Assembly: GCA_026394495.1 (NCBI GenBank) | Contig: JAPKYE010000072.1 | Span: 1 to 64,000 of the forward strand | DNA length: 64,000 bases | Source: Methanobacteriota archaeon | Lineage (GTDB): Archaea; Thermoplasmatota; E2; DHVEG-1 | Direction of reading: 5' to 3' | Shown: piece after piece, positions 1-64,000 of the stretch | Layout of the letters: each line of letters starts with the position of its first letter | How positions within the stretch are numbered: the stretch's first letter is position 1 | Notes under the pieces: generated by a model | Told to the model about the DNA's origin: nothing | Database searches by the model: none | Seen by the model: only the letters and a program-made list of their open reading frames with translations | Made by a program: the position numbers and the translations under genes

Positions 1-124
1 GTTGTTTTTTGATAAGTTGCACTGCTTCAGCAGGCCACTGTTGCATCCCATCCATGCAGAAGAGTATGACTGAAGGTCTGCATTGATTTTTCGGTTTATT
101 CAAACAGCATACAAGAGGAATGGG

Positions 125-364
125 TTACCTTGACAAATACATTTTTTCAAGTTCAAAATGTCCCTTTGTTGCAGCATAGTCGTCTTCGGTTTCGATTGTT
201 TCCATTGCATAAATGATTTTTTCGATTTGTGATTTTTCTATTGTGCCACCAATGAGATACTTTGAAAGCTGCTCGACTGTAAGATTGTATCCTCGTTGTT
301 CTGTGATTTTTAATGTGTTGATGATGCGCTTCTGAATGCTGGTGTCATTTCTTTCGTTATTCAT
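125..364 (-). CDS. hypothetical small protein
   Basis: 79-aa ORF from the provided track; no family recognised. Confidence 0.4.
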   Translation of the reverse strand: MNNERNDTSIQKRIINTLKITEQRGYNLTVEQLSKYLIGGTIEKSQIEKIIYAMETIETEDDYAATKGHFELEKMYLSR

Positions 365-499
365 ATGAGTTCCAAGTATGGATTTGTTGTGTGAACGGAT
401 AGGTATGATCCTGATTATTTGTTTTCCTGTATATAAACACTATTTTTACTTAGATATCCCCCAAAAATTCTTTAAACTCAACCTTTATAAAAGAAAGTA

Positions 500-1228
500 A
501 TGTGTTATCGGAAATCTATCCCGGACAATAAAACTCTCGAACAAAAATTTCGTGTACAATTTCATGGAGAATCATTCCCACAACGATTTCATGTATCGGC
601 ATTCAGCCATGAAAAACTCCCGGTAATCACTGATGAAAACCCGAAACAAATCACATTGATGAACTGGGGACTTATTCCATTCTGGACAAAAGACAAAAAA
701 CAAGCTGATGAAATAAAACAAAAAACAATTAATGCCCGTGCGGAAACCATCTATGAAAAACCTTCATTCCGATATTCGGCGGAGAAGAAACACTGTCTGG
801 TTCTCGCTGACGGATTTTTTGAATGGCATGAACATCTCGGCCTGAAATATCCATATTATATTCATTTGAAAAATCATGAACCATTTGCAATAGCAGGACT
901 ATGGGACACCTGGATTAATCCTGAAACTAAAGAAACCATAGATACGTATACGATTATTACCACTGAAGCAAACAGTTTGATGCAGATAATTCACAACTCA
1001 AAGAAACGTATGCCTGTAATCTTACCTGATGGTGTTGAACGTAGATGGATAGGAAAAGATCTCAACGAAGAGGATGCAAAACAGATTTTGACTCCTTTGG
1101 ATTCTGGAAAACTGCAAGCGTATACAATCTCAAAACTTATTACGACAAAAGGAAAAGATCCAAACGTATCTGAAGTGATTACGCCCTATAATTATCCAGG
1201 GATCACTCCATCATTTAATATGAAATAA
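500..1228 (+). CDS. SRAP-domain protein (YedK/HMCES-like DNA-protein crosslink factor)
   Basis: Starts MCYR with Cys at position 2; NARAET, DGFFEWH, AIAGLWDTW and HxxxKRMPVIL motifs of the SRAP family. Confidence 0.9.
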   Translation: MCYRKSIPDNKTLEQKFRVQFHGESFPQRFHVSAFSHEKLPVITDENPKQITLMNWGLIPFWTKDKKQADEIKQKTINARAETIYEKPSFRYSAEKKHCLVLADGFFEWHEHLGLKYPYYIHLKNHEPFAIAGLWDTWINPETKETIDTYTIITTEANSLMQIIHNSKKRMPVILPDGVERRWIGKDLNEEDAKQILTPLDSGKLQAYTISKLITTKGKDPNVSEVITPYNYPGITPSFNMK

Positions 1229-1327
1229 ACAGACCTCTTAGTAATACTTTCAGCTAACCCTGATTCATCTTTTTATAACACGACAAACATACGAACGATT
1301 CTGTATGATTTTACGGGAGGCATATTC

Positions 1328-2071
1328 TTGAAGATAAAAACATCAATTCATCGAAGTCACGAATCTGAGGTGAAATCTTCTCTGTTACAAACCATCGTCA
1401 AACCAGATGTGATCGTCCTCTCAGGTATACAAGAACTGGATTCTCTTCTCGGCGGATTCAAAGCAGGGGAACTCACCTATATCGATGGAAACAGCAGTCT
1501 CATCGCAGAAATCCCCCATCAGCTCTGTGTCAACACCTATCGGACCTTCAACAGCAACACCCTTTACATTGACGGGGGAATCTGTGCAGATCCATACCAG
1601 ATTGCACAGTATGCACGAACTATGGAAGTTGATCAAGATGAAATCCTTGACCATGTGCATATTACAAGGGCATTTACCGTATATCAACTATCAACATTCG
1701 TTGAAAACCTGTTGGAGGCGGAAATCCAAAAACTTGATCCACGGGTTCTTATCATAGGAAAATACCCTGCTCTTTTTCTTGATCCTGATGTTCCAATTGA
1801 GGAGGCTCAAACGATTTTGAAAAACACGCTCATGAAACTACATGATCTCGCTGCGCGTTACCATCTGATTATCGTTCTCACCAACCTTGAAAATCGATTG
1901 TATTCTTCGCAGATCAGAACCATGATACAATCATCGGTTCATGAAACCGTCAGGATGAAAGACATCGAACCATGTACCTATGTAGATCTTCTCAAGCAGC
2001 AGAAAAGTACAACTATTTTTCATATAAATGAAGGTCAATTGCGATTGGATCATTTTGGGATGGTGATGTAA
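1328..2071 (+). CDS. RadA/Rad51-family paralog with degenerate Walker A
   Basis: VLSGIQELDSLLGGFKAGELTYIDG resembles the RecA/RadA N-terminal ATPase start, but GxxGxGKT is replaced by GNSSLIAEIP. Confidence 0.7.
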   Translation: MKIKTSIHRSHESEVKSSLLQTIVKPDVIVLSGIQELDSLLGGFKAGELTYIDGNSSLIAEIPHQLCVNTYRTFNSNTLYIDGGICADPYQIAQYARTMEVDQDEILDHVHITRAFTVYQLSTFVENLLEAEIQKLDPRVLIIGKYPALFLDPDVPIEEAQTILKNTLMKLHDLAARYHLIIVLTNLENRLYSSQIRTMIQSSVHETVRMKDIEPCTYVDLLKQQKSTTIFHINEGQLRLDHFGMVM

Positions 2072-2326
2072 ATGGGACGTACAGTTCCTTCGTTTCGTAT
2101 GATTATTGAGCAGTTTGGATGGGAATGGACTGAATTCAAGCGAGCGCTTCGGGGCATTGATAAGGAATCTTTTGAAAGTCTCATTAATCATGCTCGTCGT
2201 CATGCTGAGGCAGGGACAAACATGCCAAATCCCAACCCGTTTGAACCAATTATCATGTCGATTCTTGTTGAACATGAGAATGAGTTGAGGAAACTCAGAG
2301 AGAATGCTACGCGGAAAGATCCTTGA
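2072..2326 (+). CDS. small conserved protein between RadA paralog and PolB
   Basis: ORF directly abuts the upstream stop and overlaps the downstream start; operonic arrangement. Confidence 0.6.
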   Translation: MGRTVPSFRMIIEQFGWEWTEFKRALRGIDKESFESLINHARRHAEAGTNMPNPNPFEPIIMSILVEHENELRKLRENATRKDP

Positions 2327-4502
2327 TACCTATGTTGATCATAAGAAAAACGTCATGGTAACATGGCTGATGGATCATGGGAAAGCACATAGGATCGAAG
2401 ATTTGTTTGAACATTCGTTTTATGTGTATTCCGCTCAGGATAACCTGTATAAGTTAGCAGCTAAGTTACAAGATGTTTCTGATGTGAAACTGCTGAATTT
2501 CACGAAACAAAAACTTGTTTTGGGTTCTGAGAAAACAAATGTTGTTCTTGAGATCATCCCTAAGAATCTTTCATCGCTGCATGGTCTTGCAGCAATGATC
2601 GATGCCTGGGGTGAGTATCGAATGTATGATCTGTACAATGTCGATCTTCGTCTTCCGACACGATATCTCCAGCATAAAGGAGTGTTTTGTAATGCGCAAG
2701 TAGCTTGGGATGGGAAACAATTTTTTTTAGATGATGACCAATGGGCTATTGATTACGAATTTCCCTTGTATAAAATAGTAGAGTTTGCAGGTGAACAAAA
2801 ATTAGGTTTTCAGTCGTTCACGCAGCCGATTACAACTCTTTACGTAGACGCTGAACATGTTGAGGAGGAAAACGAAGCTGATACGATACTTTCTGCAGTA
2901 AAACAAATCAGAAAGAAGAACCCGGATATACTGTACACGAAGGATGGGGATAGTTTTTTTCTTCCGTATCTGTATCATCGGGCAAAAGAATGTGGTATCG
3001 GTCAAGAAATAAACCTTGGCAGAGAAAATATTCAGAGAAAATATCCGACGAAACAAGCAAAATCGTATTTCAGTTATGGGCAGATTGTCTATCGACCAGC
3101 GTTTTATACACTTCAGGGCAGAGCACATATCGATCAGGCGGGTTCGTTTTTCTATGGGGCCGGTGGCCTCAGGGGATTAGTTGATGTCTCCAGATGTGCT
3201 AATATTCCATTGCAGCTTCAATCTCGTCTTGGTCCAGGTACCGCGATTAGTCAGATTCAGTTGGCAAAGGCACTAGAGAAAGGGTATCTTATCCCGTGGA
3301 AGAAGAACATGCCTGAGCAGTGTAAAACAGCACATCAGTTGCTGTTGTCTGATAGAGGTGGTCTTATTCTCAGTCCTGTTGTTGGTCTTTTTGATGCTGT
3401 GTTTGAGCTTGATTTTGCGTCATTGTACCCAAACATTATGCTGCGGTTTAACATAAGCCCAGAAACCATGCTTTGTGATTGTTGTCCTGATTCCCTGGTT
3501 CGTGTCCCGCAGCTTGGGTATCATATTTGTAATAAAAATGTAGGGCTGCTTCCAGAGGTGTTGAAACCAATTATTTATCGAAGGTTTTGTTTCAAAGCTC
3601 GAGCAAAAAATAAGAAATATGATGCTCAGGCATGTGCAGATATTCAGCAGGTGTGGAAATGGGTTCTTATCGTTTGTTTTGGGTATACTGGGTATCGAAA
3701 TGCTCGGTTTGGACGTATCGAATGTCATGAATCTATTACTGCATTTGCTAGAGACATCCTTCTGAGTTCAATGGGGGTTTGTGAACAGGCCGGTTATCAG
3801 GTGCTGCATGGAATCATTGATTCTCTGTGGGTAAAAGCAGTCAAGACCAAGATTACAGCGCAGCAGTTATCAAGAATGATCGGTAAACAAGCGGGTGTTC
3901 GGATGGATGTGATAGGTCGGTATAAGTGGATTGTGTTTCTCCCCAGTAAGCAATATGATGCGGGTGCGTTGACTAGGTATTATGGTGTATTTGAAAACGG
4001 TGAGTTAAAGGTACGTGGTGTTGAGTTGCGTCAGAAAAACACTCCGCATTTCTTGAAAAATGTACAACAAGGTGTACTTGATGTTTTGAAGAAAGCGAGC
4101 AACTCGCAGGAATTTCATGAACTGATTCCGGATGCTCTTCAGGCATTATCTTCTGTTGCAAAAAGGCTTTGTGATGGCATGATAAACCCGTTTGATCTTC
4201 TTTTTAAAACCCAGGTTTCAAGAGGTGTTACAGAATACAAGGTAAATAATCTTGTGAAATCAGCATTGATTCAACTTCGTGATCTTGGTATCCTGGTTGA
4301 GCCGGGGCAATCTATTCAGTATATTGTGACAAATGAGCGTTCTCGTAATTATAAGAATCGTGTTTGTGTGCTTGAGTCGATGACTGGGTCTGAGGAAATT
4401 GATGTTGGGTTTTATCTTCGTCATATTGCGAAATGCGGTGAAAGCCTTCTTCTGCCTTTTGGTTACACAAAAGAAAAACTTGAATTGTTGTTTGCAGGGT
4501 AA
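2304..4502 (+). CDS. family B DNA polymerase, PolB2-like with altered motif C
   Basis: Motif A DFASLYPNI and motif B region KWVLIVCFGYTGYRNARFG; expected YGDTDS appears as HGIIDS. Confidence 0.8.
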   Translation: MLRGKILDTYVDHKKNVMVTWLMDHGKAHRIEDLFEHSFYVYSAQDNLYKLAAKLQDVSDVKLLNFTKQKLVLGSEKTNVVLEIIPKNLSSLHGLAAMIDAWGEYRMYDLYNVDLRLPTRYLQHKGVFCNAQVAWDGKQFFLDDDQWAIDYEFPLYKIVEFAGEQKLGFQSFTQPITTLYVDAEHVEEENEADTILSAVKQIRKKNPDILYTKDGDSFFLPYLYHRAKECGIGQEINLGRENIQRKYPTKQAKSYFSYGQIVYRPAFYTLQGRAHIDQAGSFFYGAGGLRGLVDVSRCANIPLQLQSRLGPGTAISQIQLAKALEKGYLIPWKKNMPEQCKTAHQLLLSDRGGLILSPVVGLFDAVFELDFASLYPNIMLRFNISPETMLCDCCPDSLVRVPQLGYHICNKNVGLLPEVLKPIIYRRFCFKARAKNKKYDAQACADIQQVWKWVLIVCFGYTGYRNARFGRIECHESITAFARDILLSSMGVCEQAGYQVLHGIIDSLWVKAVKTKITAQQLSRMIGKQAGVRMDVIGRYKWIVFLPSKQYDAGALTRYYGVFENGELKVRGVELRQKNTPHFLKNVQQGVLDVLKKASNSQEFHELIPDALQALSSVAKRLCDGMINPFDLLFKTQVSRGVTEYKVNNLVKSALIQLRDLGILVEPGQSIQYIVTNERSRNYKNRVCVLESMTGSEEIDVGFYLRHIAKCGESLLLPFGYTKEKLELLFAG

Positions 4503-4583
4503 TTTCCTTTGATGGAATATTATTATCGGATTTTATCGTTTTAATTGTTTTTTTATGTAAAAAATAGTAAAATCATATAAATA

Positions 4584-5627
4584 ATGATAACTATATATTA
4601 TTATATTTACATGATACACAAAACGATACGATCTCTCATAATATTCTTCTTTTTACTCATACAACTTACAGGGTTTTCTTCATTAGCTGTTGATAATGAT
4701 TCCTTTTGGTATAACCCTACTGATTGTAAATTAGAGGATAACGCATACAATGTGTCAAGGTATTATTCTCTCCAATGGTGGTATCTTGATACGAATTTTG
4801 ATAACAACTATAGCGCGCATATCGGGTTTTTGACCGTAGGCGCACGGGCAACCCATGGTTTCTTTTTGTTTCAAATCAACATCTACAAAGATGGACAGAT
4901 TTTCTCAGAGCGAATTCGTTTGGTTCCTGTTCGATTCGTTGAAGTATCTATAAATGAACCTGTGATAAAACTTTCTGGAAAAGAAGTGTTTCGAAGCTAT
5001 CTTGATGATCAGTTTCGTTTGTGTACGGCTGTATTGTTAGAAATAAAAGATATCAAAGTAAATCTTCTTTTTACTGGTTTAACTCAGGGGTGGAAAGGAT
5101 ACACCGGTCGTGGCATGTGGGGATGTCCAATACCAAAAGCCGAGGTAACTGGTATCATAACATTGAATGGAAAACAGATTCCGGTTCAGGGAATTGGATA
5201 TCAGGAACGAGGCTGGGATGTCCAAAGGCTGCATAGGAGCTGGTACTGGGGGAAGTTTCAGAGTAAAAATACGAATGTCGTGTTTTCGCAGAATATGGGC
5301 GCTCTGGGAAATGAAGATTTGTTTTTTGTGATGGTAAATATTGGTGAAAATAATTATACGAGTATTCAACGAAAAAACATTGAGTTTATCCATATAAAAT
5401 ATGTCGCTAATCATGGACGACTGATACCTGTGGAATCAGGTTTTATTGTTCACGAGAAGTCTTGTGATATTCAAGTGCGATTTGTTGTACAATCAATTGA
5501 TTTTAAAACTTTGGTTTTTATGAATTATTGGCGGCTTCATGTACATGTAACGGGGACAATTTCCGTTGATGGAATGACTGAGGAAATTGATGATATTCAG
5601 ATCATGGAGATTTTTCATTTTCCGTAA
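4584..5627 (+). CDS. secreted lipocalin-like / CrtC-AttH-type protein
   Basis: N-terminal hydrophobic signal; YSLQWWYLDTNF motif typical of CrtC/AttH lipocalin-like proteins. Confidence 0.6.
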   Translation: MITIYYYIYMIHKTIRSLIIFFFLLIQLTGFSSLAVDNDSFWYNPTDCKLEDNAYNVSRYYSLQWWYLDTNFDNNYSAHIGFLTVGARATHGFFLFQINIYKDGQIFSERIRLVPVRFVEVSINEPVIKLSGKEVFRSYLDDQFRLCTAVLLEIKDIKVNLLFTGLTQGWKGYTGRGMWGCPIPKAEVTGIITLNGKQIPVQGIGYQERGWDVQRLHRSWYWGKFQSKNTNVVFSQNMGALGNEDLFFVMVNIGENNYTSIQRKNIEFIHIKYVANHGRLIPVESGFIVHEKSCDIQVRFVVQSIDFKTLVFMNYWRLHVHVTGTISVDGMTEEIDDIQIMEIFHFP

Positions 5628-5692
5628 TATTCGACCATAAAAAAACTAAAGTAATATTAACCTCTGAAGAAATCTAGGGGTTTGATTCTTGT

Positions 5693-6496
5693 ATGGATGT
5701 TTATGGAAACATTGGTCCTGCATTGCTTCTGACGATTTTTGCTGGTCTTTCAACCTGCATTGGTGGTGCAATCGCATATTTTATAAAAAAACCAAAGCTC
5801 ATCTACCTTTCATTCGTTCTTGGTTTTTCTGCAGGAGTGATGATTTATATTTCTTTTATGGAATTACTCCCACGAGCAATACAAAATGTTGGGGAAATCC
5901 TTAGTGTTTCTGTTTTCTTTGTAGGCATCCTTGTTATTGCTTTTATTGATATGTCTATCCCGTGGTTGAAAAACCCGCATCATTACAAGGATTTATCTGA
6001 TTTTAAAGAATCACAAAACGATACTGATAAAGAAAAAAACGATCGTATTATGAGAACCGGGCTTTTCACTGCTTTTGCGATAACATTGCATAATTTTCCT
6101 GAAGGACTAGCAACCATGGGAGCAACTCTTGTTGATGTAAAACTAGGTATTTTTATTGCTCTTGCTGTTGCTATTCATAATATCCCTGAGGGAATTTCGG
6201 TTTCGGTCCCTATTTATTATGCGACACATGATAAAAAGAAAGCGTTTCTGTATTCGTGTCTCTCAGGTGTTGCAGAACCCATTGCTGCAGTCATCGGTGT
6301 ATTTGTGTTACTACCGTTTTTATCAGCAACTGTTTTGGCGTCTCTTCTTGCATTTGCTGCAGGCATCATGGTGTATATTTCTATTGATGAACTTCTTCCG
6401 ATGGCTCATCGATATGGTCATAGTCATGTGGTCATCGCAGGCATTGTTCTTGGGATGTTTATTATGGCAATAAGTCTATTTTCTTTTAGTTTATGA
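5693..6496 (+). CDS. ZIP family zinc transporter (ZupT-like)
   Basis: HNFPEGLA and HNIPEGISVSVPI motifs; multiple TM helices. Confidence 0.93.
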   Translation: MDVYGNIGPALLLTIFAGLSTCIGGAIAYFIKKPKLIYLSFVLGFSAGVMIYISFMELLPRAIQNVGEILSVSVFFVGILVIAFIDMSIPWLKNPHHYKDLSDFKESQNDTDKEKNDRIMRTGLFTAFAITLHNFPEGLATMGATLVDVKLGIFIALAVAIHNIPEGISVSVPIYYATHDKKKAFLYSCLSGVAEPIAAVIGVFVLLPFLSATVLASLLAFAAGIMVYISIDELLPMAHRYGHSHVVIAGIVLGMFIMAISLFSFSL

Positions 6497-6531
6497 AAAT
6501 AGAAAAAAAAGAGCGAATGATTTCTGTGTTT

Positions 6532-7620
6532 TTATTCTGGGCTTTTTGGCAACAATCCAAGTTTTTTTACTGCATACCAGGAAACAACTGTTGCAACCAC
6601 CGTAGAAATCACAATCAAACTAAGATACCAGGGGGCATCGTTTTTTGTGAATTCAAACATGTTATTTCCTGCAACTGTTGCAATCGTGTTTGGTACAAGT
6701 AGCGCCGTTCCAATGATGGTAAGATAACCAACCATGAGGGCAAGTCTGTTGTTTAACACCTGAAGTTGATTGTTGTAGATGGATTGTAATGCTTCAAGAC
6801 CGCTTGCAAGGACTTCGCTGAGATGTTCTGCAAGTCCTATATGGGCAGTGACTTCTTCATGAAGACCGTTTAATTTATTTAATAATTTTGTGTTATCTGT
6901 AATGAGGTCTGCGTCACCGTAGCGAAGTGAATTCATGACATCTACTGTTGTCCATAATCCACCGAGATACATAATTAATGCGTGTTTCATTTGATGTATC
7001 TTTGGTCCAAGAACTTCTCGTGGTGTTTTTGGATCAGATAGTTCCTGGCTCATTCGATCTCCTTGTTCTTCGATTTCTCGGAGGTAATCAAAGTTTCTTG
7101 CATTATTTTCATCGATGATACGACTGAGTAAAACAGTAATTCGGTCATTTTGAGGCATGTTTTGCGGAAGTTTTTGCATCAGGTTTGCGGCATATCGTCG
7201 CATCCGAGAAAAGCGTTTCACTTCGGTACTGTGAAGTGTGATTAATACATTTTGTTTTATGAGAATCATTAGTTTATCAATAGTAACATTGAAACCATCT
7301 GCTCGTATCACGGGTAGAAGGATTCCAAGTTCTGTTCCAAAATCTTCATATCCGCTTCGTGGATCCGCTAGTAAATTTGTTATGAGAACTTCACTAAATC
7401 CAAGGGTAACTGCTGTTTTTAGTACATCATGTTCAAAATCTTCGACGATGTAGTCAATCCATGCGGTTGATGCTGTGTTGACTAGTGAGCAGAAGTCTTT
7501 TACATCTTTTGAATAGAGGCTTTTTGTGCCTACGTCTTGAAGGACGGTACAGAATCCTTTTTCTTCTTCAATATTCACTGGAGTGTTTTGATTGCCGTTC
7601 GTCGGGGTGGTGTCTGGCAT
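6532..7620 (-). CDS. CorA-like divalent cation transporter family protein
   Basis: Long helical N-terminus, two C-terminal TM helices, GNNMFEF resembling the CorA GMN region. Confidence 0.65.
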   Translation of the reverse strand: MPDTTPTNGNQNTPVNIEEEKGFCTVLQDVGTKSLYSKDVKDFCSLVNTASTAWIDYIVEDFEHDVLKTAVTLGFSEVLITNLLADPRSGYEDFGTELGILLPVIRADGFNVTIDKLMILIKQNVLITLHSTEVKRFSRMRRYAANLMQKLPQNMPQNDRITVLLSRIIDENNARNFDYLREIEEQGDRMSQELSDPKTPREVLGPKIHQMKHALIMYLGGLWTTVDVMNSLRYGDADLITDNTKLLNKLNGLHEEVTAHIGLAEHLSEVLASGLEALQSIYNNQLQVLNNRLALMVGYLTIIGTALLVPNTIATVAGNNMFEFTKNDAPWYLSLIVISTVVATVVSWYAVKKLGLLPKSPE

Positions 7621-7750
7621 TAAAATCAGTCATGTATTAAAAAATGTAGTATAAATGTTTTGCACATCATTGATCAATATTTCTTTGTTATGAGTTTTTA
7701 ATAATTTTTTTAATAATTTTTGATATAACGTATGTCTTTTTAGGAAAAAA

Positions 7751-7767
7751 AATGCTCCCATCGGGAT
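7751..7767. repeat. att copy distal to tRNA-Glu
   Basis: AATGCTCCCATCGGGAT identical to 12238-12254. Confidence 0.88.
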
Positions 7768-7961
7768 GTATACCCATTTTCTCCAGTTAAAATGTTTGAT
7801 AAAAATAAAAACAATGGGGTTATCCATCTTTCAACATCTCTCTCTTTCTTTTTTTCTTTTTTTTGGAAATATTCTTTCCAAAGGAAAACGGCTGTTGACC
7901 CCGAGAACGTAACAAATATAATACCCGAAAATGCGACCTTTCTTCATTATCCTTTCCTGAA

Positions 7962-8044
7962 GGTATCCGTATGTTGCCCCGAGGAGGGTTTTTCCCTCAC
8001 TTGTGAACGGGAAAAAGCCCGAGGAGGGGCAACAGGAGGATACC
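7962..8044 (+). other. multi-segment stem-loop upstream of rep (candidate double-strand origin or leader RNA)
   Basis: GGTATCC/GGATACC, GTTGCCCC/GGGGCAAC, symmetric GAGGA/GAGGA internal loop, GGGTTTTTCCC/GGGAAAAAgCCC, apical TCAC-TT-GTGA. Confidence 0.85.
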
Positions 8045-8081
8045 GAGGGGAACTGCCTTGTCTTATGGGAGGGCTGTTTGT

Positions 8082-9437
8082 ATGAACACCCTCCATCAGG
8101 TGAAAAGCAAATTTACTTACTCAGATTATGTTAAAATTTTAAAAGATGATGAAGAAAGTGGAAAAAAACAAATTGACTTAGGTTTAAAATTCGCTGAAGA
8201 ATACAACAATAAAAAAACTATTACTTTTAATTGTTTAGATTGCGAATGTTATATTACACCTCTATCAATAGCGAAGTTTGAGCGGTCTCAATTTTCTTAC
8301 TTTAAACTGTTTGATTACTATAATTCTCTTAAAACATGTCCACAGTGTCACAGTACAAATATTATTACTCATATTTACGAAAGCAAAATACCAAAAAAAG
8401 AAGACTATGATTTGCTTTTTAATCCTAAACAAATCTATGCTGTAGACATTGGCGATGATGTGGGTTTTCAATCTGCATGTGAACATTACGAATCTACGAT
8501 GAATGACCCTTATTTTATTGCATTACGTAACAAAAAAACAGGGCAAATAATAGGTAAACAAATTTACAAACGAGGTACATTGCAATACTATAAGCAAACA
8601 GTAAAACCAAAAACAAATATCATCAAAGACATAGGGGATATTTTACAACTAACTGGCGATTGTATTGCTGTTTTCTTTACTCTTACTTGTGACACTAAAA
8701 AATACGGTTCGCAAACAGGGGCATGGTTAGAAGCCCCTAAAGATGTTAATCGAGTGCTTACTTGGGCGAGAAAAGGTGCAACAGGTAAAAGAAAACGAGT
8801 TTATCATTCGCCAAATAAACCACAAAGAGAATTTAAAAATCAAAGACCAAAAATTGAGGCTTATTATATGATTTATGAGAATACGGTCTCCCTTTATCCT
8901 ACATTTCATGTGTTAATGATTTTCAATGTAAAAGATTTAAGTCCGTATCCTTCCGCTAGAAAATATCAACTACGAGCATTTAATGACGAAATGACCTGTG
9001 TTTATCGTCAGGGATTCACAAATATAACGGAACTGCGTTCTAAAAAATTCGCTGATATTTCTTACGCTGTGAATTATACAACTAAATATGTTTCAAAGGC
9101 ATTAAACGAAAACCATCCTAAATATGACCGTAACAAGAGCATTGGATGGATGACTACTTTAAAATGTACAGGTAAACGACTTTTTTCAATGTCAAGAAAA
9201 TGGAAAACTTGGCATGACCAACTTTATAAAAATAGCTTGGACGAACATATATATGCTAATTCAAACGATAATTGCAATAATTGGGAATTATACTGTGTGA
9301 GAATTGGGGGATTTAAAAATTTAAGCGATTTTATCGAGGATTGTATTGCTTTTAGACCACCACCTGGTAAAATAATTTTTTTATATGACAGTTCAAAACG
9401 AAAATGGGTAGAGGATTCTAAGGAGGTATACTCTTAA
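8082..9437 (+). CDS. HUH-superfamily rolling-circle replication initiator (Rep)
   Basis: Motif 1 FFTLTCD, motif 2-like PTFHVLMIF, motif 3 YAVNYTTKYVSK; N-terminal CxxC pairs; ORF track start at 8058 but ATG at 8082 (MNTLHQ) follows GGGAGG. Confidence 0.82.
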   Translation: MNTLHQVKSKFTYSDYVKILKDDEESGKKQIDLGLKFAEEYNNKKTITFNCLDCECYITPLSIAKFERSQFSYFKLFDYYNSLKTCPQCHSTNIITHIYESKIPKKEDYDLLFNPKQIYAVDIGDDVGFQSACEHYESTMNDPYFIALRNKKTGQIIGKQIYKRGTLQYYKQTVKPKTNIIKDIGDILQLTGDCIAVFFTLTCDTKKYGSQTGAWLEAPKDVNRVLTWARKGATGKRKRVYHSPNKPQREFKNQRPKIEAYYMIYENTVSLYPTFHVLMIFNVKDLSPYPSARKYQLRAFNDEMTCVYRQGFTNITELRSKKFADISYAVNYTTKYVSKALNENHPKYDRNKSIGWMTTLKCTGKRLFSMSRKWKTWHDQLYKNSLDEHIYANSNDNCNNWELYCVRIGGFKNLSDFIEDCIAFRPPPGKIIFLYDSSKRKWVEDSKEVYS

Positions 9438-9438
9438 A

Positions 9439-9573
9439 ATGTCCCATAATAAAGATGTGTATAAAATTGAATGTAGTTGCAATGGCGTTATTGATGCTAC
9501 CTTTATATTTACCAGAAGCGATTATTATGACGTTTGGTATTTAGCAAGTAATTACGCAAAGGATAAAAAATGA
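9439..9573 (+). CDS. small protein MSHNKDVYKIECSCNGVIDATFIFTRSDYYDVWYLASNYAKDKK
   Basis: Short ORF with upstream AGGAGG, overlapping the next start. Confidence 0.6.
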   Translation: MSHNKDVYKIECSCNGVIDATFIFTRSDYYDVWYLASNYAKDKK

Positions 9574-10595
9574 CTCAAAGAACTTTTGATGTTATGACAC
9601 GAAATAATTATTTAAAAGGTTGTTTTCCTCGTGTTTCTTATGCTAAAGATGCTAATATGATTAGAATAAAAGTATGTGAAAATACTCAGGTTCGTAGCAC
9701 TCGTTTATTTGTGTATGATGAGGGTTGTAATGAATGGACTCATGGTTTTTATTCTTATGACGGGAGGGGAATCATATTTTATTCACCTCGTACCCATCGT
9801 TATGAGTTCTCTGGTCCTATCGTGAATGTTTGGAGTAGGGAACGTGTGAATAAGTGTGGTGGGATGGTCTCCTCTGAGCCTGTCTTTAATGGGCTTCGAT
9901 GGGGTAGGAATCTTAAAAAAGGTATTGAAAACGAAAATAAAATATGTGATAACCTAAATACTGCTAATGTTGATAATTTAAAAATTCACCATTTAGAAAA
10001 TAGCGGTCATTTAAGTGGAGGGAGTGATATTGTCGTTTCTTTGAACCCTATTGAACCTGAAGAAAGTTCTTATGATACTGTTTTGCGCGGTGTGTGTGCT
10101 ATTGAGGTTTTAGGTATCAAAAAACGCGGTTTAACTGAGTCTACTCTGTCGTTTATGCTTCATAGATTTATAAATTTTCAGAGATGGCGAAGTGACTTAA
10201 TAAAAAATGATGTACTCCCTGTGATTGCATGGAATTATGAGGGGAAATCTTGGTTTGTTATAATGACAGATAGCGCGTTATACGATGGTTTTTACATAGG
10301 TGAGGGCGAATTAAAACATCAACAAACAAATTATCCTCTGGTTAGAAAGATACTGGAGTATAAATTAAACGTAACACAGTTATTCTATTGTATCAGATGT
10401 CATTTAAAAACTGTCAGCATAATACACACAATCGAAAAAAATAAGCCTGTATCCTATGGTCAAGGTAGCGAATATTTCTATTCTAAGGGTTACCCTTTGA
10501 AACCTGTCTATGATTATGACGTTGTTATAGATAAGATACGTAGCTATTTGTTTGAGACCTGCGGGGCTGATGAATCCTCTTATTGCAAGGATTAG
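9570..10595 (+). CDS. hypothetical protein, possible PD-(D/E)XK-like nuclease fold
   Basis: GSDIVVS ... CAIEVLGIKKRG ... VLPVIAWNYEGKSWFVI spacing resembles D-ExxxxK nuclease cores; weak. Confidence 0.4.
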   Translation: MTQRTFDVMTRNNYLKGCFPRVSYAKDANMIRIKVCENTQVRSTRLFVYDEGCNEWTHGFYSYDGRGIIFYSPRTHRYEFSGPIVNVWSRERVNKCGGMVSSEPVFNGLRWGRNLKKGIENENKICDNLNTANVDNLKIHHLENSGHLSGGSDIVVSLNPIEPEESSYDTVLRGVCAIEVLGIKKRGLTESTLSFMLHRFINFQRWRSDLIKNDVLPVIAWNYEGKSWFVIMTDSALYDGFYIGEGELKHQQTNYPLVRKILEYKLNVTQLFYCIRCHLKTVSIIHTIEKNKPVSYGQGSEYFYSKGYPLKPVYDYDVVIDKIRSYLFETCGADESSYCKD

Positions 10596-10672
10596 TTAGG
10601 GGAGGTAGGGGTATGGTTTCATATATCTAACGATATTACAATATATTTCCCTCCTGTTGGTAACACGAATGT

Positions 10673-10690
10673 CTTTTTTCGTGCTACGAA
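10673..10690. terminator. possible terminator hairpin
   Basis: ACGAA...TTCGT-type inverted repeat around a T-run downstream of the 10595 stop. Confidence 0.35.
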
Positions 10691-10910
10691 AACCTTATAT
10701 CATAAGGAGTGATTATCTGTTTTCATGGTTGCTAAGGGAAAGAGCGTTTTTTATTGATATGATTCGACCCTCTTTCCCTTTCATCGCATCTTTTTTATTG
10801 ATGGGGAAAATTTAAATATATATCCGTGTATTCAAATATAGAATCATATCAAGGTTATCGACTGCTAGACTGAGCGGTTTATAACGATAGCCTGAAAGGG
10901 TTGTCCCCCC

Positions 10911-12290
10911 GTGATTTCATCAGTCACCCTTACGGGTGATGCGATGACGGATAATGAAACAACCCAATCAGATAAATTTTATTCAAACAATAATTCTTTT
11001 AAAGTTGTTCATGCTTCTGGTATTACTTCTCAAAATCAAGAAGTGGGAGTGTGTAACCAAGAATGCGAACCTATTTTAGACAAAATAAGCCAGAATCATA
11101 TCGAACATTTAAGCCCTATTGTTGGGAAGGAAATGGTGAAACTGGATTATGACTTAAAAAAAACTTTAGATGTTGAAATATTTAGAAACCCCTATGTACT
11201 TGAACCAAAGGACTATGAGACGTTACAAGATTTTTTCACGGCACTCGAACATTGGTGGATTTTTCGATATAGAAAAAACCCCAGTACCATTAAAGACAGA
11301 ATCCGGTACGCAAAAAATATGTCGAAACATCCAGTTTATCCTATCGACTGGCTGAAGCTTAACCCGAATCAAGTAATAGCTTATCTGGAACACAGAGAAT
11401 ATCAAGATTACGGCAATACTAGAGGAAAACATCAAATACGCAATGACTGGAAAACAATAAAAACTATCGCGAAAGCATTTGGAATCGATGCTGAACTTTG
11501 GGGATATATCCCACCATGCCCACCAAAAGCCAAGGTACGAAAAATACCATCACCTGACGAAGTACATGCTATTATCCATCATAAATACTGTAAGGACAAA
11601 TACACTAAAACTTTGTATCAGTATATACTCATGCATGGTTTTTCTATTGGATGGAGACCTGCTGAGCTTGTCATCCAGAAAGTAAGCGATGTTCACTATG
11701 AAGACGGGTACTTAATCATCACTGAGACGAAGAAAGGCGACCAGATGCGACAGATTTTCCCTGAGAAACGTATTTTATCAGGGGAACGATGTAAAAGCTT
11801 CAAAAATTATATTGAGGACTGGCGACCAAAGGTTTTGAATCAATATAGCGGTGACTTTCTCTATTTACAGGCTAACGGGAGACCGTTTACGGTGAATTAT
11901 CTGAGAAAACTACTTACCCCTGAAGTTAAAAAGGTTTGGAGTAGTTTTTCTCTCTATACGATGCGTCATTGGTGTGCAATAGCTCGATTAATCCAAGGCT
12001 TCATTGATAACGGTACATGGGATAAGACTGACGTTCAAGATTGGCTAGGACATGAACGAGTAAGTACAACTGACGACTATACTAAGTATGCTAAAAAGTA
12101 CTATTTGATTGCCAAGTTTGATTGGATAAAATCCATCCTCAAATTTCACACAAAAAAATGTGAGAGGGGAAAATGGAAAAAATTCGATAAATTGGCAAAA
12201 AAGGGCTTTATTAAACCAGTTAACAGGAGAAAAAAGGAATGCTCCCATCGGGATTCGAACCCGAGTCTTCGCCTCGAAAGGGCGAAATGA
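10911..12290 (+). CDS. tyrosine recombinase / integrase overlapping tRNA-Glu
   Basis: SIGWRPAEL, TMRHW, DWLGHERVSTTDDYTKY motifs; C-terminus reads into the 3' part of tRNA-Glu; real start possibly MTDNETTQ near 10944. Confidence 0.88.
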   Translation: MISSVTLTGDAMTDNETTQSDKFYSNNNSFKVVHASGITSQNQEVGVCNQECEPILDKISQNHIEHLSPIVGKEMVKLDYDLKKTLDVEIFRNPYVLEPKDYETLQDFFTALEHWWIFRYRKNPSTIKDRIRYAKNMSKHPVYPIDWLKLNPNQVIAYLEHREYQDYGNTRGKHQIRNDWKTIKTIAKAFGIDAELWGYIPPCPPKAKVRKIPSPDEVHAIIHHKYCKDKYTKTLYQYILMHGFSIGWRPAELVIQKVSDVHYEDGYLIITETKKGDQMRQIFPEKRILSGERCKSFKNYIEDWRPKVLNQYSGDFLYLQANGRPFTVNYLRKLLTPEVKKVWSSFSLYTMRHWCAIARLIQGFIDNGTWDKTDVQDWLGHERVSTTDDYTKYAKKYYLIAKFDWIKSILKFHTKKCERGKWKKFDKLAKKGFIKPVNRRKKECSHRDSNPSLRLERAK

Positions 12291-12312
12291 TTGGCCGCTA
12301 CACTATAGGAGC
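12241..12312 (-). tRNA. tRNA-Glu(TTC)
   Basis: Cloverleaf on reverse strand: acceptor GCTCCTA/TGGGAGC, anticodon loop CTTTCGA, T arm TCGGGTTCGAATCCCGA. Confidence 0.93.
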
Positions 12313-12468
12313 AAATTAGTTTTTATTGTTCTAAGGTTAACCCAACAATACGGAATTCCTTATTAAAATTGCGCCTGGACAATCATTGAACAAAAAATCC
12401 GGTGATATTGTGTGAAATTTGTAGAAATAATGGTTGTTAAAAAATTGTTGTTGATTGAAAAGAAGAGT

Positions 12469-12552
12469 TAGGCAGGAGAAATTGGAGGTGGAAAAAATAC
12501 AAAAATTGGAGCTGTTTTTTTCCGTGGTGACAGATACATTTTCTCCTGCCTA
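12469..12552 (-). ncRNA. candidate structured ncRNA between tRNA-Glu and tRNA-Gln
   Basis: 13-bp perfect terminal stem TAGGCAGGAGAAA/TTTCTCCTGCCTA plus an inner A-rich/T-rich stem; minus-strand TATA-like TATTTAAAT about 25-30 nt upstream. Confidence 0.45.
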
Positions 12553-12641
12553 TGTTCTACTGTGTATTTGTTGATTTAAATACTTTTCGCTTGTTTTGTG
12601 GGTAAAAACAACTAAAAATAGGAGAAAACCTAATTGAAAGT

Positions 12642-12713
12642 AGCCCCGAGCGGATTCGAACCGCTGTCACTGGCTCCAAAGGCCGGTATGATTGACCACT
12701 ACACCACGGGGCT
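12642..12713 (-). tRNA. tRNA-Gln(TTG)
   Basis: Reverse strand AGCCCCG...CGGGGCT acceptor, anticodon loop CTTTGGA, T arm GCGGTTCGAATCCGC. Confidence 0.92.
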
Positions 12714-12841
12714 AAAGTATTATTGGTCAGTGCAGAAGGTGGATACCAATTTTCCTTTAAATGATTTTCTAGGATTATCATACAATAAACAAAGAGCCGT
12801 AAAAAAGAAAAACAGAGAATACATGTCCATAAGGGATTTCA

Positions 12842-12985
12842 GTGCGAAAATGTTTTTATTGTAGCAAAGAAGGAAACTACGTTGTCGATGAAAACAACGG
12901 TATGTGGTTTCTCTGCAAAACACATTATCAGCTTTTTTTAGCAAAACATGGAAAAACAAAAAAGAAACGAAAAGAGGAAGAATAA
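12842..12985 (+). CDS. small Cys/His protein VRKCFYCSKEGNYVVDENNGMWFLCKTHYQLFLAKHGK...
   Basis: GTG-initiated 47-aa ORF ending immediately before the next ATG; CxxC...CxxH. Confidence 0.55.
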   Translation: MRKCFYCSKEGNYVVDENNGMWFLCKTHYQLFLAKHGKTKKKRKEEE

Positions 12986-13468
12986 ATGATCAACGAAGAA
13001 CTTTTATTAGATGTTTCTCAGCAGCTTAAAATAAAAGGTCTCACTCTAGCTACAGCAGAATCCTGCACCGGTGGTCTGCTTGCCCATATCCTCACAAATA
13101 TATCTGGAAGTTCTGAATATTTTGATAGAGGCGTAATATCCTACAGCAACAACGCAAAACAAGAACTGCTTGATGTCTCTGAAAACACACTCAAACGACA
13201 TGGCGCTGTAAGCGAACAAACTGCACAAGAGATGGCAACAGGGATAAAAAACAGATCACAGGCAGACATCGGTATTGCAATCACTGGCATCGCAGGACCA
13301 AACGGCGGCACAAAGGATAAACCAGTTGGACTTGTTTACATAGCTATTGCAACATCTAAAAATATTTTAGTAAAAAAATTTGTTTTTTCAGGTGATAGAC
13401 TTCAAATAAAAGAAAACACTTGCAACGCAGCTCTTGTTTTTTTATTAGAATGCCTCAATCAAAAATAA
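12986..13468 (+). CDS. CinA C-terminal domain / nicotinamide-nucleotide amidase
   Basis: TLATAESCTGGLLAHILTNISGSSEYFDRGVISYSN, GIAGPNGGTKDKPVGLV. Confidence 0.93.
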   Translation: MINEELLLDVSQQLKIKGLTLATAESCTGGLLAHILTNISGSSEYFDRGVISYSNNAKQELLDVSENTLKRHGAVSEQTAQEMATGIKNRSQADIGIAITGIAGPNGGTKDKPVGLVYIAIATSKNILVKKFVFSGDRLQIKENTCNAALVFLLECLNQK

Positions 13469-13488
13469 AATAGGAGGAAATAATCCCT

Positions 13489-14523
13489 TTGTTAAACATA
13501 GACGGATCATACGGAGAAGGAGGCGGACAAATCCTGCGCACTGCAGTAGCATTATCTGTCTTGACAAATACACCTATTGAAATCACAAATATTCGATCAA
13601 ACCGTCCGACACCAGGGTTAAAACCACAGCATTACACCGCTGTTTCCTGCATGAAAACACTCTGTAACGCAAAAACTAAGGAGCTCACTGTTGGCTCATC
13701 ACATATAACATTCATGCCTGGTAAACTGCAGGAAGGTTCCTATACTTTTGATATTGGTACCGCTGGGAGTATGATCTTGGTTTTTCAGACCATTATTCTA
13801 GGTTCACTTCACATAAAAAAACCTATGACTATCAGACTTAAGGGTGGCACTGATGTGAAATGGGCACCATCATGGGATTATTTCAAGAACGTATTTTTAC
13901 CCTATCTGAAACAAATGGGAATCAACACAGATATAGAATTATTGCAAAGAGGATATTACCCAAAAGGAGGTGGCGATGCACAACTCACGCTGTACCCTTA
14001 TAATAAAATACTCCCATTTCATGATGAAACCCAACCTAATTTTTCTCATGTGAATGGTTTTATCTCAATCACAAATAATCTTTCTGATCATATTGCAGAG
14101 CGGATGAAACATGCCGCAATAAAAACATTATTGAAAAAAAATCTTTCGGCATCTATTATTGTTGAAAAAGTCACTTCGTTATCTGAAGGTGCTGGGATTA
14201 CGTTATGGTGTTCATCCAACAAAACGATACTTGGGTCAACTGTTCTTGGCGAAAAAGGGTATCCTGCTGAATCAGTTGGGGAAAAAGCAGCGACAGAACT
14301 GTTAAATGAAATAGATACAAAAGCAACACTGGATGTTTACGCATTTGATCAGCTTCTTCCGTATATGACATTTGCACGGATACAAGGAAATCATGTTTCG
14401 TGTCGTGTTCGTTTGATTAGTGATCATGCGCAAACCAATATGTGGCTGATCAATCAATTCTTTAAAGAAATCATTTTTCAAAAAACTTTAAACGATTGTT
14501 CGGTACTTGTTACATTAGAATAA
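13489..14523 (+). CDS. rtcA: RNA 3'-terminal phosphate cyclase
   Basis: DGSYGEGGGQILRTAVALS, RPTPGLKPQH, KGGTDVKWAPSWDYF. Confidence 0.95.
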   Translation: MLNIDGSYGEGGGQILRTAVALSVLTNTPIEITNIRSNRPTPGLKPQHYTAVSCMKTLCNAKTKELTVGSSHITFMPGKLQEGSYTFDIGTAGSMILVFQTIILGSLHIKKPMTIRLKGGTDVKWAPSWDYFKNVFLPYLKQMGINTDIELLQRGYYPKGGGDAQLTLYPYNKILPFHDETQPNFSHVNGFISITNNLSDHIAERMKHAAIKTLLKKNLSASIIVEKVTSLSEGAGITLWCSSNKTILGSTVLGEKGYPAESVGEKAATELLNEIDTKATLDVYAFDQLLPYMTFARIQGNHVSCRVRLISDHAQTNMWLINQFFKEIIFQKTLNDCSVLVTLE

Positions 14524-14578
14524 TAATTATCTGAAAGCATCACAATATATATTATGCGAAAAAAAATATTTTTTTGTG

Positions 14579-14953
14579 TTATTGTCGGTCTTTTATTAAA
14601 TCCATTAGTTCCTTTCCAAATTCAGTGATTCGATATATCTTAATGGGACTGGTGGTAGTATCAATTACTTGTTCGATAATTTGTAAATTCAAAAGAGATT
14701 CTTCTTTTTTGTATCTGGTACCCATCCCTCGTAATGCACCAAGGACGTTTGTCGGGGTTGTTTTTGTATGATACGCAATCTCCGATGTATAACTCCCACT
14801 GGGGCTGATATCAAAAAGGTATTCGGTTATTTTTTTGCGTACATTGCTTCTGCGAAGTGCACGAACAGCGAGCGGTCGTTTAGTGTCGATAGCGTATCCT
14901 ACTTGTTGATTGTCCTGCATCCCATCCACGATCCTTATTAAATGAATGACCAA
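14579..14953 (-). CDS. archaeal HTH transcriptional regulator
   Basis: Winged-helix-like VRKKITEYLFDISPSGSYTSEIAYHTKTTPTNVLGALRGMG. Confidence 0.7.
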   Translation of the reverse strand: MVIHLIRIVDGMQDNQQVGYAIDTKRPLAVRALRRSNVRKKITEYLFDISPSGSYTSEIAYHTKTTPTNVLGALRGMGTRYKKEESLLNLQIIEQVIDTTTSPIKIYRITEFGKELMDLIKDRQ

Positions 14954-15153
14954 GCCCCTTAATATAAATGTGTACGGTGAATAATTAGCCGCATATGCAC
15001 CTGCAGGTAAATCGTGTTTTTTTAAAAAAAATGTATAATGTGCAGATGATAAGATGATTCGTTAAATAATACCATTACATAAAATACATGTTTATATAAT
15101 GATAATGTATTTGATTTCTCAATTGAGAATCATTTGTGTTGTAAAAAAAGAAC

Positions 15154-17100
15154 GTGATGAGTATGGATCTGAAATGTGAGGAGAAACAGGTGACTCGGGA
15201 AAAAAACCCTGTCGTTTCGCAAAATATTGATGAACGTTATCATACATTGTTTGAGCAAGTGAATGCTGCTGCGTTTCTCACATCATTCGAAGGACAGATT
15301 TTAGAAGCGAATCAGAAATCTTGTGATTTGCTTGGGTACAGCTGGGAAGAAATGCTCCGGTTGTCCCTGCGAGATATTCTTCCGAAGGAAACTGACTGGG
15401 TACAGTTCATCGATGAAATCTGTGCGCGAGGGGGTTTGCATATTGAGGCGGAGAGTGTCAAAAAAGATGGTGGCTACATCTCCGTGGAAATCCGTATCTC
15501 CTTATTCCGGATGAACAAAAAACCTGTGATGTTTGTCCTCATCTGGGATATCACTGATCGACGAAAGCAGGAGAAACGTCTGCGGGAGAGCGAAAAAAAA
15601 TACCATGGGTTGTTTGAATATACCACAGATGGTATTTTTGTTTTGGATGCTCGTGGCGATATCCTTGATGTAAACACCAAACTGTGTGATATGCTTGATG
15701 TCAATAAAGATATTTTTGTCGGTAGAAATCTCTTTAACATGGATTTACTCACTGCGAAATCTCTGCCTATTGTTATCGCTCAGTTTGAACAATTGCTTTC
15801 TGAGAAAAACGCAAAACGCTATACGACTGAGATGCGGACAAAACAAAATAAAATTCTTGATGTTGAGATTAGCTCGTTTTTCTTGGTACGAAAAGACAAT
15901 GAGCTTGATAATTTTGTGTTGATTCTTCGTGATATCACATCGCGAACAGAATATGAAGTGCGACGACAGAAAGAACATGATCTTCTGAAAACCTTGATGG
16001 ATAATGTTCCTGATTCTGTTTACTTTAAGGATGAAAAGAATCGTTTTATTTTAGTGAACAAAGCAAAAGCTGTTCATTGTAATAAAAAATCTGATGAGAT
16101 GATCGGGAAAAATGATTTTGATTTTATGCCAGAAGAACAAGCAAAGAAGAGCTTTGAGGATGATACTCGGATTATGTTATCAGGTCAATCATTGATTAAT
16201 ACTGTTGAGAAACTAATCTATAAAGACGGCTCTGAGAAATGGACATCGGTTACGAAAATCCCTCGGTATAATACGGAGGGGGAGATCATTGGAACAATGG
16301 GTATTTCTAGAGATATAACGATTCAAGAAAAAGCGCGGGAGGAATTGAAACAATCAGAGGAACGGTATCGTGCGGTGTTTGAAAATTCTTCGTTTGCGAT
16401 TATCTTAACCGATGAATCTGGGAAGATTATTTCGTGGAATAAACTTGTAGAAGAGCTTCTTTCGATGGATCGCAATGAGCTTGAGCGACGAGCTGTTGAA
16501 TCGTTGTATCCAGCAGATGAATGGGAGAAGATTCATGCGGAATATGTGCATGATAAGGGAATTAAACGACGGATTGAAACAAAGGTGATACGTAAAGATC
16601 GGCGTGTTGTTGATGTTGATTTGTCGATCAATGTGTTGAAAAGCATTGACGGAAAAATCTTGGGGTCAACGGAGATTATTAGTGATATTACGAAGCGGAA
16701 AAAAGCTGAAGAGGAATCAAAAAGGCAGCATGAGCTCTTGAATGGTTTGATGGATTCGATACCTGATTCTATTTATTTCAAAGATGATAAGAATCAGTTT
16801 ATTTTAGTGAATAAAGCTAAGGCGAATCGGTGGAAGGTTCAGCCTTCTGATATGCTTGGGAAAAACGATTTTGATTTCTTGCCTGTTGAACAGGCGCAGC
16901 ATGCTTTTGATGATGATAACATGGTGCTTCGTACGGGAAACGCGATTGTTGATAAGATAGAAATAATAACGGGTTCTGATGGAGTGGAGCGATTCTTTTC
17001 TGTGACGAAGGTTCCGCGATATGATCTAGAGGGACATATCATTGGAACTATCGGGATTTCTCGTGATGTTACTGAATGGAAAAAAACAATGAAAGAATGA
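15154..17100 (+). CDS. multi-PAS sensor protein lacking obvious kinase output
   Basis: Repeated PAS/PAC modules (NVPDSVYFKDEKNRFILVNKAKA, GTMGISRDIT); ends after a PAC motif. Confidence 0.9.
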   Translation: MMSMDLKCEEKQVTREKNPVVSQNIDERYHTLFEQVNAAAFLTSFEGQILEANQKSCDLLGYSWEEMLRLSLRDILPKETDWVQFIDEICARGGLHIEAESVKKDGGYISVEIRISLFRMNKKPVMFVLIWDITDRRKQEKRLRESEKKYHGLFEYTTDGIFVLDARGDILDVNTKLCDMLDVNKDIFVGRNLFNMDLLTAKSLPIVIAQFEQLLSEKNAKRYTTEMRTKQNKILDVEISSFFLVRKDNELDNFVLILRDITSRTEYEVRRQKEHDLLKTLMDNVPDSVYFKDEKNRFILVNKAKAVHCNKKSDEMIGKNDFDFMPEEQAKKSFEDDTRIMLSGQSLINTVEKLIYKDGSEKWTSVTKIPRYNTEGEIIGTMGISRDITIQEKAREELKQSEERYRAVFENSSFAIILTDESGKIISWNKLVEELLSMDRNELERRAVESLYPADEWEKIHAEYVHDKGIKRRIETKVIRKDRRVVDVDLSINVLKSIDGKILGSTEIISDITKRKKAEEESKRQHELLNGLMDSIPDSIYFKDDKNQFILVNKAKANRWKVQPSDMLGKNDFDFLPVEQAQHAFDDDNMVLRTGNAIVDKIEIITGSDGVERFFSVTKVPRYDLEGHIIGTIGISRDVTEWKKTMKE

Positions 17101-17386
17101 ATGTGAATCTCAGTTCATAATCGTGCGACTAACCCCCGTGTCTCTTTTTTTTCTTTTTTAGTTATGTAATTATTCATACAGTTTTTTCCTCTTTGTTTTT
17201 TTTTCTATGAATGTACATATCCGTGTAGATATTCATCTGCGAAAAAGGCATTTAATATCTATTTAAGTTGGATGCATTGCACTCGACAATAAGCAGGAAA
17301 AACAAAGGTTAATTTCTTTTGTTTATACCCGCATATACAATGATTTTCCTGCTCGTTTAATTAATAAATAGGATGGGATCCAGGAT

Positions 17387-18163
17387 ATGGTCGTCAAAAA
17401 AGAAAAACTATTACGCTATATTCATCGAACCACGCGTTTTGTTGAACTTGATCTTCTTCGTGGTATGGCTATTTTAATCATGGTTTTTTTACATGTTCTC
17501 TGGGATTTGGATTACTTTGGCTTTATGCCGTTAAATAAGGGTATTTATCAGTTTCAAGTTGTTATTCCTACCTTGTTTTTTATCCTTATGGGAATCTGTT
17601 TGGTTATTACCACGAATAAAAAACAGGGTTTCTCAAATAAAGAACTTCGAACACATTTAATTTCTCGTGGATTGTGGATATTTGGTCTTGGGATGATTAT
17701 CACGATTGTTACCTTGTTGTTTATGTCAGATCGACCAATTTTCTTTGGTGTATTGCATTGTTTAGGGTTGTCTATTATTCTAAGCATTCCTCTTCTCCGA
17801 CTTAAAACATATAACATCGCGATTGGGTTCGCAATTATTCTTGGAGGGTTTATTATGGGGTTTTATCCGGCTCAGGATGCAAATCTAATTTCTCTTATTA
17901 TTGGAATTCATCCTGCAGATATCGGACATTTCACGATCGACTATTTCCCATTATTTCCCTGGTTTGGAGCAAGTTTAATTGGTGTTGGATTGGGAAATTT
18001 ACTCTACAAAGATGGGAAACGACAGTTTCGATTCCCGGATATTTCTCGTTATAAACCCGTTGCGTTGTTCTCGTGGCTTGGGAAGCATTCATTGACGATT
18101 TATCTTATTCATCAACCGATTATTGCAGGTATTTTAGGGTACATTGTTCCTAAATTTTTGTAG
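17387..18163 (+). CDS. DUF1624 / heparan-alpha-glucosaminide acetyltransferase-like membrane protein
   Basis: RFVELDLLRGMAILIMVFLHVLWDLDYFG and several TM helices. Confidence 0.8.
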   Translation: MVVKKEKLLRYIHRTTRFVELDLLRGMAILIMVFLHVLWDLDYFGFMPLNKGIYQFQVVIPTLFFILMGICLVITTNKKQGFSNKELRTHLISRGLWIFGLGMIITIVTLLFMSDRPIFFGVLHCLGLSIILSIPLLRLKTYNIAIGFAIILGGFIMGFYPAQDANLISLIIGIHPADIGHFTIDYFPLFPWFGASLIGVGLGNLLYKDGKRQFRFPDISRYKPVALFSWLGKHSLTIYLIHQPIIAGILGYIVPKFL

Positions 18164-18244
18164 AATACTCAGTATTAAAATCGGTAAAATGTTCGTTTTG
18201 ACGTTTTGACACCGTACGTTTATATAGACGAAAAAAGAACGTAT

Positions 18245-18320
18245 TCTATGGTGAGGAAGGGATTATTGCTATCTGTTCCTTTTTATGGTCGGAATTTTTC
18301 TCCCTTCCTTTCCTCCCCCC
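18245..18320 (+). ncRNA. possible small structured RNA
   Basis: TATA-like GTTTATATAG at about 18218 followed by GAGGAAGGGA/TCCCTTCCTT stem. Confidence 0.25.
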
Positions 18321-18525
18321 GATATAAGATGTTATGTTGGTTTGTGCGTCATGAAGTAACATTTCTCAATTAGTATTTAAACGTAATGGATATTTATGTT
18401 GGTTTTTTCTTCGAGTAAAAATATTAATATTAAAGATTAATAAAAGTAATTGATGGATTAGTTTTAAATAGGATGCACAAGATTCATATTTTAATAAGGT
18501 AAAAAAAATAGAGGAGCGAAAAGAA

Positions 18526-18921
18526 ATGGATAATAAAATGTTTAAGACATTAGGAACCTGGCTATTCCTGTTAGGGATATTAATAGCACTAATCATTGGT
18601 CTCCTAATGGGAGCAAATGTATATACAGACACCAACGGATACGGATCGTTAGTCCTGGCCGCGCTAGGATTTATCGTAGGGGTCCTGTCGTTTTTCGCCG
18701 TTGGAACCATAACAAGAGACGAAGTCCCGACATTTCTAATAGCCGCAGTACTACTGGTCGGAGTCGGTGCCGCAACAGCTTTACTTCAAAACGTTAGTAT
18801 CATCGGACCATATCTCGCAGCTATGGCAACGATGATCGCAGTATTCATTGCACCAGCAGCGGTTATCCTCGCTGTTCGAGCAATATGGGATATCGGTAAA
18901 AGCGCAGAGCCTAACAAATAA
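18526..18921 (+). CDS. small four-TM membrane protein
   Basis: 131-aa hydrophobic ORF, GGAG upstream. Confidence 0.7.
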   Translation: MDNKMFKTLGTWLFLLGILIALIIGLLMGANVYTDTNGYGSLVLAALGFIVGVLSFFAVGTITRDEVPTFLIAAVLLVGVGAATALLQNVSIIGPYLAAMATMIAVFIAPAAVILAVRAIWDIGKSAEPNK

Positions 18922-19026
18922 ACAACGAGATAGTTTTTCTATCTCTTTTTTTATTCTTTTTTCTTTAAATATTTTTTAATTTTTTTTTGTGAAAAATTAA
19001 AAGATAAAAAAAGAAAAAAATGGGGG

Positions 19027-19923
19027 TTATTTTTTCAATGGTTTCGCAAGTGACCACAAACTGTCAAACTTCACGTTGAATTGCTCGATATCCTCAAGGT
19101 TTACATATGCAGTGCCAACGTATGATGGTTCGCTTGAATCGTCAGTAAGAATCTTGATTCCATTTACCGCTAGTTCTTTACCTAACACGTAATTACGCAA
19201 GGTTCCTGATGTATGTTCTGCGAAAAACCGGATATCAAGGTTATCGCCATACGCTTTCTGAAGGGCTTTGGCTGCATCCATACCGGCTTCTGTATCAATG
19301 ATCAGGCTTATTTTTGTGTTTAAATCCAAGAATTTTTTGAAATATTTCACGTATGGCTCTTCAAACAATCGTTCGCCACCGATCTGTAGTTTCATCGGGC
19401 ATTTTGATTCAAGACAGTTACTTAAAATATTGTAAAGAACCCATTTGCCGTTGTATCGAAGTGTTACGTTTCCACTGCGTTTTATTTTGATCCCATATTT
19501 GTCAAAGTTATGGTTGTAGGCATTACTATATTCGTTTAATCGGTTTTGCATCGCTAGATAGGTATCATCCGCAACCATGGTTTTCAAATCATCTTTTATA
19601 TCTTCCCATATCGCTCGGGGGTTAACTGGAAGGAAACTTTCCCTTCCGAAATCCTCATCACCCTTTCCTGAGAAGAGCACTTCAGCAATAAGTCCATTAC
19701 GGTGGAGGCATGCCCGTCCTGTTTCAAGTGGTCGTCTGGTAATGTTTGCAAGGTTTTCTGCGATTTTTAAAAACTCAGAGAATTCCTTTGGACAATCCAT
19801 TACAAGGATTGCGTAGTAGGTTGCTGCTTCACGTGGACGCTCCAATTTCATTCGTTGGAACATCATCTCAAAATCTTGTATATTATCTAACTTAACGTTA
19901 GATTCTGCTTTGTCGTATCCCAT
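19027..19923 (-). CDS. hypothetical protein, conserved archaeal type
   Basis: 298-aa ORF with good coding character; no family assigned with confidence. Confidence 0.7.
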   Translation of the reverse strand: MGYDKAESNVKLDNIQDFEMMFQRMKLERPREAATYYAILVMDCPKEFSEFLKIAENLANITRRPLETGRACLHRNGLIAEVLFSGKGDEDFGRESFLPVNPRAIWEDIKDDLKTMVADDTYLAMQNRLNEYSNAYNHNFDKYGIKIKRSGNVTLRYNGKWVLYNILSNCLESKCPMKLQIGGERLFEEPYVKYFKKFLDLNTKISLIIDTEAGMDAAKALQKAYGDNLDIRFFAEHTSGTLRNYVLGKELAVNGIKILTDDSSEPSYVGTAYVNLEDIEQFNVKFDSLWSLAKPLKK

Positions 19924-19997
19924 CCTTCTTCACCTCTCATCGTGTGTATAACATGTTTTTTCGTGAGTGTAAGAACAATAAATGAATTATTCTATTA

Positions 19998-20016
19998 TAT
20001 AATTTATGGATGCATA
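19998..20016. repeat. att direct repeat (integrase side)
   Basis: TATAATTTATGGATGCATA identical to 33776-33794. Confidence 0.85.
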
Positions 20017-20094
20017 CGTAGGTGCATTATGTAACAGAAATTACATCGTAGAACGCTTTATGTAATAGTTTGAGAATCAATGTGTTTAGTTTGC

Positions 20095-21348
20095 TTATGT
20101 CGTTGGTGTTATCAGTGGTTTTCTTTGTTCTTTTACTTGTTCTTCTAATTTCTCTATCTTTTTAAGTAGATAGAGTGATATATCAGAGGGTTGTTGTTGC
20201 ATTGATTGTGTTTTTGGTTCTTGTAACTGTGTCTGTAGATTCTTGATAGTGGTTTGTAGTTGGGTGATTTGTTCTTGTTGCTGTTTAAGTTGTTCTTGTT
20301 CTTGTGTAGGTTTTGATGGTTCTTGAGGTTTAGGAGTCTCTGGTGTTTTGTTGTTTAGAGTTAGTGCTTTATTGATCTTTGCTCGAATGTTTGTGTCCAT
20401 TTTTGGCTGTATGTAGACTTCCTCTAAGGTCTTTGTATTCCTGTGTCCTGTCTGCAACGCTATCTCTTTGAGTGACATTCCCGAAGCATCTAATCTGGTT
20501 GCACCTGAATGTCGCCAGAGTTGAGGGAATACTGAACCTCTTGGGAGTCCTAATTGTCTCTCGTATTTTGTCATAATGTAGTTAACACTGTTTGGTTGGA
20601 ATCTATACCCCAAGTCATTAAGAAATAACGAGTCCTTATGGTATAGTTTTCTTCCCCAATTATCGGTGTATTCTCCTTTTGACCTTGCATTCTTGCATCC
20701 TTCTGCTGGTTGTGGTCGTATTCTGCGATACTCGTTAAGAGAGTCGATAGTGTCCTGAAATAGAGTTACTGTAAACTCCCCGTTCTCTTCACCTTTTGGG
20801 TTTATGATTTTACACTCGTAGTATTTTGTTCCATTGTCTTCTACTTTGCCATTCCAGTCTATGTCTTCATCGTTGAGATGTACTATTGATGATTTTCTTT
20901 GTGGGATAGCGAAGAATAGTTTCATCATTGAGTGGTGACATAGATTGTTTTTAGATGCGAGAAATAGTCGTTCTATTATGTCGTCTGTTAGGACTTCTCT
21001 TTTTACTTTCTTGTGTGGTGGTGGTGTCAATAATGCTCTGTTTTCGTTTTTGTCGATTTCGTCAATGATGTTGTTAATTTTGTTGGCTTTGAGATACCTT
21101 AGAAATACTCTGAATGCATTACATCTAATGCACATAGCGTTAGGTTTTGTTTCTCCTTGTTTTACTTGTTCATCCCAATATGATCTCCATTTCTCAATGT
21201 CCTTAAGCGTTATATTCTCTGGTTCTTTATTGAGATGCTTTAGTATTAGTCCTACGTTGCAAGTATAACCTACCAATGTTGCTCTGCTTTTGCCTCTGCT
21301 TTTCAGATAGTTTTCAAATGACTTCAAGATGTGGTTTTCTTTGGTCAT
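20095..21348 (-). CDS. tyrosine recombinase / integrase with C-terminal coiled coil
   Basis: N-terminal SAM-like LKSFENYLKSRGKSRATLVGY, catalytic FAIPQRKSSIVHL, LWRHSGATR, TGHRNTKTLEEVYI. Confidence 0.9.
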   Translation of the reverse strand: MTKENHILKSFENYLKSRGKSRATLVGYTCNVGLILKHLNKEPENITLKDIEKWRSYWDEQVKQGETKPNAMCIRCNAFRVFLRYLKANKINNIIDEIDKNENRALLTPPPHKKVKREVLTDDIIERLFLASKNNLCHHSMMKLFFAIPQRKSSIVHLNDEDIDWNGKVEDNGTKYYECKIINPKGEENGEFTVTLFQDTIDSLNEYRRIRPQPAEGCKNARSKGEYTDNWGRKLYHKDSLFLNDLGYRFQPNSVNYIMTKYERQLGLPRGSVFPQLWRHSGATRLDASGMSLKEIALQTGHRNTKTLEEVYIQPKMDTNIRAKINKALTLNNKTPETPKPQEPSKPTQEQEQLKQQQEQITQLQTTIKNLQTQLQEPKTQSMQQQPSDISLYLLKKIEKLEEQVKEQRKPLITPTT

Positions 21349-21352
21349 TCAA

Positions 21353-21676
21353 TCACCTTTCGTTTGCTTTAGACAAAGATGTTTCACTATTATGTTGTCC
21401 ATCTTCGCCAATAGTTAAATCACTCTGGGTATTAAGATACTTTACCGAGCAATTTATAAATAAGGATTTGTCAAACCTCTTCAAAGGTCTTAGATAATAG
21501 TCTTTTCTTTGTTTATTTTCTATATCTCGTTCTTTAATCGCTTCTTGACAAATTGATTTTAATAAATTATCTATAAATTCTTGAATATACTCTACAGATT
21601 CACTACTAACTTCTCCGCCAACATAATCTTTTAAAACTCTCTTTAATCTTTTATATGTTAAAGCATTCTCTCTCAT
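21353..21676 (-). CDS. hypothetical protein of element
   Basis: 107-aa ORF overlapping the integrase start. Confidence 0.55.
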   Translation of the reverse strand: MRENALTYKRLKRVLKDYVGGEVSSESVEYIQEFIDNLLKSICQEAIKERDIENKQRKDYYLRPLKRFDKSLFINCSVKYLNTQSDLTIGEDGQHNSETSLSKANER

Positions 21677-21838
21677 CGTTCATTTCCATATTTTGAATTA
21701 CAACATCTAAAAACACAAACAAGGTCTACAGGAGAGACACATTAAAATCTTGTTTAGGTAGGGATAATCATCCAACCTAAACCATATCTGCTATATATCA
21801 CTGATTTTACTAAATATTCTCATTAGTTCTATATGGTT

Positions 21839-22045
21839 TTAGACTACTGTATGCTTCTGCATAATCTTCTTAATATCAGAGAGCATTTCCATATCTTTTT
21901 GGAATGATTCCTTACTGATTTCTATAGATTGTATTCTGTATCCGCATTTGTCACATATTCTGGTTCTGGTAAGGTATCCTGTTCTTTTAGATAAATATGT
22001 TACTTTTGCCATTAGCCTACCATCACTACACTTACTACACTTCAT
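21839..22045 (-). CDS. small zinc-ribbon protein
   Basis: MKCSKCSDGRLMAKV...RICDKCGYRIQSIE, two CxxC pairs. Confidence 0.7.
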   Translation of the reverse strand: MKCSKCSDGRLMAKVTYLSKRTGYLTRTRICDKCGYRIQSIEISKESFQKDMEMLSDIKKIMQKHTVV

Positions 22046-22692
22046 AGGGTATACCTCACAAGTGAATCTTCAGATTCTTGTTTCTTATCTACACCTTTAA
22101 CCACATAACATCCTTTGTCCTTGTTTTTGTTGTAGATCACTTCATTTAGATTATTCTTTGATTTTACTTCATCTGTGAAAATTCTATATTCTTTGTTGTT
22201 GGTATCCCAGATATAATAAACATTTATTCTTCTATCATTTCCAAGTATTCCCATCTTTCCAATGTGTACTAAATCTTTTACATCTGGTTCTATATAGTCT
22301 GTTCTACGGGTTTCTAATCTCTTGTTCATTTGTTCTATTGATGAAAAACACTTTTCTGCTGATTCCTTACTTGTTTTCCTACACCAAAATGTCTTATTAG
22401 GTGAATATATCCTGTCACATTCGGGTATTGCCTCATCATTAATTGTATATGGTTCTGGGAATCTTAAGATATCAGATACCTTATTTCTATATTGTTTTAA
22501 GATTGTGTGAGGATTAAATGGTTTATGTTTAGTTATCTTTTTGATTCCGTTTCTGAAGCAATCATTTACTACGTATTCTCCATGTTGATACTGCCTATGG
22601 TATTGAAGTTCACTATCGGATTCAAATTTAGCTTGACATCTTTTACAGGTTAGTATTTTATTTTCTACCTTTTTCATTTCTTTGTTTACCAA
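22042..22692 (-). CDS. C2H2 zinc-finger protein of element
   Basis: ILTCKRCQAKFESDSELQYHRQYQHG is a C2H2 finger. Confidence 0.7.
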   Translation of the reverse strand: MVNKEMKKVENKILTCKRCQAKFESDSELQYHRQYQHGEYVVNDCFRNGIKKITKHKPFNPHTILKQYRNKVSDILRFPEPYTINDEAIPECDRIYSPNKTFWCRKTSKESAEKCFSSIEQMNKRLETRRTDYIEPDVKDLVHIGKMGILGNDRRINVYYIWDTNNKEYRIFTDEVKSKNNLNEVIYNKNKDKGCYVVKGVDKKQESEDSLVRYTL

Positions 22693-22718
22693 TAACTACA
22701 GAGCAAAATACAGATATT

Positions 22719-22850
22719 CTAAAATCTCCTTCTTTCATCACGTATCTTTCTAAGACATCCCCTACAATAAACATCTCTTCCTTCTGTTGGTACAAAAGGT
22801 ACAGTAGTCTCTACACCACACTTTGAACAGATTACTTTATTTTCTTCCAT
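22719..22850 (-). CDS. 43-aa zinc-ribbon protein MEENKVICSKCGVETTVPFVPTEGRDVYCRGCLRKIRDERRRF
   Basis: Complete ORF below the track cutoff, CxxC...CxxC. Confidence 0.65.
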   Translation of the reverse strand: MEENKVICSKCGVETTVPFVPTEGRDVYCRGCLRKIRDERRRF

Positions 22851-23209
22851 TAAATTTCTTTACTCTTTCTGATAATTATTACACATCTAAAAACAATATC
22901 TTATTTACTCTTACTAATAGTGTTTAATTCTTTTGTTAAAACGTAATCTAATAGTTCATCAACAGATATTCCTAATTTCTCTGCTGTTCTTTCAAGAACC
23001 TCTGCGTTAGGTTTTGAGAATCCTTTTAGTTCTCTTCGCATGATTTCTCTGCTCGATATTCACACATTGAACTATCGAATGCTTTCCGTATGATATTCTT
23101 CAATAATTCCCGTTCTTGCTCTGGGTTCATATCTTACTATTCCTCTAGGTTATATTGACATTAAAACATTTTCTTTTTGGTTACTTAATTCATAGTGGGG
23201 TTTATTGTG

Positions 23210-23881
23210 TTATTTTTCCCAATCCTCAGAATACAGGTCTTTTCGTTTCCTTTTCCTCCCTCCTGAGAAAGTGAACATATCCATACTTTCTGGGTCGGTA
23301 ATCCATCCTTCTTGATCTGGTAGTTCTTCGACTATTGGTGCTGGTGTATTGACTCTTATACCTTGGATTTTTACATCATCTTCTTTTAGATGTTGTTTTG
23401 ATTGGATTTTGAGGAGTTTATCTTGGTGTTGATAGAGTTTTTGGAGTTCATTCTTTTCTTTTTGGGTCATTGGTCTACATTGTTTTCCTTGGCATTCTTC
23501 AAATTTATAACAATATTTATCGCAATCTTTAGCACATCGTTTTATACGTTCAAGGTCTGAGATTTGTTTCTCTGTATCTTGTACACTTAGTTTGTGTATT
23601 GTATCTCTGTCTTCATCCTTTTCACCTATGATGTATCTTTCATTGAGTTCCTTAAGGAGTTGTATTGCTGTTTTTATTGTTCTTTGATTTGGTTCTATCT
23701 TAAGGTCTGTGGGATAGGTCTTTATCATCTTTTTATAATATTTTATCGTTCTGTTGATGCTAGTTCTGGAATCGTCAATATGTGCTTTGATTATATCTTG
23801 TACAAGTTTGTGGTGACACTTATCTAATATTTCAGATACGATTTTATCATATCGCTGTCTGGTTACTTTTACTTCTTTCAT
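23210..23881 (-). CDS. hypothetical helical Cys-rich protein
   Basis: 223-aa ORF with CAKDCDKYCYKFEECQGKQC cluster. Confidence 0.6.
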   Translation of the reverse strand: MKEVKVTRQRYDKIVSEILDKCHHKLVQDIIKAHIDDSRTSINRTIKYYKKMIKTYPTDLKIEPNQRTIKTAIQLLKELNERYIIGEKDEDRDTIHKLSVQDTEKQISDLERIKRCAKDCDKYCYKFEECQGKQCRPMTQKEKNELQKLYQHQDKLLKIQSKQHLKEDDVKIQGIRVNTPAPIVEELPDQEGWITDPESMDMFTFSGGRKRKRKDLYSEDWEK

Positions 23882-24727
23882 ATCAAATCCTATCTAATCT
23901 TTTTACAGATAACAAACATTAAGCACTTGCCTACAAATTAATCTACTTAACAAGGTTTATGTATTCGTTCTTTCAGATACTTCTTTTGTAACGAATAGAC
24001 TCAAATCTTCTATTTTAGTGCCTAAAAACCTCCAGGAGGGAAACAGGCTTAAGGGTTCACATGCTAATCCTTACATGGTCTTCCAACAGATATAACGGAT
24101 GAGTATGCTTAGCATTTACAGTGTCTATTTTAGTACCCCCTAATATAGTGAAGGGGTAGCTACCATGGCATTACATTATATGATTTTTAGTGAATTTTCT
24201 TAGTCCTTATGGCATTTTGGAGTCCACTTTTGACTAAGGGTGTCTATATTTTCCATACCTGTTGGGTATCCAATAGTTAAAATGTGGTACAATCACCTAT
24301 GTTTTTAGAATTATTAAGTTCTTTCAATGCTGTGAACATAAGATACTCTTTCCAAGTTCTACATTTTAATTTCCTTTTTGCTTTCCTTAATATTCTATGT
24401 TCTTGGTCTGTCAACGGGATATGAAAAGTTTTCATTTAATTCTCCTAAATCTTCTACATAAAAACACAGTAACTTACTTTTTTATACTCTCTCATTAATA
24501 TATAGAGTTCCATATAACCATGTCTTTTTAAGATTTCTACTCTGTTGAGGTACAGGTAAGTTTATTAGGGAGAAATACAGAAACCTCATTCCCTCCTGTT
24601 GATTTTGAGAATTTGAGGTATCTCCTTCGAGAGACCGTGCTACAAGTGGATTTTCCCTAATATATAAAGATATGTGGACTAAATTGCTAATGGTTATCAT
24701 ACCTAAAATACATTGAAAATAATGATA

Positions 24728-24949
24728 TCATTTACTTGGGAATCTTATTGTAAGATATTGTAGAAGAGTAACTGGATATCGTTTCTTAAATTCTGTGTAG
24801 TCGAGAATTAATGCCATTAAACCAAAGAATAGACTCCCTGTGATAAATCGGAAGTCAAGAGAACATAGACTCCAATTAAAGAGAAATAGGCTTGTGATGG
24901 CTAAAACCAATTTTAAGATATATCTATAGTTTAGTTTCATCTGTACCAT
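24728..24949 (-). CDS. small membrane protein
   Basis: Two hydrophobic segments ILKLVLAITSLFLFNWSLCSL and FITGSLFFGLMALIL. Confidence 0.45.
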   Translation of the reverse strand: MVQMKLNYRYILKLVLAITSLFLFNWSLCSLDFRFITGSLFFGLMALILDYTEFKKRYPVTLLQYLTIRFPSK

Positions 24950-24970
24950 GAAAGAAAAGGAGATAGAAAT

Positions 24971-25162
24971 CTATCTCTTGTTTAGGGTATAGTTGCCTAC
25001 GAGGTTTCCGTTAGAATCTAAAAGGATTCCTTGCTTTGTGTTTCCTTGTTCTAGTTTTAAGATTGCATCTTTTAGAATGTGTATAACCTCTTCTTGTGGA
25101 TTCTCATCAAAGGCTTGGTTATCAGTTCGGATGGTGAGTTTAAACATCTTTATTTTCTCCAT
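24971..25162 (-). CDS. hypothetical protein
   Basis: 63-aa ORF in the minus-strand gene array. Confidence 0.45.
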   Translation of the reverse strand: MEKIKMFKLTIRTDNQAFDENPQEEVIHILKDAILKLEQGNTKQGILLDSNGNLVGNYTLNKR

Positions 25163-25437
25163 CGTGGGGTTAATGTGTAGATTTGTTTTCTTCCGATTAA
25201 CTGTAGCGGTGAGTATTGGTTTTTACCGTCAAGGATTGGTACTCGTAAGGTGACGTTTATCATTTCTTTTCTGAGTCTATTCTCTCGTTTACAGATGATA
25301 GGCTTTTGATAGATTTCTTCGAGTATCTGTAAGAAGGATACTGTCTCATATGGTCTGTTTCGTATCTGTATGGTCGGGGGAAGTTGTCCGCATCCTAAAA
25401 ATAAACAGGTATCCTGTAGGGATATTGTTGATTCCAT
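25150..25437 (-). CDS. hypothetical protein
   Basis: 95-aa ORF overlapping the downstream start. Confidence 0.5.
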   Translation of the reverse strand: MESTISLQDTCLFLGCGQLPPTIQIRNRPYETVSFLQILEEIYQKPIICKRENRLRKEMINVTLRVPILDGKNQYSPLQLIGRKQIYTLTPRWRK

Positions 25438-25897
25438 CGGATCACGCCCTACTCGTTTATGATTTCATCTATTCTTTGGAGTTGTTCTGTGCTGTAGTCA
25501 AAAAGAATAAGAGAGTTGATGATTCTCTCTTTATAAGTTAGATTGTCTTCTGTGGTCATTGTATCCCTTATTCCTCTGTGTAACCATCAAACCATAAGAC
25601 GTTTCCAGATTCATCTTTCTTATGGGTTGTTTCAAGGGAACAGTGGTATTGTGCTTGTTTTAGTGTAAGACCGCTATCTATGGTTCTTTGTCGTTTGTTT
25701 TCATCTCGATAGAAGCGAATAATCTTATAACTCATTATTTCGCCTCCTCTCTTAAGATGAATTCTGTAAATCTTTCTCTGTCAAATCTTGGGTTGTCTTC
25801 TTCAAAGAACTTGATAAAATCATCTATAAGTGGTTTGTGTGCTTGGTTCTTTGCTAAAATGAATCCTATAGATTTATAGTGTTGACGAGAGAACATC

Positions 25898-26179
25898 TTA
25901 AGACACCCCCAAGGCTCTAGTTAATCTTTGGTGGATGTCGTAGAATTCTTCTAAACTTAAGGGGTCATCTTTTAGAGTTACTGTAGAGGGGAATCGTTGC
26001 ATATCTTCTACAGTTTCGAATACACATCCTTTGTACTTTATGAGATGGCTCTCAATGATTCCTTCTATCTGAGAATAAGAGATAGTGGTCATTTTAGCAC
26101 CCTTCCCAACAGTAGAAATTAACTGATTTTGTAGGAAGGGCTCGGATGATATACCCTTCTTTTCTTTTGGTTTCTGCAA
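25898..26179 (-). CDS. hypothetical protein
   Basis: 93-aa ORF in array; internal start MTTISYSQIEG likely. Confidence 0.45.
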   Translation of the reverse strand: MQKPKEKKGISSEPFLQNQLISTVGKGAKMTTISYSQIEGIIESHLIKYKGCVFETVEDMQRFPSTVTLKDDPLSLEEFYDIHQRLTRALGVS

Positions 26180-26372
26180 ATGCTTTTGAGGTTGTAAAAT
26201 CTACAATCTCAAAGACTGTTAGTTCTTGGTGTTCTTGCCTCTGAGAAAGTTCTTTAAATCCCCTTTCGTTTCTTGGTTCGGGGATATGAAGAACCATCTC
26301 TTCTTTGCCGTTGATGTGGTTTTTCATATTCTCATTTCCTTTTGTTTTGTTGTATTCAGTAAAGCATACCAA
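26094..26372 (-). CDS. hypothetical protein, first gene of the minus-strand array leftward of the divergent promoter
   Basis: 92-aa ORF; TATA-like element upstream on minus strand. Confidence 0.5.
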   Translation of the reverse strand: MVCFTEYNKTKGNENMKNHINGKEEMVLHIPEPRNERGFKELSQRQEHQELTVFEIVDFTTSKAFAETKRKEGYIIRALPTKSVNFYCWEGC

Positions 26373-26443
26373 ATATATAAAGTTATTCAGTTGAGGATAA
26401 ATAAGGATACCAAGGTTATAAATGTGAACAGGGATTCATAAGT

Positions 26444-26584
26444 ATGGTACGAATTGGTGTAAGTATAGATAAGAAGGATTTAGAGAAGTTGCGGAAGATA
26501 TCAATAGATGAGAAGCGACCTCTTTCAAATCAAATAGTGTATATGCTGGAGTTCTATCTCAAGTTCAAGGATAAAGTAAAGTGA
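26444..26584 (+). CDS. ribbon-helix-helix (CopG-like) regulator MVRIGVSIDKKDLEKLRKISIDEKRPLSNQIVYMLEFYLKFKDKVK
   Basis: 46-aa ORF below the track cutoff; RHH pattern; divergent from 26094-26372; TATA-like GGTTATAAATG upstream. Confidence 0.65.
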   Translation: MVRIGVSIDKKDLEKLRKISIDEKRPLSNQIVYMLEFYLKFKDKVK

Positions 26585-27600
26585 TTGTTCTTTCCCCTTA
26601 CTATATCCCCTATCTCATTGTAAAGAAGAAAAAAGAAGAAAGAGTAAATCAAAGGAACTTTCTTTTCTTTTTCTTTATTATTTCTTTTTCTATTCTTTGA
26701 ATAAGATAATAATAGGAACTCTGTAGAGATAGGAACTCTGTTATCGGGGATAGATTCATTTGATTTATTGGGAACTTATTAGTAATAACTAAGGGGTCTG
26801 AAAGAACAGGTTAGGAGTAAGGAATAGGTAATAGGAACTTGTTATATGAAAGTGAGGATAAGGAGCTAACTATATACTATCCCTCAAATGAGCCTATTAA
26901 ACACACACATAAGGAGTAATCCCCTATCTATATGCTCTATTCTATAGATTCATTGAGATAATAAGGTTTTTACTGCTCTATCTTCTTAAAAAGATTTATT
27001 TAATTATTTAGTTCTTTCACCATGTCTTAAGGACTTATCAAGTATATCTTTTTCAAGGGAATAATAAGAGATATTCTCTCCTGTTGTTAGATTAAAATGC
27101 CTTGGAAGGTATAATTATGTGTCTAAGGGGTAGGGTTAGAGTATCTAATAGAGGTTTTAAGGATAGTTACTCCTGTTGAGGGTTGAGATGCCTCTCTCCT
27201 GTTGGCTCTATAAACTGAGAAACTGAGGTATTCTCTAAAACTATGGGGTTCTTGGGTTCACTAAATCACATAATCTTTAAGATTCTATTGGATTCTACAG
27301 AGGAATGATTCATAATAGAGTATTATGTTTCATTCTCCTGTTAGTATATAAAGACAATCTTAAAATCTAAACTAATATTTTTCTTTATTCTTAAGGATAC
27401 TACAAGGGATTAGTATTAATTAACAGAGGAGATATAGGTATCTATCAGGGGAGATAAGATATATCTACAGATAGGAACGGCATAAGGGGTAGTAAAATAC
27501 TATCCTCTTCTGTACATAGCTTAGTGTCTCATTATTACTATAACTTTTTGTATATTCCTTTATATACTAAACGTCAATAAATCTCTCTAATCCTTACCAT

Positions 27601-27615
27601 CGTATCACTGATACG
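27601..27615. repeat. perfect dyad CGTATCA-C-TGATACG
   Basis: Direct reading. Confidence 0.7.
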
Positions 27616-27680
27616 GCATATAGGGTAATATCCCCAACAGGAGTGGAGTATAATTATCTGTAACAGTGGTATATCATGTT

Positions 27681-28253
27681 TTAAGATGATATAGATGTTA
27701 CGGATTTCTTGGTTAAAGTAGACTTTCTCCTGTTGGATTCATTCTCTATCAACTTGGCTATACTCTTTCTACAGTCAGAGCATAACAGTGCTGAAAACTC
27801 TACTAAAAGTGTGTTAACATTCTTGTAATTTTTGTCTAAATCGCCAATAAGATTGTATATAGATTCTCTATCATCCAATAGACGTGATTTGATTCGACCA
27901 AGACGATTATTTAGCATCTTCTCTAAATCTGATCTAACACCTTTCGGCATATTGGTGTTAGCTAATATAGTCTGAATATTATCTATAATATCTTGGATAT
28001 CTTCTAATGTTTTAGATATATTTGATTTGTAGGTATGCTTAAAATCATCTATTCCAGAAGGTATATCTTTAGCCTTGGTGGATATATTGGCATAATCTAC
28101 TTTCTTAAAGAATCGACATAAATCCATCTTGTTAATATCTACTACATTATGTTTTGTTTTTAGTTCTTCTAACATCTTGGAATAACCAAGACACCTTAAC
28201 CTCATTTCTTTAATAACTTCTGAAAGACCCATTGATTCTATCTTATTGACCAT
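27681..28253 (-). CDS. coiled-coil protein of element
   Basis: 190-aa helical ORF. Confidence 0.55.
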   Translation of the reverse strand: MVNKIESMGLSEVIKEMRLRCLGYSKMLEELKTKHNVVDINKMDLCRFFKKVDYANISTKAKDIPSGIDDFKHTYKSNISKTLEDIQDIIDNIQTILANTNMPKGVRSDLEKMLNNRLGRIKSRLLDDRESIYNLIGDLDKNYKNVNTLLVEFSALLCSDCRKSIAKLIENESNRRKSTLTKKSVTSISS

Positions 28254-28551
28254 TCTTGATTACCTCATGTATTTTCTTGTCCAAAGGAGTGAATAGAAGG
28301 TTATCTTTTTCCTTCTGAATCTCATTACCTAATATCTTGGTTTGTTCTTTTAGATTCATTAGTGTTTCCTCAAGATGTGTTTTCTCTAATTCTTCCCTTG
28401 CTCGTTCCTCAGTAGCTAATCTATTCTGCTCTATAGCTAGTCTATTCTTTCTTAATTTGTTCTGGTTCCTTAAAAATTGTTCTACTACCATTTGATTCAT
28501 TCCCATCTCGTATAATTTTAACATCGACTGCTTTCCTATGCTTACCTCCAT
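28243..28551 (-). CDS. coiled-coil protein of element
   Basis: 102-aa ORF rich in E/K/L. Confidence 0.5.
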   Translation of the reverse strand: MEVSIGKQSMLKLYEMGMNQMVVEQFLRNQNKLRKNRLAIEQNRLATEERAREELEKTHLEETLMNLKEQTKILGNEIQKEKDNLLFTPLDKKIHEVIKNGQ

Positions 28552-28726
28552 AGTAAGATAATATACTAAAAGTCACATAGTCACCTATTCGAATCTCCTT
28601 TATAGGTGAGTAATCGGAGTCACTGGCGTGGAAAAACACTGTCTCATCATCTCCCCCATATTTTATTTCCCCTGATCTGCGAAATTTATCATATTCTGAA
28701 ACAATTCCTTTAAGAATTTCTACCAT
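28442..28726 (-). CDS. cold-shock-domain-like nucleic-acid-binding protein
   Basis: KGIVSEYDKFRRSGEIKYGGDDETVFFHASDSDYSPIKEIRIGDYVTFSI resembles CSD. Confidence 0.6.
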   Translation of the reverse strand: MVEILKGIVSEYDKFRRSGEIKYGGDDETVFFHASDSDYSPIKEIRIGDYVTFSILSYYGGKHRKAVDVKIIRDGNESNGSRTIFKEPEQIKKE

Positions 28727-28995
28727 TTATATCTCTTATTTATTATCTAAACATTTACATCTTCTTTCAGATGTCCTGACATTTTGGAGTAATACTCTAT
28801 TCTTTTAGAATCACTTAAAACTCCATTACTTGAAGGATATTCCTTACACTGGTCTATCGCTTCATCAACCCAATTATCTATCTTTGACATTATACTTTCT
28901 CCTTAGAATACTCATATTTTAACATCTCCTTATCTTGTTCTAAAGATGACAGTATCCTCCTGTAGTATTTTAGTTTCTTCAATCTAATAAATTCT

Positions 28996-29229
28996 TTATT
29001 CCTGTCCATTGATTTTCCTAACAAAGATTGCTCTATCTAAATCCTCAGATGATAGAGTAAATTCAACATATGTTCCTTTTTGTGGAATAAACTTACAATC
29101 CTCCCTTAAGAAGAATATATTTCTGTTATCTGGGTCTTCTAAAGAGTTAATAAAACCAGTATTAGACTCATAGTCAAACCATCTTATAATTCCTTGTGGC
29201 ATCCTAACCTCCTGTGTTTTAAGATTCAT
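28996..29229 (-). CDS. cold-shock-domain-like protein
   Basis: MPQGIIRWFDYESNTGFINSLEDPDNRNIFFLREDCKFIPQKGTYVEFTL; likely start at MPQG after AGGAGGTTAGG. Confidence 0.65.
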   Translation of the reverse strand: MNLKTQEVRMPQGIIRWFDYESNTGFINSLEDPDNRNIFFLREDCKFIPQKGTYVEFTLSSEDLDRAIFVRKINGQE

Positions 29230-29550
29230 TTTGTATAATTACATTTCATAACGAATGATTCGTTAAAAACTAAAATCTATAAACTTTCTTCAAAGATTCT
29301 GTGATCTCATAAGGAGAGAGTATTCGTTACATTTAACGGTATTCTTATTAATGGATAAACGGATGAATCTCCTATCTTAAGTTCCTCCTGTTGGGATTAA
29401 GTTGATATAAATTTCTTATGGAGGAAGTATTCTTTTATATTTTGGTTTAGAAAAGTATACTATACATAATAAGAGAATTATAATTATTGATGTGTGTACT
29501 GTTAAATGGTTGTGTCATATCTATAAGTACTCTATTTCTCTCCTGTTGAA

Positions 29551-30168
29551 TTATATTGGATAGTTGATAGAGTAAGGGGAAATATCTATCTCCTTTCTCT
29601 CTACGATTTTCTTTATTAATTCAGGAGTATAATGCTCTTTAAATTTAATTACTAAAACTTTATCATTCTTTAATTGCTCTTCAATATAAGAAATGTTCCT
29701 GTGATTAATCGCTATTACGTGTTGGTATCTATTGAGTCTATCCCAAGTATAAAATTTAGATACTAATCGTGTCTTATAGAAATAATTCATCTGATACCTT
29801 AGTTTCTTCCAATTTGCTACTTCTATTAGATACTTGTAGATATTGTTGTTACTGTCTGTTATTCTAAGGTAATAATCTATCCCTTTTTGACCTCTGTAAT
29901 AGTGCCTTAAAGTATAGGAGTTAGGGATTGATTTAAAACTCTGAATATATCCATATTTTCTTAAGGTTTTGTTAGTATTATAAGCAAAGATATATTCACC
30001 AAGTCTGCCCTTAACATTATTAGCATCTTTTCCCATATTAATTGTCTTAAGAATATGATGAATCATATCTGTGTTTAATCTCCAATTCATACTTTCATTC
30101 TGTAATATCTCTATAGGATTCGAGATATGGCTTTCGCTAACCGATATAATTTCTTTAAAAGTAGACAT
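29551..30168 (-). CDS. possible PD-(D/E)XK-like nuclease, variant active site
   Basis: NVKGRLGEYIFAY ... GIDYYLRITD ... YLIEVANWKK. Confidence 0.45.
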   Translation of the reverse strand: MSTFKEIISVSESHISNPIEILQNESMNWRLNTDMIHHILKTINMGKDANNVKGRLGEYIFAYNTNKTLRKYGYIQSFKSIPNSYTLRHYYRGQKGIDYYLRITDSNNNIYKYLIEVANWKKLRYQMNYFYKTRLVSKFYTWDRLNRYQHVIAINHRNISYIEEQLKNDKVLVIKFKEHYTPELIKKIVERKEIDISPYSINYPI

Positions 30169-30348
30169 CTATTCATCTGAAATTATTTTAAGACATTTAG
30201 AATCTATTTTGTGGTAGATAATACGAGTATCTTCCAATGATGAAATAAACTCTTTAATTTTCTTAATACCTTCAACATCTGTCTTAACGATTACTCCAAA
30301 ATTGAAGTAACTCTTCATAAAATTATTCAGATCAATTTCGTTATTCAT
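30169..30348 (-). CDS. 59-aa hypothetical protein MNNEIDLNNFMKSYFNFGVIVKTDVEGIKKIKEFISSLEDTRIIYHK...
   Basis: Complete ORF adjacent to 30168 start; below track cutoff. Confidence 0.5.
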   Translation of the reverse strand: MNNEIDLNNFMKSYFNFGVIVKTDVEGIKKIKEFISSLEDTRIIYHKIDSKCLKIISDE

Positions 30349-30748
30349 TTTCTTATCCTATCCAATTATAATTACAAATCTACAAACAAAAGGTTAAGGA
30401 GAGGATGAAAACACCCTCTTCTTTCAAACCCATCAATAGTATAGCTTTTTTACCTCAAAATGATAGACTAATGTGTATTTTCTTCACTTTTTGATTTATG
30501 GCTATATTATGACCCCTAAAAGTCTATCTCGGAGAGAGTATCTATCGTCTATCGCATCTACGAGTTGTTGATCTTGGAGTTCTAATATTGACTTTATCCG
30601 CCTTTCTACTCTTGTTTGTTGTTTGCGGAAGTGGATATTTCTCATAAGGATTTTCTGTTGGTTGTTCATCTACATTCTCTTCACTCGGAAGAGGATAATT
30701 ACTAATTGGTTTCTTAATTGCCATATTAATTCTTTCCTTTTATAAATT

Positions 30749-31408
30749 TTATCCATAACATAATAACATATTGTTAATTGTATTACCATAGAGTCTTTCT
30801 ATAACTGGTTCTAATTCTTGTCTATGTTTATCTACTGTTAATTTTTTCAAATATTTACAGTGAAACCAAGTAGGTATCGCTATTACATAAATATCTGATA
30901 TATGATGCCAACTTATTGATATACCTTTAGGATAAGGATTTGGCATTACTTTAACAAATCCTAATCCTTTCTTTCTTGCATTATTCTGTGCTACAATTTC
31001 TTTAATATAAGTTATATGTTCTTCTCTATATTTTAGACCATATTCTCTAAGTTGTTTTTTATGTTCTTGGCAGTATTTCTTACCAAGTTCTCTTATCTGT
31101 TTTTTATGTTCTAATCTATATTTTTTATCTTGTATTCTTCTTTGTTCTATATGTTCTAAATAATATTTTCTATGATTATCTCTTCTTTGTTCTATATGTT
31201 CAAGTCTATACTGTTTGTGATAGTTTTTGAAGATTTCTTTATGAGATTCGTAGTACTTTTTCCTAATTATTTTTAGATGTTTTCTGTGTTTTAAATAATA
31301 TTCTTTTATCTGTTCCTTATGTTCTAGATTATATTTCTTATGATAATCTTTTATCTGTTCTTTGTGTTCTAAATTATATTTTTTATTGTACTCTTTTTTA
31401 TTAAACAA
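30749..31408 (-). CDS. tandem-repeat protein with C-terminal HNH-like domain
   Basis: Repeated (K)YxLEHKEQIKxY units followed by ISWHHISDIYVIAIPTWFH. Confidence 0.6.
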   Translation of the reverse strand: MFNKKEYNKKYNLEHKEQIKDYHKKYNLEHKEQIKEYYLKHRKHLKIIRKKYYESHKEIFKNYHKQYRLEHIEQRRDNHRKYYLEHIEQRRIQDKKYRLEHKKQIRELGKKYCQEHKKQLREYGLKYREEHITYIKEIVAQNNARKKGLGFVKVMPNPYPKGISISWHHISDIYVIAIPTWFHCKYLKKLTVDKHRQELEPVIERLYGNTINNMLLCYG

Positions 31409-31519
31409 TTCTTTCCTTCATAAGATATTTAGTGCCACAACGATAACAAACAAACTCACTATTGTATATCTCACCATCATTCGCTCCGCATTTCCTACAG
31501 ATTATGAAAACCACCTCTA

Positions 31520-31981
31520 TTAATACTCCTTTAAAATATAACCTAATTTTGTCTTTACTATACCATCATTAGGTACATCTTTACAGTCTTTGCATCCATC
31601 TTTAGATTTGTTTAGAATGAATATCTCTTCATTATTCGAGTTTGAATCCTTAGAACATAGATAATTAAGCAGTATCAAATCTTTATGAGTTTCATCTGAC
31701 AGAATACCATCTTTTGCTTTAACAATGACCTTATCTAAAACAGTACTAATATTAGTCCTATTGAGACTCAAAGCGTTATTCATAGTATCTAAAAACATCT
31801 CAGGGTTATCTCCTTCCTTAAATGAAGAGATAGTATCAGCGTGATTCTTTCCGATAGAGCAATTTAATCCTTCTCTTGAACTAATTTTCTCTAATAGTTT
31901 GAGTTTATTTGCTTCCCTGTTTTTGATATCTATAGCAAGTTGATTTAAACTTGTAGTATCCACCATTATATTCCACTCCAT
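31520..31981 (-). CDS. hypothetical protein of element
   Basis: 153-aa ORF; likely start MVDTTSLNQ. Confidence 0.5.
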   Translation of the reverse strand: MEWNIMVDTTSLNQLAIDIKNREANKLKLLEKISSREGLNCSIGKNHADTISSFKEGDNPEMFLDTMNNALSLNRTNISTVLDKVIVKAKDGILSDETHKDLILLNYLCSKDSNSNNEEIFILNKSKDGCKDCKDVPNDGIVKTKLGYILKEY

Positions 31982-32496
31982 TCTTCTTTTTTCTTCTGGT
32001 GTACATTTTGTTCTTGAAAGGTGTATCCTGAAATTCCACCATCTCTAATAACTTCTTTACTTTTAGATTTCATTGATTCATCTACTCGTTCTCGAATTTC
32101 TTGAGAGGGTAGATGATTTGTGTCAACTGGTCGGGTATATAATGTTCCTGTTCCAGTCTTTTCTTGTACAATGAAATCCTGAACTTTCTTCTTATCTACA
32201 TCTATGTTTAGTGTCATATTTTTTATCTCATTATTTCTTAACATTTTAACAGTATTCTTGAACTCCTTAGAGTTCTTTATTTCATTCAAGAGTGCATCCT
32301 CTAAAGATATGGATGTTTTAGTTACTGGAATAGCATCTTTAGATACTTGCATCTGTTTTAGACATCGTACATTCTCTAATCTTGAAGAATAGTCATTTAG
32401 TTTTGAATTATAGGAATCTCTAAGATTAGTTAACTGGTTTTGTAATAACTTCACTTGATTTTGAAGGTAATTCACTTTCTCGTTTAAATCGTTCAT
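31966..32496 (-). CDS. coiled-coil protein of element
   Basis: MNDLNEKVNYLQNQVKLLQNQLTNLRDSYNSKLNDYSSRLENV. Confidence 0.55.
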   Translation of the reverse strand: MNDLNEKVNYLQNQVKLLQNQLTNLRDSYNSKLNDYSSRLENVRCLKQMQVSKDAIPVTKTSISLEDALLNEIKNSKEFKNTVKMLRNNEIKNMTLNIDVDKKKVQDFIVQEKTGTGTLYTRPVDTNHLPSQEIRERVDESMKSKSKEVIRDGGISGYTFQEQNVHQKKKEEWSGI

Positions 32497-32668
32497 TTAT
32501 TTCCTTTAGTATAATACTACATTTCTTACAGATTGATTGAGTTTTTCCATCAATATGGAATATATTAATTCCATCCCTTTGATTTATATTTTCAAGTTCT
32601 TCTTCATCTTTTAATTCTATATTGTTACTATCTTGGCACATCCTACATTCTAATTGAATAAATCTCAT
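32426..32668 (-). CDS. zinc-ribbon-like protein
   Basis: LECRMCQD...SICKKCSI, two CxxC. Confidence 0.55.
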   Translation of the reverse strand: MRFIQLECRMCQDSNNIELKDEEELENINQRDGINIFHIDGKTQSICKKCSIILKEINERFKRESELPSKSSEVITKPVN

Positions 32669-32835
32669 ATGCTATCCTATAATTTTATTATACATTTTAG
32701 ACAGGTGTGGAGGCATATGTTTTATAAACCCTGCCTCCAAATGGGTTATCTCCTCATCTTACCTAAATGACGTAGGATGGCTCCTAGGCACCCTGTTCCA
32801 CAAATAAGATGAAGATTGAGTATGTCTGTGGAACT

Positions 32836-33138
32836 CTAAATTATTGATGTTAGTAATTCATCGAGATATTGGACTTTGAAATTCTCTAAAGATTTGAGTT
32901 GTGATAAGAATTCATCTTCTGAGATTCTTTGTTTTAGGATTTGTGATCTCCATGTATTAACCTGTATTAATTTAATCAAGAAATCTCTACATTCATCATT
33001 TTCAAATCCTTGTATTTTGAGATGTTCAAAGGTGTCTTTAACATCAGTATCGCTCTTTAGCAATTCATCCAGATATGGCTCAACATCTCCTAACTTTTTC
33101 GATAACTCTTTAGTAATTTGATTCCAATCCATTTTCAT
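32836..33138 (-). CDS. helical hypothetical protein
   Basis: 100-aa ORF. Confidence 0.5.
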   Translation of the reverse strand: MKMDWNQITKELSKKLGDVEPYLDELLKSDTDVKDTFEHLKIQGFENDECRDFLIKLIQVNTWRSQILKQRISEDEFLSQLKSLENFKVQYLDELLTSII

Positions 33139-33310
33139 CTCCTATAGTGGTAAAGGAAGGTGATTTTGCACCAAGGCACCTTCAACCTTGCTTTTCAGAT
33201 TGATAGTTCCAGATATATTATATTAGGTGTAGGCATTGAACACAATGACCCTAATAATCACCACATAAATCTATCAATGTGCAAGAACTCCAAAGAAGTG
33301 GTGACACGAA

Positions 33311-33418
33311 TTAACTCCCATATTTATTGATATAGATATTTGCCTGACAATCAGGACATATATCTACAGGAGAATCATCTGACAAGTTCTTCATCCCACA
33401 GATTTTACATCTCTTCAT
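33311..33418 (-). CDS. 35-aa zinc-ribbon mini-protein MKRCKICGMKNLSDDSPVDICPDCQANIYINKYGS
   Basis: Complete short ORF with two CxxC. Confidence 0.5.
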   Translation of the reverse strand: MKRCKICGMKNLSDDSPVDICPDCQANIYINKYGS

Positions 33419-33775
33419 ATCAATTCTAACAATCTACAATATCTATAATAATACAACATCTATAAGTTTAAGAATATGAGAGGATGTAGATACCGTTTAA
33501 AATCATATATTTCTATATGCCCATCTGGGAATCTACATCTATTAGTTTTAGATGGATATGGTATGAACTCAAGAGATGGCGAATCTCTTGTTCCTTGTGA
33601 ATGATGCAAGGAATCGAAATATGGGGTAAGATGCATTAGTATCCTAACCCCCCTTTGGATATCAAAGGAATCGGAAATTAAAGAAAGTTAGGGGATAATC
33701 CCCTGTAGAGATGTGTCTATCTGAAAGGCAATTACATAAAGCAAATAACACCATAAACTTCTATATCTGCATTAT

Positions 33776-33794
33776 TATAATTTATGGATGCATA
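33776..33794. repeat. att direct repeat (distal end)
   Basis: TATAATTTATGGATGCATA identical to 19998-20016. Confidence 0.85.
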
Positions 33795-33942
33795 ATTAAG
33801 AGGATATGCACGTGTAATATTCTCCGATTAATACTATAATTACCATTCAATGATCGTTTAAAAAATTCATTAAAAATAAATTTAGCAATTTCCAAAGGTT
33901 TAAAATAGAATTATAAAGAGCCACGTAATTCTTTTTAGTGCA

Positions 33943-35493
33943 ATGACCGAAAAAGATGATCATACGATAGCTGATTTAATTCACGACGAAACATTTGATA
34001 TGGATCCTGAAGAGATACGTAAAATTGGTTATCAAATGGTTGACCTTTTGGTCGAGTATTTTAAAGATATGCGTACCTCTGCAATTCTGCCTAATAAAAC
34101 TCTTCAAGAAATGAGTAAATTAATTTATGAGCCATTACCACAAAATGAACAAACTGCGGATAAGATTCTTGATGAATGTAAAAAAAAGATCATGCCTGAG
34201 ATGATTCGTATTGGTCATCCTCGTCTTCTTGGATGGATTCTTTCATCAGGAACCCCTGTTGGAGCATTTGCTGATGGTGTTGCAAGTGCATTGAATCAAA
34301 ATGTCTCTGTATCTGGTGCAGGTATGGCAACCGCAGTTGAACTTTTGGTTATTGATTGGATCAAAGAAATCATTGGATATGATCCTTGTGCGGCTGGTCT
34401 TTTGGTCAGTGGTGGTTCTCTTGCGAATCTTACCGCGCTTACGGTTGCCCGCAACATGAAAGCTAATTTTAATGTGCGTCACTGCGGCATGAAACAAGAC
34501 AGATTAGATAAAAACATGGTTCTCTATGTTTCGAAAGAGGTTCATGTCTGTGTACCTAAAGCAGCGAATATTCTTGGTATTGGGACAGATAATATTAGGT
34601 ATGTGAACGTAGATCACAATCTTCGTGTTGATACAGAAGATCTGAGGAAAAAAATTGTTGAAGATCAAAAAAATGGTTTACATCCGTTTTGTGTAGTTGC
34701 ATCTGCGGGAACCGTGAACACTGGTGCTATTGATCCGCTGGAATCAATTGCTGATATCTGTAAACAGTATGATCTTTGGTTTCATGTGGATGCAGCGTAT
34801 GGTGGTTTTGCTGCGCTTTCCTCTCGTCTGAAACCGTTACTGAATGGTATTGAACGGGCTGATTCTATTGCTATTGATCCTCATAAGTGGTTGTTTATTC
34901 CTTATGAGGCTGGTTGTGTTCTTGTGAAAAATTCATCGTATATGAAGCAGACGTTTGCTATGGGTGCAGAGTATATTCATGCAAATACTTCACCTATTTC
35001 AAATGAGGATGTTGATTTTTCTGATTATGGTATTCAGCTTTCTCGAAATTTTCGTGCGTTGAAAATATGGATGTCTCTTAAACAATATGGTGTACTTAAG
35101 TATGGGAGACTTATTGATCAGAATGTTCATCTGATACAGTATTTTGCGGCATTGATCAATGAAACAACAGATTTTGAGACACTGACCGATCCTTGTTTAA
35201 GTATTATTTGTTTCCGTTTTTTTCCTACGGATTTGCAAAAGATGTATAATGATTCTTCTTCGATTCAAAAGGAAATGATTTCTGAGTATCTCAATGTACT
35301 AAATCGTGATATTATAGAATGTATGCGTAGGGATGGACGAATATTACTATCCAGTACGATTCTTGGAAAAAGATTTGTTCTTAGGGCATGTGTTGTGAAT
35401 TATCGAACAACGAAAAAAGATATTGTTATGATTCTTGAGATAGTACGCGAGTTAGGAAGCAAGTCGGATAAAAAGCTTCGCAAGCCGTTTTAA
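33943..35493 (+). CDS. group II PLP-dependent (aromatic-type) amino acid decarboxylase
   Basis: HVDAAYGGFAALS and SIAIDPHKWLFIPYEAGCVLV around the PLP lysine. Confidence 0.93.
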   Translation: MTEKDDHTIADLIHDETFDMDPEEIRKIGYQMVDLLVEYFKDMRTSAILPNKTLQEMSKLIYEPLPQNEQTADKILDECKKKIMPEMIRIGHPRLLGWILSSGTPVGAFADGVASALNQNVSVSGAGMATAVELLVIDWIKEIIGYDPCAAGLLVSGGSLANLTALTVARNMKANFNVRHCGMKQDRLDKNMVLYVSKEVHVCVPKAANILGIGTDNIRYVNVDHNLRVDTEDLRKKIVEDQKNGLHPFCVVASAGTVNTGAIDPLESIADICKQYDLWFHVDAAYGGFAALSSRLKPLLNGIERADSIAIDPHKWLFIPYEAGCVLVKNSSYMKQTFAMGAEYIHANTSPISNEDVDFSDYGIQLSRNFRALKIWMSLKQYGVLKYGRLIDQNVHLIQYFAALINETTDFETLTDPCLSIICFRFFPTDLQKMYNDSSSIQKEMISEYLNVLNRDIIECMRRDGRILLSSTILGKRFVLRACVVNYRTTKKDIVMILEIVRELGSKSDKKLRKPF

Positions 35494-35519
35494 TAAATAT
35501 TTTTTTCTGTAAAACGAAA

Positions 35520-36002
35520 TTAAATTTCCTTGTATTCAAATTGTTTATATTTTTGTTTTATTTCTGGTGATATCTTCCACAGATGTGCTAGTACCGAGAG
35601 GGGAATAGTGTTTGCCTCCTTTTTTGCTTGTTGAATTTCCTTTTCAGTTAAATACGGAAAAAGAGGGCATTTTATAACAATGCAGCTTCGTTTATTGTTT
35701 TTATAGCGGGGAATAACCGGCCAGACTTTGCATAAGATTGGTTTTATTGTATGGATTTCACATGAGCAATCATCTTTTAGATAGGGGCATGAATTGTTTT
35801 TGTTTGTTTGTATCTCATAGATTCCTTCATCAATTTTGATGAAATGATCAGTGAACCCTGCGTTGATGATATCTTTTTTTTCTTTTTCTGTTATTGGAGG
35901 TTTGACTTGTTGGCAACAGAAGGCTTGGCATTTTTCACATACCATTAAAAATTTATGAGATATCGGCATAAAAAAAGAAGTATTTGACTTCCTTATAAAC
36001 AT
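35520..36002 (-). CDS. YkgJ-like cysteine cluster protein
   Basis: CEKCQAFCCQ, CPYLKDDCSCEIHTIKPILCKVWP. Confidence 0.82.
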   Translation of the reverse strand: MFIRKSNTSFFMPISHKFLMVCEKCQAFCCQQVKPPITEKEKKDIINAGFTDHFIKIDEGIYEIQTNKNNSCPYLKDDCSCEIHTIKPILCKVWPVIPRYKNNKRSCIVIKCPLFPYLTEKEIQQAKKEANTIPLSVLAHLWKISPEIKQKYKQFEYKEI

Positions 36003-36086
36003 TACCCGATAGTATATTATAAAAAAGCAAATATTAATATAGTGGTGAAGAGAACAATATAGTATAGTCTTGTTGGAGTAAAAACA

Positions 36087-37289
36087 ATGGATCTTGAACG
36101 ATTACTATTATTGATTTCTACAAATACATACGATTATCTTGATAGTAATCGAGAAATCATAAGATCTGAACTTAATCGTTTAGGTATTTCTTCAAAGGAT
36201 CAACCAGATCTGATGGAGAAAATAGTTAAAATTACTAAGATTGTGAATAACCCAAAAACTAGGGAAAGTTATCTGCAATCGTATTTCCGAGTGTTTCAGG
36301 AAGGTATCGATGCTGATGGCCGGGGTAGTTCGATTATTATTGAGATTACGAAAAAATGTGTAAAAAACTGTGCTCATTGTTATTCGAAGTTTAGTGGGAA
36401 AAAACAAGAAATGTCAGATGATACACTTGATGCCATTATCAGTTACGCACGATCTCATGTGAAACATATTTTTTTGACTGGTGGAGAGCCAACAATGGAT
36501 CCCAGGGTATTTGTTCTTGCGCAAAATAATCCAGATATACTGTTTTTTGTTTTTACCAATGGCAGCACAATGACTGATGCGTATGCAAAAAGAATATCTT
36601 CTTTTGGGAATATCATTCCTTTACTAGGCATTGATGGAGGTTCAGCTTATGCACATGATATGTTAAGGGGAAAAGGAAGTTATGCTGAGGTGATGGATGC
36701 AATTGATCATCTCAATAAAAACAATGTTTCCTGGGGGTATATTAGTTTAGTGACAGAAAAAAACGCGTATAATGTACTTGGTAAGAAATTCATTAATGAT
36801 AAAATTAAAAAAGGTGCTTTTATCGCCCGGTACCTCGAATATCTTCCTGTTGGTCCAAAACCATTGAAGGGTCTTATTCTTTCTGGGGAGACGTATTATT
36901 TTCTTGAAAAACGGAAAAAAGAGATTATTAAAGCAGGTAGTATTTATATTCAGGAGACTATGCAAGAAAAATGCAATGGTTTACTGTATTTTGATGTCGA
37001 TGGTAATATCAAAAACTGTTTTTGTTTTCATTACGCAAAATACAATGTAGCTGATGGTGATATCAACACGTCGATACAAAAGACACGCAAAGAATGGACG
37101 TCTTATTCATGGGTTGGTGAATGCCCGCTTTATGCAGATGCAATTCTATTCAAGAATCACTTAGAAAAAATTGGTTGGAAGCGGATTTCGTTTCGTGATG
37201 AAGAATATCTTAGTAATCCTGATATTGCTACATTGCTTACACGAAATTATAAACGTTTTTTAGAGATAAAAGCACTGCAAGGATTATAA
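36087..37289 (+). CDS. radical SAM protein with C-terminal Cys cluster
   Basis: IEITKKCVKNCAHCYSKF CxxxCxxC, LTGGEPTMDP, later C residues. Confidence 0.92.
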   Translation: MDLERLLLLISTNTYDYLDSNREIIRSELNRLGISSKDQPDLMEKIVKITKIVNNPKTRESYLQSYFRVFQEGIDADGRGSSIIIEITKKCVKNCAHCYSKFSGKKQEMSDDTLDAIISYARSHVKHIFLTGGEPTMDPRVFVLAQNNPDILFFVFTNGSTMTDAYAKRISSFGNIIPLLGIDGGSAYAHDMLRGKGSYAEVMDAIDHLNKNNVSWGYISLVTEKNAYNVLGKKFINDKIKKGAFIARYLEYLPVGPKPLKGLILSGETYYFLEKRKKEIIKAGSIYIQETMQEKCNGLLYFDVDGNIKNCFCFHYAKYNVADGDINTSIQKTRKEWTSYSWVGECPLYADAILFKNHLEKIGWKRISFRDEEYLSNPDIATLLTRNYKRFLEIKALQGL

Positions 37290-37388
37290 AAGCATAATAA
37301 TCGATAGATTTTTTAATATCTTTGATAATTTCATCCTTAAAGATTGCTGATGAATATCTATAGATATATTTTTAAGTGAGTAAATGCT

Positions 37389-37793
37389 TTGAAACATTTG
37401 GCGATAAGAAATATGAAAGAGAAAAATTTTGTTGTCCTTGACAATGAAGATGAGAAAGCCGTTCAGTTATTCGCTGAGCTTGGAATGCCAAAAAATCTCG
37501 CAAAAACACTACTCTATATTTATCAAGTTGATGAATGCAAGACTTCAGATATTGAACAATGTGCAGATCTTCGACAACCTGAGGTGAGCGTTGCTATCAG
37601 GGAATTACGGAAGAAAGGATGGATAAAAACAAGGTACGTGAAAAAGAGCGGTAAAGGAAGACCCAATCATGTCTATAAACCTGCTACGACGTTATCAGAT
37701 GTTATGAAAACTTTTGAGCAGGAGAAATTAAAAGATGTTGAAACCATTCAAAACGATATGGTAGAACTAGAACATCTTCTGAGTAATCGTTGA
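37389..37793 (+). CDS. archaeal HTH transcriptional regulator
   Basis: LAKTLLYIYQVDECKTSDIEQCADLRQPEVSVAIRELRKKGWI winged helix. Confidence 0.8.
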   Translation: MKHLAIRNMKEKNFVVLDNEDEKAVQLFAELGMPKNLAKTLLYIYQVDECKTSDIEQCADLRQPEVSVAIRELRKKGWIKTRYVKKSGKGRPNHVYKPATTLSDVMKTFEQEKLKDVETIQNDMVELEHLLSNR

Positions 37794-37904
37794 ATTCTAA
37801 ACGTATATTTTTGTTCTCGTGGTTTTACCTTCTGTTATGAAATATTTTAAGGATATGTTTTTAAAGAAATAAGGAATGTTTGTTTAAGAATCGGAGGATT
37901 ATTT

Positions 37905-38336
37905 ATGAAAGATAAAAAGAATTTTAATATTACTATTAGTGAATGGATAACTTTTTTACAGATAGAAATCTCTACAAAAAGTAACCATATTTCTTTATTA
38001 CATTCATTAACAACAGATCAAAAAGTAATGATGTCTACATCTATATCGTTATTGTTAGTTGGTATTTTAGCATTTATTAATGCAACAACACTTTCTATAA
38101 TAATAAAAATGGGTTGCATTCTTATTGTACTTATTATGTTTTTATTGTTTCTTTATCTCAATAATCAATATTGGAACGATAAATTCTTTAAAGATTTAGA
38201 ACAGAATTCTATATATATTGCAGATCTTAAACAAATTTTCGCAAAAATTCTTGAGGAAGAATTAACGGAGACTACAGAAGTTAAAAAAGAATACATGGCG
38301 ATTGTTAACAAAAACTTTATAAAAAACAAAACCTGA
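37905..38336 (+). CDS. hypothetical two-TM protein
   Basis: 143-aa ORF with two TM segments. Confidence 0.6.
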   Translation: MKDKKNFNITISEWITFLQIEISTKSNHISLLHSLTTDQKVMMSTSISLLLVGILAFINATTLSIIIKMGCILIVLIMFLLFLYLNNQYWNDKFFKDLEQNSIYIADLKQIFAKILEEELTETTEVKKEYMAIVNKNFIKNKT

Positions 38337-38470
38337 TTAAAAACCGTGTTAATCATTGACCGCTCATGGTATATAAAACTATCATTTTCTGAGGTTCCAT
38401 GGAAAAATAAGATTTCGTTATAACCTGTAATCTCTCATTATTATGCCATTAAACGGTTCCTAAAAATAAA

Positions 38471-38535
38471 GCGCCGTCCGCCGTATGCAAACCTTGGGTA
38501 TAGTTTATACCATCAAGAATGGTGAGAAAAAGGGA
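38471..38535 (+). repeat. left-end repeat L1 of tRNA-Asn cassette 1
   Basis: GCGCCGTCCGCCGTATGCAAACCTTGGGTATAGTTTATACCA...GAGAAAAAGGGA near-identical to 41321-41385. Confidence 0.9.
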
Positions 38536-38804
38536 CGGTTTTGATATCTTTTTCCTATTATTTAACGTAACTTATGTTTTGTACTAATGGATCCTTTACA
38601 TTCTTACAGAATTTCGAATCGATTTAAAGCCACTGGGGGAAATAATGAGCATAATTAATAGCTCGCAGAAAAAACAGCTATAATGTGCTTTAACGGTAGA
38701 TAATTAAGTGATTGAAGCCCCTTTTTACAAAAATTATAAATATAACATCCGGTGTAAAATAAATACTGAGAATAGAGACGGATAATTTACATTTAAATTC
38801 TTAT

Positions 38805-40163
38805 ATGACTAAAAGTTGGAACGGGGGAAGTAAAATTAAACTCAATAAAGCAAATGATAGTACACTCATTGGATTTTTCCCGATCTTTTGGAGTACGGGA
38901 GAAACCATTCCTTTAATAAAAATTGCTCAATCATATATGAAACAGGGTGGAAAAGCAGTATTCTTTAGTCATGGCGGTAAATATGAATATATGGCGGAAG
39001 ACATTGGTTGTGAAGTTATTTACCTAAATAGTTGGTGGAAAGATTATTTTCGTAAAGGAAAAAAATTGATAGAAAATGGGGTGAAGGCTGAAAAATTCTT
39101 TACTAATCAATTTGATGAAAAGTTTATTGAAAAATCTATCAAAGAAGAAAAGGAAGCGTTTCAAAAAACTGGTGTTAAATTAATTGTTAATACCTGGAAT
39201 TTAACCTGTAGTATTTCTACAAGGGCTCTTCACATACCTCTTGTTGTCGTCATTTCAGGAACAACCATCCCACCTTATTTTAAATCAGGTTTTGTGACGT
39301 TTCCAGATAATTATGAAAATATGTTTACGAAAATGTTCCCAGCATATATTAAAAATCGTTTTACACAATGGTTTTTATTAAATAATAAATTACTTGTACG
39401 ACGATTTAACAAATTTTCGAAAGAATATAATATTTCGTCGTTTAAATGTTTAAATGATATTATTTTAGGAGATCATAATTTTGTATGCGATGACATACAT
39501 TTTTTAGGATTGACACCAACGAAAGAATTTCCTTTAAAAAATTATATTGGCCCAATTTTTCATGGAAATATCCTAAAAGAACAACAGGAACATATAAACC
39601 AAGATATTATGAATCATTTGAAAAAACCAAGGAAATCTATTCTCTTATCTATGGGGAGTATTCCCGACAGGCATTTATTTTTAAAGGTTTTAAATGCACT
39701 TAACGAAACAGAGTACAATGTGATTGCGATATATACAAAGACGCTGAAAAAAGATGAACTACCGAAAACTGGTGAAAATATCCTTCTTCAAGAATTTGTG
39801 CCCTCAGTAACTAATCTTCTGAAACAGGTCGATTTAGCGATTATCCATGGTGGACGTGGCACTGTATACTCAGTCGCATACTCAAGCAAACCTGCGATTG
39901 GGATACCAGCGTTATATGAACAACAATACAATATTGATTGTCTTGTACGACATGGATCAGCGATTAAACTTTCAAAAAAATATTTTAACCAAAAATATTT
40001 ACTTAAAAATATCAATTATATTTTTAATCATTACTCAACATTTTATGAAAATGCTAAAATTTTAGCAACAAAACTTACTAAAGATTGCGGGGAAAAAAGA
40101 GCATCTGATAGACTTGTTCAGATAATCAATTCAAATCAAGGATTTACAAAGGTATCTGAATAA
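38805..40163 (+). CDS. UDP-glycosyltransferase / MGT-like glycosyltransferase
   Basis: SMGSIPDRHLFLKVLNAL and IIHGGRGTVYSVAYSSKPAIGIPALYEQQYNIDCLVRHG donor-site region. Confidence 0.88.
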   Translation: MTKSWNGGSKIKLNKANDSTLIGFFPIFWSTGETIPLIKIAQSYMKQGGKAVFFSHGGKYEYMAEDIGCEVIYLNSWWKDYFRKGKKLIENGVKAEKFFTNQFDEKFIEKSIKEEKEAFQKTGVKLIVNTWNLTCSISTRALHIPLVVVISGTTIPPYFKSGFVTFPDNYENMFTKMFPAYIKNRFTQWFLLNNKLLVRRFNKFSKEYNISSFKCLNDIILGDHNFVCDDIHFLGLTPTKEFPLKNYIGPIFHGNILKEQQEHINQDIMNHLKKPRKSILLSMGSIPDRHLFLKVLNALNETEYNVIAIYTKTLKKDELPKTGENILLQEFVPSVTNLLKQVDLAIIHGGRGTVYSVAYSSKPAIGIPALYEQQYNIDCLVRHGSAIKLSKKYFNQKYLLKNINYIFNHYSTFYENAKILATKLTKDCGEKRASDRLVQIINSNQGFTKVSE

Positions 40164-40189
40164 AAGGACTATCATAATTTTTCATTGAT

Positions 40190-41242
40190 TTATCTAATAA
40201 TTATAACGTCAAAAAAATGAAGAGGTGGGATATTTGCGAGAGATAAAATGTGATATAATGCACAGCTTATATATACAGAAATTGTAAAGTAAAAAAGAAA
40301 AGAAATAAAAGAATGTTTTTTTGAATGAGAAATGTTTTTTGGTTTTGATTTATAGATACCGACGCCGACGCCTCCGAGTACAATGATAATGGTACTGATG
40401 TAGTGCATAGAATATAGCAGTATAATAGGTATAATAACAAAAAGATGAATCCATATGAATATTTTTAACACTGTTTTTGTTGTATCGAGACCCGCCCATA
40501 CTGCAAAGGTTGTAGTTCCACTTTTATTATCATAATCGTAATCAAGGATGTGATTACATATTTGAAATATGCAACTAAAGATTCCCGCAGAAATTGCAAC
40601 TAACAAAATGGTATTATTTATCTGACCGGTAAATAATGCTCCCCAAAGAATGATGAGAAAAAATCCAAAGAAATGCCAGACTATATCTATAATAGGCCGT
40701 CCTTTTAACCGCAATGGTGGCGCTGAATACACCCATCCCATAAATAACAGGAGAATGCAAACAATGATTATTGTAATATCTTGATAAATAATACAAAAAA
40801 TTATTGGGATGGCGAGAAAAACTAAATTTAATATAATTTCGTTGATTTTCGAGATTTCTCCTAAGGCGAGAGCGTTAACGTTTCTCCTCCTCGGATTATT
40901 TTTATCTGATTCAATATCGTAATAATTATTTATAGCAAACGTAAATGATATGCTAAAAAATGTCGATATTGTAAATATTAATAATGAGACAAAATATTTT
41001 GTTATTGATAGGATGGATATTCCCAATATAAACCCCAATAAAGATGTTGAAAACCAATAAGCAACATCTTTAATTCTAATTATCTCTGTAAGGAAAATAG
41101 ATATTTTGTTTTTCTTCGGAATGGCTTTATTCAGCATATTTACATCGTTCCAAATGAAAATTGAATACTTGTATAAAAGATAAGCGTTCTTTATCTTATT
41201 ATTTTTTATGCTTCGGTTATAAAGAAACAATGAGATAAACAC
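40190..41242 (-). CDS. UbiA-family prenyltransferase
   Basis: NNYYDIESDKNNPRRRNVNAL and DYDYDNKSGTTTFAVWAG, multiple TM helices. Confidence 0.9.
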   Translation of the reverse strand: MFISLFLYNRSIKNNKIKNAYLLYKYSIFIWNDVNMLNKAIPKKNKISIFLTEIIRIKDVAYWFSTSLLGFILGISILSITKYFVSLLIFTISTFFSISFTFAINNYYDIESDKNNPRRRNVNALALGEISKINEIILNLVFLAIPIIFCIIYQDITIIIVCILLLFMGWVYSAPPLRLKGRPIIDIVWHFFGFFLIILWGALFTGQINNTILLVAISAGIFSCIFQICNHILDYDYDNKSGTTTFAVWAGLDTTKTVLKIFIWIHLFVIIPIILLYSMHYISTIIIVLGGVGVGIYKSKPKNISHSKKHSFISFLFYFTISVYISCALYHILSLANIPPLHFFDVIIIR

Positions 41243-41333
41243 GAAAAATCGGCGTTTACTTCAGAGTTCGGGTCCGTCTTTATAAAAAATACTGTTTAAC
41301 AGAAGAAAAAGAGTGTTGGAGCGCCGTCCGCCG
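41231..41333 (+). repeat. right-end repeat R1 of cassette 1 plus core
   Basis: TGAGATAAACACGAAAAATCGGCGTTTAC...GTTTAACAGAAGAAAAAG...GCCGTCCGCCG near-identical to 42599-42701. Confidence 0.9.
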
Positions 41334-41385
41334 TATGCAAACTTAGGGTATAGTTTATACCACCAAAAATAGGGAGAAAAAGGGA
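41321..41385 (+). repeat. left-end repeat L2 of cassette 2
   Basis: Near-identical to 38471-38535. Confidence 0.9.
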
Positions 41386-42690
41386 ATCATATTTGAGGAA
41401 CCGTTTTGGTAGTACAATGTATAGCACCACCTTGTTTGATTATCGAATTACAATTTATACCCCGCATCTCATATTCAGGCATTAATTGTTGATAAATAGA
41501 AATCGCTTCAGCGTCTTCAACAGTATTATATTGCGGGATGAGAACGACTTTTTTATATGTTCCATTTATTATTAATGAGTTAGCATACGTCCAGACTGTT
41601 TGTCTATTTGAATTAGGATCTCGCAACATAGGAATTCTGACAACGTTGTAACCATGTTCTATAAATATTTTAGAATTATTTTCTAATATGTTGTAATTTA
41701 TATCCTTTTGATCCTTGTATTGACCAACAAGAACCGTTTTATCATCCAGGAATTTTGCAAACATATCAAGGTGCCCCGATCCATCATTTATTTGCGATTC
41801 TAACACAATAAGTTCATCTAATCCTAAGGATTTTTTCAAATTATCTATAATTTTTTCTTTTGAATGATAGGGATTATCTTGAAAAATTCTATCAGTTGCA
41901 AAACCGACACCATGCCCATCAGTCATATAATTTCCACCTTGGATGGAAACAACAAAATTCGTATCAAACCTATAATCAATATGGTATCGAATGCCATAGA
42001 ATGTTGGAAAAAAATTATCTAGAAACCTCCAGAGTCCATAGATATCGTATTTAAAGTCCACAATTGAGAGATGGTTATCCTCTTCGATAAAAAACGAGCC
42101 GTAGTCAACAATCCAGATTGAATCTGTTGGTATCAACGTAAATGTAATATTTGTAAGAGGAACATTATTTGCCCGTAATTCTGATAAGACATGATTTTTA
42201 ATTATTTGATTATTTACAACGATGTTTACTGAAGTAGAATTCTCTGTCTCCTTTGTAATATTGATAAAATAAGATTCAACGATTCTATCTAACGATTTCC
42301 ACCATTTAGGCCAAGTAAGGATTAATTCTTTTACAGATTCAAACTCAGCAACAGAACGTATATTCTGAGATATATAAGAAGATGAAGGGTGTGGGGGATT
42401 GATCGTTGAAATACAATTAACAGAAGGGGGCGCAAGAATAAATACAACTGTTAATAATCCAATTATTGTCCCAAACTTATTCATAATCACACCCAATAAT
42501 ATATAGTTAGTTATATTTTAAATTTCTTGTGGCTGTTGAAAAATTTTTGGGTTGATGGATTAAGGGATCTGAACATCATTTTATTTATAAAATACTGATG
42601 AGATAAATACGAAAAATCGGCGTTTACCTCAGAGTTCGAGTCCGTCTTTATAAAAAATATTGTTTAACAGAAGAAAAAAAGGTCCAAGAC
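41323..42690. mobile_element. candidate cargo cassette 2 (secreted agmatine deiminase-like)
   Basis: Bounded by cores at 41323 and 42691 and shared L/R repeats. Confidence 0.7.
41387..42496 (-). CDS. secreted agmatine deiminase / PAD_porph-like protein
   Basis: Signal peptide; IWVDYG-like IWIVDYGSFF, GSGHLDMFAKF, GGAIHCTTKTVP with terminal catalytic Cys. Confidence 0.85.
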   Translation of the reverse strand: MGVIMNKFGTIIGLLTVVFILAPPSVNCISTINPPHPSSSYISQNIRSVAEFESVKELILTWPKWWKSLDRIVESYFINITKETENSTSVNIVVNNQIIKNHVLSELRANNVPLTNITFTLIPTDSIWIVDYGSFFIEEDNHLSIVDFKYDIYGLWRFLDNFFPTFYGIRYHIDYRFDTNFVVSIQGGNYMTDGHGVGFATDRIFQDNPYHSKEKIIDNLKKSLGLDELIVLESQINDGSGHLDMFAKFLDDKTVLVGQYKDQKDINYNILENNSKIFIEHGYNVVRIPMLRDPNSNRQTVWTYANSLIINGTYKKVVLIPQYNTVEDAEAISIYQQLMPEYEMRGINCNSIIKQGGAIHCTTKTVPQI

Positions 42691-42701
42691 GCCGTCCGCC
42701 G
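42599..42701 (+). repeat. right-end repeat R2 plus tRNA-derived core
   Basis: Near-identical to 41231-41333. Confidence 0.9.
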
Positions 42702-42762
42702 GACTCGAACCAGCGACCGTTCGGTTAACAGCCGAATGCTCTACCAACTGAGCTAGGACGGC
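42691..42762 (-). tRNA. tRNA-Asn(GTT)
   Basis: Reverse strand GCCGTCCTAGCTCAGTTGGTAGAGC...CTGTTAA anticodon loop...GGTTCGAGTCC GGCGGACGGC. Confidence 0.95.
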
Positions 42763-42831
42763 AAACACAAGCTCTTAGAAGAGATGTATGCAGCACAAGA
42801 CAACAGAGTTTTATATTAAAAGATTACCTTT

Positions 42832-43374
42832 TTAGAATCCCATTGATCCACTGGTCTTTATTTTTTTGATTTCTCGTTCAATATATCGATACACCTTGAA
42901 ATGTTTACTACCTGAAAGCATCATATCAATCGCTTTTTTTGTGACATCCATAAATTCAAGATCTGAGATAATCCCAACGGTATGTCCATAAATAGAAATA
43001 TGTGCGCCAGTGAGCCGTTCCATCACTTGTTTTGTTTTTCCATCTCGTCCAATGATCCTGCTTTTCAACCGAGAAACATGATTCTCTTTTTTTCCTACAT
43101 AATCATAAATATCAAAAAGGAAAAACTCAATTTCTTCATCAAAGATTTTCAGGGCATGTTCAGGGGAAAAACCGCGTCCTATCGCACGAATGACATCTTC
43201 GGCTTTCAAACCAAGCACTGGATCAGTTACTTCCCGGTCATCAAGAGAAATCTCACCTTCCTCAGAATCTATCTCAAGTTTCACAGATGATATCTGTTCG
43301 ATCTTTTGTTTTGTTTCACCGTTTGTACCGATAAGGACACCAATGCGTTCTTTAGGAATTCGTAAATATCTCAT
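42832..43374 (-). CDS. KH-domain RNA-binding protein (archaeal Pno1/Dim2-like)
   Basis: RIPKERIGVLIGTNGETKQKIEQ and SRIIGRDGKTKQVMERLTGAHISIYG. Confidence 0.93.
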   Translation of the reverse strand: MRYLRIPKERIGVLIGTNGETKQKIEQISSVKLEIDSEEGEISLDDREVTDPVLGLKAEDVIRAIGRGFSPEHALKIFDEEIEFFLFDIYDYVGKKENHVSRLKSRIIGRDGKTKQVMERLTGAHISIYGHTVGIISDLEFMDVTKKAIDMMLSGSKHFKVYRYIEREIKKIKTSGSMGF

Positions 43375-43380
43375 AATTAC

Positions 43381-44199
43381 TCACGTTTTTCTTACAATAT
43401 TTTCATAAATTTGTTTTTCATCTCCATGGATATCAAAACGTTCGAAGAAACTAACGATATTGTGTATATCCCGTCGGAGAAACTCTGGTGCTTGCGGATG
43501 TCCAAGCAATACTCCTTGAGCAAGATCAATAATATATGGTTTTTCTTCGTACATGAGGACGTTATAGGCGCTAAGATCAGCATGGATAAGCTTTGCTTTC
43601 GAATACATCTTAGAAATATACGTAAGTAATGTCGCATACACCTTTTTAGGGTTTTTAAGCTCAGTATCTTTGAGCATCGGCGCTGGTTGACCAGCACTTC
43701 CTATATAATCCATAATTAATATATGATTGAGTCGTTTCAACGGATGTGGGGCACGTACGCGTGCTTGATGCAGTCGCTCCAGATTTTTGTATTCTTTACG
43801 AGCCCATTCATACACAATCTGCTGGCGGTTTTTATTCGCTGATTTGAAACGTGGGTCACCCTCAATATATTTCCAGATGTGTTTAAACGTCATGTTTGAT
43901 GTTCGATAAATCTTCAATGCGACAAAGGTTTTTTCTGGGGTGACAGCACGAAACACATTCGCTTCTTTTCCAGTAGAAATAGGAAAATCAACAATATCAA
44001 TAACATGGTTAGACATTAGTCTTCCAAGATCAAGCAGTGTCCGTTTATCAAAAACCTCATCCATGGTTTTACGGTCAAGACCGATATGATCGTAAAGCAC
44101 CCGGGTTTGATGATCAAGTTTTTTTAACCATTTATCGTTGAGAAAACCCTCAGAAGACATCAATCGCCTCAGGTAATAATTTTCTCCTGCTGAGAGCAC
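43381..44199 (-). CDS. RIO1-type serine protein kinase
   Basis: STGKEANVFRA, VALKIYRTS, LIHADLSAYNVL, YIIDLAQGV. Confidence 0.95.
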   Translation of the reverse strand: MLSAGENYYLRRLMSSEGFLNDKWLKKLDHQTRVLYDHIGLDRKTMDEVFDKRTLLDLGRLMSNHVIDIVDFPISTGKEANVFRAVTPEKTFVALKIYRTSNMTFKHIWKYIEGDPRFKSANKNRQQIVYEWARKEYKNLERLHQARVRAPHPLKRLNHILIMDYIGSAGQPAPMLKDTELKNPKKVYATLLTYISKMYSKAKLIHADLSAYNVLMYEEKPYIIDLAQGVLLGHPQAPEFLRRDIHNIVSFFERFDIHGDEKQIYENIVRKT

Positions 44200-44491
44200 T
44201 CGCTTGGGTTCTTTTATATCGGAATACGATATCTGATTTTTCGTTCTGGATATCCCATGGTTTAATAATAAGCAAGTCTCCTGCTCGGACTCGTTGTTTG
44301 CGTTTCATTTTTCCAGGTATTCTCGCCATGCGTGATTTTCCGTCTTCGCAGATGACTGTCATGCGTGATCCACCAGAGAGTCTGTCTGCTATCGCGAACA
44401 TTTCGTGTTGGTTTCGTTTTGGTAATGGTAGTCGGAAATATTCCTCTTCACCAGCTGGTTGATCTGATTCTCTTTCATACACAGAAATCAC
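44150..44491 (-). CDS. translation initiation factor aIF1A
   Basis: LPLPKRNQHEMFAIADRLSGGSRMTVICEDGKSRMARIPGKMKRKQRVRAGDLLIIKPWDIQ. Confidence 0.95.
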   Translation of the reverse strand: MISVYERESDQPAGEEEYFRLPLPKRNQHEMFAIADRLSGGSRMTVICEDGKSRMARIPGKMKRKQRVRAGDLLIIKPWDIQNEKSDIVFRYKRTQASALSRRKLLPEAIDVF

Positions 44492-44548
44492 AGTCTTCCT
44501 ATATGATAACCCATATTTTGAGTACTCTGATACCGGATATATAAGAAC

Positions 44549-45193
44549 CTACATATCTAGTTTATCCGCTATCTTCTGCAATGCGGTAAGGCTTATTTGT
44601 AAAAACTGTTCTAATTCAAACCCGGTGTCGGCGCAGAGTTCAATTCTTTTTCTTTCGCATCGTGCTGCAAACGTTTTATCCTTATATTTATTTAAAAGGG
44701 TTTCTGGTTTAACATCAGCAAGTTTTTTTGAAGGAATAATTAGTGCAGTAGCAATCACTAGTCCTGAGACTGCGTCTGCAGCAACCAGTGCTCGGTCCAA
44801 TGCATTGATGGGGAGACGACCTGTGTGTTTGTAGTTATGTGCTTGAATTGCCTCAATTCCTTCCTGTGGGAGAAGCCCTTCAAGAATTTGTGCAGCAATC
44901 ATGGTGTGTTTTTCAGGTGTATCCTCTGTGTATCCATAATCGATGTCATGTAATAGCCCTGTCAAACCCCAGAGTTCTTCATCTTCGTGGCTCATTCGCG
45001 CCATTTCTCTCATGATTGCTTCTACGGCAAGGGAATGTTGTGTGTGTTTTTCGTTCTTCAGGTATTTTTTCAATAGTTGGAGTGCTTCATCGCGTTCAAT
45101 CATATGTTCACCACGTAAGAACCAAGAAAACTTAAATGTTACTGCCAAAAACAACCAATAGCAGAAAAAAACAGTACTGAAAGATGTTATCAT
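44549..45193 (-). CDS. HD-domain phosphohydrolase
   Basis: HSLAVEAIMREMA...LTGLLHDIDYGY; likely start at MIERDEALQLL. Confidence 0.88.
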   Translation of the reverse strand: MITSFSTVFFCYWLFLAVTFKFSWFLRGEHMIERDEALQLLKKYLKNEKHTQHSLAVEAIMREMARMSHEDEELWGLTGLLHDIDYGYTEDTPEKHTMIAAQILEGLLPQEGIEAIQAHNYKHTGRLPINALDRALVAADAVSGLVIATALIIPSKKLADVKPETLLNKYKDKTFAARCERKRIELCADTGFELEQFLQISLTALQKIADKLDM

Positions 45194-45202
45194 TTTTTTT
45201 AT

Positions 45203-45976
45203 TTAATCTTTCATGATATCTTCGCCGCCTGTAAACAGTAAATGAACAGCATTGTAAATATCTTCAATACCTAATGATTCTACTTTTGAGGTGGGTATCA
45301 GTTGCGTATGACCACCGAAATCTTTGATGAGATGAACGATTCCTTCACTCATCTCCCGATATATTGATGCCTCTTCATTTATCAGGGCGCCGTAGAGTTC
45401 CTCAGGGTCATCTGACCATCTTTTGATGATTTCCATTTCATCGTCTGATAATAAATCAGATTTCGTGAGGATGTTCACCTGGGGTTGATTTAACCGAAAA
45501 TTTGTTGTAAGAGAGAGAAGAAGCTGGGATACGAAACCTGATGCGGTTTTCGCAAGAGATGGATCAAGAAGGTAACAGATCATGGATTTTTTCGGGTTGA
45601 GTAGTTTGATTGTGTATTTTCCTGCCTCTCTGAATACAAACAACTCTAGCTGCCCTGGGGTATCAACAAGTATATAATCTGATTTAAATGATTCAATGGT
45701 TTTTTTTACCTCTTCGATATTAAGTGCGATCATGTCAGCGCAGGCGATCTGTGCACCATTTGGACCAAGTTCATATGATTCCATTACTTCTTTGAGTGAA
45801 ATCCAATCGCGGATATCCACATCAGGTTTATAAGGAAATGTTTCAGCTCCGGGGTCAAGGTTCACAATAATTGCATCAAGTCCCCGTAACTCAGTCCATT
45901 GTTGAAACGTACCAGTTAATGTTGTTTTCCCAGATCCAGCTGTCCCGATGAAATAGATGTATAATTCTTCTTTCAT
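45203..45976 (-). CDS. GPN-loop GTPase
   Basis: GTAGSGKTTLTGTF, NLDPGAE, GPNGA, DTPGQLELFVFR. Confidence 0.95.
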   Translation of the reverse strand: MKEELYIYFIGTAGSGKTTLTGTFQQWTELRGLDAIIVNLDPGAETFPYKPDVDIRDWISLKEVMESYELGPNGAQIACADMIALNIEEVKKTIESFKSDYILVDTPGQLELFVFREAGKYTIKLLNPKKSMICYLLDPSLAKTASGFVSQLLLSLTTNFRLNQPQVNILTKSDLLSDDEMEIIKRWSDDPEELYGALINEEASIYREMSEGIVHLIKDFGGHTQLIPTSKVESLGIEDIYNAVHLLFTGGEDIMKD

Positions 45977-47307
45977 AGTTTACCACGTATGATGTTCATA
46001 TGACGAATTCGTTTCTCTATCAATGTTTTTGTTCCGATATCATGTCTGATGAATATATGATCACTTTTTATCTGTGATAATCCTTGTTCACATATTTTCT
46101 CAGCATCAGTGAGTTCATCTGATATACCAACAACAGCAAGGGAACGGGAGGATAACGTGACGATATCTTCATCTTTTTTGTTTACCGATGCATAGAAGAG
46201 TAAAGAGGTGGTTTTTTTGATTGCTTGTTCATCGACATGGATTTTTTCACCAGTCATGCTTTTTATACCATATCCTTCAGGGACCACATATTTGCATACT
46301 GTTGATTTCTCTTCGATTTCAAGTTTTTTTTCTGAGAGTTTCCCATCTATCATAAGAGTGCATAGTTCGATGAAATCGTTTTTTAGCAAGGGAAGCACAT
46401 TCATCGCTTCTGGATCACCAAAACGTGCGTTGAATTCAATGATTTTTGGTCCATCTTTGGTGAGCATGAATTGGCCATATATCGGGCCGATATACGGGCA
46501 TTTTTCAGTCTGTAACGCTTGAATAATCTTTTGAATGATACGTACACTTTGGTCGTAGTCTTTTTTTGGTAAAAACGGGAGAAGTTTATTTTTGCAGGAA
46601 TATGAGCCCATCCCACCGGTATTTGGTCCCTGGTCATCAGGGAGCAGGCGTTTATGATCTTGGACTGCGGGCAGCGGAAGAATTCGAAAGCCATCTGAGA
46701 ATCCTTGTATGGTGAATTCTTCTCCTTCTGCTTTTTCTTCGATTATGACTTTTGCTGTTCCACCGATTTTCTGATTGATTACCTCATCGACATAGGATAT
46801 TGCTTGAGCAGTTGTTGTGAAATGATCTCCTGCGACGCGGACTCCTTTTCCGCCAGTGAGCCCAATAGGTTTAATCGCAACGTTTCCTTGGAGTTCTTCG
46901 ATGAATGTTTTTGCTTTTTTTGTATCAGTAAATGTTTCGTAGCGGAGTTGACCAGATATTTTGTATTTTTGGACAAGATTTCGCATATATTCTTTGTCGG
47001 TTTCAATACGTGCAGCGTTCTGTGTTGGGGCGCATACCTTGATTCCTTGTTTTGTTAAGGCGTCAGTAAGTCCTTTTTCTAATGGAGCCTCAGGTCCAAT
47101 TAATGCTAGATTAATATGTTTATTTTTTGCGTAGTCGACAATGGAATCGATGTTTGTTTCTTTTTCAAGTAGATATTCTTTGGCAAGTCTTTTGATACCT
47201 GGGTTAAGATTGCTCATGACTGAATAAATCGTTGCATTTTTTGACCGAACTACAGCATCGCAGATTGCGTGTTCTCGTGCGCCGCCGCCAACAATTAATA
47301 CATTCAC
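45973..47307 (-). CDS. purD: phosphoribosylamine-glycine ligase
   Basis: MNVLIVGGGAREHAI, DDQGPNTGGMGSYS, EFNARFGDPEAMNVLPLL. Confidence 0.96.
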   Translation of the reverse strand: MNVLIVGGGAREHAICDAVVRSKNATIYSVMSNLNPGIKRLAKEYLLEKETNIDSIVDYAKNKHINLALIGPEAPLEKGLTDALTKQGIKVCAPTQNAARIETDKEYMRNLVQKYKISGQLRYETFTDTKKAKTFIEELQGNVAIKPIGLTGGKGVRVAGDHFTTTAQAISYVDEVINQKIGGTAKVIIEEKAEGEEFTIQGFSDGFRILPLPAVQDHKRLLPDDQGPNTGGMGSYSCKNKLLPFLPKKDYDQSVRIIQKIIQALQTEKCPYIGPIYGQFMLTKDGPKIIEFNARFGDPEAMNVLPLLKNDFIELCTLMIDGKLSEKKLEIEEKSTVCKYVVPEGYGIKSMTGEKIHVDEQAIKKTTSLLFYASVNKKDEDIVTLSSRSLAVVGISDELTDAEKICEQGLSQIKSDHIFIRHDIGTKTLIEKRIRHMNIIRGKL

Positions 47308-47327
47308 AGATTATTCCTCCATAATGT

Positions 47328-47873
47328 TCATATTGATTTTTTTTGGGTTTGTTTTTCTTTTAGTATATCTTGAACAGTAACTAATGGAATGAAACAGATG
47401 TTGAGTTTTTCGATTTTTTCGCGTCCGCCGCTTTCTCGGTCAACAACAGTGAGAACGGTATCTATTTTTGCGTGTTGTTCTCGTAGAATAGTAATGGATT
47501 TTATGATAGATCCTCCGCTAGTGCAAACATCTTCAACAAGGAGGACATGTTTTCCTTTTACGTCTTGTCCTTCTATTTGTTTGCCGGTTCCATGTTCTCG
47601 TTTTTCTTTTCGGATTATTACGCAGGGTATGTTGGTTTCTAATGATAATGCGACAATTAGGGGGACTGCACCAAGTTCCATTCCTGCTAGAAGATCATAG
47701 CCTTTGGTGTGTTCTGCCATTGCCTGCGCAATTTTTTTGAGGATAACAGGGTGTGTGCTTGCTTTTTTGATGTCGATATAGTAGTCGCTTACTGCGCCGG
47801 AGGTTAATACAAATCGTCCGAATTGAATTGCTCCGCATTCTTTGAGTTGATGGATAAGATCGTCTTTGTTCAT
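47328..47873 (-). CDS. pyrE: orotate phosphoribosyltransferase
   Basis: FGRFVLTSGAVSDYYIDIKKA and VLLVEDVCTSGGSI PRPP loop. Confidence 0.94.
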   Translation of the reverse strand: MNKDDLIHQLKECGAIQFGRFVLTSGAVSDYYIDIKKASTHPVILKKIAQAMAEHTKGYDLLAGMELGAVPLIVALSLETNIPCVIIRKEKREHGTGKQIEGQDVKGKHVLLVEDVCTSGGSIIKSITILREQHAKIDTVLTVVDRESGGREKIEKLNICFIPLVTVQDILKEKQTQKKSI

Positions 47874-47949
47874 TTATGGCTCCCCGCGTAGGGTAATAAG
47901 GATTTGGGATTTATAATTTTACATACTGGGATATAGATATTTAAAAAAA

Positions 47950-48056
47950 AATTGTTAAAAGCGCCAAGGGAGAGGGCGCTGGCAGACACCAAATGTCCCC
48001 AGCCACTCCCTGGCAGAAAAGACGAACGGCACCAAATGCCCTCATCCTCTCACTAA
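47950..48056 (-). ncRNA. candidate structured ncRNA upstream of pyrE
   Basis: GC-rich island; paired hairpins GGCA-TTTGG-TGCC and GACA-TTTGG-TGTC, CCAG...CTGG, 3' AGCGCC-CTCTCCCTT-GGCGCT followed by T-run; minus-strand TATA TTTATATAAA about 25-30 nt upstream. Confidence 0.6.
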
Positions 48057-48460
48057 GCATGTTATTATCTATCATTTGTTTTATATAAATGTTTCGTGGC
48101 AAAATGGCAAAATGAAATAATTCCTTCCCCATAAATCTGTTAAAATAGAATAACAGAACTCTCTTGAGGGTGAATTATTCTACTCTTTGTCGAGCAAGAA
48201 ATCGTGCACGTTGTCCAACGACCACAAGTTTTGCGATAAAGGTGATTTCGTTTGCTTCCTCTTGACTTGATACCTGTCCAACGATCAACATAATTATCAA
48301 TAGATACTTTGGTAATAATGCTAATAAAGGATTATTGTACAAGTGATACCCAAGTTCTGTACAGTTGGTACCAGAAAAGAACAAAATGATAAGAAATATA
48401 AAAAAATTTAGGTAAGCTTTAATAGTTGTAATTTGTTGCGCGGTAGCGGAGGAGTATCTT

Positions 48461-49684
48461 ATGGAATATCAAGTGTATAAATATCGTTGGGCAGTTGTAG
48501 CATTATTCTGGACCGTAATCTTTGCATATGGAGCAAACTGGTTTGCGTTATCACCAATGCTGAAAACCTTTGAAGAACAGTTCGCTGTTCCTGCTTGGGA
48601 AGGTCATCTGTTGATCTCACTTATAGGAATTTTTGTTGTGTTTTTCGCTTGGCCTGCAGGAACCTTAATTGATAAAAAAGGACCAAAACTCTCAATTACC
48701 ATTGGTGCTTTATTTATGGCGCTTGGTTTTGGAATACGACCCTGGCTTCTTGATAGTTTTGCATCACTTTTATTAAGTAGTGTTATTGCAGGTATTGGTC
48801 TTGCATGGATCCTTGTCGCCATGGGACCGCAAATGCTTCGATGGTTTCCTAAAAAACAGGCGTCACTTCCTGTAGGGATCGCAGCATCTGGTTTATTCAT
48901 AGGATTTGGAACTGGTTCTCTCTTAATGCCCATTATAAATGCAGCCACATCACAAACCAATGGACAAACTGGTTTTCTTATTTTTGGTGTCATTGCAATT
49001 CTTTCATTCATCCTTTGGGTTATTCTAGCTAAAGACAGCCCAAAAACACCTCCCGAGGAACAAATAAAAGTAGAACCAATGAAATTTGTTGCAGGAATGA
49101 AAAAAGTGTTTACTTCAAAAAATGCTTTCTTGTATCCGATCGTTGGTTTTCTCATCGTTGGTATCACGTTAGTTATCTCCTCGTTTATTCATTCATTGTA
49201 TTCAACAACCGCCGTGATTAAAGAACAAGGTGGTTACATCGCAGGTCTTTTACTGTACGGATGTGCGATTGGTGCTTTTACCGCTCCATTTATCATGAAA
49301 AAAATAGGATTAAAGAAAATCACGCTTGCAGCGGTTAGCGGAGCAATTGTCCTTTGGCTTGTGTTGTTTGGATTATTTGCAATGAACAGTTACGATGTCA
49401 CTAGTATAAGTTGGATAGTAACAGCACTTGTTGCATTCCTCTTTGGAGTATGCTTCCAGGCATCCTGGCCTCTTGCTCTATATAGTCAAGAAACCGAAGA
49501 TGGTGTCACCGGAGCAAATGTTGGTATCTCAGCTAGTCTGTATATATCAGTAAGTAACATCGGTGCCGCAGTGCTTCCTGTGATTTTTCCGATATTGTTT
49601 GTCACGAGTCTTGCGAACTTTATCGCGATTTTCGCAGGGTTAGTCGTTTGTCTATTGATATGGGCTATTGTGAAGCGAAAATAA
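48461..49684 (+). CDS. MFS transporter
   Basis: 12-TM pattern, GTLIDKKGPK loop; GGAGGAG before start. Confidence 0.92.
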   Translation: MEYQVYKYRWAVVALFWTVIFAYGANWFALSPMLKTFEEQFAVPAWEGHLLISLIGIFVVFFAWPAGTLIDKKGPKLSITIGALFMALGFGIRPWLLDSFASLLLSSVIAGIGLAWILVAMGPQMLRWFPKKQASLPVGIAASGLFIGFGTGSLLMPIINAATSQTNGQTGFLIFGVIAILSFILWVILAKDSPKTPPEEQIKVEPMKFVAGMKKVFTSKNAFLYPIVGFLIVGITLVISSFIHSLYSTTAVIKEQGGYIAGLLLYGCAIGAFTAPFIMKKIGLKKITLAAVSGAIVLWLVLFGLFAMNSYDVTSISWIVTALVAFLFGVCFQASWPLALYSQETEDGVTGANVGISASLYISVSNIGAAVLPVIFPILFVTSLANFIAIFAGLVVCLLIWAIVKRK

Positions 49685-49725
49685 AAAAAAAATATTAGCC
49701 CATCCCCTTTTTTTCTTTCTTTATT

Positions 49726-51102
49726 TTATCGTTCTATTACTCGTTTTGCTTTTCCCGTGCTTCGTGGAATCGTCTTTGGTTGTAATGCTTTCACAGGGAC
49801 ATGAAGATTAAGGATCCGGTAGATCTCATTCTCTGTTTGTTTTTCGAGGTCCTCAAGATGGCCTTCTCTGTATCGTTGTTCCGTTGGCTCCATCTCGACC
49901 ATAAGCGAAGTGATGTCTCCTTGTTTTGTTTTGACGATATGGTAGTTATCACTGACACCTTTAACCTGCATGAGTGCTGCCTCTATTTGAGAGGGGAACA
50001 CGATCACGCCTTTCACCTTCATCATATCATCACTTCTGCCTTTGATACGAGATTGAATCGGTAATGTTCGACCGCAGTCACAGACATCTTCATTTAGAGA
50101 TGCAAGGTCTCTGGTACGGAAGCGAATAGCGGGAAACGCTTCTTTTGTTAAGGTTGTAAATACAAGTTCTCCTTCTTCACCGAATGGTAATGTTTCACCG
50201 GTGTTTGGATCAATGACTTCAGGATAAAAATGATCAGCGTTCACATGTAATCTTTTTTCTGAGCATTCAGAAACAACACCGGGACCAATAAGTTCTGTTA
50301 ATCCGTAATGTTCGTGTGCTGTGATTCCCCAGCGTGCTTCAACATTGTTTCTCATCTCTTCACTCCATGATTCTGCACCAAAGGTACCTATGCGGAGTTT
50401 GAAATCATGCGCTGGATCAAGTCCTTTTTCTGTTGCAACCTCAGCGATATGTAATGAATATGATGGTGTACAGGCAAGAACAGTTGCACCAAAATCCTTC
50501 ATGACATCTATCTGACGATCTGTGTTTCCAGAGCTGATGGTGATGACCATTGCACCTATTTTTTGTGCACCTTTTTCAAATCCGTGTGCACCAGTAAAAA
50601 GTCCGTATCCGTAGGCGTTCTGCATGATGTCGTTTTTCCGTACACCATTTGCGTACAGAGACCGTGCCATGACTTCACCCCAGAGGTCAACATCGTTTCT
50701 TGTGTATGGTCCTACAACGGGTTTTCCTGTGGTTCCTGAGGATGCATGGACTTCTATGATTTCATCAAGATCGGTGCATACTAGTCCAAACGGGTAATAT
50801 GCGCGAAGATCCTGTTTGGTGAGAAACGGAAGTTTTTCTATATCTTTCAAGGTTTTGATATCTGTTGGTTTCACGTGTGATTCGTTGAATTTTTTTTTGT
50901 AATACGCATTTTTTTCGTAGACACGGTTGACAAGTTCTTTCAATCGTTTCAATTGAAGTTCTTTTAGTTTGTTCTGTGGCATTGCTTCGTTTTTTTTATC
51001 CCATAGTTCTGCTGTCATACTATGTCTCCCTTGGCTGTATCCCTGAATAGGTTGGTTCGTTATAAGAATTATGAAACATACAACAATACTGAAAAGTTGC
51101 AT
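49726..51102 (-). CDS. phenylacetate-CoA ligase
   Basis: HASSGTTGKPVVGPYTRND, YGLTELIGPGV, RSDDMMKVKGVIVFPSQIE; likely start MTAELWDKKNE. Confidence 0.94.
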   Translation of the reverse strand: MQLFSIVVCFIILITNQPIQGYSQGRHSMTAELWDKKNEAMPQNKLKELQLKRLKELVNRVYEKNAYYKKKFNESHVKPTDIKTLKDIEKLPFLTKQDLRAYYPFGLVCTDLDEIIEVHASSGTTGKPVVGPYTRNDVDLWGEVMARSLYANGVRKNDIMQNAYGYGLFTGAHGFEKGAQKIGAMVITISSGNTDRQIDVMKDFGATVLACTPSYSLHIAEVATEKGLDPAHDFKLRIGTFGAESWSEEMRNNVEARWGITAHEHYGLTELIGPGVVSECSEKRLHVNADHFYPEVIDPNTGETLPFGEEGELVFTTLTKEAFPAIRFRTRDLASLNEDVCDCGRTLPIQSRIKGRSDDMMKVKGVIVFPSQIEAALMQVKGVSDNYHIVKTKQGDITSLMVEMEPTEQRYREGHLEDLEKQTENEIYRILNLHVPVKALQPKTIPRSTGKAKRVIER

Positions 51103-51156
51103 TAATTATCATTTTCATACTTTTTTAATTAAGTTTTAACGGTACTTCTGAGGAAA

Positions 51157-51768
51157 TTACTCTATCAACCCAAGTGTCTCATGAAGATAATTAAGAAAAG
51201 CATGATACAATTCTTTTTTTATCTCACCTTTGATTTGGATATCAACCGAATGCTCTTTTTCTCTGTGAATCTTCATAATTTTTACTATAGCAACACTCTT
51301 TTTATCATCATCTAATATCGCTGTTACCTCGATATATCCCTCATTTTTTACATCATGAGTAATCCAGCCTAGATTATCTATTGTTTTTCTTAGATCAGAA
51401 TCTTTTTCAAGATAATTATAAACGGTTTTATCATCAACAATTATTTTTATTATATGCCGAAATTTTGCTCTAGCAAGCCCTCTTAACACAAGTTCGGCAG
51501 TGGGAACAAGTTCAAAACCTTCAGTAACAAGTCCATTACCACTTATTCTATAAAAAATCTTTGAAAGAAAATTAGACGGTTTTATCTTTTTTGGTTCGAC
51601 TTGAAAATCAAAACAAACATGGAGATTTCTTAATATATCTCTGATTGTTTTTCCATGTTTTTTATCCTTTTTTTTCTGGGTAGGGTGCGAAGATTCAATC
51701 CAATCCATAACCTCAGAAGGGCCATAGACCCAAGGAGGTTGTTTAAAATCAGGATTATACTCAGTCAT
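51157..51768 (-). CDS. hypothetical protein
   Basis: 203-aa ORF, no family recognised. Confidence 0.6.
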   Translation of the reverse strand: MTEYNPDFKQPPWVYGPSEVMDWIESSHPTQKKKDKKHGKTIRDILRNLHVCFDFQVEPKKIKPSNFLSKIFYRISGNGLVTEGFELVPTAELVLRGLARAKFRHIIKIIVDDKTVYNYLEKDSDLRKTIDNLGWITHDVKNEGYIEVTAILDDDKKSVAIVKIMKIHREKEHSVDIQIKGEIKKELYHAFLNYLHETLGLIE

Positions 51769-51995
51769 TTTTCTTCCCCAAAATACAATCTTGTAACAAC
51801 TATTTATTTATATAATCTATTCAAAAATATGAAGTATGTTTTTATATAAAATTACGTCTTCAAAAAATCTGAAAATTTAATATTCTCTAGGAATGGAAAA
51901 GAAGCTTATGGCCTACACTCATTACTCGATTTTTCAAGAAATAATTATCAGTAAATATGTAAATTCTTTCCGTTGTTTGAGGGTAAAATTGTTTT

Positions 51996-54900
51996 TCAAT
52001 GTAACATTTGCAGAACTATGTCGCATATTTGCATTTGAATTGCTGCAATTTTATTTGCATCATCCCACGGGATATCTGATGAATGTTGATTGTTCATGAT
52101 GCCGTCAATTTCTGTGATAAGCTGCTTAACAATATCTTGATATTTCTGGAGAAGTGCTGGTTGCACCTGTCCTTTCAGTTCCCTTCCGACATCTACTTCA
52201 AGCTTAGCAACAGTCTTCAACGTCCGCATAAATACAACCGGGTCTGTATAGACTCCTTTGGTGAGACCATCACTCGCAATTTGAACAACTTTCTTCGCAG
52301 TAGGAACTTTATACTGGTCGCCTAATTTTTTGTATATCTCGGTGGTTTCTGTGAGGCTTTTCCAGAGGATATGATGTGGAAGAGAAATCGTAGCCTGATT
52401 GTTGGTCTCATCAGATTCCTCAATGAGGCTTACGCTATCGACGATGACAAGGATCGTTTGCATCTCTGGTTGTAGTCTCCACATGATAGTTGCTTCGGTG
52501 GTTTCTCCTACAAAAAGTGATGATATCTCAACGGTACCTAGATGAATCGGACGAGTACTGGGATCATAAGGTCCTCGGTATCCATAAAATGAGACCTGGA
52601 ACGGGGTCGTGATATCAATGGTCCCATTGTTTTTGACAGTTGCTGTAAGTTTTATTGTTATAGGTGTGCTGTGAACTGCAGAAAAACTTGTTGAGGCATT
52701 GGAAGTATAATTTGCAGAGAGTCCGCTGATTAGTATATCGGTATGAGATACAACGAAGTCGCGATAATACATAAGCCAGATCTGATAATCAACAAGGTCT
52801 ACAACCCCGTTGTTGTTGTAGTCTGCTTCAGAATTAAACTCAGGATCACCGATGCTATGACCGTACGTTTGTAGGAACAATGCAAAATCATCTTGGTCAA
52901 TGTCACCATCATGGTCAAGATCACCAGGTATTGGTATCCAAGGTTTCATCAGCGGATAGAGATCCTGGTTACTTCCACCTGAGATGTTGTAGGGTGAATC
53001 TCCTATGCCATCATCTTTAGCATCGCTGCCCGTGTAATCATCCCAGAAGTTCCCCTCCTTCAAATCAGGGTTATACCAGATGTCATTGCATTCATCATAC
53101 GCGTTTTGTGCGTTGTTTATGAAATTGTTGTGGTAGAGTCTATTGTTGTTGGTAGGAGCTGTAGAGCTTTGTATTTTGATACCTGTGATACGATTATCTT
53201 TTATCGTGTTTTCGTAGATATTATTTTGCGATGAACTCTCCGATAGATAGATGCTGTAATCACAGCGTGTGATCAGATTTTGGAAAATTGTGTTGTTCGG
53301 TGACTCAAAGAACCAGATGCCATATCCGGCACCTCCGATATCTGTGACCGAACTCCGAGAGACTATTACGTTATTGGTTTTCAATATATAGATGCCAAAA
53401 TCGGTAGCATCTGTGATTATACAATCAGAGATCGTTGTGTGATTGGCATCAAAGATCATTATCCCTGGGTTCCCATTTTTTATGGTAAATTGGTGTAGGA
53501 CTATGTCATTACAAGCATAGAGACCAACAGTCGGAATCGGATATGCGCAATCGCCATCGATAATTGTTGTCTCTTTATTTTCACCAATCAACGTAAGTGG
53601 TTGCAAAATATAGATATTCTCATAATATGTGCCATTATTTACATGGATTGTATCCCTTGGATTTGCGTCATCGATTGCTGCTTGGATCGAGAAATAATAG
53701 GCGTCTTTATTGATGTTGTAGACCGGCGGCAGGAAATCAAGGAGGGTTGCTGCGGTGGTATCATTTGCTATCGTTCCTAAAGTGTCTGTTACAGAAAGTG
53801 TGACCGTGTAGATACCGGTTTGTTGATACCAATGATCGGGGTTTTGCTGGGTTTCCGCCGGGGTGTTGTCACCGAAATCCCAACGATAGGTGTAGGGTTG
53901 GATTCCGCCAGTTGCCGTCCCAGCGAAATGGATGGATTGTCCTACGATGCCGGCGTAGGGTCTGCCTGCATCAGCTCTCAGCTGTTCTACTGTGACAGTT
54001 GCGGTGGTTGTATTTGTTGCTATCGTTCCACAAGCGTCTGTTACAGTGAATGTGACCGTGTAGTTACCAGTTTGAATATAGGTATGATAGGGATCCTGCG
54101 AATATGAATGAGAACCATCGCCGAAATCCCAGAACCAAGATGAATATGGTTTAACACCGTCGGTTGCAGAACCAGAGAAATAAATATTTTGGTTAACGAA
54201 ACCAGTGTATGGTCCCCCTGCATCAGCAGCCACAGGAGTAAACGTAATACCTGCCTGGTTATTCAATTTAAATGCTTCATCAATAGTATCGTTAGGATCA
54301 ATTTGTACAATAAGCGAGATTTTTTCTTCTTTAGAGATAGTCCATTGTTGGGTGAGTACGCTAGTGCCCCCTGATATAATTATGGGGATAGTCTGTTCGT
54401 TGATGATTTGTTGACTGTCATTATGGATGTATGTTATAAATCGAACAGGTATGTTTTCTGCTGCGCTTCCACCGATGTTATGAATTGTAACAGTCGTATT
54501 TATCCCTAGTTCTTCATCTCCGATTGAATGTACAGAATTCGTTGTAATATCTAAATGTGATATAGCTAAATCAGGTTTCTCTCGGTGTCCTATGGAGCCT
54601 GATAGATCTAATGCAGGATCACCAAGCAGATTATAAACCTCCCAGTCAATTATATCGTGCGTTTGAACGATCATATAGTTAATTTGTTCACCTATGACAT
54701 AGCTAAAATTTTCAAACATCGCCTTCAGTATATAGTAAGAATAATAGTTTAGTCCTGCTGGTCGAGATGCACCATAAAACGCAACAGCGCCTTTATCAGG
54801 GGTGTTTAAAAAGACTTCACCCATACAATTAAAATCTCCTTGAAAACTTCCTGTGTAACAAGCATCGCTTATTATTACCGGAAGTTTGTTTCCATTGTGA

Positions 54901-55853
54901 AGATTGAGAATATCATTAATTTGAAACATAAAACTTAGACTCCCGTACCAACCATCCCTCGATCCATGACCCCAATAATGTATCATGCATACTCCATTAT
55001 TTATCGCATCACTGACGTCGCTATCGCTATCTGAGGAATATACCTCTAAAACGTCATATCCACTGTTTTCAAGAAGTGTTTCTTTTACAAATGGATAATC
55101 ATAGATTGGGAATACTTGTGCCATCAGCATTTTTTTATGCCAATCACCAGGGGCAGGATTTCGCTCATATTCAATTGTTTTACAAGCAATTATATCTAAT
55201 TCGTTATAATTGTCAACAGGGAAACGTCCGACTAGTATCTTTGGATCGGAATAGTCTTCGCTCCCAATACATCCATACCATTGATCAGAAACACCATTGT
55301 TAATATTTGGTGGAACGAAAAGATGAGAAACAACAAAGGGGGTATCACCGACCAGTAAGAGATACCGAACATGGTCATCGCTCATATGTGGTGCAGACCA
55401 ATTATGATAAACATTTCTGGTGAATGTTCTGATTTTTGAATCATTGTTTCCTCCGATAAATGAATCGTTGACATTCACAACAGCGACATCAAATCCATTG
55501 TAGGATGCACGCCAGTGTGCAAGTTCGTTTAACTTGTTGTTAAACGTTCCAGCATCATGATCTTGTTTTGCAGGATAATAAAAATAATCTGATGTGATAA
55601 TTAGATAATCTGCGCTATTACTAGGATTTGAGAGATCAGATGGATACGACACACTTCCTAGTTCTGTTTTGCTGTTTTTATTTCTCGTCTCCAAAGGTAT
55701 CTTTGAAATCTCATCACCTGAGATGTTTACATTTATAGAGGAGGATTGAGCAGATGCATAACAAGGCAGAACCATCAGCATACAGGCAAAAATTGCTAGA
55801 TAACTCTTTAATATATTTTTATGTACATATGTGTTGTTCATTTTTACCATCAC
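51996..55853 (-). CDS. secreted C25 (gingipain-type) peptidase with CARDB, PKD, NosD-type beta-helix and dockerin-like regions
   Basis: IHYWGHGSRDGW and VIISDACYTGSF catalytic region; two PKD units; NNxI beta-helix; GDLDHDGDIDQDDFALFLQTYG...DYNNNGVVDLVDYQIWLMYY dockerin pair. Confidence 0.9.
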   Translation of the reverse strand: MMVKMNNTYVHKNILKSYLAIFACMLMVLPCYASAQSSSINVNISGDEISKIPLETRNKNSKTELGSVSYPSDLSNPSNSADYLIITSDYFYYPAKQDHDAGTFNNKLNELAHWRASYNGFDVAVVNVNDSFIGGNNDSKIRTFTRNVYHNWSAPHMSDDHVRYLLLVGDTPFVVSHLFVPPNINNGVSDQWYGCIGSEDYSDPKILVGRFPVDNYNELDIIACKTIEYERNPAPGDWHKKMLMAQVFPIYDYPFVKETLLENSGYDVLEVYSSDSDSDVSDAINNGVCMIHYWGHGSRDGWYGSLSFMFQINDILNLHNGNKLPVIISDACYTGSFQGDFNCMGEVFLNTPDKGAVAFYGASRPAGLNYYSYYILKAMFENFSYVIGEQINYMIVQTHDIIDWEVYNLLGDPALDLSGSIGHREKPDLAISHLDITTNSVHSIGDEELGINTTVTIHNIGGSAAENIPVRFITYIHNDSQQIINEQTIPIIISGGTSVLTQQWTISKEEKISLIVQIDPNDTIDEAFKLNNQAGITFTPVAADAGGPYTGFVNQNIYFSGSATDGVKPYSSWFWDFGDGSHSYSQDPYHTYIQTGNYTVTFTVTDACGTIATNTTTATVTVEQLRADAGRPYAGIVGQSIHFAGTATGGIQPYTYRWDFGDNTPAETQQNPDHWYQQTGIYTVTLSVTDTLGTIANDTTAATLLDFLPPVYNINKDAYYFSIQAAIDDANPRDTIHVNNGTYYENIYILQPLTLIGENKETTIIDGDCAYPIPTVGLYACNDIVLHQFTIKNGNPGIMIFDANHTTISDCIITDATDFGIYILKTNNVIVSRSSVTDIGGAGYGIWFFESPNNTIFQNLITRCDYSIYLSESSSQNNIYENTIKDNRITGIKIQSSTAPTNNNRLYHNNFINNAQNAYDECNDIWYNPDLKEGNFWDDYTGSDAKDDGIGDSPYNISGGSNQDLYPLMKPWIPIPGDLDHDGDIDQDDFALFLQTYGHSIGDPEFNSEADYNNNGVVDLVDYQIWLMYYRDFVVSHTDILISGLSANYTSNASTSFSAVHSTPITIKLTATVKNNGTIDITTPFQVSFYGYRGPYDPSTRPIHLGTVEISSLFVGETTEATIMWRLQPEMQTILVIVDSVSLIEESDETNNQATISLPHHILWKSLTETTEIYKKLGDQYKVPTAKKVVQIASDGLTKGVYTDPVVFMRTLKTVAKLEVDVGRELKGQVQPALLQKYQDIVKQLITEIDGIMNNQHSSDIPWDDANKIAAIQMQICDIVLQMLH

Positions 55854-56115
55854 CGAAATTCTATTACCATATCAAATATTATTTATTTTTTCTTATTTAT
55901 ATTGTTTTCTGTATTTACTTCCATATGATGTAGTACATTGTGTTCAAAATATTATTTAAACAATGTTGCACAAGTGTTACCTAATTTCTTTAGAAATTTT
56001 ATTTAGCCTATGTTTTTTTAACTAGTAAATTACGTCATGTAAAGCTCTTAAATTTTAAAATTTCTTGAAGTAACAAAGAGGCTTACAACTATCACAAGTG
56101 TACACCAAAAGAAAC

Positions 56116-56415
56116 TTAATACGCACGCCACGTATGACTACATTTTGTGCATGTGAAAATTCGTGTTTCTGGCTCATCGCTGGCTCGTGTTTGTCGAAGA
56201 ATCCAGAACGCCTCGTTGTGTTTGCATTTTGGGCATTCTACACGTGTTTTTGGTAATATATCGATCTTTTTTTCTAGAAAAACAATCTCTTTATTCTGCT
56301 GTTTAGATACTAAAATCGAACTACCTTTTTTTTTCTGTTCATATCCACATTTGTTGCATGCAAATTTCTCTTCTTTTGGAAACATAAGCGTTTTACATTT
56401 TGGACAGTACATCAT
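56116..56415 (-). CDS. transcription factor S (TFIIS/RPB9-like)
   Basis: YCPKCKTLMFP...ECPKCKHNEAFWILRQTRASDEPETRIFTCTKCSHTWR. Confidence 0.95.
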   Translation of the reverse strand: MMYCPKCKTLMFPKEEKFACNKCGYEQKKKGSSILVSKQQNKEIVFLEKKIDILPKTRVECPKCKHNEAFWILRQTRASDEPETRIFTCTKCSHTWRAY

Positions 56416-56816
56416 AATAAAGACTTCCTCATCGCATCACTAATGATTTTTTCGTGGTCAAAAGCTAACTCCGGTAAACATTCTATGTTAAAAAACTTTG
56501 CATCCATGGAATCATCACCACTTTTCAACTCTACGTTAGTACAGATAAGCAAATACACAACGGTGATGGTATGACCGCGAGGGTCTCGCGAGGGATCAGA
56601 ATATACACCTAATAGTTTTTGGACAGATGTTTTTAATCCTGTTTCTTCAATCACTTCTCGAATAACTGCATCCTCAGTTTTTTCGCCGTATTCTACAAAA
56701 CCACCAGGAAGCGCCCATTTCTCCTGAAATGGAGGGTTTTTTCTTTTTATAAGAAGAATTGTTTGACCGACCCTTACAACACCATCAACGGTAATTCGAG
56801 GATTTTTATAAGGCAT
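56412..56816 (-). CDS. NUDIX hydrolase
   Basis: GGFVEYGEKTEDAVIREVIEETGL NUDIX box. Confidence 0.95.
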   Translation of the reverse strand: MPYKNPRITVDGVVRVGQTILLIKRKNPPFQEKWALPGGFVEYGEKTEDAVIREVIEETGLKTSVQKLLGVYSDPSRDPRGHTITVVYLLICTNVELKSGDDSMDAKFFNIECLPELAFDHEKIISDAMRKSLL

Positions 56817-56932
56817 GTAACCTGTAAATATAACGTAAGGTATAAGAATTCACCGACGTCTCTTTCATCTTTGCTATCAATGAATAATAACAACGAATAT
56901 AAACGCACGCTGATTCACCACAATCGACAAGC

Positions 56933-58123
56933 ATGCACGAGAAAAACCTGATTCTCTCAACGGTTAGTATCTACCATGCATTAACCGATGGATCTGTCGC
57001 GGTAATCTCTATATTATTCATCATTTTTAAAACACGTTTTAACCTCAGTTACACTGAAATAGGAGTCATCACCGGCGGAGGACTTCTTTTAACTCTTATT
57101 GCACAGTTGCTCATTGGTAAGTTTACTGATGGAAAAAACTCGCGAAATTGGTTATCAATCGGGGTTTTTCTCACCTGTATCTCAATGCTCATTCTAACTC
57201 AATGCAATGGATTTCTTTCGCTTGTTGTCTTCATATTTTTTCTGAGGTTTTCCTCAAGTTTCTTTCATCCAATAGGTGTCGGATGGATTTCAAGGATATT
57301 TAAAAGAAATCGTCTTGATTGGGCGATGGGTATTCAAAGTGGGGCAGCCGATGTTGGTGCGTTTATTGCTGTATCAACAACATTATATTTCACTGAGCTT
57401 TTTTCATGGAGTTTTCCCCTATATTTATGGAGTGTTCTTAGTTTATGCGGCCTTATATCAGGGTTGATTCTTACAAAAAACATTTGTACTGAATCTTCAC
57501 ATGCCCCAAAAAAACAGAAAAAACTACGTTTCACAGAAACATTTCATGAAGCAATCAAACTCATTAAACGAATTAAGTTGTTAGCATTTGCATTTGCGAT
57601 TAGTGGTTGTGCTTGGAGCGTTATTATCACTTTTTTGCCATTACTTTTACAGGAGCGAACAACCTTACCGATATGGCTTATAGGATCCATTGTTGCAGTA
57701 CTGATCGGTGTTGGTTCAATCACATCGCTTTCTTATGGTAAAATTGCATCAATGGTGAAACGAAGAAATCTCATTTTGTTCTCTTATCTTACGATTGGGG
57801 TAATGGGACTGTTTTTTGCTTATTTCACAAACGTTTTTATCCTCATTGGTATCGCGGTTTTCTTAGGTATATCTGTTTTTCTGACGTATCCTGCTTTATT
57901 TTCATCAGTGTCAGAAGTTACCCATGAATCTTCAGAAGGATTAACGTTTGGTATAACCTTTACATTACAGACAGGAGGCGGAACCATTATTCTTTTTGTG
58001 AGTGGTTTTTTATCTGACATCTTCGGTGTTTGGGTTCCTTTTGCATTATTGGGATTGCTCTCCCTTTTGTTAGGTGTGATGCTTCTTTTCCAATGGAAAA
58101 AACCAATGATCGCAAGTGAATAA
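56933..58123 (+). CDS. MFS transporter
   Basis: 12-TM pattern, LLIGKFTDGKNSR. Confidence 0.9.
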   Translation: MHEKNLILSTVSIYHALTDGSVAVISILFIIFKTRFNLSYTEIGVITGGGLLLTLIAQLLIGKFTDGKNSRNWLSIGVFLTCISMLILTQCNGFLSLVVFIFFLRFSSSFFHPIGVGWISRIFKRNRLDWAMGIQSGAADVGAFIAVSTTLYFTELFSWSFPLYLWSVLSLCGLISGLILTKNICTESSHAPKKQKKLRFTETFHEAIKLIKRIKLLAFAFAISGCAWSVIITFLPLLLQERTTLPIWLIGSIVAVLIGVGSITSLSYGKIASMVKRRNLILFSYLTIGVMGLFFAYFTNVFILIGIAVFLGISVFLTYPALFSSVSEVTHESSEGLTFGITFTLQTGGGTIILFVSGFLSDIFGVWVPFALLGLLSLLLGVMLLFQWKKPMIASE

Positions 58124-58213
58124 ACAGCTTTAAATCAAAGGGGGATTATACCCTCATGTCTTGCTCCCACAAATCTTATAAATACCCCGCTATTTCACTA
58201 CCATTCTCATATC

Positions 58214-58594
58214 TTGGGGATATTAGCTATGACTAGGAGAACTAAGAAAACAAATCCAATGTTAATTGCATTGATTCAGGAGCTGAAAAAAACCTCTGCA
58301 GAAAACGATGCGCAAATCTGGAAAGATATCGCACTGCGATTGGAAAAACCGTTACGGAACTGGCCGAATGTTAACCTGGAAAGAATCGAACGTTACGTTC
58401 AGGCGAACGAAGTTGCTTTGATACCTGGAAAGGTGTTATCAACAGGTCATCTCACAAAAAAAGTCTCAATCGCAGCATGGGCTTTCTCAGAGACGGCTGT
58501 TCAGAAGATTAAGAAAGCAGGCGGAACACATATGACGATTGAGAAACTTTTAAAAAGCAATCCAAAAGGAAAAGATATCAGGATTTTGGGGTAA
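58214..58594 (+). CDS. ribosomal protein L18e
   Basis: RRTKKTNPMLIALIQELKK, IAAWAFSETAVQKIKKAGG; start at MTRRTKK likely. Confidence 0.93.
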   Translation: MGILAMTRRTKKTNPMLIALIQELKKTSAENDAQIWKDIALRLEKPLRNWPNVNLERIERYVQANEVALIPGKVLSTGHLTKKVSIAAWAFSETAVQKIKKAGGTHMTIEKLLKSNPKGKDIRILG

Positions 58595-58599
58595 TTCAC

Positions 58600-59013
58600 A
58601 TGGTTACGATTATTGATGCAGATAAAGCAGTGTTGGGGCGACTTGGTACTGTTGTTGCAAAGCGATTGTTGAATGGTGAAGAAATCGCGATTGTCAACTC
58701 AGAGAAAGCTATTATCACTGGTAAAAAACCAATGCTAAAAAATCTATATAAACATAGACGAGAGCAAGGAACGTATCGAAAAGGACCGTTTTTTCCACGG
58801 ATGCCTGATCGATTTGTGAAACGGACGATTCGTGGTATGATACCGTATCAATCATCGCATGGAAGAACGGCTTTTAGACGATTGAAATGCTATATAGGGG
58901 TCCCAACGGAATTTCAAGGAAAAACAATAGAGACAATAGATGTTGCAAAAAGAGAGCCTGCTAACTATATGACGATTGAAGAGATTACAAGATTTCTAGG
59001 GGCGAAGTTTTAA
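58600..59013 (+). CDS. ribosomal protein L13 (archaeal)
   Basis: DADKAVLGRLGTVVAKRLLNGEEIAIVNSEKAIITG. Confidence 0.95.
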   Translation: MVTIIDADKAVLGRLGTVVAKRLLNGEEIAIVNSEKAIITGKKPMLKNLYKHRREQGTYRKGPFFPRMPDRFVKRTIRGMIPYQSSHGRTAFRRLKCYIGVPTEFQGKTIETIDVAKREPANYMTIEEITRFLGAKF

Positions 59014-59417
59014 TGGCAAAAAAGGTTGTTAACACATCAGGTAAAAGGAAAACCGCTATGGCTAAGGCTACAGTTCAGAAAGGCATTGGACGTATCCGAA
59101 TCAACAAACAACCAGTGGAGTTGTATCAGCCTGAGATTGCTCGATGGAAGATGATGGAGCCGTTGAAACTCGCAAATGAATACCAGGATACGGTTGATAT
59201 TGATGTTAGTGTGCATGGTGGCGGGTTTATGAGTCAGGCAAGTGCAGTGCGCACAGCAATTGCACGAGGCCTTGTGGTGTTTACAGGGGATCCGAATTTA
59301 AAGATCACGTTTTTGAATTATGATCGAGGGTTACTTGTTAATGATGCTCGGATAAAAGAATCAAAGAAGCCTCTGGGGCGTGGTGCTCGTAAGAAGAGGC
59401 AGAAATCGTATAGGTGA
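59013..59417 (+). CDS. ribosomal protein S9 (archaeal)
   Basis: [13 protein letters not shown]...[14 protein letters not shown]-terminus. Confidence 0.96.
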
Positions 59418-59421
59418 TTGT

Positions 59422-59646
59422 GTGATAATACCAGTGCGTTGTTTCTCATGCGGAAAGGTTATCGGTTCTGTGTACGATGATTTCAAGAAACGATATGAAG
59501 AATATAAGAAAACAGTGGATGCTGGGCAGACGCCAAAAGAAAATCCGAAACAGATCCTTGATAGTCTGGGGTTGGATCGGTATTGTTGCAGGCGTATGAT
59601 TCTTTCGCATGTTGATTTGTTAAAAGATGCGTCACCCTACGAATAA
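59422..59646 (+). CDS. rpoN: RNA polymerase subunit N
   Basis: [14 protein letters not shown] and [19 protein letters not shown]-track start at 59380 overlaps S9, GTG near 59422 preferred. Confidence 0.93.
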
Positions 59647-59729
59647 ATAGTGCATCTCCAACTGGAAAAAGAATTATTTTTTCTTTTTCGCAGGGGAAGA
59701 TGCCATTTTTTTGCTACTATAAGATTGGG

Positions 59730-59834
59730 TTAATTGGAGCTGAGTAGTTTTGTTACGCGTTGGTACAGCTTTATAACGATCATGGCAAACAACCCTGCCG
59801 CAAAGCCAATTAAAATCATGGCTATGGCAGGCAT
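59730..59834 (-). CDS. possible small TM protein MPAIAMILIGFAAGLFAMIVIKLYQRVTKLLSSN
   Basis: Short hydrophobic ORF; only ORF evidence. Confidence 0.25.
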   Translation of the reverse strand: MPAIAMILIGFAAGLFAMIVIKLYQRVTKLLSSN

Positions 59835-60188
59835 AGTATTATTGGCCCCCCACCAGCGTTGGAAAAAAAACGGTTTGGTTTGGTCGGTGTGTTGTCATAT
59901 GGTTCACTTCTAATCTGATACAATATTGATATATTATATCATGATATATTCTATCATAACTTGTTTATATACTTTTCTTAAAAAACAGTCAAAATGACAA
60001 AATGTCCCAATGCCCCACTAACGAAAACAATATAATACACATCAACATATTGCCAATGGGTGATGGCTGATGCAGAAAACTCTAGGTGATTTTTTCGAAC
60101 TAGAATTCGAAAACGAGAAACCAAAACACTGAACCATATAAAAAAACATAGACATTCAGTGTCCTTTTCATTTTTTTAGAAATTAATG

Positions 60189-61001
60189 TTAAAGTTTTTG
60201 CAGTCTATTTTCAGAAAAACGCCATAACGACACGCAAAGAACGACAGTAAAAACAATAAAACACGCAAGAGCAATATACAATAATAATGGATCCTGGTTT
60301 ATCGCATTGAGAACTCCCGAAGTTTGATCAACAACTAACCGAGAGTTTGGAGGAAGAGATGAACCAGTAGCCCATGATACAGCGTCAGATTCTGTTTGAA
60401 TCGCTAAGAGATTTCCATTCAATGGGATCGACCCCGAGGGAGCTGATACCGAGTTTCCTTTAAGAAAATTAAGAATAACATTTGCATCAGAAGGAAGCGC
60501 ACTAACATTTTGTCCATTGTAACTATATAACTGATGAGAAGAAGCGTTATAACCATCCTGTAAAAGTTGAGGAGAATTTAAAAATTCAGTACTACCTGGA
60601 TTGGTCATTACAACATCTTCACCAACAGTGAAAAGTTTATACCCGATGTTTGTCGCGGTCCCTTTCACATACCAAATCAACTGAAGGATACCAACCCACA
60701 ACGCGATAAATGTTGTCGTAAATAACACGACAATCCGCGTATTCTCCGGGTGCAATAGGCTCTCGCCTTTCCACGTCAATTGATAGTACACCCATTTATG
60801 ACCCTCCCGCTCATGTTTTTTCACAAGCCCTGCTTCGTTGAGTTTTGTCATATGTTCATGAAGCGTCGCCTTGTTCAGATTTGTTGCTTGGATGATATCG
60901 TTTAAATTCATTTTTTTACCATCAAGCGACTTCAAAATATTAAGCCTCGTATCTGAAGCAAGTGCTTTGAAGGTTTCCCGATCAAGAGTAATTTTTGTCA
61001 T
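60189..61001 (-). CDS. ArsR-like HTH regulator with C-terminal membrane segments
   Basis: FKALASDTRLNILKSLDGKKMNLNDIIQATNLNKATLHEHMTKLNEAGLV; two TM segments. Confidence 0.9.
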   Translation of the reverse strand: MTKITLDRETFKALASDTRLNILKSLDGKKMNLNDIIQATNLNKATLHEHMTKLNEAGLVKKHEREGHKWVYYQLTWKGESLLHPENTRIVVLFTTTFIALWVGILQLIWYVKGTATNIGYKLFTVGEDVVMTNPGSTEFLNSPQLLQDGYNASSHQLYSYNGQNVSALPSDANVILNFLKGNSVSAPSGSIPLNGNLLAIQTESDAVSWATGSSLPPNSRLVVDQTSGVLNAINQDPLLLYIALACFIVFTVVLCVSLWRFSENRLQKL

Positions 61002-61107
61002 ATCACTATGGATTACTATATCTTTCAGTATTTAAATAATATTTCATTTTGTTCGGAAAGTTCCGAACAACCATATTTATAAAAAGATTTGGAGATGAAT
61101 TCTGAAT

Positions 61108-62013
61108 TTATTTTCTATCAAAAATGAATCGTTTCCCGGTAATCTTCTCATATGCTTCCTGATATTTCTTCTGCGTCTCCAAAATTACATGTTCAGGTAA
61201 CTGAGGTGGATCAGAGTTTTTATCCCATCCTGTGCTCTCCAGGTAATCTCGTACAAATTGTTTATCAAAACTTGGTTGAGATTTCCCGGGCATGTATGTT
61301 TTCGCAGGCCAAAACCGAGAAGAATCCGGAGTCAATGCCTCATCAATGAAGATAATTTCGTTTTTTATCATTCCAAATTCAAATTTTGTATCTGCAATAA
61401 TGATTTCTTTCTTACGTGCATAGGCTACCGCTTTTTTGTAAATATCCAATGAAATCTCCTGTAACTGTGTTGCAATCTTATCACCAACAAGCTCCTTCAT
61501 CTTTTCAAAAGAAATATTGATATCATGACCGCTATCGGCTTTTGTGGAAGGAGTAAACAACGGTTCATCAAATTGATCTGATTCCTGCAACCCTGAACGC
61601 ATCTTCACCCCGCAGACTGTGCCATCATTTTTATAGGATTTCCACGCAGAACCTGAGATATACCCACGGACGATACATTCAATGGGGATAACCTTTGTTT
61701 TTTTTACAAGCATACTGCGATATTGTACTTCGTCCTTGTAAGTATGTAGTGCTTTTGGGAAATCAGTAAGCTCTGTAGAAACAACATGATTTTGTATAAT
61801 ATCTTTTGTGTAATCAAACCAAAATTTTGAGAGTTGTGTTAGACAAATCCCTTTTGTTGGTATCGGATTAGGTAATACAACATCAAATGCTGAAATCCGA
61901 TCGGTGGTCACAATTAAAAGTTGATTCTCATCGACTTCGTAGATATCGCGAACCTTGCCTTTATTCAGATGTTTCAATGGTAAATTTGTTGTCGTCACAA
62001 TATTAGCATACAT
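61108..62013 (-). CDS. purC: phosphoribosylaminoimidazole-succinocarboxamide synthase
   Basis: GKVRDIYEVDENQLLIVTTDRISAFDVVLPNPIPTKG, ECIVRGYISGSAWK. Confidence 0.96.
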   Translation of the reverse strand: MYANIVTTTNLPLKHLNKGKVRDIYEVDENQLLIVTTDRISAFDVVLPNPIPTKGICLTQLSKFWFDYTKDIIQNHVVSTELTDFPKALHTYKDEVQYRSMLVKKTKVIPIECIVRGYISGSAWKSYKNDGTVCGVKMRSGLQESDQFDEPLFTPSTKADSGHDINISFEKMKELVGDKIATQLQEISLDIYKKAVAYARKKEIIIADTKFEFGMIKNEIIFIDEALTPDSSRFWPAKTYMPGKSQPSFDKQFVRDYLESTGWDKNSDPPQLPEHVILETQKKYQEAYEKITGKRFIFDRK

Positions 62014-62033
62014 ACTAGTTCTTCTCCTTTATT

Positions 62034-64000
62034 TTATAGAATTTTAGCCCCAGGTTTCACCGGTTTATCTGTAACAACCGTATTTTGTTTTGTTTTAAGT
62101 GGTTTTCCATTATATACTGCTTCAGATTTTTCATTTACGGTCATTATAATCTGTTTAAATTCACCAAATTCAACTAATGGAGCTGGTTCACGAGCTATTC
62201 CTTCTACAAAAATCTCTGTTCCGGGAGAAGCATCCTTTGGATACAATAATGAAACAACACCTTGAGTATCCTCAGCAGCTAGAATCATTCCTTTGGATTC
62301 AACTCCTCGAAGTAATGCTGGTTTCAGATTCGCAACAAGCACTATGGTTTTTCCTGTAATCTGCTCCTTTGTATAGAATGGTTTCATTCCCGCTACAACC
62401 ACACGTTTACCAAGTGGACCTAGATCAACATTCAGGATGTAGAGTTTATCAGCCTGTGGATGATCTTTTACTTCAAGGATTTTTGCTACGCGTAAATCAA
62501 GTTTAGAAAACGGATCAGCCTCAGTGATAACGTCGTTGAGTAGTAGTTTCTTAAACAATGGTGATGGGTTCTGAAGCAATGTTTCTTCTTGAAGATCTAA
62601 CAATGCATCGTCCCAATTTACTTTAGCTATAGAATCAGAATGGCCAAGGAGTTTCCAAAGCATATTTGAAGAAAACGGTAAATACGGTGCCATACAAACA
62701 GCTAACGCCTGTGAAATTTGAAGACACACATACAGTACTGTTCCACATCGTTTCTTATCTGTTTTTATTAGGCTCCATGGCGATTCATGATCAAAATACA
62801 CATTACCATACTGCGCAAGATTCATCACTGCACGAAGTCCTTTTTTAAACTCACATTTTTCCAATGATTCTGCGATAACCTTATGCACTTTCTCAATTTC
62901 TTTTAGTGCTTCTTTATCTTCTGTTGTCAGTGTCCCTTTTTTCGGGATATGACCATAGTTTTTATAGGTAAAACTCAACACCCGATGAATGAAATTACCG
63001 TACGTGCCAACGAGTTCATCATTGTTTTTCGCGATAAAATCAGCCCAATTCCAGTTTGCATCCTTATTCTCAGGCATATTAATCGAAAGATAATAACGAA
63101 TGGCATCAGCATCAAATTTTTTCAAGATATCGGGAACCCATATACCAACCCCACGGCTTTTTGAAAACTGTTCCCCTTGAAGGCACAGATATTCATTCGC
63201 TGGGATATCATACGGAAGATTCAATGATTCATCATAACCCATAAGGATCGACGGCCAAATCAGTGAATGAAACGGGATATTGTCTTTTGCCAAAAAATAA
63301 TAATGTTTTGCTTTTGGGTCTTTCCACCAATGCTCCCATTTCTTTGGGTCACCATGGTTTTGTGCCCATTCTTTACTTGCTGAGAGATACCCTATGACTG
63401 CGTCAAACCATACATATAATCGTTTTTCTTCAAATCCTTTCAACGGAACTGCGATACCCCAGTTGATATCACGGGTAATAGCACGATCATTCAACCCATT
63501 GAGAAGCCAGTTTCTCGTGAATTTCAACACATTTGATTTCCAATATGTTTTATCTTTTATCCAGTCAAGAAGACGTGGTTCAAATTTACTTAATGAAAAG
63601 AACAGATGTTCACTTTTTTTGATTAGAGGTGTACCGCCGCAGAGCTTGCATTTCACGTTTTGTATTTCTTGTGGTTCAAGGAGTTTTCCGCAGTTGTCAC
63701 ATTGATCCCCTCGTGCATGTTCATTGCCGCATCCTGGGCAGGTTCCTTCAACATATCGATCTGGTAAAAATCTGTTGCATTGTTCACAGAAAAAGGCATC
63801 CACATTTTTCGCATAAATATATCCTTTTTTATGGAGTGTGAGGAATATCTTTTGGACGACATTAGCATGATTTTGTGTGGTTGTTCTAGTAAACAGATCA
63901 AACGATATCCCAAACTGTTTCATGTTTTCTGCATGTTCGCGATGGTATCTATCTACAACTCCTTGTGGTGTAATGTTCTCTTTTTCAGCAGTAATCGTAA
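62034..64000 (-). CDS. metG: methionyl-tRNA synthetase with C-terminal EMAP-like domain (5' end beyond window)
   Basis: CPGCGNEHARGDQCDNCG, KFSKSRG-like QFSKSRGVGIW, C-terminal KLDLRVAKILEVKDHPQADKLYILNVDLG; reading frame stays open to the window edge. Confidence 0.95.
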   Translation of the reverse strand, partial: TITAEKENITPQGVVDRYHREHAENMKQFGISFDLFTRTTTQNHANVVQKIFLTLHKKGYIYAKNVDAFFCEQCNRFLPDRYVEGTCPGCGNEHARGDQCDNCGKLLEPQEIQNVKCKLCGGTPLIKKSEHLFFSLSKFEPRLLDWIKDKTYWKSNVLKFTRNWLLNGLNDRAITRDINWGIAVPLKGFEEKRLYVWFDAVIGYLSASKEWAQNHGDPKKWEHWWKDPKAKHYYFLAKDNIPFHSLIWPSILMGYDESLNLPYDIPANEYLCLQGEQFSKSRGVGIWVPDILKKFDADAIRYYLSINMPENKDANWNWADFIAKNNDELVGTYGNFIHRVLSFTYKNYGHIPKKGTLTTEDKEALKEIEKVHKVIAESLEKCEFKKGLRAVMNLAQYGNVYFDHESPWSLIKTDKKRCGTVLYVCLQISQALAVCMAPYLPFSSNMLWKLLGHSDSIAKVNWDDALLDLQEETLLQNPSPLFKKLLLNDVITEADPFSKLDLRVAKILEVKDHPQADKLYILNVDLGPLGKRVVVAGMKPFYTKEQITGKTIVLVANLKPALLRGVESKGMILAAEDTQGVVSLLYPKDASPGTEIFVEGIAREPAPLVEFGEFKQIIMTVNEKSEAVYNGKPLKTKQNTVVTDKPVKPGAKIL

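Follow-up and report, generated by a model that had tools for sequence, protein, structure and literature searches.

A nine-nucleotide word too frequent for chance in an integrated archaeal element and spread between the genes of its host family: a putative host-factor recognition site

Why does one nine-nucleotide word recur within a short part of an integrated element, mostly outside its genes? The stretch of DNA from a Thermoplasmatota archaeon analysed here (64,000 nucleotides in full; hereafter the window) harbours a 13.8-kb integrated element (19998-33794). A 19-bp attachment-like direct repeat, TATAATTTATGGATGCATA, marks its left end (19998-20016, forward strand) and is matched exactly at its right end (33776-33794, forward strand), and a minus-strand gene for a tyrosine recombinase/integrase stands at the element start (20095-21348; PF00589, E 8.8e-10). 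The window holds ten exact copies of the word, read as CTCCTGTTG or, on the other strand, as CAACAGGAG; dinucleotide shuffles gave 0.28 on average and never ten. Eight of them belong to the element, where they span 24593-29548; the other two are in a neighbouring RC plasmid (8030 and 10651). Every exact copy listed in a preliminary description of this DNA was recovered: CTCCTGTTG starts on the forward strand at 24593, 27078, 27170, 27196, 27727, 29385, 29540 and 10651, and is inverted at 27635 and 8030. The one-base variant at 27335, CTCCTGTTA on the forward strand, was found as well.

The element copies lie mainly between genes. Six of the eight are in called noncoding DNA, and a seventh (24593-24601, minus strand in the sense of CAACAGGAG) overlaps only a doubtful 72-aa ORF. 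The exception is the copy at 27727-27735 (minus), which falls within the 3'-terminal codons of ORF 27681-28253. At higher coordinates, one copy is noncoding (29385-29393, minus) and another sits 2 nt beyond the stop of ORF 29551-30168 (29540-29548, minus). Seven copies point in the sense of the element genes (p=0.07) and one is opposed. The word is mostly noncoding with a single inverted copy, as had been claimed.

Chance can hardly account for this accumulation. Markov models of order 1-4 fitted to the element predict 0.07-0.43 copies, in agreement with the earlier estimate of far fewer than one; observing at least eight at an expectation of 0.44 has a probability of 2e-8, or ~0.003 after correction for all 9-mers, and the word ranks first by z among all 9-mers of the element. 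One-mismatch variants are near background (7 vs 4.0 expected), and therefore it is the exact word that is enriched. The word contains AGGAG, and AGGAGAAAA is frequent between genes in its own right, which could hint at base composition or at a by-product of Shine-Dalgarno sites. However, the count is far above expectation at every Markov order, no element gene starts just after a copy, gene starts downstream of chromosomal copies are not enriched, and the CAAC part mismatches the relatives' 16S tail, CACCTCCTAMGA, in any Shine-Dalgarno/anti-Shine-Dalgarno pairing. An origin by chance, composition or ribosome-binding sites is thus very improbable.

The word is not confined to the element. The absence of copies from the surrounding chromosome, as first described, holds within the window but not for the genome: the host assembly (2.22 Mb, 141 contigs) contains 44 copies, 34 of them outside the window, whereas the reversed word occurs 7 times. 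Of these 34, about half are intergenic. The sequence TTTCTCCTGTTG occurs in 45 of the 45 family genomes searched (the host and 44 others), with ~303 copies in total, whereas the reversed control reaches 20, and the exact word is enriched lineage-wide in noncoding host DNA. The closest named records, MAGs of Euryarchaeota/Candidatus Thermoplasmatota, share 61-67% identity over a KH-domain protein. At relatives' loci that were not picked for the word, CTCCT followed by GTTG appears six times in intergenic DNA, where ~0.5 would be expected if 4-mers were evenly distributed, and once in coding DNA. Markov scaling of order 3/4 from the sample predicts ~26 copies genome-wide, and hence the chromosomal excess sits in intergenic DNA, for which ~16 copies are estimated against ~3 expected; these figures are approximate because the sample is enriched for word-bearing contigs. 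Equal density in chromosomal intergenic DNA, which the preliminary description had named as the outcome speaking against it, was not found, since the noncoding DNA of the element, with 7 copies (6 in called noncoding DNA) per ~6.1 kb, is 15- to 20-fold denser than chromosomal intergenic DNA, with ~16 per ~250 kb (Poisson ~2e-7).

Its excess over chance in the element, together with its spread at lower density through intergenic DNA of the host and related genomes, suggests that the word is probably a site recognised by a host factor. The fuller reading, in which CAACAGGAG is a host-factor recognition word of this family that was reused in the noncoding control or replication DNA of two elements, we would put at a probability of about 0.4. 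Other readings have to be weighed against the surroundings of the chromosomal copies.

These surroundings were compared in an unselected set drawn from genomes G000, G004 and G006 together with integrase loci. Its sites divide into 48 intergenic and 46 coding ones, although intergenic DNA makes up ~12% of the sampled host. Half of the sites show AAAA within 8 nt after CAACAGGAG, compared with 9% of controls (p=1.6e-13). No significant association with gene starts, gene 3' ends or T5 runs emerged in this set; the largest trend was towards the 3' end of an antisense gene lying downstream (25% vs 16%, p=0.07). Orientation relative to genes is mixed at chromosomal copies. TATA-like boxes follow CTCCTGTTG at some relatives' sites, yet there was no excess near gene starts, and a promoter role was rejected. 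Structure gave no signal either: a conserved fold or an RNA hairpin beside the word was not seen at chromosomal copies (mean z ~0), Rfam finds only tRNAs within the window, and the word matches none of the stable RNAs compared (tRNAs, 16S 3' regions and one RNase P RNA; the assembly yielded no 23S).

Sites selected for TTTCTCCTGTTG tell a somewhat different story about RNA ends. There, oligo-T runs peak 10-14 nt past the word. T-loops of tRNAs, including fragmentary ones, precede it by 10-50 nt in the same sense in 12 cases, compared with 4 antisense sites. In three genera, the word or a version with one mismatch stands in the 3' flank of tRNA-Glu; the tRNA-Glu of the window is among these. 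Sense CAACAGGAG-AAAA near oligo-T might accordingly mark where transcripts end or where the trailers of tRNAs and other RNAs are processed and, in the element, the ends of minus-strand transcripts; the seven of eight copies in gene sense and the copy just past the stop codon at 29540 would fit. The tRNA flanks and this element orientation keep the reading alive as a possible, if doubtful, one. The gene 3' ends and T-runs lose significance in the unselected set, though, both word orientations are seen beside tRNAs, the element copies lack T-runs, their orientation bias reaches only p=0.07, and several of them lie in a gene-free 1.1-kb region. The processing or 3'-end role suggested beforehand is thus supported in part only: tRNA 3' flanks of the selected set have the word, whereas the unselected set gives no significant link to gene 3' ends and the fold is not conserved. 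Some copies adjoin T-runs behind tRNAs as archaeal oligo-T terminators would, whereas the T-run association is non-significant in the unselected set; such terminators are T-tracts and are not known to include a conserved 9-mer. Fragments resembling the 3' part of tRNA-Leu, GTTCAAATCCC...CCCCTGCA, were also noticed near the word at five loci (L277, L300, L304, L313 and L088) and are perhaps old attachment sites.

Chromosomal flanks form recurring families, which raises a further alternative: the chromosomal copies could be relics of dispersed short-repeat families having the word, and the element could have picked up the same repeat ends. One family, GCTGGGTGTAGGCCGTAAGCCTCTTTG-CAACAGGAG-AAAAAC, recurs in G000, G031, G032 and G033, another, AACAACAATTTGTTAAAT...-CAACAGGAG, in G004, and no single gene neighbourhood, conserved neighbour gene or transposase was seen at the chromosomal copies. 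Several short recurring families carrying the word are reminiscent of dispersed intergenic repeats of the MITE/REP type, but here the common part is one short word, and neither terminal inverted repeats nor a transposase link was seen. Because these unrelated families differ on both sides and have only ~9-25 nt in common, namely the word and ~15 bases after it, the word resembles a common signal rather than one repeat. The element copies, moreover, have no flank similarity to any family: they share the 9-mer only, without the chromosomal A-run and without T-runs. We consider an origin from repeat relics rather unlikely. The 27-nt unit GCTGGGTGTAGGCCGTAAGCCTCTTTG is itself conserved immediately before CAACAGGAG in several genera (L006, L048, L089, L239 and L296), has no Rfam match and is possibly a small RNA or a repeat.

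How the copies are arranged within the element bears on replication. Its largest noncoding region (26585-27680; 1.1 kb) contains four exact copies, at 27078-27086, 27170-27178 and 27196-27204 (all minus) and, inverted, at 27635-27643 (plus), together with the one-mismatch copy TAACAGGAG (27335-27343, minus), which is followed by a hairpin (z -3.2); the copy at 27727 is placed slightly within the neighbouring ORF. The two opposed copies at 27635 and 27727 occupy the left and right arms of a long inverted-repeat hairpin (27632-27738) and close it. Folded with its flanks, this hairpin reaches an MFE of -42.7 kcal/mol (z -4.8), the lowest energy among the element's 15 best-z windows. The detrended GC-skew maximum (27499) also falls in this region, with a skew range that is modestly significant (p=0.0125), so that cluster, hairpin and skew maximum coincide. 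By convention, the maximum of the cumulative skew indicates the terminus and not the origin when the leading strand is G-rich, and therefore 27499 marks the region as possibly replication-relevant only.

Plasmid-origin arrays of iterons or initiator sites likewise gather short exact repeats, along with an inverted repeat, in noncoding control DNA. The copies could be the element's own replication iterons, bound by an initiator that the element encodes, as their grouping within and next to the largest noncoding region, the inverted pair closing the hairpin and the skew maximum would allow. Unlike iteron arrays, the starts at 27078, 27170, 27196, 27335, 27635 and 27727 are spaced irregularly (92, 26, 139, 300 and 92) in mixed orientation rather than as regular, helically phased direct repeats, no initiator was recognised and no Rep-like domain was found among the element proteins scanned, and the word also occurs in the unrelated RC plasmid and across the host chromosome. 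Of the origin-iteron role proposed earlier, the cluster, hairpin and skew maximum stand, and the spacing and the missing Rep do not agree with it; it appears improbable.

The RC plasmid (7751-12254) is integrated at tRNA-Glu. Its 17-bp att repeat, AATGCTCCCATCGGGAT, occurs at 7751 and 12238, and the plasmid end adjoining the tRNA-Glu and att repeat carries a one-mismatch word with an A-run, TAACAGGAGAAAAAA. Both copies announced for this plasmid were confirmed. The inverted one (8030-8038, plus) lies within its most stable hairpin (~7962-8045; DNA z -5.9), upstream of ORF 8058-9437, a putative rep gene that is weakly rep-like (PF23343, E 0.025) and for which no relatives were found. The other (10651-10659, minus) lies between ORF 9570-10595 and integrase ORF 10911-12290. 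The hairpin beside the putative rep gene and the long hairpin of the element are both similar to the archaeal rolling-circle origin hairpins described for elements such as SNJ2 with its Rep-Arvir (PMC13107129); that paper reports no hairpin that is consistently conserved outside Halobacteria.

Among the four roles put forward in the preliminary description, the host-factor site is the best supported, because intergenic host DNA contains the word throughout the lineage and two unrelated elements share it. The word would most likely be bound by a host-encoded, sequence-specific factor at intergenic sites throughout the lineage. Its binding form is probably duplex DNA rather than RNA, since chromosomal orientation is mixed, no conserved fold was found and the link to gene ends is lost in the unselected set; the mean fold z of ~0 at chromosomal copies likewise favours a linear or duplex site. 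The 13.8-kb element and the RC plasmid, although unrelated, both carry the word in noncoding DNA, and the element cluster by the 1.1-kb noncoding region and long hairpin might provide multiple sites for the host factor, which could there control replication, copy number or transcription. Protein binding, the host origin of the factor and its control or replication role are what we infer from this distribution. Against the host-factor reading speak the lack of the A-run in element copies, the irregular spacing, a skew maximum that would rather mark a terminus, and the few copies at relatives' integrase loci. A more far-reaching version is distinctly unlikely: that this is an undescribed, family-wide exact 9-mer at which one host factor acts at tRNA 3' flanks and intergenic sites, and that mobile elements enlist or titrate the factor via arrays. 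A literature search for the word found nothing relevant.

If it is a binding site, the word could serve as a concrete bait for a host factor of an uncultured archaeal family, and it would mark where a mobile element that has no recognisable replication genes is likely to be controlled. The case also illustrates that an apparently element-specific repeat can be a host-wide signal common to two unrelated elements.

The word is not a general feature of mobile elements in the relatives of the host, whose integrase loci contain few copies. The searches brought up no close relative of the element; its integrase has distant relatives only, and their loci are not motif-rich overall. The element's unknown proteins that were tested have no IMG/VR relatives, and a scan of IMG/VR for paired copies returned, among the matches listed, copies solely in ORFs at 118 of 120 loci, presumably coding repeats.

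Several features of the surrounding genes were noted in passing. ORF 29551-30168 encodes a 205-aa protein without a Pfam or PHROG match; it has distant relatives in four family genomes, and its GIDYYLRITDSNNNIYKYLIEVANWK stretch resembles, by eye, a PD-(D/E)XK nuclease core. Two cold-shock-domain-like proteins are encoded by the element at 28442-28726 and 28996-29229 (PF00313, E 2.4e-6 and 0.012). ORF 30749-31408 contains five imperfect copies of a 107-nt repeat at 30977-31386, mostly in 45-nt steps, and encodes a repetitive charged protein. Elsewhere in the window, 51996-55853 encodes a 1285-aa secreted protein with peptidase C25, PKD, beta-helix, CARDB and dockerin-like domains.

Follow-up and report, generated by a model that had tools for sequence, protein, structure and literature searches.

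The window analysed here, 64,000 nucleotides long (positions 1 to 64,000, forward strand, of contig JAPKYE010000072.1, assembly GCA_026394495.1), belongs to a 2.2-Mb MAG that is 93% complete and comes from an uncultured Thermoplasmata archaeon, possibly of the MBG-D/DHVEG-1 group. On its minus strand lies a tRNA-Asn (gtt) gene (42688..42763; ARAGORN), which serves as the attachment gene for a tandem array of two cargo units. In the tRNA direction, the order is tRNA-Asn/core, right end R2, an agmatine-deiminase-like gene, left end L2, core, right end R1, genes for a UbiA-family protein and a glycosyltransferase, left end L1, and core. The 12-bp core (CGGCGGACGGCG in the minus-strand reading) is the 3' end of the tRNA gene (42690..42701), and it recurs at 41322..41333 and 38472..38483, all three copies being identical and on the minus strand.

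Unit 1 is made up of R2 (42598..42689), which contains the box TTTTTTTCTTCTGTTAAAC, a PAD_porph/agmatine-deiminase-like gene with an intact frame and a putative signal sequence (41387..42496), and L2 (41334..41385), all on the minus strand. Unit 2 comprises R1 (41230..41321), a gene for a UbiA-family prenyltransferase (40190..41242) and L1 (38484..38535), also on the minus strand, together with a plus-strand glycosyltransferase gene (Glyco_tran_28_C/UDPGT; 38805..40163). These cargo assignments, which are family-model matches, agree with those made in an earlier note on this DNA. Within the family, the nearest relatives of the PAD protein are 49-52% identical and lie at three loci, with neither a tRNA gene nor an R box there; no relative was found in the wider contig database.

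On the 5' side of the tRNA gene, a minus-strand block (42832..44491) of a KH gene, a RIO kinase gene and an ORF of 113 aa forms a host anchor that is kept beside tRNA-Asn in relatives. Past the last core is a minus-strand flank that we term B (38432..38471), which resembles the sequence directly behind tRNA-Asn in four related genomes (G040, G027, G033 and G036); it may have stood behind the tRNA gene from the start, as the empty site would, or it may terminate a unit inserted earlier. B was rejected as a proven empty site: it is also the arm beside two integrases described below (int147 and int148), and one unit of G040 apparently spans from B to an L end.

Common ends and the absence of an integrase gene

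The two left ends (38470-38535 and 41320-41385) are 91% identical over 66 bp (E 2.4e-20 in the whole genome) and the two right ends (41217-41313 and 42585-42681) are 90% identical over 97 bp, with an E value of 5.4e-34 when the query takes in the core. Similarity is lost sharply at about 65 bp from the core for L and at 90-105 bp for R. A degenerate core pattern has three matches in the 2.2-Mb assembly, all at this locus, and the reversed control pattern has one. The earlier description of the locus as a core in three copies with matching ends around unrelated cargo is thus confirmed, the ends being about 90% identical. The palindrome GGTATA-GTT-TATACC that it singled out is present in this genome but is particular to it, since relatives have roughly TAAGTTGAACTTTAAGTT in its place.

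No integrase was found in either tRNA-Asn unit, by a Pfam search of the unit proteins and by a check for integrase fossils, and no integrase coding is recognizable in these units beyond the short R box; the claim that the units carry no recombinase gene is borne out.

Several other features of the same genome were noted. A stretch close to AACCGTGTTAATNNTTGACCG recurs at 38341-38385 in the window and in two further loci (near 10600 in L060 and near 5330 in L069); in the window and L060 it is followed by a TATA-like run, and it looks like a common promoter or regulator site. The genome also has a diverged second tRNA-Asn (gtt) near a contig end (L087:8359-8433, contig C50) and, on contig C10, a lone Asn-type L end with a decayed core (L254:9971-10009), possibly the relic of a third unit.

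Distribution of the ends among relatives

The comparison set consisted of 47 genomes of the family, all MAGs, from 24 genera. Gene content 5' of tRNA-Asn is conserved where seen, the block of KH, RIO and 113-aa ORF recurring at about 15 or more loci, whereas the 3' side varies between genera. The 3'-side genes of the window were not found at the relatives' tRNA-Asn loci, apart from a weak UbiA match in G040, so that the alternative of fixed ancestral neighbours raised in the earlier note did not hold; relatives have, among others, largely secreted and repeat proteins in this position, and an ATP-grasp plus AstE/AspA pair in G018.

When L, R and core were searched among the relatives, other cargo between similar ends was found in other genera, as the earlier note had anticipated. 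R adjoins tRNA-Asn or its core in G041, G043, G038, G037, G044, G012, G016, G031, G032, G034, G035, G036 and G046, and L adjoins core copies in G045, G037, G046, G031, G032 and G017. The R end without integrase is found in several genera, with similar extent and distance from the core. R was rejected as the ancestral flank of tRNA-Asn, given that many relatives differ there and that B-type sequence stands behind the last core in the window. Fourteen cargo units of 1.4-6.5 kb could be delimited (10 Asn-type, 4 Glu-type), and none of the 14 contains an intact integrase gene; an integrase C-terminal fossil is kept at one R end (G045), and decayed cores bound three of the units (one in G044, two in G040). 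Unit order is uncertain in four genomes because of scaffold gaps at repeats: G032 is a scaffold with 100-N gaps, several of them at or close to cassette repeats (L081, L149, L163 and L164), and similar gaps occur in G013, G035 and G014.

Cassettes are also present at tRNA-Glu. G031, G032 and G014 have tandem copies of an R-type box behind tRNA-Glu cores, and the L and R ends of this type carry a common motif of their own, about GGGATTTRTACCC. The model of the Asn-type L end also matches the inner R in G031, and the Asn-type L and R ends may both carry one kind of arm site. In G031, a secreted-type protein of an Asn cassette (L151:3477-5081) is 67% identical over 529 aa to one of a Glu cassette (L258:1613-3205), indicating cargo common to both sites. 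The arrangement is real and recurrent in relatives.

Integrases at tRNA genes

The window contains a second element, at tRNA-Glu, of 4.49 kb (7753..12252, minus strand), bounded by exact copies of CCCGATGGGAGCA at 7753 and 12240. Unlike the two tRNA-Asn units, it encodes its own tyrosine integrase (10911..12290, plus strand), whose gene, at its end, crosses an R-type box and continues antisense to the tRNA; it is an integrase-bearing relative of the cassettes. Two further ORFs of unknown family lie in this region (8058-9437 and 9570-10595, within 7753-12313). The former was considered as a replication protein and rejected on finding no match in Pfam, PHROGs, NCBIfam or PDB sequences; by eye, we would guess at a rolling-circle type.

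Of the 47 genomes, 30 have homologues of the window integrase. Most of these end at the 3' end of a tRNA gene, the tRNAs used being those for Glu, Arg, Val, Pro, Met, Ile, Gln and Asn. The genome to which the window belongs has four further integrases of this family, on contigs C44, C21, C109 and C120 (L390, L392, L393 and L395), which end at tRNA-Arg, -Pro, -Arg and -Val, respectively; none was found at tRNA-Asn in the stretches examined of this 93%-complete assembly. Elsewhere, G046 has an integrase of this family (L068:10540-11841) directly adjoining tRNA-Asn. The array of G037 joins a cargo cassette to an Asn-core integrase gene in the order tRNA-core-R-cargo-L-core-R'-int, as accretion would give. 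Integrase C-terminal fossils abut tRNA-Asn in G045 and G002 and, weakly, in G019. G011 and G036 carry integrases of a second type, combining Asn cores with B arms.

The arms of all these Asn-core integrases (G046, G037, G011 and G036) are R' or B, not the R and L of the cassettes, and the tyrosine recombinase flanked by the same ends that the earlier note had proposed to look for did not come to light as any Asn-core integrase of the 47 genomes. Two second-type integrases (L147:75-1403 and L148:3165-4449; 65% mutual identity) adjoin the tRNA-Asn core in inverted orientation; the core is in part a palindrome and might allow insertion both ways round. These two, int147 and int148, were rejected as the cassette recombinase: the Asn core matches, but their arms differ from those of the cassettes and the core is inverted relative to the integrase gene.

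Proposed mode of insertion and comparison with known systems

We favor, as the somewhat more probable account of these sequences, that the two units are integrase-less, CIME-like cargo cassettes inserted site-specifically with a helper integrase. They would have entered the tRNA-Asn 3' end one after another by site-specific recombination. Each unit reads core-R-cargo-L in the tRNA direction, so its circular form would offer L-core-R as attP, and every insertion would leave an intact tRNA with one extra core behind it (tRNA-core-R...L-core). R lies at the position that the 3' end of the integrase gene takes in this lineage's integrase elements, a short box being common to both, and L carries a conserved arm. 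The cassettes may derive from tRNA-targeting integrase elements that lost the integrase gene, kept both att arms and carried host-type genes, with integrase supplied by a helper, either in trans or from a neighbor in the same array. We infer excision, the circular form, the identity of the helper and present activity; presumably action is in trans and one recombinase serves all units, as the earlier note proposed. Its central claim, serial site-specific insertion of common-ended units at the tRNA, is supported by the identical cores, the sharp-edged ends and the R/L ends with other cargo in several genera, as well as by the related integrase elements at the same core and the tRNA-Glu integrase that ends in an R-type box. 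What speaks against a helper integrase is that the Asn-core integrases recovered have R' or B arms and that the stretches examined of this assembly show none at tRNA-Asn.

A possible but less convincing account is that complete integrase elements were inserted serially and then lost the integrase and other genes by deletion in place, leaving an inert remnant kept for its useful genes. The C-terminal remnants of integrases next to tRNA-Asn (G045, G002 and, weakly, G019) point this way, in that at least some units lost the integrase after or during their history in place, as do the decayed cores in G040 and G044. The window units, however, have no recognizable integrase coding past the short box, their cores are intact, and several genera have R stopping about equally far from the core, for which independent deletions are hard to invoke. 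An integrase-less R is common to these genera, the cores are intact and the cargo varies, which suggests loss of the integrase before the cassettes spread, with integrase coming from elsewhere.

Insertion by a helper integrase also has to be weighed against two accounts in which the recurring ends arise otherwise. Homologous recombination between common ends at a tRNA hotspot might swap cargo, with no integrase needed after the first insertion. L ends are 86-93% identical within a genome and have a mean identity of 58% (at most 69%) between genomes, a pattern that local spread and gene conversion would explain equally well; since the extra tRNA core per unit and the growth of tandem arrays would be left unexplained, we regard this as very unlikely. 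That a generic intergenic repeat or tRNA terminator motif flanks host genes by chance is more improbable still. The R box does have a T-run at which transcription of the tRNA could terminate, and the box pattern also matches in some other contexts, but strong L/R matches, many of them at tRNA genes, lie at att-type core copies or unit junctions, which also disposes of the suggestion in the earlier note of a repeat unlinked to tRNA genes. The copying extends to the core, and the sequence following tRNA-Asn is quite unlike in many relatives. This reading is already largely refuted.

Helper-driven insertion of cassettes would be a specific mechanism, open to testing, through which uncultured Thermoplasmata could swap secreted and surface enzymes. 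The analysis offers an L-core-R stretch of roughly 170 bp as a candidate attP, names candidate helper integrases and points to the tRNA sites worth monitoring. The data suggest that arrays break MAG assemblies at repeats, and they may therefore be undercounted.

Integrons, including those of archaea (PMC9668308), likewise line up small cargo units that have recombination sites in common. The cassettes differ in using tRNA 3' ends, flanked by double arms, as their sites, and the label integron-like, applied in the earlier note, does not stand in the strict sense: the RYYYAAC/GTTRRRY pair of an attC-type site is absent, the ends fold no better than shuffles, and the units contain no IntI or other integrase; the window integrase at tRNA-Glu scores 16.9 bits against an integron-model cut-off of 265. 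A looser analogy, which we put forward tentatively and think doubtful, would be an archaeal gene-cassette system on tRNA att sites, with short, standard-armed integrase-less cassettes, largely of secreted and surface-protein genes, that resident integrases, acting in trans, would move and stack behind several tRNAs family-wide. A casposon was rejected, since the Pfam search of the unit proteins gave no Cas1. As to phage satellites, the cargo has no PHROG matches of note, and the viral contigs gave one remote integrase match and no attP-type pattern. Tycheposons, marine bacterial cargo elements that target tRNA genes and are tied to tyrosine recombinases, are similar by description.

Archaeal tRNA-integrated elements, including cryptic ones, share with the cassettes tRNA 3'-end cores, tyrosine integrases and tandem insertion, but those described in the excerpts cited carry an integrase or casposase (PMC8371274; PMC6563490). 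No description of integrase-less archaeal cargo arrays with standard ends was found in excerpts of the open PMC literature. Among bacteria, the ssrA islands of Dehalococcoides are tandem, with varied cargo between repeats of an RNA-gene 3' end; some have no integration module, and CIME-like accretion is discussed by the authors (excerpts of PMC3146451). They differ from the cassettes in being bacterial, in their serine recombinase (CcrB type) and in their tmRNA target.

The closest likeness is to the CIMEs (cis-mobilizable elements) of streptococci, which lack integration genes, retain both att sites and share one insertion site with an integrase-bearing element next to them in tandem (reviewed in PMC5704250). 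Both tRNA-Asn units likewise have no integrase gene inside and keep both att ends around their cargo; tandem accretion is common to the two systems, and the G037 array has this very order. As for a related integrase-bearing element, the Asn-core integrases have R' or B arms, and a box of the R type stands at the tRNA-Glu integrase. By description, CIMEs derive from conjugative or mobilizable elements (PMC5704250), whereas the cassettes are only 1.4-6.5 kb long and no transfer genes were seen in them. The cassettes are thus CIME-like by anatomy and may work like CIME-type units at archaeal tRNA sites. If so, CIME-type accretion extends to archaea, with units of just this small size, and what is new would be an archaeal variant of an already known process, with a candidate helper mechanism.
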